Shown: positions 1-40,986 of the stretch, piece by piece | Position numbering within the stretch: position 1 is the first letter of the stretch | Layout of the letters: each line of letters opens with the position of its first letter | DNA from: Chrysochromulina tobinii | Lineage: Eukaryota > Haptophyta > Prymnesiales > Chrysochromulinaceae | DNA length: 40,986 nt | Assembly: GCA_001275005.1 (NCBI GenBank) | Contig: JWZX01003091.1 | Location: 1 to 40,986 of the forward strand | Direction: 5' to 3' | Translations under genes and position numbers: made by a program | The notes under the pieces: model-generated | Database searches by the model: none | What the model saw: only the letters and a program-made list of their open reading frames with translations | What the model was told of the DNA's origin: nothing

Positions 1-125
1 GGGGGAGATAGGGGGGAGAGGGGGGGTAAATGGCCTTTCAAATGGTGATCAGGTAGCCACCAAGAAGCCACTGAGTAGTCATCAAGTAGCCATCCCAAAG
101 CAGATGGGATCACGAGACAAGGCCG

Positions 126-207
126 TTTGGGAATCCCATGCCAATCAAGTGACGAATCCCATGCCACTCAAATGACGAAGCCCATGCCCATTCAAGCGAC
201 GAAGCAC
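126..207 (-). repeat. 23-24 bp tandem repeat inside third sulfotransferase intron
   Basis: Three units (131-153, 154-176, 177-200) each contain CCCATGCC followed by TCAA. On the minus strand the intron starts at 207 with GTGCTTCGTCGCTTG, and later units keep CTTCGTC/ATTCGTC, so the donor region itself is part of the repeat. Confidence 0.7.
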
Positions 208-2075
208 CTGTGGGTGGCGGGAGAGGGCGAAGGCGAGGGACGTCGAGCCGCATTTCTCGCCGCCGAGGAGGAAGACGGATGGTAGCGTCGTGTCGGGCGG
301 CGTCGTGTCGGGTGGCGCCGTGTCGGGCGGCGTTGTGTCGGGCGGCGTCGTGTCGGGCGGCGTCGTGTCGGGCGGTGGCCTGTTCCCGATGGCTGTCGCC
401 GTCGCCGTCGCTGCCGCTGCTGCCCTCGTCACCGCCGTCGAGGGCACCCCCACCCAAGGGTCCTCACGCGCCGTGATGGGCATCCCTTCATCCGCCCAAG
501 GGTCCCGACGCGCCGTGATGGGCACCCCTTCATCCGCCCAAGGCTCCCGGCGCGCCGTGATGGGCACCCCTTCATCCGCCCACAGCCAAGGGTCCTCACG
601 CGCCGACCGCACCGGCTGTCGCAGCAGCCGAAGCTCGCGCCTCACGCTCGCGGCAAAGGGCGCGTAAAAGGGACGAAGGATCGCGTCGGCATCGGTTGGT
701 ACGTCTCTACCTGATGAGGCACGCAATCAGTGGCCGTCAGAGGCGCGCATGCAGGCGGCGTCGGTTGGTACGTCTCTACCTGCATGCACGGCAAGCCGGG
801 CGTGTGTCGCGAGGAGAGCCGATGCCTCGGCGAAAGCGCCGTGTTGGGCGCCATTCTGGGCGCCGTGTTGGGCGAGGCCCGTCCACTCGAGGAGCCCTCG
901 CAGCGCCGTGCTGGGCGCCTCGACGAGCTGGTTCAGCGTCATGATGAGCACCTGGCCCGCGCCGTCAAGGGAGGTCATCAGTGGCAATCAATGGCCATCT
1001 ATGGCAATCAAGCGACTCGCACCTGGCCCACGCCGTCAAGGGAGGTCATCAGTGGTAATCAATGGCCCTCAGTGGCAATCAAGCGACTCGCACCTGGCCC
1101 GCGCCATCAAGGGAGGTCATCAGTGGTAATCAATGGTCATCAGTGGCAATCAAGCGACTCGCACCTGGCCCGCGCCATCAAGGGAGGTCATCAGTGGTAA
1201 TCAAAGGCAATCAGTGGCAATCAAGCGACTCGCACCTGGCCCGCGCCATACGCCTGCCGCCATGTGCGCAGTTGCGGTCCATACATGGCGCCGCCGAGCA
1301 CGCAGCCCGACCAGCCGCATGCAACTGCAAGGCAGCGCTGCCAGGTTTCGGAACTGATGTACGTCGTGCTCATGCCGCTGCTGCCGCTGCTGCTGCTGCT
1401 GCTGCTGCTGCTGCGTCCGCTGTGTACGCCACCGCCTCTCGCGCCGCTTCTGCTCCTGCCGCCGCCGCCGCCTCCGCTGCCGCCTTGGCGCTCACCATGG
1501 CGCTCGACGAGGCGACCGCTCAGGCAGCGCCGGAGCGCCGACGCCTCGCGCGTCACCTTTTGAGTAAAGTTGCGAGGCGAGAGGTAAGGGACGAGAAAGG
1601 CACCCTCGTCGTCGTCGCGCTCATGCGGCATCGCCAGCAGCGCGCGCCAGCGCACCCACGCCTGCTCGACGGGATCACGCAGCACAGCCACGATCCGGTG
1701 GCTGCTTGGCCTCGCCAGCACGGAGTTAAGCCGTGCGGCGGCATACGGTGCGGAGAGGTAGCCCGGGCTGCCGTCGACGATGGCGCGAACGCTCGCGTTG
1801 AGCACGTAGTGGGCCATGTACCAGGCCCAGCCGCGCGTGTATCGATCCTCTGCAGAGACGAACTCGGTGCCGAGGAGCGGCCTCGCGCCGCTTGCTGCAC
1901 TGTGAGGAGGCTTGGGCAGCACGACGCCGAGCTGCCGGCCCAAGGCCAAGGTGAGAGCTTCGCTGCCACACCCGTCTGCTCCAATGATCAAAATGACGCT
2001 CACCGGACGCGGCGGCCAAATGGTGCCAAGGGAGCTCGGGCTTGCCGCGAGCTCGACACCGGCATCGGCCAGCAT
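208..2075 (-). CDS. Tandem-domain sulfotransferase, 3' end outside window
   Basis: Probable PAPS-dependent carbohydrate sulfotransferase. Exons read right to left: 2075-1236, 951-780, 710-208, then an intron running off the left edge. Domain 1 has the 5'-phosphosulfate loop VSVILIIGADGCGSEAL, the 3'-phosphate motif RIVAVLRDPVEQAWVRW, then QVLIMTLNQLVEAPSTALR and the C-terminal signature ILRPFYAPFAASVRREL. After a low-complexity linker (WADEGVPITARR units, PPDTT units) a second loop appears, SVFLLGGEKCGSTSLAFAL, so at least two domains are fused. Both internal junctions keep frame. The start at 2075 is the ATG nearest the domain; no membrane anchor follows it, so a further 5' exon is possible. 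The family normally acts in the Golgi lumen on glycans; substrate unknown. The family call is firm, the ends are not. Confidence 0.82.
711..779 (-). repeat. Sulfotransferase intron 2 with 23-bp flank duplication
   Basis: The 69-nt intron starts (minus strand) with GTAGAGACGTACCAACCG, and the next exon starts with the same sequence. Plus-strand copies are 757-779 and 688-710, 22 of 23 bases equal. The intron ends GCGTGCCTCATCAG. Confidence 0.85.
952..1235 (-). repeat. Intron made of four 71-bp tandem copies
   Basis: The intron between exons ending at 1236 and starting at 951 is 284 nt, exactly 4 x 71. The landmark GCGACTCGCACCTGGCCC (plus strand) recurs at 1012, 1083, 1154 and 1225. Each unit carries GCCAG|GTGCGAG on the minus strand, donor and acceptor at the same point, so splicing between any two copies gives the same message. 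Confidence 0.9.
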
Positions 2076-2276
2076 CGGGGTCAGCTCCGACAAACGCTCG
2101 TGTGAATGTGAATGGATGGTAAGATCAAAGCAGAAGGGTCCACGAGAGTGTGGGAATGTCAGTCCGCAGAACACGTAAACACGTTTCCCACATATGAGCC
2201 TCTGATTACCTTCTGATGACCCTCTGATGAGCCTGTGATGAGCCTCTGATCTTGGCACGTGCTTCTACGGACATAG

Positions 2277-2697
2277 GTGCGCACCGGGCGCGTGTACCTG
2301 CGAGATTCGTCAATGGTGATGCCCTACCCGCTCCTCTTATTTGGAGGCGAGCTCAAGGTTGATCGTCAATGCCATTGCCCGGCATGCCCGCTCATGCCCC
2401 GCTCCATGTCCCCGCATGCAAGCGCTCACGACGAAGCCCAAACAATCCCCCCGTCAGGTGCGCCACGCGGAGCAGACGATCACCATCGATGGTTGGATGG
2501 AGTTTGAGGCGCCGCCGCGCGTGGCCGTCCTGTTTCCGTGTTTCGTCAGCTGCGGGTCGAGCTCGATAAGCTGCTGCTGGCCAAGATTGCGGCGCCCACA
2601 GCCGAGGCCGACCTGACCGGTAGGACCGTTGGGGCGATCGTGCAGCTGCTCCAGCCTCCAGGAGGAGGAGGGCTTCTACGTCGCGCAGGGCCACTAA
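2277..2697 (+). pseudogene. DEAH-box RNA helicase C-terminal fragment, broken
   Basis: Two exons (2277-2357 and 2458-2697) resemble the C-terminal domain of large DEAH/RHA RNA helicases. The first reads VRTGRVYLRDSSMVMPYPLL then LFGGELK; the second reads VRHAEQTITIDGWMEFEAPP, then RVAVLF, and in another frame RQLRVELDKLLLAKIAAP. Frame is lost at about 2536 by an 8-bp near-duplication (GTTTCCGT/GTTTCGT) and again near 2650 by a 7-bp one (CTCCAGC/CTCCAG). Together they restore the first frame, which then ends in EEEGFYVAQGH and a stop at 2695-2697, but a stop at 2614-2616 lies between. No upstream helicase exons precede 2277; a divergent sulfotransferase occupies that space. Most likely a truncated copy. 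Assembly or sequencing errors could mimic the frameshifts. Confidence 0.65.
2358..2457 (+). repeat. Introner-like cassette (copy in helicase fragment)
   Basis: A 100-nt GT-AG intron whose 3' half reads GCATGCAAGCGCTCACGACG, followed by a C-rich tract ending CCCCCGTCAG. The same core recurs in introns of the SET gene and the IPT-lectin gene at unrelated coding positions. Confidence 0.7.
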
Positions 2698-3095
2698 TAA
2701 TACTGTAATAGTAGGGCCACTACATGTAATAAATAGCAATACATGTACATGTAGCCGCTATTTGGCCGCCAAGCATGATGAACTCCTCCAAAAAAGACTG
2801 TGTATTTCACTGTTCGTCAATCGGCCAATCGGCCACATGCAATCGGCACTCAAAACTTGGAATCTGCAATTGTCTCTTGGCTCGTGCTAGACTTTCGGAA
2901 TTTAATTTCCTAAGGCGCCGCTCCGGGAGCGGGGGGGGGGAGCGGCAGTGAGGTTTTCGTTCAGAAAAACCCGGGTTCACACGAACGTTCACACGGGCCA
3001 AAATGGTCCTGTAACGTGCGAGAGGCCTCCCTCCTTCGCCGTCGGTGCTGCACCCCTCTCCCCCCTCGTGGGTCCGCAACCTCTTCGTCGCCCTG
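2698..3095. other. Intergenic region, promoter side of the FG-GAP gene
   Basis: No coding signal seen. More AT-rich than its surroundings (TAATAATACTGTAATAG, ACATGTACATGT), with a run of about ten G near 2931-2941. Probably the 5' flank of the large gene that follows; no convincing TATA box. Confidence 0.5.
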
Positions 3096-6000
3096 ATGGT
3101 GAGCTTAACCACGCCAGATCATGACTCTGCTTGGCGCAGCTCGGTGGGCCGCTTCGGGGCCGCGCCTCGGCTCGCCCGCATCCTCCTCCTCTTGATGGTG
3201 AGCTTCGCCGATGCGCAGCAGTTCGCGAACACGTGCATCGGTGCTCCTGGGTATGCCTCGGATTGTGACTGCGCCACCGAGTTTGCCTCCAACGAGTTTG
3301 CCACCGAGGACGACTACGACTTCATCACTGTCAACAGGGTCTCTTCCCACGGCTATTCTCTGACCAATGTGCAAGTGGCTGCCGAGACCGCCCAGCTCGT
3401 CGACACCTTCTCCACGACGACGTTCGACGCGGCGCAGGCCTGCACGCGCGGCTCTCTCGAAACCCTCAAGGCGCCCGTCGCGGCCAAGTCGCTCTCCAAC
3501 ATGACGTCGACGGGCGCGAAGGTGGACCCGACGCTCGATGACATCCAGACGACGCTGATGGTCTCGATCATCAGCTATCTGGGCGGGCTGCCTGAGACCG
3601 ATGCCTTCAAGGCAAAGAAGACCATCGACATCGCGGAGGCGGCGCACGAGATGGTTTCGGATTCCATGCCGCAGGCGCGCTCGTCCACGACGGCCCCGGC
3701 TCCTCTTCCCAGCATGCTGGCGATGCTCGGTCTGCTCTGCGCGGTACTGTACGGTGCCGTCCAGGCCTTTCCGGAGCACCTTGGCGCCTCGGCCCTCGCC
3801 TCCATCCCGGGGCCGCCGCCGCCCGAGGGCCGTCGTGCCATCAGCGCTACCTCTCCCTCGTGCCGACCCTCTGCTTGGCGCTGCTCTGCGGGCCGCTTTG
3901 GGTCCGCGCCTCGGCTCGTCGGCGTGCTCTTCCTCACCCTGGTAGTGGGCTTCGCCGGCGCACAGACATCACCGTCACCCGAGCCACCCCCGTCGCTACC
4001 ACCACCCTCGCCACCGCCCCAGCCGCCTCCGCCATCACCACCGCCATCTCCGCCCTCGCCACCATCGCGCCCGCCAGCGCAGCCGCCCAGACCGGCTCAG
4101 CCTGGCTGGGCTCTCGAGGCACGGAACGTAACTCTTCGCCGGCGGTACCCTCCCCCTCGGGACTATGCGCATGACCTCCAGCCTGGCGGCCACCCGACGG
4201 CGTTCGCACCGCCCAACTGCTCGGCACCAGGGCGAGTGGGCTGCGTCGCCATGCCCAGGCCCGCCCGGGCGAAGCCCGCACCAGGAACCAGAGCATCGCT
4301 CTCGCCGCCGGCGTGCCACTTGAGCAACGAGACCGGATGCCTGCGCCTGCCCAAGCCAATGGCGAGGACTGGAGGAGAGCTACTGGGCTCCAGTGAGGCT
4401 GTCATCCAGTTTCGCAGCTCCGTCCTGTCAGGCGGCAGCGCGTCAACGGGTTCGATTGCAGCGGCGGACGTCGACGGCGACGGCCACCTCGACGTGCTGC
4501 TTGGGAATTCGGTCAGTCCCAGCCGAGTGCTGCTCAACGCGGGCGACGGCACCTTCCCGACGAGCTTTGAGCTGCCCAGTGGCAGCGCAAACACGTGGTC
4601 GATCGCGGCGGCGGACGTGGACGGCGACGGCGACCTCGACGTGCTGCTTGGGAACTATGGCAGTCCAAGCCGCGTGCTGCTCAACGCGGGCGACGGCACC
4701 TTCCCGACGAGCATCGAGCTGCCCGGCGGCAGCGCGGACACGCGCTCCATCGCGGCTGCGGACGTGGACGGCGACGGCGACCTCGACGTGCTGCTTGGGA
4801 ACGATGGCGGTTCCAGCCGCGTGCTGCTCAACGCGGGCGACGGCACCTTCCCAACGAGCATCACGCTGCCCGACGGCGACGCAAACACGTACTCGATCGC
4901 GGCGGCGGACGTGGACGGCGACGGCGACCTCGACGTGCTGCTTGGGAACTATGGCAGTCCCTGCCAAGTGCTGCTCAACGCGGGCGGCGGCACCTTCCCG
5001 ACGAGCATCACGCTGCCCGGCGGCAGCGCGGACACGTACTCGATCGCGGCTGCGGACGTGGACGACGACGGCGACCTCGACGTGTTGCTTGGAAACGATA
5101 GCAGTCCAAGCCGCGTGCTGCTCAACGCGGGAAACGGCACCTTCCCGACGAGCATCGAGCTGCCCGGCGGCGACGTGAACACGTTATCAATCGCGGCGGC
5201 GGACGTGGACGGCGACGGCGACCTCGACGTGCTGCTTGGGAACTTTATCAGTCCCAGCCGCGTGCTGCTCAACGCGGGCGGCGGCACCTTCCCGACGAGC
5301 ATCACGCTGCCCGGCGGCAGCGCGGACACGTACTCGATCGCGGCTGCGGACGTGGACGGCGACGGCGACCTCGACGTGCTGCTTGGCAACGATGGCAGTC
5401 CCAGCCGAGTGCTCCTCAACGCGGGCGACGGCACCTTCCCAACGAGCATCGAGCTGCCCAGCGGCAGCGCGAACACGTACTCGATCGCAGCAGCGGACGT
5501 GGACGGCGACGGCGACCTCGACGTGCTGCTTGGGAACTTTGGCAGTCCCAGCCGAGTGCTCCTCAACGCGGGCGACGGCATCTTCCCGACGAGCATCGAG
5601 CTGCCGGAGCTGCCCGGCGGCAGCGCGTACACGTCCTCGATGGCAGCGGCGGACGTGGACGGCGACGGCGACCTCGACGTGCTGCTTGGGAACTATGGCA
5701 GTTCCAGCCGAGTTCTGCTCAACGCGGGTGACGGCACCTTCCCGACGAGCATCGAGCTGCCCGGCGGCAGCGCGGACACGTTATCAATCGCGGCGGCGGA
5801 CGTGGACGGCGACGGCGACCTCGATGTGCTGCTTGGGAACTTTAACAGTTCCAGCGTAGTGCTGCTCAACGCGGGCGACGGCACCTTCCCGACAAGCATC
5901 GAGCTGCCCGGCGGCAGCGCGTACACGCGCTCGATCGCGGCGGCGGACGTGGACGGCGACGGCGACCTCGACGTGCTGCTTGGGAACGATGGCGGTCCCA

Positions 6001-9000
6001 GCCGGGTGCTGCCCTTCATCCGGTGCTCCGAACCTGGCACCGCGCGCAGCCGCTACGGCAACGGATGCGTCCGCTGCCCTGCTCCGTCCTCACGCCGCGA
6101 CGACGTTTTCGACGTCTGCTACGAGTGCGACGAGAACACCCAGCTCGATCCTGGCTCCGGCGCGTGCGCCGCTTGCACTGAGGGCAGCGAGCGCTTTCTC
6201 GGCGCAACCCGGTGCACGCGCTGCCCCGTGGGCAAGCGGCACGCGGCCCCGGGCACCGCCTGCATCCCCTGCTCTCCGGGTGAGTACGTGAACTTCCAGG
6301 GTCTCTTTGATCCATCGACGTGCTTGCCCTGCCTCCCGGGCTCATACAACCCGACGTCTGGGGCGAGCGCATGCACGCCCTGCGCACCTTCAACCTATTC
6401 GTCCACGTTGCGCTCGGTCGCGTGCTCGGCGTGCCCTCGCGGCGGCTTCTGCCCCATGGCTGGCGCTGCTGCCCTGAGCCTGACCTTCTCGGCGTGCCCC
6501 GCTGGTACCTACAACCCGGACGAGGGATCGTCGACAAATACCTCGTGCCGCTCTTGCCCCGCTGGCAAAGCCAACCCCGTGCCCCAATCGACTGCGGCCT
6601 CGGCTTGCAGAGCATGCCTGCCCGGGTCGCATGCTGCGCAAAACGGCACGGCCATTTGCGATCTCTGCCCGACAGGCACGTTCACGTCGACGTCGGGCAG
6701 CACAGCCTGCCAGCCGTGCACTCCAGGCTATCTGTGCTTCGAGGGCTCGTCCGCGCCCCAGCCCTGCCCGGGCGGTACCCACGCCAACCAGACCGTGCTC
6801 ACTCTCACTGGCTACCTCGGCTCCCTGAGCGAGTGCGTCGTGTGCCCGGTCGGTACGTCGTGCTCAGTGGGCTCGGCCGTGGCGGTGCCTTGTGCTCCGG
6901 GCACGTACAACAACCAGTCGCGGCAGGAGACGTGCCTCAAGTGTGCAGCGGGCTCCTTCCAAGAGCTGGCTGGTCAGACCTCGTGCAGCCCGTGCATGCC
7001 GGGCTACTACTGCGCCGAGGGCGCGGCGGCGCCGCTTCCATGCGCCCAGGGCACCTTCTCGAACGCCACCGATCTCAAGAGTGCGATCCAGTGCACGAGG
7101 ACGCCCCCGGGCTTCTACGCACCGACAGGCAGCCAACAGCGGCTTCCGTGTGCTCAGGGTACGATCGCAGTGACAGGCGGGCTTGGCGCGTGCGTTCCAT
7201 GCCCTGGTGGCACATACCAGAACGAGGTCGGAGCCACTGAGTGTAAGCAATGCGAAGCGGGCTCTTTCTGTCCTGAGGGGGCCGCGGCCGCGCTGCCGTG
7301 CACCAGGGGCACCTATGCAAACTTGACGAACCTCACGAGTGCTGCTCAGTGCACGACGACGTCGCCAGGCTTTGCGGCGGCAACGGGCAGTTCGCAGCAA
7401 TCGCCGTGCACTCCGGGCACTATCGCGGCAACGGGTGGCCTCGGGGTGTGCGTGCCGTGCCCTGCCGGCCGTTATCAGGACGAGCCTGAGGAGACGAGTT
7501 GCAAGATATGCCCAGTCGCCTCTTTCTGCAGGGCAGGCTCCGCCAGCCCCGTGCCGTGCCCTGGCGGCAAGTACAACAATCGGACGGGTCTCGTGTCCGC
7601 GGAGGGCTGCGTGCCGGTCGGCTTTGGCTACTGGGCTCCGACCGGGAGCGTGTTTCCCATCCCGTGCCCCTCGGGCTTCTCGTGCCCTGGGTACTTCAAC
7701 GACAACGTGACGTTCGGCTCCCAGCCCCTCATTCTCCCAACGGGCGGGCTGACCCCGGTGGTCGCGGTCGAGACGCAGACGGTCGAGACGGTCACGGGCT
7801 CTATCTCGCTCAACGCGCCACTCTCGTCCTTCCTGAACGACACGGCCCTGCAGCTCCAGTATCGTCAGACCCTCGCCGCCCAGCTCGGCATTCCGTGGCA
7901 GGACCTGCAGCTCGACTTTTCGGAGGCTCCGCCGTCTGCTGGGCGTCGGCTTCAGACTGGCTCCACCGTCCTCACGTACACCATCATTCGGACGGTGACC
8001 ACGAATCCGACCGCTCCGCGCTCGGGCACCAATTCCAGCAACACCACCACGAGCAACGCCACCACGAGCAACGTCACCACGAGCGGTCCACCCGTCGTGG
8101 CTCCATCCTTTGCTCTCAACAACCTCGATCCCGCAGTCCTCGGAGCCGCTCTCGGTGTGTCTGTGGCCGCCCTCGTGGCACCCACTGCAACCGTGGTCCA
8201 GCAGACCGTGACCGTCATTCGAGAGCGCGTGTGCCCCAGGGGCTTCTGGTGCACTGCCGGGCTTGAGGTGGCGTGCGAGCAGGGTTTCTACAACCCGAAC
8301 ACAAATGCCGCCAGCCAAACAGCCTGCTTGCGCTGCCCCGAGTTCTCAACCACCAACGGCACCGCAGCCACCAACGTCAGCGAATGCGTGTGCCAAGCGA
8401 GCTTCGTGCGACAGCTCGATGCAGCAGGCAGCCCCCAGTGCGTCTGTGCGGCGGGCCGTGAGCTCATAGGCGGCGTGCAATGCGCCCCGTGCAAGATCGG
8501 CACGTACAAGGACTGGACGGGCGAGAACCTTTTTCGCAACCCTCTTGGCCCCCAAAAGTGCCTCGACTGCCCTGTGCCTCAGACGACCACGGAGCAGGAA
8601 GGCGCCGACTCGATCTCCCAATGCGCGTGCGAGGTGGGCACGTTCGCCAGCCTGACGCGCGCCGAGATGATGCAGGCTACCAACGACAGCAGCCGCGTCG
8701 CAGCAGATGCCTTCGAGTGTAGGTCCTGCGTGAGCATTCAGGACTCTGGCGGCAGTCAGATGACCAACTGCACCACGCTGGGTGTCATGCTCGACACCAT
8801 CCCCGTCACGCCGGGCCACTGGCGGCAGAACCCGATTGCGCAATACGTTCGAATGTGTGACCTCGAGGAGGCGTGCCTCGGCGGCGATATCGCGGGCGAC
8901 ACGTCGTGCGCGGAGGGTCACACTGGGCCGGTGTGCGATCTGTGCGTGCAGGATCCGCTGCACTTTGGCGGTCGCGGAGCGCCCTGCCAATTGTGCTCCG

Positions 9001-11857
9001 ACGTGGGCGACCCCGTGTTCACAATCACCTTCTACGCTGTTGGCGGCGTAGTGGTTCTTCTCGCTACTGCGCTGGTCATGGCCATTTGCAAGCGCAGAGG
9101 GGCTCAGGTAGCAAAGACCGCGCTCGCTCTCGCACGCAAAGATGAGGAAGGGAAGGACGACAGGCATGACAGAATAAAGAGGCGAGCCACCTCAAGGATT
9201 AAGTTGACAGAGGAAGCGACTCAAAGTCTCGCAGCGTCCGCTGGGGTTTCGGAAGCAACGTGGTCCAGGTTGGCTCAGTTGGCGTCACTTGTGGGGTCGT
9301 TCGGGGTCAAGATCCGGATTTTGATCTCGCTCTGCCAGGTGGTCGGGCAGCTGGGGTTGATCTTTGACGTGACCTACCCGGCCTTCTACACTGAAACCCT
9401 CAAGAGCATCAGCAACATCAACATCCCTTTTCAGTTGCTGCCCTTTGGCTGTATCTTTCCGTCGCTGAATAACTTCATCTTCGATCTAGTGCTCAAGACA
9501 GCCACGCCTATCATATTCGTGCTGCTGCTCTCCTTCTTCAGCAAAGTCCTGCGCGCACGCTCTGGCGGTAGCGGCTTTGGGGTCTTCCTCGCTGATGCAT
9601 GCTCGGATCTGTGGTTCTTCATCATCTTCCTCGTCTTCCCAAGCTGCTCCACCATGACCTTCACATACTTCATGCGCGAGACGTATGACGAGCCTGGGGA
9701 GGAGTATGTGGACCTGATGCGAGCCGACCGCTCCATCAACCGCGAGGAGCCTCTCTACCAGAGCTTCACGGCGTACGCGATCGCCATGCTCGTCGTCTAC
9801 CCGATCGGCGTGCCCCTCCTCTATGCGCTCATGTTCCACCGTTCGCGCCACCAGCTTCACGAGATGCGCCGCATCGAGCTCACTCTGGAGACGGACTTTG
9901 CGCTCGCGAAGCTCGAGGCGGAGGCCGCTGCCACCCCGGAGGAGACGGACGAGATGGTGCGCAGGGCCATCGAAGTGCATCAGGCCAGCAGCGAAGCCCT
10001 TGAGAAGCTACGTGGCGAGCTGCCGACGACGCTGCGCAAGCTGACCGCGGGCTACGAGCTCCGCACGTACTGGTTCGAGATCTTTGAATGCCTACGCAAG
10101 ATCACTCTCATCGGGCTGCCCATCTTTTTCCCGCCTGGGTCGCCGCCGCAGCTCATCTTCGGGTTAATCATCTGCTTCCTCAGCTATGGCGCCTACTGCG
10201 TCTGCTCTCCATACATCAGAGATGACGACGACTTCCTTGCTCAGGTTTCGCAGGTCATCATCTTCTTCTCGTTGGTCAGCTCCGTGGTGACCAACGCGTT
10301 CCCCGAGGATCCGTTGATGAGAGTCTTGCTCCCAGCGCTCCTCGCCGTGCCCGTGATCCTCACCTTCATCTTCGAGACGCCGCTGCTCGAGTTCCTGCGT
10401 AGCTTCACCGAACCTGATAAGGAGGGCAACGTCGGCTTGGCTGGCCAGTTTATCCTCGCCTTCCGCCGTCACACCCTCCGGATCACGGATAGGCTCGTTG
10501 GCGCTGTCGGGCAAGAAGAAGCCAAGTCAGGAATGCGCGCCGTGTGGGAGGAGCACAGCAAAGAGCTTGGAGCCTCCGCCTTGGTGCGCGCCCGCTCGTC
10601 CCAATCCTCGTTCACATCCTTGTCGACGTCCGAACCCTCGGCGAGGCATGCAGACATGCCTGCAGCCGGCCCTTCAGAACGTTTTGCTCCCAACGACGGA
10701 GGCGCAGCGATCTCCCAACAATCTCCCAACGACGGAGGCGCGGCGCCGAAGGTGCGGGCACAGGTCCGGCAGGTACGTGGAAACCTGCGCACACTCGTAC
10801 ACGTGGCCGACCAAGCCAACCAGGAGGTCACCGCCGCCTTTGCCGCTGCGATGACCGTGGCCAGCGAGGGCAAGAAGACGCCGGTTCCTGATGACCACTC
10901 CATATTAGGCAACAAGACGTCGACTCCCTGGACTTTTCTCTCGAATCGAACGGCCGTAGCGGCAGCGGCGGCTAAAGTGGCGGACAAGGCGCCAGTGGAC
11001 AAGGCCGCCAAGGCAGCCAAGGCAGACAAGGCCGTGATGAGCCATCTGCTCCAACTCGACCCCACAGGTGTGAATGACCTCTGATGACCTCGATGACCTC
11101 TGATGACCTCTGATGACCTCTGATGAGCCATCTGCTCCAACTCAACCCCACAGCTCTCGAAACCGAGCTCCGCAGCCTGGGCGAGACAAAGCAGGTCTCC
11201 GAGGCTCCTGCAAGCAATGAGGGAGGCAATCAGGTCTCCGAGGCTCCTAGCTCCTGGCGGGCCAGCGTAGCCCCTGGCGGGCCTCCCTGGGAGCTCCTTG
11301 ACTCTGGAGACTCACTCAAGGGCCTCGCTGAGCTCCGTGCGGTCCTCAGACTCTTTACGCGCGAACTCGAGGCTGTCAAGCATGCTGATCACGACTATGT
11401 GCGCATGCAGAGGATGCTCATTATCTTCCTGCGCTTGGTGCAAACAAGAAGTGCGTCGGAGCGCCTGGAGCTCGCCCCCTCGCTGCAGGCTTTGCACAAG
11501 GTCCAGCAGATCCAAGCCATCGTGCACAAGGCACTACTGCGGATGCAACACCGCATGGTGCCCGCCGCCTTCGAACAGTGGCGTGACACCTACCTTGCGG
11601 CCAAACACAAGCACGCTCTCGCTGGAATGGCTCCGCGAGACTCGGACGCTCGGGATGGCGTTGGTGGCGGCGCCAACGGCTCGTCCGAATCAATCTCGAC
11701 GCCCGAGCTGCACTCGACGATTCAATCTGAATCAATCTCGACGCCCGAGCTGCACTCGACGGCGCCTCCCTCGGTGATGACTTGGCTGGCAAACTTGGGC
11801 TCCGACAGGGGCCGCCGAGGGTCCAAGGAGCCCTCTGAGGCACATCTCGATGCGTGA
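3096..11857 (+). CDS. Giant FG-GAP / cysteine-rich multispan membrane protein
   Basis: Two exons, 3096-11067 and 11154-11857, about 2,891 residues. The reading frame is open from 3045, but 3096 is the first ATG. Order: two leader-like hydrophobic stretches (LARILLLLMVSFADA near residue 30 and LVGVLFLTLVVGFAGA near 285); a Pro/Ser-rich stalk; 11 FG-GAP/VCBS-like repeats (about 453-973) with the calcium-type motif DVDGDGDLD; many GCC2/GCC3 ephrin-receptor-like Cys repeats (to about 1540 and again 1715-1970); about nine membrane spans (1974-2440), starting TFYAVGGVVVLLATALVMAI; then a hydrophilic tail with helical segments and a doubled SISTPELHST. Probably a surface receptor or adhesion protein with a channel-like C-terminal region. 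Ligand and function unknown. The splice keeps frame (ACA G|CT). The first leader could belong to an upstream unit fused in frame. Confidence 0.85.
4452..6015 (+). repeat. Eleven 147-bp FG-GAP coding repeats
   Basis: Units start at 4452, 4599, 4746 and so on every 147 bp, with a 9-bp in-frame insertion (repeating ELP) before unit 9; the eleventh starts at 5931. Each encodes 49 residues around SIAAADVDGDGDLDVLLGN and RVLLNAGDGTFPTSIELPGG. Units are nearly identical at DNA level, pointing to recent amplification or homogenisation. The variable positions follow LLGN (YG, DG, FI, FN, DS). Confidence 0.95.
11035..11153 (+). repeat. Flank-duplicated intron of FG-GAP gene
   Basis: The last 33 bases of exon 1 (11035-11067, starting TGATGAGCCATCTGCTCC) recur with one mismatch as the last 33 bases of the 86-nt intron (11121-11153). 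Between them lie GATGACCTCT repeats. Duplication period equals intron length. Confidence 0.9.
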
Positions 11858-12198
11858 AAGCACTGGCACAAGAAAAGCACGATGACGAAACTGGAGTGCA
11901 CACGTGACGAAACTGGAGGCACAAGTGACGAAACTGGAGAGCTCTAGTGCCCGTTCTGGAGGTACGAGAGAACACATGTCGCTCACACAGGGCCGATACC
12001 GCGGGCAGTGGGGCAGGGGTGGAGCAGGGGTGGAATGGGGGTCGAGACGAGACTCACACTGAGTTCAAAATCAGGTGCGGAGGTGGTGGGGATAGTGTGT
12101 GCGAATCCAGAAACGCGAATACACTCCCCCTACCCCTTTGAGGTCAAATCACACGAACATCAAACTGCTAACACTAGTACTAACTGAAGTTTTTTGGA
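11858..12198. other. Intergenic region with short repeats
   Basis: No gene seen. It holds three spaced copies of GTGACGAAACTGGAG-type sequence (11882-11940) and a G-rich stretch (12005-12045). The same GTGACGAAAC stem fills IPT gene intron 14. Confidence 0.6.
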
Positions 12199-12468
12199 AT
12201 GGACGGCGAACGTGGTCACACGGCGGCCGCACCGGCCCTCGCACTTGGCACTACAATCTCGCGCGTGAGCTACCGCGAGAGCTCATATGCTCGTCTCCAA
12301 GAGTGGAACCAGCTTCCTATGAACATGGCAGTCTTCCTCATGGCCGTCCTTCTGTACGCATGTGGGCATGGGGCAGCCTGCTGTGCCGCCTTGACCGTCG
12401 ACGCCCAGATCCTCAACATGATCTCAAACATCGAGCTCATGATTGTGACGCCCAGATCCTCAACATGA
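12199..12468 (+). CDS. Small hypothetical membrane protein, end uncertain
   Basis: Starts at an ATG (12199) and has a hydrophobic segment MNMAVFLMAVLLYACGHGAA with several Cys, then DAQILNMISNIELMIV. At that point a 47-bp unit is present three times; because 94 extra bases shift the frame, the reading ends in TPRSST and a stop. If the triplication were a single copy, the frame would run on as ELMIVVLILTRVTCGH and stop just inside the 3' end of the convergent carrier gene. I do not recognise the family. It could be a last exon, a short membrane protein, or a gene recently broken by the triplication. Confidence 0.4.
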   Translation: MDGERGHTAAAPALALGTTISRVSYRESSYARLQEWNQLPMNMAVFLMAVLLYACGHGAACCAALTVDAQILNMISNIELMIVTPRSST

Positions 12469-12540
12469 TCTCAAACATCGAGCTCATGATTGTGACGCCC
12501 AGATCCTCAACATGATCTCAAACATCGAGCTCATGATTGT
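12400..12540 (+). repeat. Perfect 47-bp tandem triplication
   Basis: Units 12400-12446, 12447-12493 and 12494-12540 are identical. Each has GACGCCCAG at the front and ATTGT at its end, so donor-like GTGACG and acceptor-like CCCAG both exist, but not at the same point; splicing could not remove whole units cleanly. Confidence 0.95.
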
Positions 12541-12560
12541 GGTGCTCATCCTCACGAGAG

Positions 12561-13589
12561 TCACGTGCGGCCACTCTCAACGGCACGCTGGCGAAAGAAC
12601 GTCTTGCCCATCTCATACGAGGCAATCATGATCGCGCACGACGGCGCCACCTTGGCAAGCCGCGGACCCAAACCGGCAAAGAGGGCACCGACGCCCTCGC
12701 GCTGTGCAATCTGCGCCATGAGAGCGAGGGTGCTTGGGTGCGCAATCGCACTGCCTCGCTGCCCTTGCACGCCGGCCGGCTGCGCCGAAAGCTGGTGAAC
12801 AGGGTGGGCAGGTCGATCCGTCACCTGGTGGCGCGTCTTCAGCACGTCGAAGGGCGTCGTGAGGAAGGCGGCGAACGCTCCCGAGGCGGCTCCGCATGCA
12901 AACGAGTGAACGGGCTCGAGCTGCGCCGGCTGCCCCTCGGCGGTGTGACTGACGAAACCCGAAGCGACGCCACGCGCCAGCAGCCTTGCTTTGAGCAGCT
13001 CGTAGACCGTCCAGTACAGCATAGAGAAGGGCACGTCGCGCCACAAGGTCGGTGGAAGCCCCTTCCACAGAGCGCCCCACCCTTCACGCTTCACGAGCGC
13101 CATCGCCCCACCGATCATGCCTTCGCTCCGCAAGGCCTGTGACGACTGCAAGCGCGTGCGCATGAGCTCCACGGGCGACACGATCGTGGCGGTCAGCAGC
13201 CGCGCCCCGCCACCCGCGATCAGTGGCGCCAGCTCTCGCAGCGGCCTCGCAGGTGCGCTCGCTACGATGGCGTCTCGAGCGGCCTCGTACAAGCTGAAGT
13301 AGAGAACAGTGCCTGGGACGCTCATGATGAGCGCGGGTTGCAATCCAGCCCACAGGGAGGCGATGCCCTCATGCCGTGCCACTCGTAACATCACGGACGA
13401 TGCCGATGTCAAAGGCACAGACCCGCTGGCTCCGATGAGGGCGGCTTCAGGATGCTGCATGCGCACCCGGACCACATCAAGCGGAGTCATGAAAAGTGAA
13501 GTGAGGATGGCCCCAGAGCACGCCGCTGCCGAGGTCTCCAGCCACGTGATGCGTGGCGGCTCTGACGCCGGCGCCGCGCCTTCTCTCAT
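12561..13589 (-). CDS. Mitochondrial carrier, SLC25A39/40 (MTM1)-like
   Basis: Single-exon mitochondrial inner-membrane carrier, 342 residues from the ATG at 13589; the frame is open a little further upstream but only from a GTG. Three carrier signatures are visible: TPLDVVRVRMQ, SPVELMRTRLQ and TPFDVLKTRHQ, each followed by a second-helix pattern (EGIASLWAGLQPAL, EGWGALWKGLPPTL, EGVGALFAGLGPRL). The opening ITWLETSAAACSGAILTSLF and the SPVELMRTR second signature fit the SLC25A39/40/Mtm1 branch, tied in animals to mitochondrial glutathione import and in yeast to manganese/iron handling. The loop after the third signature (QVTDRPAHPVHQLSAQPAGV) is longer than usual. It is divergent to the SET gene, 158 bp apart. 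Substrate is by homology only. Confidence 0.88.
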   Translation of the reverse strand: MREGAAPASEPPRITWLETSAAACSGAILTSLFMTPLDVVRVRMQHPEAALIGASGSVPLTSASSVMLRVARHEGIASLWAGLQPALIMSVPGTVLYFSLYEAARDAIVASAPARPLRELAPLIAGGGARLLTATIVSPVELMRTRLQSSQALRSEGMIGGAMALVKREGWGALWKGLPPTLWRDVPFSMLYWTVYELLKARLLARGVASGFVSHTAEGQPAQLEPVHSFACGAASGAFAAFLTTPFDVLKTRHQVTDRPAHPVHQLSAQPAGVQGQRGSAIAHPSTLALMAQIAQREGVGALFAGLGPRLAKVAPSCAIMIASYEMGKTFFRQRAVESGRT

Positions 13590-13747
13590 GGAAAGCAAAC
13601 ACCCTGAAACTTTCCGGAAAGCGAACACCCGGCCACCACACTACGGTACGTCGACGGGCGTCAGGTGTGATTGAAGTTCAGAAAGTTTCCCTAGGAAACG
13701 AGTTTTCCCCGTTTGGCAAGCGCGAAGTGCGACAAATTCGCCGCAAC
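13590..13747. promoter_or_regulatory. Shared divergent promoter region, carrier / SET gene
   Basis: Only 158 bp separate two divergent start codons. It holds a perfect inverted repeat GTTTCC-CTA-GGAAAC (13685-13699). No TATA box seen. Confidence 0.45.
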
Positions 13748-15715
13748 ATGGCGGCGACGCCCGCAGCGCAGGCGGTCCGCGATTTGATCGCCCACGCCCG
13801 CGCGGCCGGCGCGGAGCTTCACGAAGCTGTGGTCGTCAAGGAAGGCCAACGCGGCCGCGGTCTCTTTGCGGCTGCGCCGATCGCAAATGGTGCACTGCTC
13901 CTTTCTGTGCCGCTGTCGCACGCAGTCGTCCCGGCCGGCCCACTGGCGGATCTGGTGCCGACTCGCTGTTCGCGGCTACTCGCACTGGCGCTGACTGTCT
14001 TGCATGAAATCCACGTCAAGAGCCCACGGGACCCATTCTTTGAGATGCTCGCGGTGTCTCCGTTGCCTGCGACGCCTTCGCTGTGGACGCACGATGCGAT
14101 CGCCGAGCTCGAAGGCACGTCGCTGCTTCCGAATGGAGCCGACGCCGCCGCCGTGGATGCCGCCGCCGCCGCCGCCTTCGAGGCCGACGTGCTGCCCGTC
14201 ATGAGGGCGGCCGGCGACGACTACCTGCCGCCGCACACGCGCGTGCGTTCACTCTTTGCACAGTGCCTCGCGTGGGTCACGTCGCGAGCGCTCTTCGGTC
14301 GCGTCAACTACGAGCAGGGCGCCGCGAGCCTGTGGCCCTACTTGCGTGCCGACGGCCCTCCGACGGCCAACTCCCTCATCCTGCTCCCGCTCTTCGACCT
14401 GCTCAACACGGCGTCGGCGGGAGATGCGATCTGCGCGAGCCTGCGTCGTGTGGACAGTCCAACGGCTGTCGTCGAAGTGAGGGCCTCGCTCGAGGGCCTC
14501 TGATGGCCTCCCATTGCCTGCAATCGACTCCTCATTCCTCTCTTGACTTCTGACCTCTCATTGACTTGTCATTCACACCTCTCATTGACTTGTCATTCAC
14601 AGGTCAGGGCCACACGCGCGATTGCTGCGACTGACGAAATCCTCATCACGTACGGCCAACACGACGCCGCCGAGCTGCTGCGCACCTATGGCATCTCCGA
14701 GGGCGAGCATGCCCAGCCGGCCGTGACTCTCGACTTCCGCATCGATGAGGTCGTCGATGCCACGCGCACGAGCCTCGCCAAGGCGGGCGCCGTGCTGAGC
14801 GCCGCCAACGCTACGGCGCGCTGTGAGATGCTGCGAGGTGCGGGGCGGCTTCCCGCGTGCTTTCGCGTGCGGTCGGTCAACGGTACGCTGGTGCCCACCG
14901 AGAGCCGACGAGCATGCCAGTGCTCACCACGGCGCCGCGCCTCCCTGGACAGGTACGCTGGTGCCCACTGAGCCGACGAGCGAGCTGGCGAACGAACCGG
15001 CGACGACTATACCTCTCTCGCTGCTGACTTTGGTCCAAGTGCTCGTGATGGGGGACGAGGAGGTGCGTGTATGGGGTAGCCTCTCTGAGAGCCTCTCTGA
15101 GTGCCTCTCTGATTGCCTCTCTGAGTGCGTCTCTGAGTAGTCTCTGATAGCCTCTCTGAGTGCCTCTCTGAGTGCCTCTCTGATGGCCTCTCTGAGTGTG
15201 TCTGATGGCAGGTGCGAGAATGGGATGATGAACCCTGATGATCCCTGATGAGCGCTGATGAGCCCTGATGAGCCCTGATGAGCCCTGATGATCCCTGATG
15301 ATCCCTGATGGCCACTGATGGATGGCAGGTGCGAGAATGGGAAGCGGCCGGGCGCATCATGCTCGGCTTGCCATATTTGGATGCGGAGAGCCTCGCGCTC
15401 GTGATTGGGGCGCTGCTCACACTCTGTAACGGTCGAGTGCGTCGGCTCCCAAAGATGGCAACCGCGCCGTTACAGACCGAGGGCCATGCTGAAGAGGGCG
15501 CCGTCGTGGGCGCTGGTTCGGGCCGCAGTGCGGGCAGCAGCTACGATGCGGTGGAGATGGCGCGCATGCAGGGAGATGCAGGGAGGTGCAGGGAGGTGCA
15601 GGGAGATACCGGGAGATACATGGAGATGGCGCGCGCGCTCGTGCGCCGGGAGCGAGGGCTGCTCGAGGGCGCGTTCACGAGGGCGGTGCTTCAGTTGGAA
15701 TGCGATGGGTCCAAG

Positions 15716-15747
<32 letters not shown>

Positions 15748-15907
15748 TGATGATGATAGTGATGATGATGATGATGGTGGGGAGGAGGGCGTGGAGGAGG
15801 ACGAGGAGGACGAGGAGGACGAGGGCGACGGCGACGAGGATGGCGCGGTGGGGCAGCCTCCAGTTAGGGATCCGGGCGTGGGGAGCAAACGCGCAAGGAA
15901 CGCGTGA
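13748..15907 (+). CDS. SET-domain protein (Rubisco LSMT/SETD-like), 4 exons
   Basis: Probable protein-lysine methyltransferase of the RLSMT/SETD3/SETD6 type. Exons 13748-14476, 14603-14882, 14953-15062, 15329-15907, about 565 residues. Signatures: GQRGRGLFAAAPIANGALLL at the start of the SET fold; a long inserted helical region; NSLILLPLFDLLNTASAGDA; then EVRATRAIAATDEILITYG and AAELLRTYGI. The usual Asn-His of the SET pseudoknot reads Asn-Thr here, which may weaken cofactor binding. The C-terminal part has a substrate-binding-like helical region and a very acidic tail (about 15 Asp, then Glu/Asp) ending KRARNA. The start is the ATG after AATTCGCCGCAAC; an upstream in-frame GTG/ATG extension is less likely. 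All splice junctions keep frame. Confidence 0.82.
14883..14972 (+). repeat. SET gene intron 2: introner-like cassette with flank copy
   Basis: The 70-nt intron (14883-14952) begins with GTACGCTGGTGCCCACCGAG, and the next exon begins with the same 20 bases bar one. The intron interior is GCATGCCAGTGCTCACCACG, then a C-rich tract ending GGACAG, the cassette shared with other genes. Confidence 0.88.
15063..15328 (+). repeat. SET gene intron 3 with repeats and a duplicated acceptor junction
   Basis: Filled with CTCTGAGTGC/CTCTGATGG and CCCTGATGAG repeats. The acceptor plus exon start, ATGGCAG|GTGCGAGAATGGGA, occurs twice, identical (15205-15225 and 15322-15342, 117 bp apart). The donor GTGCGTGTATGGGG is a third, diverged copy. 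Confidence 0.85.
15716..15777 (+). repeat. GAC/GAT triplet run coding poly-Asp
   Basis: About 20 triplets of GAC then GAT, encoding an acidic run in the SET protein tail, followed by GAG-rich codons for Glu. Confidence 0.9.
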
Positions 15908-16152
15908 CTCAGGAGCGACGGAGACACGGAGTCAGGACGCGTGGTCAGGGAGAACGAGACAGCGTGACTGTGCTGATTTGTGGTTTCAAACCTGAACCTG
16001 AGATAGGCTCCTGAGAGCGAGATACCCCAGCCTACCCCCAGCGCCCCACGGTCATTTTCAACATCGGTGACGAGATTTGTACCTCGTGCGGATTTGGAGC
16101 TCGATTAGGAATCCTAACTTTGGGGGTTTGGTGCTGAGTTGCAGTGCTGAGT

Positions 16153-17121
16153 ATGCTCGCGAGCTTCGCTGCGCCCATCGCGCTCAGTCTGTGCGCGAGC
16201 AGCAGCTGGGAGGCTCTCCCCTCTCGCACAGGCCCGCGACCGACAGTGCAGGTGCACAACCTCTGGGACCAGCGCGTCCCGTACCATGAAGCGCTCGCTT
16301 GGCAGCGGCGCCTCCTCTCGGAGCGTGTCGCCTCGCTGCGCTCGGGCGCGGCTCCAGCCGGGGACTCGCTGCTGCTGCTGCAGCATCCACCCGTGCTCAC
16401 GCTCGGCACGGCCAGCACGCTCGACAATGTGCGCTCCGACGCGCCGCCCTTCGAGCTCGTGCGCACCGAGCGCGGCGGCGAGGTCACGTACCACGGGCCT
16501 GGGCAACTTGTGCTCTACCCGATTCTCGACCTGCGCGCGTACCGGCAGGATGTGCACTGGTACATGCGCGCGCTCGAGGAGGTGGCCATCCGCACCGTGC
16601 GCTCCGTCGGCCTGCCCGCGGGCCGCGTCGAGGGACTGACCGGCGTTTGGGTCGATAGGCGAGGAGGCAGCGGCGGCGATGGCCTCACCGGCGCTGGTGA
16701 GGCGTCCCCGGCCAAGATTTGCGCGATAGGCGTGAAGCTCTCCCGGTGGGTGACGATGCACGGGCTCGCACTCAACGTCGAGACGGACCTGCGCGACTTT
16801 GAGCACATCGTGCCCTGCGGCATCGCCGACCGGCCGGTCACCAGCATGCAGAGGGAGGTGGAGCGACGGGGCGACGAGAGAGATCGCCTCGAGTGCTCCT
16901 CGATTCGGCGCGGCGAGGCGGCGGCCCAGGCAGCGGCCGAGCCGACCCCAAGCATGGAGACCGTCCAGGTGCTGCTGCTGCGCCACTTTGCCGAAGTCTT
17001 CGACGCGGAGCTTGTGCCCGCGACGGCGCCCGGCGTTGCGGCTCCGGGACCCGCGTGGGCCCTGGCGCGTGTGTCTGCGTGGCCGCGCTCCCTGCATAAG
17101 GATCATCGAGGATCTCAATAA
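16153..17121 (+). CDS. lipB: Lipoyl(octanoyl) transferase, LipB/LIP2 family
   Basis: Transfers octanoate from acyl carrier protein to the lipoyl domains of 2-oxoacid dehydrogenases and GcvH. Single exon, 322 residues from the ATG at 16153 (a GTG nine bases earlier is in frame). Family motifs are intact: LLLLQHPPVLTLG, RGGEVTYHGPGQLVLYPILDL (split here as RGGEVTYHGPGQ and LVLYPILDL), the catalytic-lysine region AKICAIGVK, WVTMHGLALNV and the active-site cysteine in VPCGI. A Gly-rich insertion (GGSGGDGLTGAGEASP) precedes the lysine motif and the C-terminus is longer than in bacteria. The N-terminus MLASFAAPIALSLCASSS is hydrophobic then Ser-rich, as in a plastid or mitochondrial targeting peptide; which organelle cannot be told. 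Confidence 0.93.
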   Translation: MLASFAAPIALSLCASSSWEALPSRTGPRPTVQVHNLWDQRVPYHEALAWQRRLLSERVASLRSGAAPAGDSLLLLQHPPVLTLGTASTLDNVRSDAPPFELVRTERGGEVTYHGPGQLVLYPILDLRAYRQDVHWYMRALEEVAIRTVRSVGLPAGRVEGLTGVWVDRRGGSGGDGLTGAGEASPAKICAIGVKLSRWVTMHGLALNVETDLRDFEHIVPCGIADRPVTSMQREVERRGDERDRLECSSIRRGEAAAQAAAEPTPSMETVQVLLLRHFAEVFDAELVPATAPGVAAPGPAWALARVSAWPRSLHKDHRGSQ

Positions 17122-17341
17122 TGTCGATGTGGCTACATCTAATAGCATCTAATATCGCCCCGGGGCGGGGTCGACCGGAACACATTATGACAGCATCGCA
17201 TGGTGCACGCAGAGATCAGCGATGCCTATATAAGACCGCCAAGGGCCCCACACGCACCCGGCTGCATGATTCCATGAGAACAAGGCCCGCGAGCACCGCG
17301 CGGAGCGATGTAGACGACGGGGTACCTCGCGCCGCCGCCCC

Positions 17342-17914
17342 TCACAATGACAGCATGCCAGCGGGAGCGGGCACAGCGCGCTGTCCGTCGGGCGGCAGGC
17401 GGAGTGTCACCGCAGCCGTGCCCGGCATCAGCAACACGCTCGGGTGCGCCTCATCGCGCACGCGCACGGCGGCGTCGCACTCCTCGCGGCGCGCACTCTT
17501 GCTGAGCCGCGTCATGTCGGCGGCGAGCGTCCGCGATCCGCGCATCAAGTCGTCGACCGCCGCCTCGTGGGCCTCGCTCAGCGTGGCGCACGCCTGCTCG
17601 CCGCGCGTGCGCCAGTCGGCCAGCCGCGTTCGGAGCGTGGCGAAGACGGTGGCAGCCGGCGGCGGCTGGTCGGAAACGCTGGGCGCCGGTCGCAGCAGCT
17701 CGCTCGTCCACGTGCCGATGGCGTGCAGGCTGTCCTGGGCGTGCAAAACCTCGTGATGCTTGCGCTTGCTCGCGATCGCTGCGGAGTCGGGCACTTTGGC
17801 CGGTGCGGCGACGAGCTTAGCAGCGGCCTTGATCTCCGGCCGGGGTACCAAGGGTGCGGCGCGATTCGGCAGGGACGCGAGGTTCCCACCGGCACGCTGG
17901 CTCGCGTGTTGCAT
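17342..17914 (-). CDS. Unrecognised 190-residue protein
   Basis: ATG at 17914, no introns. I do not recognise the family. Visible: a basic Ala/Lys-rich N-terminal part (IKAAAKLVAAPAKV, SKRKHHEVL), a central stretch with heptad-like helix character (TLRTRLADWRTRGEQACATL, then DLMRGSRTLAADMTRLSKSA), and a Pro-rich end. No signal peptide or membrane span. Its start lies 123 bp from the divergent GT31 gene. Being open across 573 bp in GC-rich DNA is weak evidence alone; the helical pattern in this frame and shuffled composition in the others make it the best choice. Confidence 0.45.
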   Translation of the reverse strand: MQHASQRAGGNLASLPNRAAPLVPRPEIKAAAKLVAAPAKVPDSAAIASKRKHHEVLHAQDSLHAIGTWTSELLRPAPSVSDQPPPAATVFATLRTRLADWRTRGEQACATLSEAHEAAVDDLMRGSRTLAADMTRLSKSARREECDAAVRVRDEAHPSVLLMPGTAAVTLRLPPDGQRAVPAPAGMLSL

Positions 17915-18037
17915 CGAGCGAAAGTGGCACGTCTCTTCACATGAACGGGCGCGTGACTTTCGAAATGCGGCATCAGGGAAACATGCACTTCCTGCCGCGC
18001 GAACCTCGACTTGACTTGACTTGTCGATCGACGTGAA

Positions 18038-20384
18038 ATGCAGGCCACGAGAAGAGAATACTGGCGCATGAACGGCGGCGCTCCCGCCGTGCGCCGCTAC
18101 GGCGTGGGCAACGTGACCGCGCGGTGCGGCGACGGCTGCCTCGACCGGCTCGTCGTGGCCGTGCGGAAAGGCAGGATTTTTCCACTGCCCGTTCGTGAGA
18201 GCATGATGGCGCTCACCGGGGCGGGCCCATCGCCGCCGTCCTCACCGACGACGCCAGTGCTGCTGCTGGGGATTTTGAGCGGCAGCTCACCCCGCCGCGA
18301 GGTGCTGCGCTGCACGTGGATGCGCGTGCCCGTGTTCGCACGCGACGTGCGCGTGCTCTTCATCGTCGGCAAGGCGAATGCCGAAAAGTCGCCGGACGTG
18401 CTGCCAGTCGACGTGGTCGAGGGCGCGTTCATGCGCAGCAAGCACGACGCGGCGACGAACACGACGCGCACCTTTGACGTCAAGAAGGTCATCCGCACCG
18501 GTTCGGTCACGACGTACTGGAAGTTGGTCGCCTGGCTCCAGTACGCGTCGACGCAGCCCGAGCCGATGATCGGCCGCGCCGATGATGACGTCTTCATCTC
18601 GCCTCGCATGCTCGTGGCGCACACGCGGCTGCTGCTCGAACACGCGAGCCACCCGCGCTCCCCACTGCTCTTCGCGGGCGTCTTCGAGTGGTATTCCTAG
18701 CGCACCCGAACGCTCATGTCGACCGCTGATGACCGCTGATGACCTCTGATGACCCCTAATTGCCTTCCTCATCAGGTATTCCTGGCGTACCCGAACGCTC
18801 ATGTCGACCGGCTTTGGGCTCTCGGCAGGTGAGTGCGCCTGATGACGCCTGATGACGCCTGATGACGCCTGATAACGCCTAATGGTGTCTGATGGCGCCT
18901 AATTGTGTCTGATTGCACTCTTTGGCCTCTCGGCAGGCGCCTCACGCACGCGCCGCAAAAAGGGCTGGCGCAACTGCTCCGCGACGGGCGCGCACACCAA
19001 CCCGCTCGACCCGTGTACTGGGCCTGTCGCCTTTGCCAAAGGTCCGCTGATGCTGATGAGCACCGCGGCGGCGCGCGCCGTCGTGGGCAGCCCGCTCTTC
19101 GCGCGCGACGTGGCACAGGCCAGGGCCCTGAGCGAGGGGAAGGCGAGGGCGTATGAGGGGCCGGGATCGGGCCGCATCGACGACGACGTGCAGCTCGGGT
19201 ATTGGATGTCGCAGGTGAGTGCCACTGATTGCCACTGATTGCCACTGATTGGCTCGGGCCGCCGCGACGACGACGTGCAGCCGGGGTATTTGATGTCGCA
19301 GGTGTGATGGCCTCTCATTCGGCCTTTTTGATGGCCTCTTGATGGCCTCTGATTGAATGCCGCACGTGCAATAGCCGTCTCTGACGAAACTCTTGATGAC
19401 TTTGGATTCCGTGTGGTGCGTGGCATTTCACACCGCGTGGCATTTCGCAGCTGCCCAATCTCACCGTGGTGACCTTCCGGCGGTACCTCGCGTGGCACGA
19501 TCGATGGAAGGCGGGCGTCACGGACATGCTCCCGAGGTTGCTCCTCGCTCATAAGGTGCAATCAGATTCAATGACCACTGATCACCACTGAGGACCGCTG
19601 ATGACCACTGAGGACCGCTGATGACCACTGAGGACCGCTGATGACCACTGATGACTACTGATGACCACTGACATGCTCCCGCGGCTGGTCCACGCTTGCC
19701 CAACTTGCTCAACAAGACGACCTCTGATGACCTCTGATGACCTCTGATGACCCCTAATCTCCTTCCTCATCACCTGATGACCCCTAATTGCCTTCCTCAT
19801 CACCTGATGACCCCTAATCTCCTTCCTCATTACCTGATGACCCCTAATTGCCTTCCTCATCAGGTGCCTTGGTCACGCTTCTCCGACTTGCTCAACAAGA
19901 CGGAGGCGCTGTGGCGGGCGTCGCCGCGCGCTCTCACGCGGCTGATGTGTGAAGGACCGCCCTGCGCGGATTGCGCACACGTACGCTGATGACCACTGAT
20001 GACCACTGATCGCATCTGATAGCCTCTTATGGCCTCTAATGACCTCTGAGCGCCTCTGAGTGCCTCTGAGGGCCTCTGAGGGCCTCTGATGACCACTGAT
20101 GACCACTCATCACATCTGATGACCTCTGATTGACTCTGATTGCCTCTGGTTGCCTCCGAATGCCTCGGAGTGCCGTTTGAGTGCCATCTGATTGCTTCCC
20201 TCATCAGGTCCAAGACCAGAGTGGCTGCGTCATCGATGTAGAACTTGAAGTCCCCACCGCCGTCGCCAACAGCTCCTCCACCTGCTTCCCAAAATGCCGA
20301 TTCACAAAGGCCGTGCCACCCGCTGTCCCCGAGCACTGCTGGAACCGCTCATACGGCTCGCCCGTTGGCGAGTGGCGCCGGTGA
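18038..20384 (+). CDS. GT31 beta-1,3-galactosyltransferase-like, 6 exons
   Basis: Exons 18038-18690, 18776-18828, 18937-19214, 19451-19555, 19864-19980, 20208-20384; all junctions in frame, about 460 residues. Family GT31 marks: LLLGILSGSSPRREVLRCTW (the RRxxxRxTW motif), VRVLFIVGK, the metal-binding DDD in MIGRADDDVFISP, and the late acidic motif in GRIDDDVQLGYWMS. GT31 enzymes add Gal or GlcNAc to glycans in the Golgi. The C-terminal 90 residues are Cys-rich (CEGPPCADCAHV, STCFPKC) with NxS/T sites, fitting a lumenal domain. No N-terminal membrane anchor follows the ATG, so an upstream exon may be missing. Donor and acceptor substrates unknown. Confidence 0.83.
18691..18810 (+). repeat. GT31 intron 1: 35-bp flank duplication
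   Basis: The intron (18691-18775, 85 nt) opens with GTATTCCTAGCGCACCCG, and exon 2 opens with the same 35 bases with two mismatches (18776-18810). One mismatch (TAG to TGG) puts a stop in the intron copy. The interior is GATGACC repeats; the 3' end is CCCCTAATTGCCTTCCTC then ATCAG. Confidence 0.92.
18813..18936 (+). repeat. GT31 intron 2: exon end copied at acceptor
   Basis: Exon end TTTGGGCTCTCGGCAG (18813-18828) recurs with one mismatch as intron end (18921-18936). The interior is GATGACGCCT units. Confidence 0.9.
19164..19301 (+). repeat. GT31 intron 3: 51-bp copy of the exon end
   Basis: The exon end encoding GSGRIDDDVQLGYWMSQ (19164-19214) recurs at 19251-19301 inside the intron with about six changes, again followed by GT. 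The acceptor used is further on (19449-19450, TTTCGCAG), where a third, more decayed copy of the exon end is visible. Confidence 0.85.
19556..19863 (+). repeat. GT31 intron 4: ghost junction and four acceptor modules
   Basis: A block at 19670-19718 fuses a diverged exon 4 end (GACATGCTCCCGCGGCTG) to a diverged exon 5 start (CACGCTTGCCCAACTTGC, then TCAACAAGACG). Then a 30-bp module CCCCTAATTGCCTTCCTCAT appears four times (19752-19863); only the last ends in CAG, the earlier ones in CAC or TAC. Confidence 0.88.
19981..20207 (+). repeat. GT31 intron 5: decamer array
   Basis: About 20 units of the CTCTGATGAC/CTCTGAGTGC family between donor GTACGC and acceptor CCTCATCAG. Confidence 0.85.
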
Positions 20385-20756
20385 GTGAACGCCGTGGTGA
20401 GCGCCGTGGCGAGCGCCGTGGTGAGCGCGTGCAGCGGCGCGCGGACTGCGGCGCAATGCGATGGATTTCAAGTTGAGATTCGCGCGTGCTTTGCCTTTGG
20501 GCGACGGACCGAGGTGAAGAAGCGCTTTGGCTCGCTCACCGGGGGTCTCTTTAAACTCAGCAGCAGTAAGCAAACATCTAGTTCAAGCGCCTGTGCGCTG
20601 TGGGAGTCGGACTGCCCCCGTCACTGTGCTCAGAAGAAGGTTGTGTGAACGTGATCGAGAGACTTAACAGCCCATTCACACCTGTTCCAAAGGGTGGGCG
20701 TCGGCTTTCGGACGTCTTGCCGGCCGCGTGCGTGCCGCGGCTCGCGGCCTTGAAGT
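20385..20756. other. Intergenic region between GT31 and IPT-lectin genes
   Basis: Contains GTGAGCGCCGTGGCGAGC repeats (20390-20430). I found no convincing signal-peptide exon for the IPT-lectin gene here, though one would be expected; an in-frame TGA sits at 20751-20753 just before its ATG. Confidence 0.5.
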
Positions 20757-23700
20757 ATGGCCGACGGCAGCAACTTCACGATCAGCCATGTGTCTCCGGT
20801 TGGCAGCAGCACGTTTGGCGAGACAACGATCACGCTGCGCGGCAGCGGCCTGTCGCAGCTCCGCCAGGCCATCTTCCGGCCGCGCTTCATGTCATTGTTG
20901 GTCGAGGTACGCAGCGACGCCGAGGTGACCGTCCAGATGAATTGCCGCCTGCTGCAGGCAGGTTTGCACACCCTCAACTTCCAGATCATCGGCCGCACGA
21001 CCGAGTACTCGGGCTCCGGTGGCACCGGGCTCCGCCTCGTGTGCTTCAACGAGCCCCGCTTCGACGGCCTGCGGCCGGTGCTCGGCCCGTCGCACCCTGG
21101 CATGCTGATCACGCTCACTTCGACGCTGACCGTGTGTGCGCGACCCGAGGCCGAGCAGCACCTCTGCGTGCCTCCGGCGCTCGACATCATGGACCGCATG
21201 AATCTTCTCGCCAGCTCGACGGTGATCTCGTGGGCTCGCACAAGGGACGTGGCGCGCTGCAGGTACGTGTGCGACTTCCTTCTGGGGTGCAACGACCGGC
21301 CGATCGACGTGACCGGCCCCGTCGGCAACGTGACGCGCGATCGCGTCCAGTGCTTTCTGCCTCCAGAGATCCACGGCCATACCGGCCGTGTGGAAATACA
21401 GCTCACCCTTGAAGGCACCCACTTCACGCGCCCGGACAACCAGGTGATGAGCTTTGATGACCCCTGATGGCTACTAATTACCACCGATGGCCACTTCACG
21501 CGCCCGGACAACAGGGCCGTAACCGCGTGCGGCCCCGCATCCATTACTGATGACTACTAATTACCACTCATTACCCTTGATGACCCTTGATGACAACAGG
21601 GCCGTAACCGCGTGCGGCCCCGCATCCATTACTTCTTCTACCGGCAGCGCATGTTCACGCGGGTGCCTGCGGGCGGACCGATCACCGGTGGCACGCGCAT
21701 CGTCATCACGGGGGAGGGCATCAATGGCGCGGCGGCCACGTATGACGAGATCAACGCGATGCTCGTCGCCGAGAATCTTCTCGGATCGACCATTCGTCGC
21801 TGGTACGAGATTGAGATTGAGATTGAGATGGAGGTTCAGATTCAGAGTCAGTGTCAGATTCAGATTCAGAGCTGCTCGGTTCGACCGTTCGTCGCTGGTA
21901 CGAGGAGCAGCGCGGAGATCCTATCTGGCAGGGACGACCTCTGATGACCTCTGATGACCTCTGATGACCACTGATGACCGCTGATGACCGCTGATGACCG
22001 CTGATGGCCCCTAATTGCCTTCCTCATCAGGTATGACGAGTCTGCCTCGTATATGGCGGGGACGACCCTGACGCAAGGCTTGCCGCCCGTCGGATACATG
22101 CACTCGACGCCGCAGTTTGTGCAGCGTAGCATCATGGATAACGCTCGCTGCTCGTTTGGACCCTACGGCGTCGTGCGTGTCGAGAGCCAGACGTACCAGG
22201 GGCTGTGCTTCGTCTCTGGCATCTCACAGGTGAGATCGAGATTGAGATCGAGATTGAGATCGAGATTGCTGCGATGGAGGGCCTCTGATGGCTCTGATGA
22301 CGACGGAGTGTGAATGGCACGATGACGAAGTGTGAACGGCACGACGCGCAGGGCTCAGCTGCAGCGAGGACACCACCATCGCGTGATTGCTTCTCCTAAT
22401 TGCCCCCTAATGAATGGCCTCTCCTAATCGCCCCCTAATGAATTGCCTCTCCTAATTGCTCCCTAATGAAACAGGGTCTGAGCTGCATCGAGAACTCCAC
22501 CATCACCTGCGTGGCACCAGCGGCGATGGGCAACGGCTCGTCGGTCATCATCGGCGTCTCCACCAATGGGCTTGACGCGGTGAGTACCATCTGATGACCA
22601 GCTGATGACCTCGGCTGCCTCCCTAATTGCCTCCCTCATGGCCTCCCTCATGGCCTCCCTAATGTAGCCTCTCCTCTAATTGCCTCCCTAATCGCCTCCC
22701 TAATCGCCTCCCTAATTGCCTCCCTAATTGCCTCCCTAACTGCCTCCCTAACTGCCTCCCTAATTAGGTGAGCGGCGCTCACTTCGTGCCCGTCGACCAA
22801 CCGTTCTCGTACTACCCCGTGCCCATCGTCAGCACGGTGCTCGCCGCCTCTGATGGCCTCAGATTGCCTCCCATTGCCTCTGATCGCCTCGAATGGCCTC
22901 TTCACGCCTCTGATTGCCTCTGATTGCCTCTGATTGCCTCTGATTGCCTCAAATCGCCCTAATGACCTCTTACTGCCTCTGATTGCCTCTAATTACCTCA
23001 GCTCATCCCGCCGGGAGGTCCAATCTCCGGCGGCACCGCTCTCACCATACGTGGCATGGGCTTTGGAGGCGGCTCCGCCGACCCTCAGAACCGACGATCG
23101 CTGTTCCGGTGAGGACCACTGAGGACCACTGAGGACCACTGATGACCACTGATGGCCTTTGATTGCACTCACCTCGTCCCTCATCGACCAGGTGGATCTT
23201 CACCACTGATGACCACCGACGACCTCTGATTACCTCTGATGGCCTCTGATTACACTCACCTCGTCCCTCATCGACCAGGTGCATCTTCACCACGCGCGCC
23301 GTGCCGGGCGATCCGAACAGCGCCCGCGTCGTACTGAGCACCGGCGTGGTCGATCGCGTGGACGCGGATGGCCGAGAGGCCGTCTGCAACACCACAGAGC
23401 ATGTGAACACCGACGGCGCGCCCTTACCGGCAGACCGCGCGCTCTCAATCAGCCTGAACGCGCAGCAGTATGCAGATCTAAGCATCTACCGGTAATGAGC
23501 CTTGATCGAGGCTTGACCACCTGTGATTGCGCCTAATGACCTCCGATGGCCCCCCTCATCAGGTACTATGGCCGTCCGCACATCCGTCGCATTCTCCCCA
23601 CAGGAGGCCCGACGCTCCCCGCGTACACCATTACGATTCGCGGCGTGGGCTTCGGAGGCATGGACGGCACGAGCATGCCCTACGTGCCGCTCTGTCGCGT

Positions 23701-26700
23701 CGGGCAGGTGATGACCGCTGATGACCGCTGATGACCACTGATGACCTCTGATGACCTCTGATGACCACCAGACGCACCGCTCTGTCGCATTGGGCATCGC
23801 GTGGGCACAATCCTCTCTGATTGCCTCTACTAATTGCCTCTCATCCTCTCTGAGTGCCTCTACTTATTGCCTCTCATCCTCCCTGATTGCCTCTCATTGC
23901 AGCGCGCGGGCACCATCATCTCGATGAGCTCGAGACTCGAAGATGCTGAGAGCAGCGGTAGCAATGCGCCCGTTGGTGCCGAAGGGACAGGCAGTAGCGC
24001 CGCCGCACCGCCGCCGCCGCAGGAGGTGGTTACGGATGCGGTGTGCGTCGTACCCGAGCCTCAAGGTGCGTCTGATGCCCTCTGATTGCACCTTTGATTG
24101 CCTCTAATTGCCTCTAATTGCCCCTAATTGCCTCTGACTGCCTCTAATTGCCTCTCCATCAGGTGGACTGCCTGGCCCCGCTCTCGTGCGCCTTGCACTC
24201 AACTACTTGCCTCTGATAGCCTCTAATTGCCTCTCCATCAGGTGGACTGCCTGGCCCCGCTCTCGTGCGCCTTGCACTCAACGGCGTCAACTTCGATGAC
24301 GGCACCCCCGACCCGGCCGCCTACATGGCCCAATATGGAGTGCCGCCGGTGCCACAGTCCTACCGGTATTACCGGCAGCTGCTGCACGACCTTCTACCCG
24401 TCGGCGGCCCGACGAGTGGCGGGACGACCGTGAACGTGCGTGGCGAGGGCTTCTCCAATTGGCGAGTGTGCATGCAAGCGCTCACCACGGCGTCCCTCTC
24501 CCCACAGGTGCGCGGCGAGGGCTTCCTAGGGTTTGATGGGCTGCCCAGCACGGCGCGCTGCAAGTTTGAGATCGTGGGCGTCGTGATGATCGGTCGTGTC
24601 ACGGAGATCCGTTCAGATACAGAGCTCGCGTGCTTCGTGCCCGCCCAGGTGAGCGCCGCTGATTGCCACCGATTGCCTCTGATTGGAACTGATCGCCACT
24701 GATTGCCTCAATCATGACCTCGCTGATAAGCGACAATTGCATGCGCCGCTCTCCGACCAATTGCATGCGCTGCTCTCCTACCATTGCATGCGCCGCTCCC
24801 CGATCAGGCATTCGATGGAAGAACCTCCCTCAAGGTCTCTCTGAACGGCTTGCATTTTGTGGGTGTGTCGGCTGCAGCCGCCGCCTCCGCTGGGGCTAGC
24901 CCCGCCCCCACCGCTTCCACCGCCTCCACCGCCTCCACCGCCTCCGCCGCCTCCTCCGCCGCCTCCGCCCCCTCCGCTGCCTCCGGTCGCCGCCTCACGA
25001 GTTCAGTTGGTGACGGCGGCGGCAGTACCTCAAGCAGCAGCAGCAGCAGCAGCAGCCCATACATTCTCAGCAGCAGCACGGCCCTGGTCGCAGAGGCAGC
25101 GCTCCCCCAACCTGCCAACTACGACGGAGGCACTGTGGGGCTTTCCTATTGGTACTACCGCGAACCCGAACTGTACGCTGATGACGCCTGATGACGTCTG
25201 ATGACGTCTGATGACACCTGATGACCCTCCCTCATTGCATGCTGACCTCCCTCTCTCATTGCATGCTGATGACCCTCCCTCATTGCATGCTGGTTACCCT
25301 CCCCTGATTGCATGCTGATGACCCTACCTCATTGCATGCAGGTACACCGTCACCCCCCTCTCGGGCCCCACCGTCGGCTCCGGAGCTACCGGTATGAGTC
25401 ACGCGGTCTTCACAGTCACACTCTCGGGCCGTGGCTTCGATCGACTCGCCGCCGCCGGTGCGCATGACGTGGCCCAGCTGCCGCCCCGCCCGCATGCATG
25501 CGCTCACGACGGCGCCGACGCTTCCCCACACCCCACAGGTGCGCGTGACGTGGCCAAGTGCCGCTTCGGCGGCGTGGCGTCTCCAGCGGTGGCGGTGGGC
25601 CCCACGTATGCGGTGTGCCTCTTGCCGCCCGGTCGGCAGGGGAGCGCTCTTGTGGAATTCTCCGTCAATGGGCAGGTGGGTGACGAAACCTCATTGAGTG
25701 ACGAAACCTCATGGAGTGACGAAACCTTACCGAGTGATGAAACCTGATCGAGTGACGAAACCTCATGGAGTGACGAAACCTCATGCGCCCGCAGACCCAT
25801 GATGATCCCTGATGGCCTCTGATGACCGCTGATGACCCCTGCCATCAGGACTTCTACTCTCAGCGAGAGCTTCTCTTCTTCGACGGTTCGAACTTGACGA
25901 ACGCGACGGAGGCTTACCTGCCGCCCGTCATCACTTGCCTCCTGAGCGCCTCCGACCTCACCGAACAGCTCAAGCAGGTCATCTCAGCGGCGCTCGGGCT
26001 GACCTTTTCTGCCGGAGACCAACTGACGGATGCCCTGCTCGAAGCGATGCGCGCCGCCCTGGGCGCGCCGGCGACCATGGCCGATGACGAGGTGCGCAGG
26101 CTTGTGGCCCTCCCGCACGCGTGCATGCAAGCGCTCGCGACGGCGCGCGCGCGCCCAGCGTCGACGAGGTGCGCAGGCTTGTGGGCCTCGCGCATGCATG
26201 CGTGCATGCATGAGCTCGCGACGGCGCCCAGCGCATGCATGCGCTCATGACTGCGCTCCCGCGCATGCATGCGCTCACCACGGCGCCTCACCCTTCCCCA
26301 CAGGTGCGCGAGCTCTTGATCTCGCGCGGCGTGCTCGAGTGCAGCTCGAGGACGACGCGCGTGCTCACGACCAGGACGACGCGCGATGAGCTCTTCTTGG
26401 AGGTGCGCGCGGCCCTGATGAGCCCTGATGAGCCCTGATGAGCCCTGATGAGCCCTGATGAGGTGATCGCCGCTAAGTACCGCTGAGTACCCCCCTCATT
26501 GAGTACCCCCCTCATCACACGTCGCAGGCGCTGGTGCCCTTCCCGACGCACGTGCCCAACATGACGCTCGAGCCCATGCCCACGTGGGACCTTCCCGAGG
26601 GCGACGGTTTCGTCCTCCTCGCTTCCACAGCGATCGGGCCCTACCGGCCGAGGCTGCGCGCCGTGTTGAGCGCCAATCGGACCACGTCGCTGCGGGCGGT

Positions 26701-26895
26701 CTTCAACGGCAGCTACTTCTACTTCCGCTACTATGAGCAGGTGCTCGCCTCTAATGACTTCTGATGACCTCGAATGACCTCTGATGACCTCTAATTACCT
26801 CTACTTCCGCTACTATGCGCAGGTGCTGCATACGCTCTGGCCGCGCGCCGGTCAGGCACTGCGCGGCGATGAGCCGTGCTGCACCCCAAGCACAC

Positions 26896-26926
<31 letters not shown>

Positions 26927-29900
26927 TGCTGCTGCCGAGGCCCGCGCCGTCCCGGGCACCGCCTCGGAGGCGGCGAACGCGAGCGTGGCGGTGACCGGCT
27001 TCGGCTTCGACGTCTTCGGCGCGTCGACGCTCGCGACGGCGCGTTGCAAGTTCGGCACCGTCATCACCCAAGTGATCTCGATCGAGCTGAGCGGCATCGC
27101 GCTGCCCCGAGCGCCGCCCGCGCCGCCCCGAGCGCCCGAGCCCCCTCCCTCCTCGGCTGATGTAGGCGCCTCATCAGCGGGTTCGTCAACGGCGGCACCT
27201 ACCGGTATGAGCAATGCATGCATGCATCGACAAGGCGCGCTCTCGGCGCGCTCATTCCCCCTACCCTACCCCGAACCCTAATTAGGTACGAGCATGCATG
27301 CATTTGGCACTCTCGACGTCTTCCTACCGGTCACGAGCGGAGAAGGCAGCAACAGTGCTACCGGCAGCAGCAGTGCCGACAGCAGCGGCGGCGGAGGCGG
27401 CGGAGGCGGCGGAGGCGGCGGAGGCGATGGAGGCGTTGCGAGCTGGGGTGGGAGCGGCGCGGGGACGCTTGTACGCTGCATTGCTCCAGATTTCGATCTC
27501 GTCGCTCCAGATGTCGATCTCGTGGGCGTGGGTGGCACGGCGGAGGTTGAGGTGACCTTTGCCGTCTCGGAGTGACCTCTGAGTGCCTTCTGAATGCCCT
27601 TTGAGTGCCCTCTGAGTGACCTTCGACCTCAATAACGAGCACTTCCTCTCCCGTGCATGCATGTGCTCACTACGGCGCCCATCCTTCCGCACAGGTCACC
27701 GTCGCCCTCAACGGCGAGCACTTCCTCTCCGCCCGTCCCCCCGCCATCTACCGGTACTACCAGCAGTCCGTCCTCTCCATCTTCCCCACAGGAGGGCCGG
27801 TAGGGGGCGGCACGCTCGTCACCGTCCGGGGGTACGGGCTCGTCAACGAACCTCTCTGCTGACGTGCATGCATGCCTTTGACGGCCACTAATTGCGTGCC
27901 TCATTAGGTACGGGTTCGTCAACGGCGCCGATGGCGGCGCGGGCCTACGTTGCCGTTTCGACGACCAGCGCGTGCGTGTCCAGCTCCAACCGGTCAATCG
28001 CACAGGAAGCAGCCGCAGCAGCAGCAATAGGAACAGCAGCACGGGCAGCAGCAGCGGCAGCGGCAGCGGCAGCGGTGATAGTAGCGGCAGTGATGGCAGC
28101 GGGTTTCGTCACGAGTACGAGGTGCATTGCTTCGCGCCGCCGCGGCAGACGTTCGCCCCCGGGGTCTCTGACTTCAGCCTCGCCCTCAACGCCCACCACT
28201 ACCTCAGACCACTTAGTGGGAGTGGCTTCACGTACGTTGCCTAGCTCGAGACCTCTCTGAGGACCTCTGATTCTCTGAGGACCTCTGATTGCATCTGATT
28301 GCATCAGCTTGCATCCGATGGCCTCTGATGGCCACTAATTGCGTACGAATTGCGTGCCTCATTAGGTACTACGAGGACCCTCACGTCTTCGGCATCTTGC
28401 CCACCGGAGGCCCCATGCGTGGCGGCACGCTCGTCACGGTGATTATGCTCTGAGTGCACGCTCTGATTGCATCCCTCATCACTGCTTTTCGTCACGGTGA
28501 TTATGCACGGAGTGCACGCTCTGATTGCATCCCTCATCACTGCTTCTCCTCACGGTGATTATGCACGGAGTGCACGCTCTGATTGGCTACTCGGGCACGG
28601 CTTCCACAGGCCCCTTGATTGCCCTTCTCATCATCCCATCAACTCTGAGTGCCCATGGTTGCCTAATATGGCAGGTGCTCGGTCGCGGCTTCCATGGCCT
28701 CGGCGCCGACGTGAGCGTCGCGCGTTGCCTCTTCGGAGAGTTGACCTCCTACGGTCGGGTGATCTCGATCTCGCCAGATGGCACCTCGCTCACATGCCTC
28801 TCGCCCACCCCGTCGCCCTTGGAGTTGGGATGCGTCATGCCGCCGCCGCCCTTCCCGCCGCCACCGCCGCCCTCGGCGCCGCCGCCCTCACTGCCCCCCT
28901 CGGCGCCGCCGTTGCCCCCCTCAATGCCACCCTACCCGCCGCCGATCAATATGACCAATACGACGCTCGGGCTTAATATGACCAACGCGACCAATACCAC
29001 GGTGTGTGCGCTGATCGCCGCTGATTGCCACCGAGAGCCGCTGATGACCACTGATTGCCACTGAGTGTGTGCGCTGATAGCCGCTGATTGCCACCGAGAG
29101 CCGCTGATGACCACTGATTGCCACTGAGTGTCCCTGGACGCTGCTTCTCATGGCCTCATATGACCTCTGATCGCATCGCTCATCAGGCCTTCAACATGAC
29201 GAACGCGACTAATTTCAGCGTCATCGAGATCATCACCGTTTCGGCGCCTCCACCGCCACTCCCTGTAACCGTCGAGGACGCCCATGCGCCCGCCCACTGC
29301 GCCGGCTCTCTCCTCACGCTGCGCATCGCGCTCGATGGTCAGGTGATTACATGATTGCAATTACCTGATTGCAATTACCTGATTGCAATTACCTGATGCA
29401 ATGACCTGACATGCGCTCGATGAACAGGTGACTGCAGCTGATGGCAACTGATTGCATGTGAGTGATGCTGATTGCTCTCCGCACGCTCCATCTTGCGCAA
29501 TCTCGCCCCATCTCGCCCCATCTCGCCCCATCTCGCTCGCCAGATTCGTACCAACTCGTACGGAGATCGCCTCCCGCCGCCGCTGAACGAGAGCACCCTC
29601 GACCTCTCTGACGAAATCGACGGAACCCTCGCCGCCAACGGCGCCAACGCCACCGACACGGCGCTCCTGCTGAACTTGACCAACGGGACGAATACTTCGT
29701 CACCCCCGCCCCCCGGCATGCCCCCCCCTTCCTCGCCTCCACCGCCGCCCTCGATCGACGCTCCGTGCTTCTTCGGCACCTGCCGCGAGTTCCTCTACTA
29801 TCGCGAGCCAGCACTCTCCTCAATCTCGCCCTCGGGAGGTCCCGTCCGGGGGGGGTTTGCCGTCACGGCGCTCGGCCGACGGTTGGATGGGATGCGCCTC

Positions 29901-31639
29901 AATGCCTCCATCGCGAGGTGCGTCCTCTGATGACCCCTGATGGACCCTTGATGGCCCCTTGGTCGCCCCCTTGATGACCTCCTTGATGACCTCTAATTGC
30001 CTGACGGTCACCCCTTGAGTGCAGATGACCCCCTTGATGACCCTTAATTGCCACATGGTGATCCCCTTGATGACCCTTAATTGCCTCATGGCCTCCCCCT
30101 TGAGTGCAGATGCGCCTTCGGTCGCCTTCATGTGCGCGTGAACTCGATCGCCCACGACGGCGCGCTCAACTGCACCACGCCGCCGCAGCCGATGGCGCAC
30201 GCGAGGTTCGCAATCTCGCTCAACGGGCGCGACTTCACACCCGCGCGCGGTGTGAACGCCCACGTCGGCGGCGTGAACGCGCGCGACCGCGAGTTCAACA
30301 GCGCGATCCGCGCCCACGACAGCGCGTCGCTCCGCTACCACGCGTACCGGCAGGCTGTTCACAGCGTCTGGCCGCTGGGCGCCCCCGCCTCCGGTCGAAC
30401 TGTGATCACGTTAAGCGGGGAGGGCTTCAGTTCCTTCGGCTCCGTGGGCGGCGCCGTCGTGGGCGGCGCCGTCGTGGGCGGCGCCGTCGTGGGCGGCGCC
30501 GTTGTGGGCGGCGCCGGCGAAGGGGGGGCGGCCGGCCTTGCCGCGTGCCGCTTCCTACCCGTCGACGCGCCGTCGCGGGCGTGCGAGGAGTATGACGAAG
30601 CTCGGCTTCGGCACAGCACGCTCGCACGGTGCCGCTCGAGGGCGGCGGTGGTCTTTCGGGCAGCTGCGGCGGCCTTGGCGGCGAGCGCGGGGGCTGTGGA
30701 AACGCCTGTGGGGTCGGCTGTGGAATCGGCTGTGGGGTCGAGGTACCGAGGGGGGATGGGCGGCGGCATGGGCGCCGACCTGAGCGGCGGTGGTTACGAC
30801 GAGACGGGCGCCGACCTGAGCGGCGGTAACGAGTCGGGCGCCGTCTCGGGCGCGGCGTCGGACCGGCTGGGCAGCGGTTACACCGATACGATCATCTGTC
30901 TGCTCACTACGGACAGTCTCCCACCTAATTTGGAAAGTCTCCCACAGAATGCGAGCGCCGTGCGCGTGCAGCTCGCCCTTAATGGAGAAGACTATCTCGA
31001 CCCGATCTCGCCGGTGCGCCTCTGATGGCCTCTGATGACCTCTGAGTGCCTCTGATGGCCTCTGAGAGCCTCTGATGGCCTCTGATGGCCTCTAATGGCC
31101 CCTGATGACCTCTGAGTGCCTCGGTGTGCCTCTGATGGCCTCTGATGGGGTCTGATCGCCTCTGAGTGCAGGTGCGGATCGCCATCTACCCAAGCCTCCA
31201 AGTCCATTCAGTCACGCCGCCCGCCGGCACGAGCCGCACGCTCCTCCTAGTGCAAGGCGTCGGCTTCTCCGGCCTGCCGCATGCAACCCCTCGGTGCATC
31301 TTCACCGCGGCGCGTGGGGACAAGTTTCGTCAGACGAGCGCCACGCGGCTGAGCGATACGCAGTTGCGATGCCACTCGCCGCGGGACGTGTACGGGCTCG
31401 TGCCGCCGTCGTGGGCGAATGGCACGAGCGACAGCCATGGCGCCGCCCACGACGGCGCGCACGCCCACGACGGCGCGTCAGCCCACGACGGCGCGTCAGC
31501 CCACGACGGCGTCGCTGGTGGCGGCGGAGACGGCGGTGGCGGCGGGCTGCTCTACGTACGGATTGGGGTTACCATCAACGGTGTTGACGAAACTCGAGCT
31601 ACCGGTGAGATCGCACCGACGCTGCCCTGGCAATTGCGC

Positions 31640-31671
<32 letters not shown>

Positions 31672-34600
31672 CGAGCCGTCGCCGTCGCCTGATGACGACG
31701 GTAATTCGACCGAGACGACGACGACCACTCCCCCCCGCGTGCCGCCACCCGCTGTGCCGCCGTCGCCACCGGAGCCACCGGAGACAGACGCGCAGCAGCT
31801 GCTTCGCCTCGCCGCCGCCCGTCTCGCCGCCGAGTCGTTGACGAAACTCAATGCGAGCAGCGCCGATGCATTCGCCATCTTCCCGCTGCCAGCGCTCTCG
31901 ACCGTTTCGCCGACCGGCGCCTTCCTGAACGGGGGCGTCCCCTTGACCATATTAGGCAGGGGCTTCGATATTCTTCGCGAGGTGCGCGCCGTCGCGGGCA
32001 GCGCCGTATTGGGCGGTCAGTGCCGCTTCGGCGGACCGACGGGCGTGCGCGTGCCCGGCACGGCGCTCGACGACGGCGCGTTTGCATGCGCGTCGCCCGC
32101 TTGGGGCGCGCGTTCTCCTGGGCGCGTGCCGATCGAGATCTCCATCTCCGCTCCGTTTGGCGCCGACTACGCCGACTGGGTAGGGGGGCGACGACACCCA
32201 CTCCTCTTCACACTTGCCCGCCCGTTCACACTCTCCTCTGTCCTACCCGCCGGGGGGCCCGTGCACGGGGGGACGCGCCTCTACCTGCGCGGCGACGGCT
32301 TCGAGGGTTTTGCGCGCACCACGCCGTCGGCCTCCCTGTGCAAGTTCGGACCGTTTGAAGGCCATGCGTTCGAGGGCTACCCGTAAGCTCTACACTGATG
32401 ACCACTGATGGCGTCTGATGGCGTCTGATGACCTCTGATGACCTCTGATGACCTCTGGTGACCTCTGATGACCTCTGATGACCGCTGATGATCTCCTCTC
32501 GATCTGCAGCCATGCGCTCAACGGCACCGTTCAAGCGACTCGCTCGAGCGCCACCCTCGTTCTCTGCGTCGCTCCCCCCGCTGTCGGTCTCTTGCCGTCA
32601 AGCGTCGCCCTCCGACTCTCACTCAACGGCATCGAGTTCGCTCCCGGGGCGCACGCGGGTCCTCGGGAGATGCCCTTCTATCAGTACGCGGATGACCTCG
32701 AAGTGCTGCTGATGACCACTGATGACCGCTGATGACCACTGATGACCTCTGATGACCGCTGATGACCGCTGATGAGAGCTGATGGGTACTGATGAGCGCT
32801 GATGGCCTCCCTCATCAGGTACTATCCACACCCAACGCTCGTGCAACTGCAGCCGTCGCGGGGGTCCGCAGCCGGGGCACAGCTCATCACCATCGTTGTA
32901 CTCGGTCTTGAGGCGTTTGGAAGCCTGAGTGAGGCCCTCTGCCTGATGACGCCTGATGACGCCTGATGACGCTTGATGACGCTTGATGACGCTTGATGAC
33001 GCCGACGTGATGTTCTCGTGAGCCCCCCTGAGTGCCTGTGATTGCCTGGGATTGCCTCCCTCATCAGGTGAGACCCTCTGCATGATTGGGGACGCCATCG
33101 TGGCAGCGCGCCATCGTGGGCGCGCCACCGTCGTCTGCCCGACGCCGCCGCGCCGGGCGGGCGCCGTCGCGGTACGCCTCTCTCTCAACGGCCAGAGCTT
33201 CACACCGCGCGACCAGGTGAGCTTCACACCGCGTGAGCATCTTGATTGCCGTTGATGACGTCGGATAGGGGATTGCCTCTGATTGGCTCTAATTGGATCT
33301 GATTGGCTCTGATTGGCTCTGATTGGCTCTGATTGACTCATGACTGGCGCCGCGCACGCGATCGCAGGCGCTCGAGTACACGTATGCATGCGAGCTGAGC
33401 TATTCCACACGCGACACCTGTGTTCTCGACCCGGCATGCGGCTACTGCGAGCCGTTGAGCGTCTTGCTTCCACCGGGTATTCCCGATTTGGAAGAGGAGG
33501 AAGGCGACTGGGTGGCCAACCGCGCGGCCGATGGCGGCGGCGTCGGCGGCGGCGTCGGCGGCGGCGACGGCGGAGGAGGAGGAGGCAGCGGCGGCGGCGG
33601 CGGCAGCGGCGGCAGCGGCGGCGCAGGCGCAAGTTCACACTTGCTTGGTGAGGGAGGGCCTCAAGGTTGCTTGAGCCGCTCGCTCTCCTCTCATTGCATG
33701 CTGATTGCATGCTGATTGCCTCCCTAATTGCCTCCCTAATTAGGTTGCCTGAGCCGCTCGCTCTCCTCTACCTGCCGCGGCTACTGGCGAGAGCAGTTGC
33801 CGTTGAACATGAGCGCGCTCGGGACGGCGCCCTCCATCTATACGGGGACTGTTCGGCCGGCGGAGACGCTTCATTATCGGCTGACGCTGCCGCTGCCGCC
33901 GGGTACGCGCTCGGGACGGCGCTTCGTTGACGGCGCAGCGGCGTGGCCACCGATTGCGGCCACTGATTGCGGCCACTGATTGCGGCCACCGATTGCGGCC
34001 ACTGATTGCGGCCCTGATTGCGGCCACTGATTGCGCCATGGAGAGTGATCCCGCTGATGAGCGCCGCTGAGAGCTGTGATTGCGCCGCTGATGATGTGAT
34101 GACGTCCCTCATCAGGTACGAGGTCGGTCGTTACGTTCCACAGCCCGAGCGCCGTGTTGGACGTTCGCAGCCCAGCCGGAGGCACGCAATCACCCGTCAT
34201 CAGCGGCGGAGGCACGCAATCACCCGTCATCAGCGGCGGAGGCACGCAATCACCCGTCATCAGCCGTGCGACGCATGGCGAGATCGCAACCTCGGCCGCG
34301 CCCGGCGCCTCCGATGTGATCTCGACCTCGGGAGATGCGATCTGGCGGTACGAGATCGCGCGCGCGGTGCCGGTCGAGGTGCCCGAGACGGCGGCGGCGC
34401 GGCGGATCTCGTCACGATCTCCCTGGGCGCCGAGCGCGGTGAGTGGTCTCGATCAGCCGACGCTCAGGACGGCGCTCGAGACGGCCGGATGGGGGCGGGG
34501 GCGGGGGCGGGGGCGGGGACGGGGGCGGGGGGCGAGGAGGACGACTACAGGCCTAATGACGAGGACGAGGACGCGGACGAGGTCGCGGCCATGCAGGCCG

Positions 34601-36179
34601 CCCTCGTCGCCTCCGCCGCCTCCGCCGACAGCGTCTCACCCTCCTCGGCTGTGAATGCACAGCGGCCGCGGCGTGAATGCCAGGCGCCGCAGGAGTTGGT
34701 ACTCGACTTGCTGGTGCGCCTCGAATGGCCTCGAATGGCCTCTGATTGCATAAGATTGCATAAGATTGCATATGATTGCATATGATTGCATATGATTGCA
34801 TATGATTGCATATGATTGCATATGATTGCATATGATTGCCCTTGATTGCATATGATTGCATATGATTGCCTCCGATAGCCTCTGACGGTACTTGGCCTGC
34901 TGGTGCACGAGCCGCGCCTCTTACGCTCCTACACTCACGAGGTGATCGATGCATGCAAGTGCTCATCACGGCGCTCCGCCCCCTTTCCCCACAGGTGCAT
35001 GGGCCGCGCCTCCTGCGCTACTCTCGCGACGACCAGCGCGACAACACGATCTACACCACCCTCCCGCCGCCTTCACAGCACAATCCGTTCACAGTGGCAG
35101 TCTCGATGGCGCTTGATTACGCGGATGGCTTCGGATGCGGATGCGATGGCGAGCCCGCCTTCTTTGAGCTGCGGGCGCCGCCGTGGGCGCCGCAGAACAA
35201 CACGACCAATACCACGGCCGCCCTCCACCTGACCGAGGGCGCCGTCGTGGGCACTCCAGGCAGCCCCAGGTGCATCGCCCGCCCTTCCAATCAGATGCAT
35301 GCAAGTGCTCATCACGGCGCCTTGCACCCTGTTCCCACAGGTGCATCGCACGCCCATCCAATCAGACAGACGTGAGCACGCCGCCGTCGACCAACTCCAT
35401 ATTAGGCAACGGGACGAATGTGAGCTTGGCGACGGAGATGACTGTGAATGTGAACGTGACTGGGGTGGTGAACACGACGAACATCACGTTTCCACCCGCC
35501 GTGCCGCCCCCATTGCCACCTGGGTGGGCACCCAATGGTACGCGCTGATGACCTCTTGATGACCTCTTGATGACCTCTTGATGACCTCCTTGATGACCTC
35601 TCGATGACCTCTTGATGGCCTCTTGATGGCCTCTTGATGGCCTCTTGATGGCCTCTTGATTGCCACTTGATGGCCTCTTGATTGCCACTTGATGGCCACT
35701 TGATTGCCACTTGATTGCCACTTGATTGCCACTTGATTGCCCCCTCAGGCACGGCGGAGAATCCGCTCGGACTTCCCTATTGCGATGAGCTCGAGGACGA
35801 GATCGGGAGCTCCGGCGGCGAGATTGGGGGAGATATGGAGGAGATTGGGGGAGATATGGAGGAGATTGGGGGAGATATGGAGGACGAGGACGTCGACGGT
35901 CCAGGGAACGTGACTGAGGTGGACACGTCGCCGCCCTCATGCCCAGCGCCCCCGGCGCCACCTGTGGTGGATGTGGTCCGCTTCATCCGAGCATGCGGGC
36001 TCGAGTTGCATTGGGGAGCGACCATACTCCAGAGGCGAGCGCCCTCAGTGCACGCGGGGGCGCCCACGACGGCGCCCAGCGCCGCTGCGACTGGAAGCGG
36101 CAGCGGCGGTGAAGGCAGCAGCGGCAGCAGCGGCAGCAGCGGCAGCAGCGGCGGCGAAGGCAGCAGCAGCAGCAGCAGC

Positions 36180-36213
<34 letters not shown>

Positions 36214-37472
36214 GCAGCAGCAGCGACAGCAGCAGCCTACCTACCCTTCCCCTTCCCTCGAGCTGGCTACGGTTGACGAGCGGCGCTGGCTCGGTCGGGA
36301 CCGCTTGGTACAGCGCGCCCCTCCCCCTTCGCGCAGGCTTCGATTTGCTCATCACGGCGCCCCAACCCCTCTCCCCACAGGTACAGCGCGCCCCTCCCCC
36401 TTCGCGCGGGCTTCGACACGAGCTTTACGTTCCAATGGCTGCAGGTGATGGCCATTGATCACATTGATTGCCATTGATTGCCATCGATTGCAATTGATTG
36501 CCCTCGATTTACATTGATTGTCATTAATTGCCATCGATTGACATCGATTGACATTGATTGGCACTGACACGAGCTTTCCGTCCCCTTGGCTGCAGCCGAG
36601 TGCACGCACCGATCGGCACGCACCCAACTTCGGCGGCGGGCTCGCGTTCGTGGTGCATGCCGACGTTCGAGGGCCGTTTGCGGTGGGCTGTGCGGGCGGC
36701 GGCTTTGGGTTTCGTGCATGCAAGTGCTCATCACGGCGCCTCGCCCCCTTTCCCCACAGGTGGGCTGTGCGGGCGGCGGCTTTGGGTTTCGTGCGAGCCC
36801 GGACGCGGCTGTGGAATGCTCCGAACGCGTGGGCCGCGCTGTCGCGGTCGCTCTCCACGCCGACCATTTGGAAGTCATACGTACGTTGATTGTCTTAACT
36901 TGCCATGGAGTACCTTGGACTGCTACTGATTGCTAATGATCGCTACGTTTGTCATTGATTGTCATTGATTGCCACCATATTTGACAACCATACGTACGCT
37001 GATTGCCGTGGATTGCCTCTGGGCGACACTGCGCGACTCTGAGCTCCTGATCAACACACACTGAATGCTTCCCTCATCAGGCACCGATGAGGACTTTGCA
37101 GTGCCGTTACTCGCGGGCTACTTCCCCTGGCCTCGGCGCGTCGATGACGGCCGGCCGCACCGCGTGCGCCTCACGTACTCACGGCCCGGCGGCGGCAGCC
37201 TCGCCGCCTTCGTCGATGACCTCGAGAAGCCCGTGCTCACGACGGCGCTGGACCTGCAAGGCCACGCGCTTGACGAAACGGGGCGCGGCTTCGCAGGCTT
37301 CACAGCGGCGAGCAGCGCCGTGGCGAGCAGCGCCGTGGCGAGCGGCGCCGTGGCGAGCAGCGCCGCCGGAGCGCCCTCGGAATCGCCCACGACGGCGCGG
37401 GTCGAGGACGAGGTCGCGGTCGAGGTGCTCGACTGGCAGCTAGCCACCTTCTTTATGGAGACGGCGTCCTAA
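20757..37472 (+). CDS. Giant IPT/TIG-repeat protein with C-terminal L-type lectin domain, 41 exons
   Basis: Exons: 20757-21443, 21600-21802, 22031-22229, 22475-22579, 22768-22836, 23002-23108, 23279-23491, 23563-23707, 23903-24065, 24242-24435, 24508-24648, 24808-25172, 25342-25457, 25539-25675, 25849-26091, 26304-26402, 26528-26740, 26823-27204, 27286-27551, 27695-27831, 27908-28231, 28366-28438, 28675-29001, 29187-29342, 29544-29917, 30110-31013, 31172-32382, 32510-32683, 32819-32928, 33068-33216, 33368-33665, 33744-33902, 34116-34378, 34468-34713, 34995-35269, 35341-35537, 35749-36307, 36381-36444, 36596-36682, 36760-36880, 37081-37472. Sum 10,647 nt, 3,548 residues. About 15 IPT/TIG domains repeat the pattern YYxxxxVxxIxPxGGPxxGGTxVTVxGxGF, then ARCxFG, then LNGxxF. 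Pro-, Ser- and Gly-rich linkers and many NxT sites suggest an extracellular protein. Residues from about 3190 resemble an L-type lectin (WYSAPLPLRAGFDTSFTFQW, FGGGLAFVVHAD, VDDGRPHRVRLTYS, VEVLDWQLATFF). Least certain: the start (no signal peptide seen) and the exon 33/34 boundary. Confidence 0.85.
21444..21599 (+). repeat. IPT intron 1 with full ghost junction
   Basis: The exon 1 end (21421-21443) recurs at 21493-21514, joined directly to a perfect 33-bp copy of the exon 2 start (21515-21547 equals 21600-21632). Short GATGACC/TAATTACC repeats lie on both sides. Confidence 0.93.
21803..22030 (+). repeat. IPT intron 2 with second donor copy
   Basis: The exon end and donor (TCGACCATTCGTCGCTG|GTACGAG) recur as CTCGGTTCGACCGTTCGTCG then CTGGTACGAGGAG near 21872-21906. 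GAGATT/CAGATT hexamers precede; GATGACC decamers and a CTAATTGCCTTCCTCATCAG acceptor follow. Confidence 0.88.
22230..22474 (+). repeat. IPT intron 3 with ghost of exon 4 start
   Basis: At 22350-22385 the intron carries CAG then GGCTCAGCTGCAGCGAGG and ACACCACCATCGCGTG, a diverged copy of the exon 4 start (22475-22513). The rest is GAGATC hexamers and CTCCTAATTGC units. Confidence 0.8.
22580..22767 (+). repeat. IPT intron 4: TCCCTAATTGCC array
   Basis: About twelve units of CCTCCCTAATTG type, each with a CTAAT branch-site-like core, ending CTAATTAG. Confidence 0.85.
23109..23278 (+). repeat. IPT intron 6: acceptor plus exon start duplicated, 87-bp period
   Basis: ACCTCGTCCCTCATCGACCA then GGTG.ATCTTCACCAC occurs at 23171-23206 and again at 23258-23293, where it is the real acceptor and start of exon 7. 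Confidence 0.88.
23708..23902 (+). repeat. IPT intron 8 with ghost junction
   Basis: 23777-23812 reads CCGCTCTGTCGCATTGGGCA then TCGCGTGGGCACAATC. The first part copies the end of exon 8 (23687-23707), the second the start of exon 9 (23903-23917). The last base of the AG before the junction is changed to T. Confidence 0.87.
24066..24241 (+). repeat. IPT intron 9: duplicated acceptor and exon start, 79-bp period
   Basis: CTCCATCAG followed by GTGGACTGCCTGGCCCCG and 24 further bases occurs perfectly at 24154-24204 and 24233-24283. Using the first acceptor would lead to a stop in the repeat, so the second is taken as real. Confidence 0.92.
24436..24507 (+). repeat. Introner-like cassette, IPT intron 10
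   Basis: 72 nt. Starts with a copy of the next exon start (GTGCGTGGCGAGGGCTTC against GTGCGCGGCGAGGGCTTC), then TGCATGCAAGCGCTCACC, ACGGCG and TCCCCACAG. Confidence 0.9.
25458..25538 (+). repeat. Introner-like cassette, IPT intron 13 (81 nt, stop-free)
   Basis: Starts GTGCGCATGACGTGGCC; the next exon starts GTGCGCGTGACGTGGCC. The interior has GCATGCATGCGCTCACGACG and ACCCCACAG. Length is a multiple of three with no stop, so retention would add 27 residues. Confidence 0.85.
25676..25848 (+). repeat. IPT intron 14: GAGTGACGAAACCTCAT array
   Basis: Six units of about 17-18 bp, a filler unlike the GATGACC type, followed by a short GATGACC stretch and GCCATCAG. Confidence 0.85.
26092..26303 (+). 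repeat. Introner-like cassette, multiplied, IPT intron 15
   Basis: GACGAGGTGCGCAGGCTTGT (exon end plus donor) occurs at 26086 and again near 26163. GCATGCAT-GCGCTCA-type cores appear about four times before the acceptor CTTCCCCACAG. Confidence 0.85.
26718..26822 (+). repeat. IPT intron 17: 23-bp exon end copied at acceptor
   Basis: TCTACTTCCGCTACTATGAG-CAG (26718-26740) recurs with one mismatch at 26800-26822 as the end of the 82-nt intron. Confidence 0.92.
27552..27694 (+). repeat. IPT intron 19: ghost exon start plus introner-like cassette
   Basis: Decamers are followed by CCTCAATAACGAGCACTTCC (diverged copy of exon 20 coding for ALNGEHFLS, near 27627), then TGCATGCATGTGCTCACTAC, GGCGCC and TTCCGCACAG. 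Confidence 0.85.
27832..27924 (+). repeat. IPT intron 20: 17-bp flank duplication
   Basis: GTACGGGCTCGTCAACG opens the 76-nt intron; GTACGGGTTCGTCAACG opens the next exon. The 3' end is CACTAATTGCGTGCCTCATT-AG. Confidence 0.9.
28439..28674 (+). repeat. IPT intron 22: 58-bp unit repeated three times
   Basis: CACGGTGATTATGC starts at 28435, 28493 and 28551; each unit includes the exon end and donor CACG|GTGATT. A diverged copy of the next exon start (GGGCACGGCTTCCACAGGCC) follows near 28592. Confidence 0.9.
30014..30112 (+). repeat. IPT intron 25: duplicated acceptor
   Basis: CTTGAGTGCAGATG occurs at 30014-30027 and at 30099-30112. Only the second joins in frame to the CAFGRLHVRV exon. Confidence 0.8.
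30446..30515 (+). repeat. In-frame coding repeat GGAVV
   Basis: Units of GGCGGCGCCGTCGTG repeat four to five times inside exon 26, encoding GGAVV blocks. Confidence 0.9.
31014..31171 (+). repeat. IPT intron 26: CTCTGATGGC decamer array
   Basis: About 15 units between donor GTGCGCCTC and acceptor TGAGTGCAG; the next exon starts GTGCGGATC, close to the donor sequence. Confidence 0.88.
31441..31515 (+). repeat. In-frame coding repeat AHDGA(S)
   Basis: GCCCACGACGGCGCG-type units repeat in exon 27, encoding AHDGAS/AHDGAH. The unit is close to the reverse complement of the one at 30446-30515. Confidence 0.88.
33666..33769 (+). repeat. IPT intron 31: 26-bp flank duplication
   Basis: The intron opens with GTTGCTTGAGCCGCTCGC and eight more bases; exon 32 opens with the same 26 bases bar one (33744-33769). 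Confidence 0.92.
33903..34115 (+). repeat. IPT intron 32: 13-bp CACTGATTGCGGC array
   Basis: Six to seven units (33946-34037). The donor GTACGCGCTCGG resembles the start of exon 33, GTACGAGGTCGG. Confidence 0.85.
34714..34994 (+). repeat. IPT intron 34: decamer array, ghost junction and introner-like cassette
   Basis: Three layers: about 13 units of TATGATTGCA (34743-34870); a ghost junction at 34888-34929 in which GTACTTGGCCTGCTG copies the end of exon 34 and GTGCACGAGCCGCGCCTC the start of exon 35; then TGCATGCAAGTGCTCATCAC and CTTTCCCCACAG. Confidence 0.9.
35270..35340 (+). repeat. Introner-like cassette, IPT intron 35
   Basis: 71 nt. The first 26 bases (GTGCATCGCCCGCCCTTCC...) match the next exon start with two mismatches; then TGCATGCAAGTGCTCATCAC, GGCGCC and GTTCCCACAG. 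Confidence 0.93.
35538..35748 (+). repeat. IPT intron 36: 11-mer array
   Basis: About 18 units grading from CTTGATGACCT to CTTGATGGCCT to CTTGATTGCCA, ending GCCCCCTCAG. The gradient shows local unit-to-unit copying. Confidence 0.9.
36108..36236 (+). repeat. AGC/GGC triplet expansion coding poly-Ser
   Basis: About 40 codons of AGC with GGC interruptions in exon 37, giving a Ser/Gly linker just before the lectin-like domain. Confidence 0.95.
36308..36380 (+). repeat. Introner-like cassette, IPT intron 37
   Basis: 73 nt. The first 36 bases (GTACAGCGCGCCCCTCCC...) equal the start of exon 38 except one base; the tail is TTGCTCATCACGGCGCC and TCTCCCCACAG. Confidence 0.95.
36445..36595 (+). repeat. 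IPT intron 38: exon end copied at acceptor, 10-mer interior
   Basis: The 30-bp exon 38 end (GACACGAGCTTTACGTTCC...GCTGCAG) recurs with four changes at 36566-36595 as the intron end. The interior is CATTGATTGC-type decamers. Confidence 0.9.
36683..36759 (+). repeat. Introner-like cassette, IPT intron 39, perfect 35-bp duplication
   Basis: 77 nt. The first 35 bases (GTGGGCTGTGCGGGCGGC...) are identical to the first 35 of exon 40 (36760-36794). Then TGCATGCAAGTGCTCATCAC, GGCGCC and CTTTCCCCACAG. Perfect identity suggests this is the youngest. Confidence 0.95.
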
Positions 37473-38220
37473 TATGGCTTCAAATAAACAGAGACGTTGA
37501 CGGCCGACGGTCGACCCTTGGCCACCACAAAGTCTTGCGTTGACAGTTGACAGTTGACATGTTCTATTTCATATCGTCACATCTATTTCCATCGTCCCTT
37601 AGACTCTTCCGCCCGCAGGGGTACGCGCTGTAACGTCGGTGTAACGTGAGGCTGAGTGCGAGTCGGTAAACCGGGTCCGGGACGTCCCGGTCGCATGCAG
37701 ATGCACGTAGAGACCTAGAGTTACGTCAAATGCCGTCCCGGTGAAAGGCAAAGGGCGCGCGGAGCCTCCGCGCGCGAGTCGGAGACCCCCTACAGTGCAT
37801 GCTACAGTGTTTGTCCGGTGGTGACATCTAAGAACGTAGAACCTCTTTCGGACTTCAGCCCGCTCTCGAGGGGTCAGCTCTACTCACTGGACCCCCTAAG
37901 CGGCATGCAAGGGTCCCTGGAGCCAAGGGCTCCCGTTCCCACTGAGGGCGAACACGCGGACGGTAAAATTCGTAACCCTGTAACCTTCCTCCTCCGTGGT
38001 GAGCACTGCTGCGTGCTCTGCGGCCTGCGCGCGCGTGGGCCGGTGCTAACCTGCCTGCCGTGCACCGAGGTCCGAGCACCGCATGCGAGCACCGTCACAG
38101 TCACCCAGGCGCGTGCTGCTCGAGCGGCGCGAAGAGCCGCCGCGCCCACATGCCGACGGACGTGCGCGGCGGCGGAGGCACGACCGACCAGCGGTCGCCC
38201 ATGGCAAGGTGGCTTGGGGG
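37473..38220. other. Intergenic region between convergent IPT-lectin and ARM genes
   Basis: 748 bp with no supported gene. It holds a 14-bp perfect palindrome CCGGGACGTCCCGG (37677-37690), a hairpin GCGCGCGGA-GCC-TCCGCGCGC (37755-37775), TTGACAGTTGACAGTTGACA (near 37540), and at its right edge a hairpin GGTGGCT/AGCCACC (38208-38229) that covers the stop codon of the ARM gene. Probably the two 3' flanks. Confidence 0.55.
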
Positions 38221-40548
38221 TTAGCCACCCGCCTGCGCGATCAAGAACTCATTCTCGGCGTTGTTGATCGCAAGGTTCCGCAGCGCAGCCGCCGCGTACT
38301 CCTTTTGGCCAGCCGTGCCGCTCTGCACCAGCGTCACGAGCGGCGAAATGGCGCCCGCCTGCGCGATCAAGACCTTGTTCTCGTCGTTGACCGCGAGGGT
38401 CCGCAGCGCATCCGCCGCCTGCTCCATTTCGCCAGCCGTGCCGCTCTGCACCAGCGTCACGAGCGGCGCGATGGCGCCAGCCTGCGCGATCAAGACCCTG
38501 TTCTTGGCGTTGGTATACGCAAGGTTCGCCAGCGCACCCGCCGCGGGCTCCTTTTGGCCATCCGTGCCGCTCTGCACCAGCGTCACGAGCGGCGCGATGG
38601 CGCCCGCCTGCGCGATCAAGACCTCATTCTCGGCGTTGGTGTACGCGAGGTTCCCCAGCGCACTCGCCGCGTGCTCCTTTTGGCCAGCCGTGCCGCTCTG
38701 CACCAGCGTCACGAGCGGCGCGATGGCGCCCGCCTGCGCGATCAAGACCCGGTTCTCGTCGTTGGTGTACGCGAGGTTCCCCAGCGCAGCCACCGCATTC
38801 ACCTTTTGGCCATCCGTGCCGCTCTGCACCAGCGTCACGAGCGGCGCGATGGCGCCCGCCTGCGCGATCAAGACCCGGTTCTCGGCGTTGAGCGCGAGGT
38901 TCCGCAGCGCACCCGCCGCGCGCTCCTTTTGGCCATCCGTGCCGCTCTGCACCAGCGTCACGAGCGGCGCGATGGCGCCAGCCTGCGCGATCAACAACTT
39001 GTTCTCGGCGTTGACCGCGAGGTTCGCCAGCGCACCCGCCGCCTGCTCCTTCTGGCCATCCGTGCCGCTCTGTACCAGCGTCACGAGCGGCGCGATGGCG
39101 CCAGCCTGCACGATCAAGACCCGGTTCTCGGCGTTGTACGCGAGGCTCCGCAGCGCACGCGCCGCCTCCGCCCCGGCCGCTGGGTCTTGGGCCGTGAGCA
39201 GCGCCACAAGCGGCACGATTCCGCCCGCCCTCGCAATCGCCACCCGCGACTCGTCGTCGGTCATGTCAGCCAGCGCTCCGGCCGCATCCGCGCTGCCGCT
39301 GCGCACCTGCTCGACCAGCCGCTGCAGCCGCTCGTCCTTCGAGGGCGCCGGCGGCGCATCTGCGCCCGTGCCCACGCCCGCACCGCCACCCGATGGCCTC
39401 GGGGCTCCGCCGGCGAGCGTCAGCGTCGGCAGCGCCATCTTGCGCACAACCTGATGGTCGAGCGCCAAGAGCTTGGCGAGCTGCATGCCCTTGTCCTTTT
39501 GATTGGTCACCTGAATGTCCGGGCTGCCAAGCATCGCGTAGATCTGATCCAAGCTCTTGTCCGCCACCAGGGTCTCGAGCTCCGAGGCCGTGACTGAGCT
39601 CGCGAGGTGGATGGGCACGATGTCACAGCGCCGCTTCTCGCGCGGAGCGGGCATGAGGCCGTCGACGGTCGCCATCTGCATCGAGATCCACGCTTCGAAG
39701 AGCGTCCAGAAGCGGGTCGTGTAGGTCCGGTCGCAAAGAATGAGGACCCGCGAGCCGAGAAAGAGCAGGGAGACGAAGCGCAGGGTACGCCCGAAGACGA
39801 GCTCCTCGGCCGGGGTACGCACCTTCTGTGGCGCGCACGAAAAGTCGACCCACACGAGTTTGATGGCCGGCTTGCCGCGCACGTACACACACATGGCCGC
39901 GAACTGTTTGCCCTCCGTGTCCGGCTCCGCTGGCTGCTCCCAGCGATGCGAGACGGCAAGCACTTCGTCCGCGTACTCGTGCTTGCACGCGCCCTCGAGA
40001 GTGATCTCCTTCTCGACAAACCAGTCGGGCCTCTGCCGCTGCAGGTCCTGGAACCTGGGCAGCACCCGATCATCACAGCCCCGAAGCTTGTCGGCCTTGA
40101 TGAACCAGAGAACGATGCGCTCCCCCTCCTCGTCGTCGTTGGGGGTCGCTTGCACTGGCAGCACTCTGACCTGCTCCGCGGCACCAGGGGCCGAAAGCTC
40201 CAGAGCCACCGTTTCGAGCGACACCGCAGTCCCGCTCAGCGATTCGACCCACCTGACGGCGTGACCCTCGCGCATTTGAACCCTCTTTGCGACCTGCAGA
40301 AGCTTCTCCGGGGACGAACTCTTGAGATAGTCCAGATCGTCGTACCCAAGCTCTCTGAACGCAGGAGCGTACCGATCCAATCCGAGGGCGGCCAAGCTGG
40401 CGGTGACCTCGTCTGGCCCCCGCGCGGTCTGGTTCTGCGGGAACGGAACGTTGGCCCTCAAGGGGCCGTCAAGAAGGCCCGGCGTCGGCTCGGACGAAAG
40501 CGCACAGCCCATGGGCGAGAGACAGGTTTCGTTTTGGGACGGTTTCAT
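38221..40548 (-). CDS. SAM + HET-like + ARM-repeat protein
   Basis: Single exon, about 775 residues from the ATG at 40548 (a further in-frame ATG is at 40512). Order: a SAM-like domain (VTASLAALGLDRYAPAFREL to KRVQMREGHAVRWVESL); a middle domain with HET-type motifs VLAVSHRWE, LVWVDFSCAPQ and TRFWTLFEAWISMQ; a Pro/Gly linker; then one degenerate and eight near-identical ARM repeats of about 41-42 residues (GAIAPLVTLVQSGTDGQK, ALANLAVNAENKLLIAQA). It ends abruptly at the start of a ninth repeat (AQAGG, stop), so it may be slightly truncated. SAM and ARM domains bind proteins; HET domains mark fungal incompatibility and cell-death proteins. A signalling or self-defence role is inference. No introns, in contrast to the neighbour. 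Confidence 0.85.
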   Translation of the reverse strand: MKPSQNETCLSPMGCALSSEPTPGLLDGPLRANVPFPQNQTARGPDEVTASLAALGLDRYAPAFRELGYDDLDYLKSSSPEKLLQVAKRVQMREGHAVRWVESLSGTAVSLETVALELSAPGAAEQVRVLPVQATPNDDEEGERIVLWFIKADKLRGCDDRVLPRFQDLQRQRPDWFVEKEITLEGACKHEYADEVLAVSHRWEQPAEPDTEGKQFAAMCVYVRGKPAIKLVWVDFSCAPQKVRTPAEELVFGRTLRFVSLLFLGSRVLILCDRTYTTRFWTLFEAWISMQMATVDGLMPAPREKRRCDIVPIHLASSVTASELETLVADKSLDQIYAMLGSPDIQVTNQKDKGMQLAKLLALDHQVVRKMALPTLTLAGGAPRPSGGGAGVGTGADAPPAPSKDERLQRLVEQVRSGSADAAGALADMTDDESRVAIARAGGIVPLVALLTAQDPAAGAEAARALRSLAYNAENRVLIVQAGAIAPLVTLVQSGTDGQKEQAAGALANLAVNAENKLLIAQAGAIAPLVTLVQSGTDGQKERAAGALRNLALNAENRVLIAQAGAIAPLVTLVQSGTDGQKVNAVAALGNLAYTNDENRVLIAQAGAIAPLVTLVQSGTAGQKEHAASALGNLAYTNAENEVLIAQAGAIAPLVTLVQSGTDGQKEPAAGALANLAYTNAKNRVLIAQAGAIAPLVTLVQSGTAGEMEQAADALRTLAVNDENKVLIAQAGAISPLVTLVQSGTAGQKEYAAAALRNLAINNAENEFLIAQAGG
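38270..39200 (-). repeat. ARM coding repeats, 123-126 bp period
   Basis: Eight units share a nearly invariant stretch encoding AGAIAPLVTLVQSG. Units with YTN/NN insertions are 126 bp, the others 123 bp. High DNA identity indicates recent expansion. Confidence 0.92.
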
Positions 40549-40986
40549 CCTCAAGACAACTTTTGCGTACCTCCGAAGTCCGAACAGTACCTCCGGTTCA
40601 GTTCGGTTCAGTTACCTCCGAATCTCATGGCTCCAAGGCGGCGGTGACGCCTGGGGGACCGATGCTAGGCCGCTTGGAACTGCTAGAGCGGGCTTGCCAC
40701 CTAAGAAAAAATGCTTAATGGCTGTTACGGTGTTCTACTTGTAGAGTTGTGCACACAGGCCAGCGAAGCACCCACAGAAAGTTCAGTTCAGTTCAGTTTC
40801 TTCGCGGTCCCCCACAGAAAATAATGACTGCACGGTTCCTCCGTACCCGATTTTGTCACGATGTGTCGCGAAAAGGAATTTTTACTTACTACATGTACCT
40901 GGCCACTTTTTCGGAAAATGTGGCCGGCCAACAAAATGGCCAACTTTTGCGTATTATCGCAACCCGCAACCAAAAATAGCCGACCA
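40549..40986. other. 5' flank of the ARM gene and AT-richer end of window
   Basis: No gene supported. Repeats of GGTTCAGTT (40590-40612, 40781-40800) and a near-perfect 25-bp palindrome built on GGCCACTTTTTC / GAAAATGTGGCC (40901-40925). The last 150 bp are clearly less GC-rich than the rest. Confidence 0.5.

Follow-up and report, generated by a model that had tools for sequence, protein, structure and literature searches.

Introns of Chrysochromulina tobinii that resemble introner insertions with unusually long target-site duplications

The window, by which we mean the whole 40,986-nt stretch analysed here, is contig C1932 (JWZX01003091.1) of a Chrysochromulina tobinii assembly of 53.15 Mb in 2253 contigs. 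Four of its genes concern us, and Pfam supports three of them: GT31 (PF01762), IPT/TIG (PF01833) and FG-GAP (PF13517). The first exon of the fourth gives no Pfam match at E 0.001, and its name, SET-like, is the label of a first-pass annotation made from the sequence. The spliced GT31 protein is 61% identical to P0004 of Prymnesium parvum, a haptophyte of the order Prymnesiales. With its five introns (i1-i5) removed, this protein agrees with homologues at all five junctions, one homologue, P0005, departing from the fourth junction on. Gene models from a home-made gene finder were partly broken and were left out of the statistics. Near the end of the window, a long open frame on the minus strand (38,224-40,611) contains repeats about 42 codons long, which we presume may be armadillo-like.

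Intron-edge copies were collected by an anchored scan of the plus strand from 10,500 to 37,300, in which GT..AG intervals with edge copies scoring at least 14 were retained and low-complexity and array-bearing copies were filtered out. Of the 21 intervals obtained, three (32819-33067, 34995-35340 and 36381-36759) are matches of one element against another. The remaining 18 are intron-edge copies in the four genes, named as in the first-pass annotation, whose count of at least 18 such introns in four genes is thereby retained; 13 copy the start of the next exon and five the end of the previous exon, and one of them, 27616-27694, probably has the wrong donor. The scan's control with eight swapped dinucleotide pairs gave 3-15 matches each and is weak, because the swapped pairs partly match within the same copies. 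Among the earlier cases that were checked, lengths and identities agree, and identity varies between copies as had been described, for example 43/48, 24/26, 33/35, 35/35 and 41/41 (Table 1). The range first given for the feature, 18691..36794, does hold copies, but its start was set too late: the feature begins at 11,035, and a further copy lies near the start of the contig on the minus strand.

Table 1 Introns and intron-edge copies in the window, in order of position. T, T1, T2, E1 and E2 are defined in the text; fractions are identical positions over aligned positions.
Feature	Gene	Position	Strand	Observation
Class I intron-edge copy		711-779	minus	T 24 bp, 0.96 identity
Mirror-type intron	FG-GAP	11068..11153	+	Intron end is a copy of the exon end, 32/33
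E1-like intron	SET-like	14883..14952	+	Core GCATGCCAGTGCTCACCACGGCGC; T 20 bp, 19/20
Copy across CAG/GT at intron edge	SET-like	15212..15328	+	14/14 after AG
E2 (10-bp array) intron 1	GT31	18691..18775	+	T 35 bp, 33/35; junction agrees with homologues to the residue
Mirror-type intron 2	GT31	18829..18936	+	16/17; junction agrees with homologues
Composite intron 3	GT31	19215..19450	+	Inner mirror copy 19215-19301, 43/48
Composite intron 4	GT31	19556..19863	+	Junction agrees with homologues
Tandem-like unit	IPT/TIG	24163..24241	+	T 41/41
E1 intron, 72 nt	IPT/TIG	24436..24507	+	T at least 18 bp, 17/18
E1 intron		25458..25538	+	T about 27 bp
Class I copy with E1-like insert		26092..26168	+	33/38
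Mirror-type intron		26741..26822	+	25/27
Class I intron		27832..27907	+	T 17 bp, 16/17
E2 intron	IPT/TIG	33666..33743	+	T 26 bp, 25/26
E1 intron	IPT/TIG	35270..35340	+	T 26 bp, 24/26
E1 intron	IPT/TIG	36308..36380	+	T1 36308-36343, T2 36381-36416, 35/36 identical
Mirror-type E2 intron		36445..36595	+	26/30
E1 intron	IPT/TIG	36683..36759	+	T1 36683-36717, T2 36760-36794, 35/35 identical

The usual structure of these introns is T1-E-T2, where T stands for the opening 18-50 bp of the next exon, beginning with GT, and E is a short recurring element that ends in AG. Element E1 consists of a 24-bp core, GCATGCAAGTGCTCACCACGGCGC, followed by a variable pyrimidine-rich stretch and CACAG, and measures 36-55 nt alone; E2 is a minisatellite of 10-bp units, for example TGATGACCTC and TGATTGCCTC. 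Exact matches across the genome number 496 for the E1 23-mer, 487 for the E1 acceptor pattern with CCCCACAG (0 in reversed controls), 383 for the E1 pattern with GTR required next (reversed control 0), and 991 for the E2 3' end GATTGCCTCCCTCATCAG, of which 666 are followed by GT. The left end of E1 is sharp: at GCATGC, the information rises from 0.17 to 1.89 bits in 69 intron-type copies, in a profile in which twelve core positions are fixed or nearly so by the search word. This set included loci L044-L068, 25 in all, which had been fetched with the whole E1 core required, and the rise is from 0.21 to 1.84 bits in the 43 copies left without them. Inspection of the E1 core by eye revealed no terminal inverted repeat. 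In a viral collection, the two E1 acceptor patterns, the E2 3' end and the E2 array each gave 0 contigs and the E1 23-mer gave one (L075), and this 23-mer had no match in a prokaryote genome collection. The E2 array units of the window between 18,700 and 37,080 hold CTGAT or CTAAT, which we take to resemble a repeated branch-point motif.

Exon copies were scored at 68 E1 acceptors after removal of duplicates, of which 64 are followed by GT, a share biased by 30 loci fetched with GTR required and fairly measured only by the genome-wide counts above. The exon copy itself was no criterion in choosing these loci, and a copy was counted when the first 50 nt of the exon beat the 99th percentile of 1299 mismatched pairs. 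An upstream copy was detected at 32/64 GT-followed acceptors and at 2/4 of those without GT next, compared with 2/68 when the exon 50-100 nt downstream was used as a control; we regard this comparison as cleaner than the dinucleotide control of the scan. By locus origin, the copy was present at 21/35 fetch targets and 11/29 GT-followed bystanders; an earlier version of the count with other cut-offs gave 28/49. The position of the copies bears out the GT/AG logic put forward in that annotation: the copy starts exactly after AG in 26/32 cases and no more than 2 nt away in 28/32, and T1 begins with GT in 26 of these 28. In the 28 cases, T has a median of 33 bp and a range of 25-50 bp, cases below the score threshold being uncounted; some weaker cases have T of 18-20 bp, and T below about 18 bp escapes the thresholds used. 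The T pairs have a median identity of 0.97, with seven pairs identical, and the intron measures 71-93 nt in 27/28 cases and 145 nt in the other. T length and the rest of the intron are correlated with a Spearman coefficient of -0.71, which is no proof of length selection because decay of T1 forces part of it.

For E2, a copy was found at 14/42 GT-followed acceptors and 9/32 without GT, against 9/73 in the downstream control, with 12/14 copies starting at AG; the copy signal is weaker for E2 than for E1. No copy above threshold was found at 32/64 GT-followed E1 acceptors and 28/42 E2 acceptors, where decay, a short T or another origin could be the explanation. Among 110 arrays, 31 have a flank copy against 1.1 expected; 25 of the 31 fit neither splice class in a simple test, and many of the 16 that were viewed in full are whole T-E units in tandem. 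A boundary profile of all duplications reaches 43 (direct) and 46 (mirror), each in four positions, against 0-12 per position elsewhere, and we do not rely on it because a GA/TG control also peaks (up to 17), owing to array units.

The composite and marginal cases of Table 1 were read individually. The E1 intron at 24436-24507 falls under the cut-off of an earlier E1 count and was picked up by the anchored scan, and the copy at 26092-26168, read by eye, probably belongs to a longer composite intron. For GT31 intron 3, it is the outer junction that agrees with the homologues. In GT31 intron 4, two arrays enclose a copy in which the end of exon 4 is fused to the start of exon 5, a structure compatible with a mirror insertion plus a direct one.

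The T1-E segment is predicted from its sequence to be spliced out as a GT..AG intron. Its lengths are blind to frame in the 28 E1 cases, of which 10/9/9 leave remainders of 0/1/2 modulo 3, and this distribution argues against translation of the intron-type copies in place of splicing; the 12 E2 cases divide 3/7/2. The agreement of the five GT31 junctions with homologues and the intron lengths given above lend splicing further indirect support, as does GT31 intron 1, where T1 has an in-frame stop and T2 is without it. The insert at C608 described below (75 nt) and the intron at 24436-24507 (72 nt) are in frame and have no stops.

E1 cores also occur inside open frames. Five contig starts of 10 kb each were sampled, and one of them (L039) has a 1020-codon open frame (1545-4607, minus strand) with several E1 cores in both orientations. 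The other four (L040, L041, L042 and L043) have no E1 core and 0, 0, 0 and 3 array units, so the introns are unevenly spread, or some contigs are of other origin. In L039, L046 and L066, measurement gave flush or near-flush T-[24 bp]-T units. Of 24 E1 copies that the search pattern left outside the intron-type class, although some of them, such as 14883-14952 of the window, are introns even so, only five beat a 99% null (24) that is inflated by related repeats, and the flush cases in L046 and L066 lie at this null, not above it. The repeat distances in the L039 frame, in seven target-copy rows, are 60, 120, 60, 99, 60, 111 and 48, each divisible by three, and in one further row two elements were aligned instead (167); elsewhere, the distances are 96 and 48 (L046), 51 and 115 (L066), 43 (L038) and 65 (L027). 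In the flush copies of open frames, T does not begin with GT, and selection for spliceability is therefore the best reading of the GT that opens T in introns. The L039 frame, which has flanking copies at its E1 cores, ends in a VVVIDGMNVG-like stretch that presumably resembles an NYN-type nuclease.

Intron presence and absence were compared in relatives, as had also been proposed, and four E1 sites have E1-less relatives, one of them with both alleles. One of these is a 75-bp insert in contig G000:C608 (11516-11590), composed of 50 bp of E and 25 bp of T, where the matching sequence L075 has the target once; identity between the two is 97-98% over two main blocks and 88% over another. T1 of C608 equals the empty allele of L075, and T2 differs by one base. 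L075:1-4554, from the viral collection, has about 370 bp of algal DNA attached to phage-like genes and is probably chimeric. The other three sites lie in the window and were compared with metagenome open reading frames. P0066 spans the site of intron 36308-36380 without the intron and runs into intron-like sequence at 36445, and therefore comes from unspliced sequence; P0062 spans the site of 36683-36759 without the intron and has intron-like sequence at both ends. These two entries enter intron-like sequence at both edges of 36445-36595, so that intron is probably shared.

The site at 24436-24507 has both alleles. P0070, P0073 and P0074 (clusters of 35, 7 and 3) carry a translated T1-E unit, P0067, P0068, P0069 and P0071 (clusters of 17, 22, 15 and 1) are empty, and P0072 (4) ends right after T1, which leaves its allele undecided. 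P0068 and P0070 differ by one other residue and have the start of the next intron in common. Identity of the entries to the window is 86-98%, and 79% for P0070 because the filled unit breaks the alignment; they are therefore relatives rather than one strain. P0071 and P0074, relatives of window 24242-24648, have the same frame shift after VTEM and differ in E1 state, which hints that the polymorphism crosses haplotypes. Since recombination between T1 and T2 could also empty a site, the four comparisons alone leave the direction of change unfixed. A candidate polymorphism at C101/C235 was rejected, since the two overlap and are nearly identical (99.87% over 5975 bp); C37 and C421 did not match over the 8-kb stretches compared and gave no polymorphism either.

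The first-pass annotation had favoured tandem duplication of an exon segment across AG/GT, by which the intron would be purely local, and had named insertion with a long target-site duplication as the main alternative; it is the alternative that fits the structure and the empty sites. The copies do sit at GT and AG, as tandem duplication predicts, and (T-E)n arrays exist. But such an event would have to copy the junction on either side and build the intron from local sequence only, and it fails where a recurring element intervenes, as it does for most of these introns: E1 lies between the copies and recurs genome-wide, with the 383 GTR-followed matches given above. AG precedes the donor in only 8/28 E1 cases. 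Local tandem duplication should also leave the sequence before T1 resembling that before T2, and in 26/28 E1 cases the 40 nt before T1 are unlike the element end; a 99% flag for such likeness is passed by 2/28 E1 rows, both from the tandem array L051, and by 0/12 E2 rows. L075 and C608, moreover, differ by the element together with one target copy. An intron formed purely of a duplicated local segment with AG before the donor is not what was found, and we regard this origin as very improbable for the introns as a whole. Duplication across an existing 3' splice site, as described for a potato RdRp gene (PMC4974935), is a related proposal, in which the exon piece of the upstream copy becomes the donor and the intron end of the downstream copy the acceptor. 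In the potato case, the intron end already adjoined the exon, whereas here nothing similar lies before T1 in 26/28 E1 cases, in which exon or a different element family stands there. As a general account, which would need an intron end adjoining both T copies, it is improbable; it is likely to be true for a minority here, mainly of E2. The array ends before both T are alike in L033 and in two rows of L026 (95th-98th percentile, and also by eye), and the unit at 24163-24241 repeats, by eye, about 23 bp of the upstream array end as well, in a stretch that P0067 has once. The cases that look like tandem duplications are the (T-E)n arrays of L035, L002, L026 and L051, L033 across an existing CAG/GT edge, and this unit of the window. 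In L035, a 72-bp T-E unit occurs four times in tandem, and the whole T-E units repeated in these four arrays suggest that insertions may seed minisatellites.

We favour introner-like insertion with unusually long target-site duplications, to which we assign a probability of about 0.86, given the T-E-T structure, the recurrence of E, the lack of E before T1, the E-less relatives and the frame-blind lengths. A staggered break in a gene would leave ends of about 20-50 nt, into which a short recurring segment (E1 or an E2 array) would be joined, and filling in of the single-stranded ends would give T-E-T, with T measured at 18-50 bp. With GT at the head of T and a pyrimidine tract plus AG closing E, T1+E would make up a GT..AG intron at least about 70 nt long, and splicing it out would leave the old message exactly as it was; in the mirror form, AG would close T and the GT would come from E. 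E1 alone is shorter than the introns, so a long T may carry it past the minimum length. The staggered cut, an enzyme that would move E and the splicing are the parts of this scheme that we infer. The sharp left end and variable right end of E1 lead us to guess at reverse transcription from an antisense RNA, and the data are compatible with both RNA-templated and DNA insertion of E.

What would move E is a separate matter, on which the same T-E-T anatomy allows different answers. Double-strand-break repair, argued for with filler capture in Daphnia (PMC4202315), could capture common motifs as filler and duplicate the staggered ends with no dedicated mobile element. The varying length of T, the filler bases between T1 and the E1 left end, and the sharing of one anatomy by two unrelated insert types are all consistent with this, but random capture should yield random fragments, and the E1 left end is sharp even in the 43 copies not chosen for it; we consider repair capture rather unlikely. 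We tentatively entertain, as a possibility, dedicated machinery (a reverse transcriptase or integrase with a 20-50 nt stagger) that moves a 24-bp unit through exons and introns. Such a unit would, to our knowledge, rank among the smallest mobile DNA units described. If it is true, the long duplication lets a 24-bp piece reach the minimum intron length of about 70 nt, and the duplication would contribute as much to intron gain as the element does.

Among known systems, the insertions are closest to introners (Gozashti et al. 2022, PMC9860276), in which a recurring sequence makes introns at new places and, according to the passages of that paper on insertion, the element brings one splice site and the duplicated target the other, with message length unchanged in most families. 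Here too, similar sequence in many copies makes introns at many sites; one splice site is carried and the other comes from the duplicated target, the message being restored at the level of DNA and open reading frames; and presence/absence between close relatives is seen at the four E1 sites. The difference is in the duplications, given there as 3-9 bp in earlier families and 4 bp in an example among the introners of a Chrysochromulina MAG, whereas they are 25-50 bp in the 28 E1 cases; in addition, the E1 core is 24 bp and is also found inside an open frame in either orientation. Because the duplication has a median of 33 bp in the 28 E1 cases, and is 25 bp in the C608/L075 pair, rather than being a short one of 3-9 bp, we do not claim membership in the DNA-transposon introner type. 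The new introns of Daphnia attributed to staggered break repair have repeats of 4-12 bp and, like those here, show presence/absence in populations; unlike the case of E1, the passages of PMC4202315 on these introns mention no insert that recurs throughout the genome. Rogers and Bendich (2025, PMC11782384) likewise take direct repeats at intron borders as insertion scars, with lengths of 4-30 bp and a mean of 11.4 for 213 introns that differ widely in kind and taxon. Searches of the open-licence literature turned up no account of introners whose duplications are as long as those seen here. Our best reading is that these are haptophyte introners with target duplications far above the reported 3-9 bp.

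Intron gain is seldom caught in progress. Here, environmental sequence contains one intron of the window in both its filled and its empty form, and at three further E1 sites a relative has the empty form. The target can still be read at both edges, so that age, target choice and selection by splicing become measurable at many sites. Target duplications this long would be a feature absent from the introner papers searched, and would make minimum intron length a testable filter on the insertions that survive.
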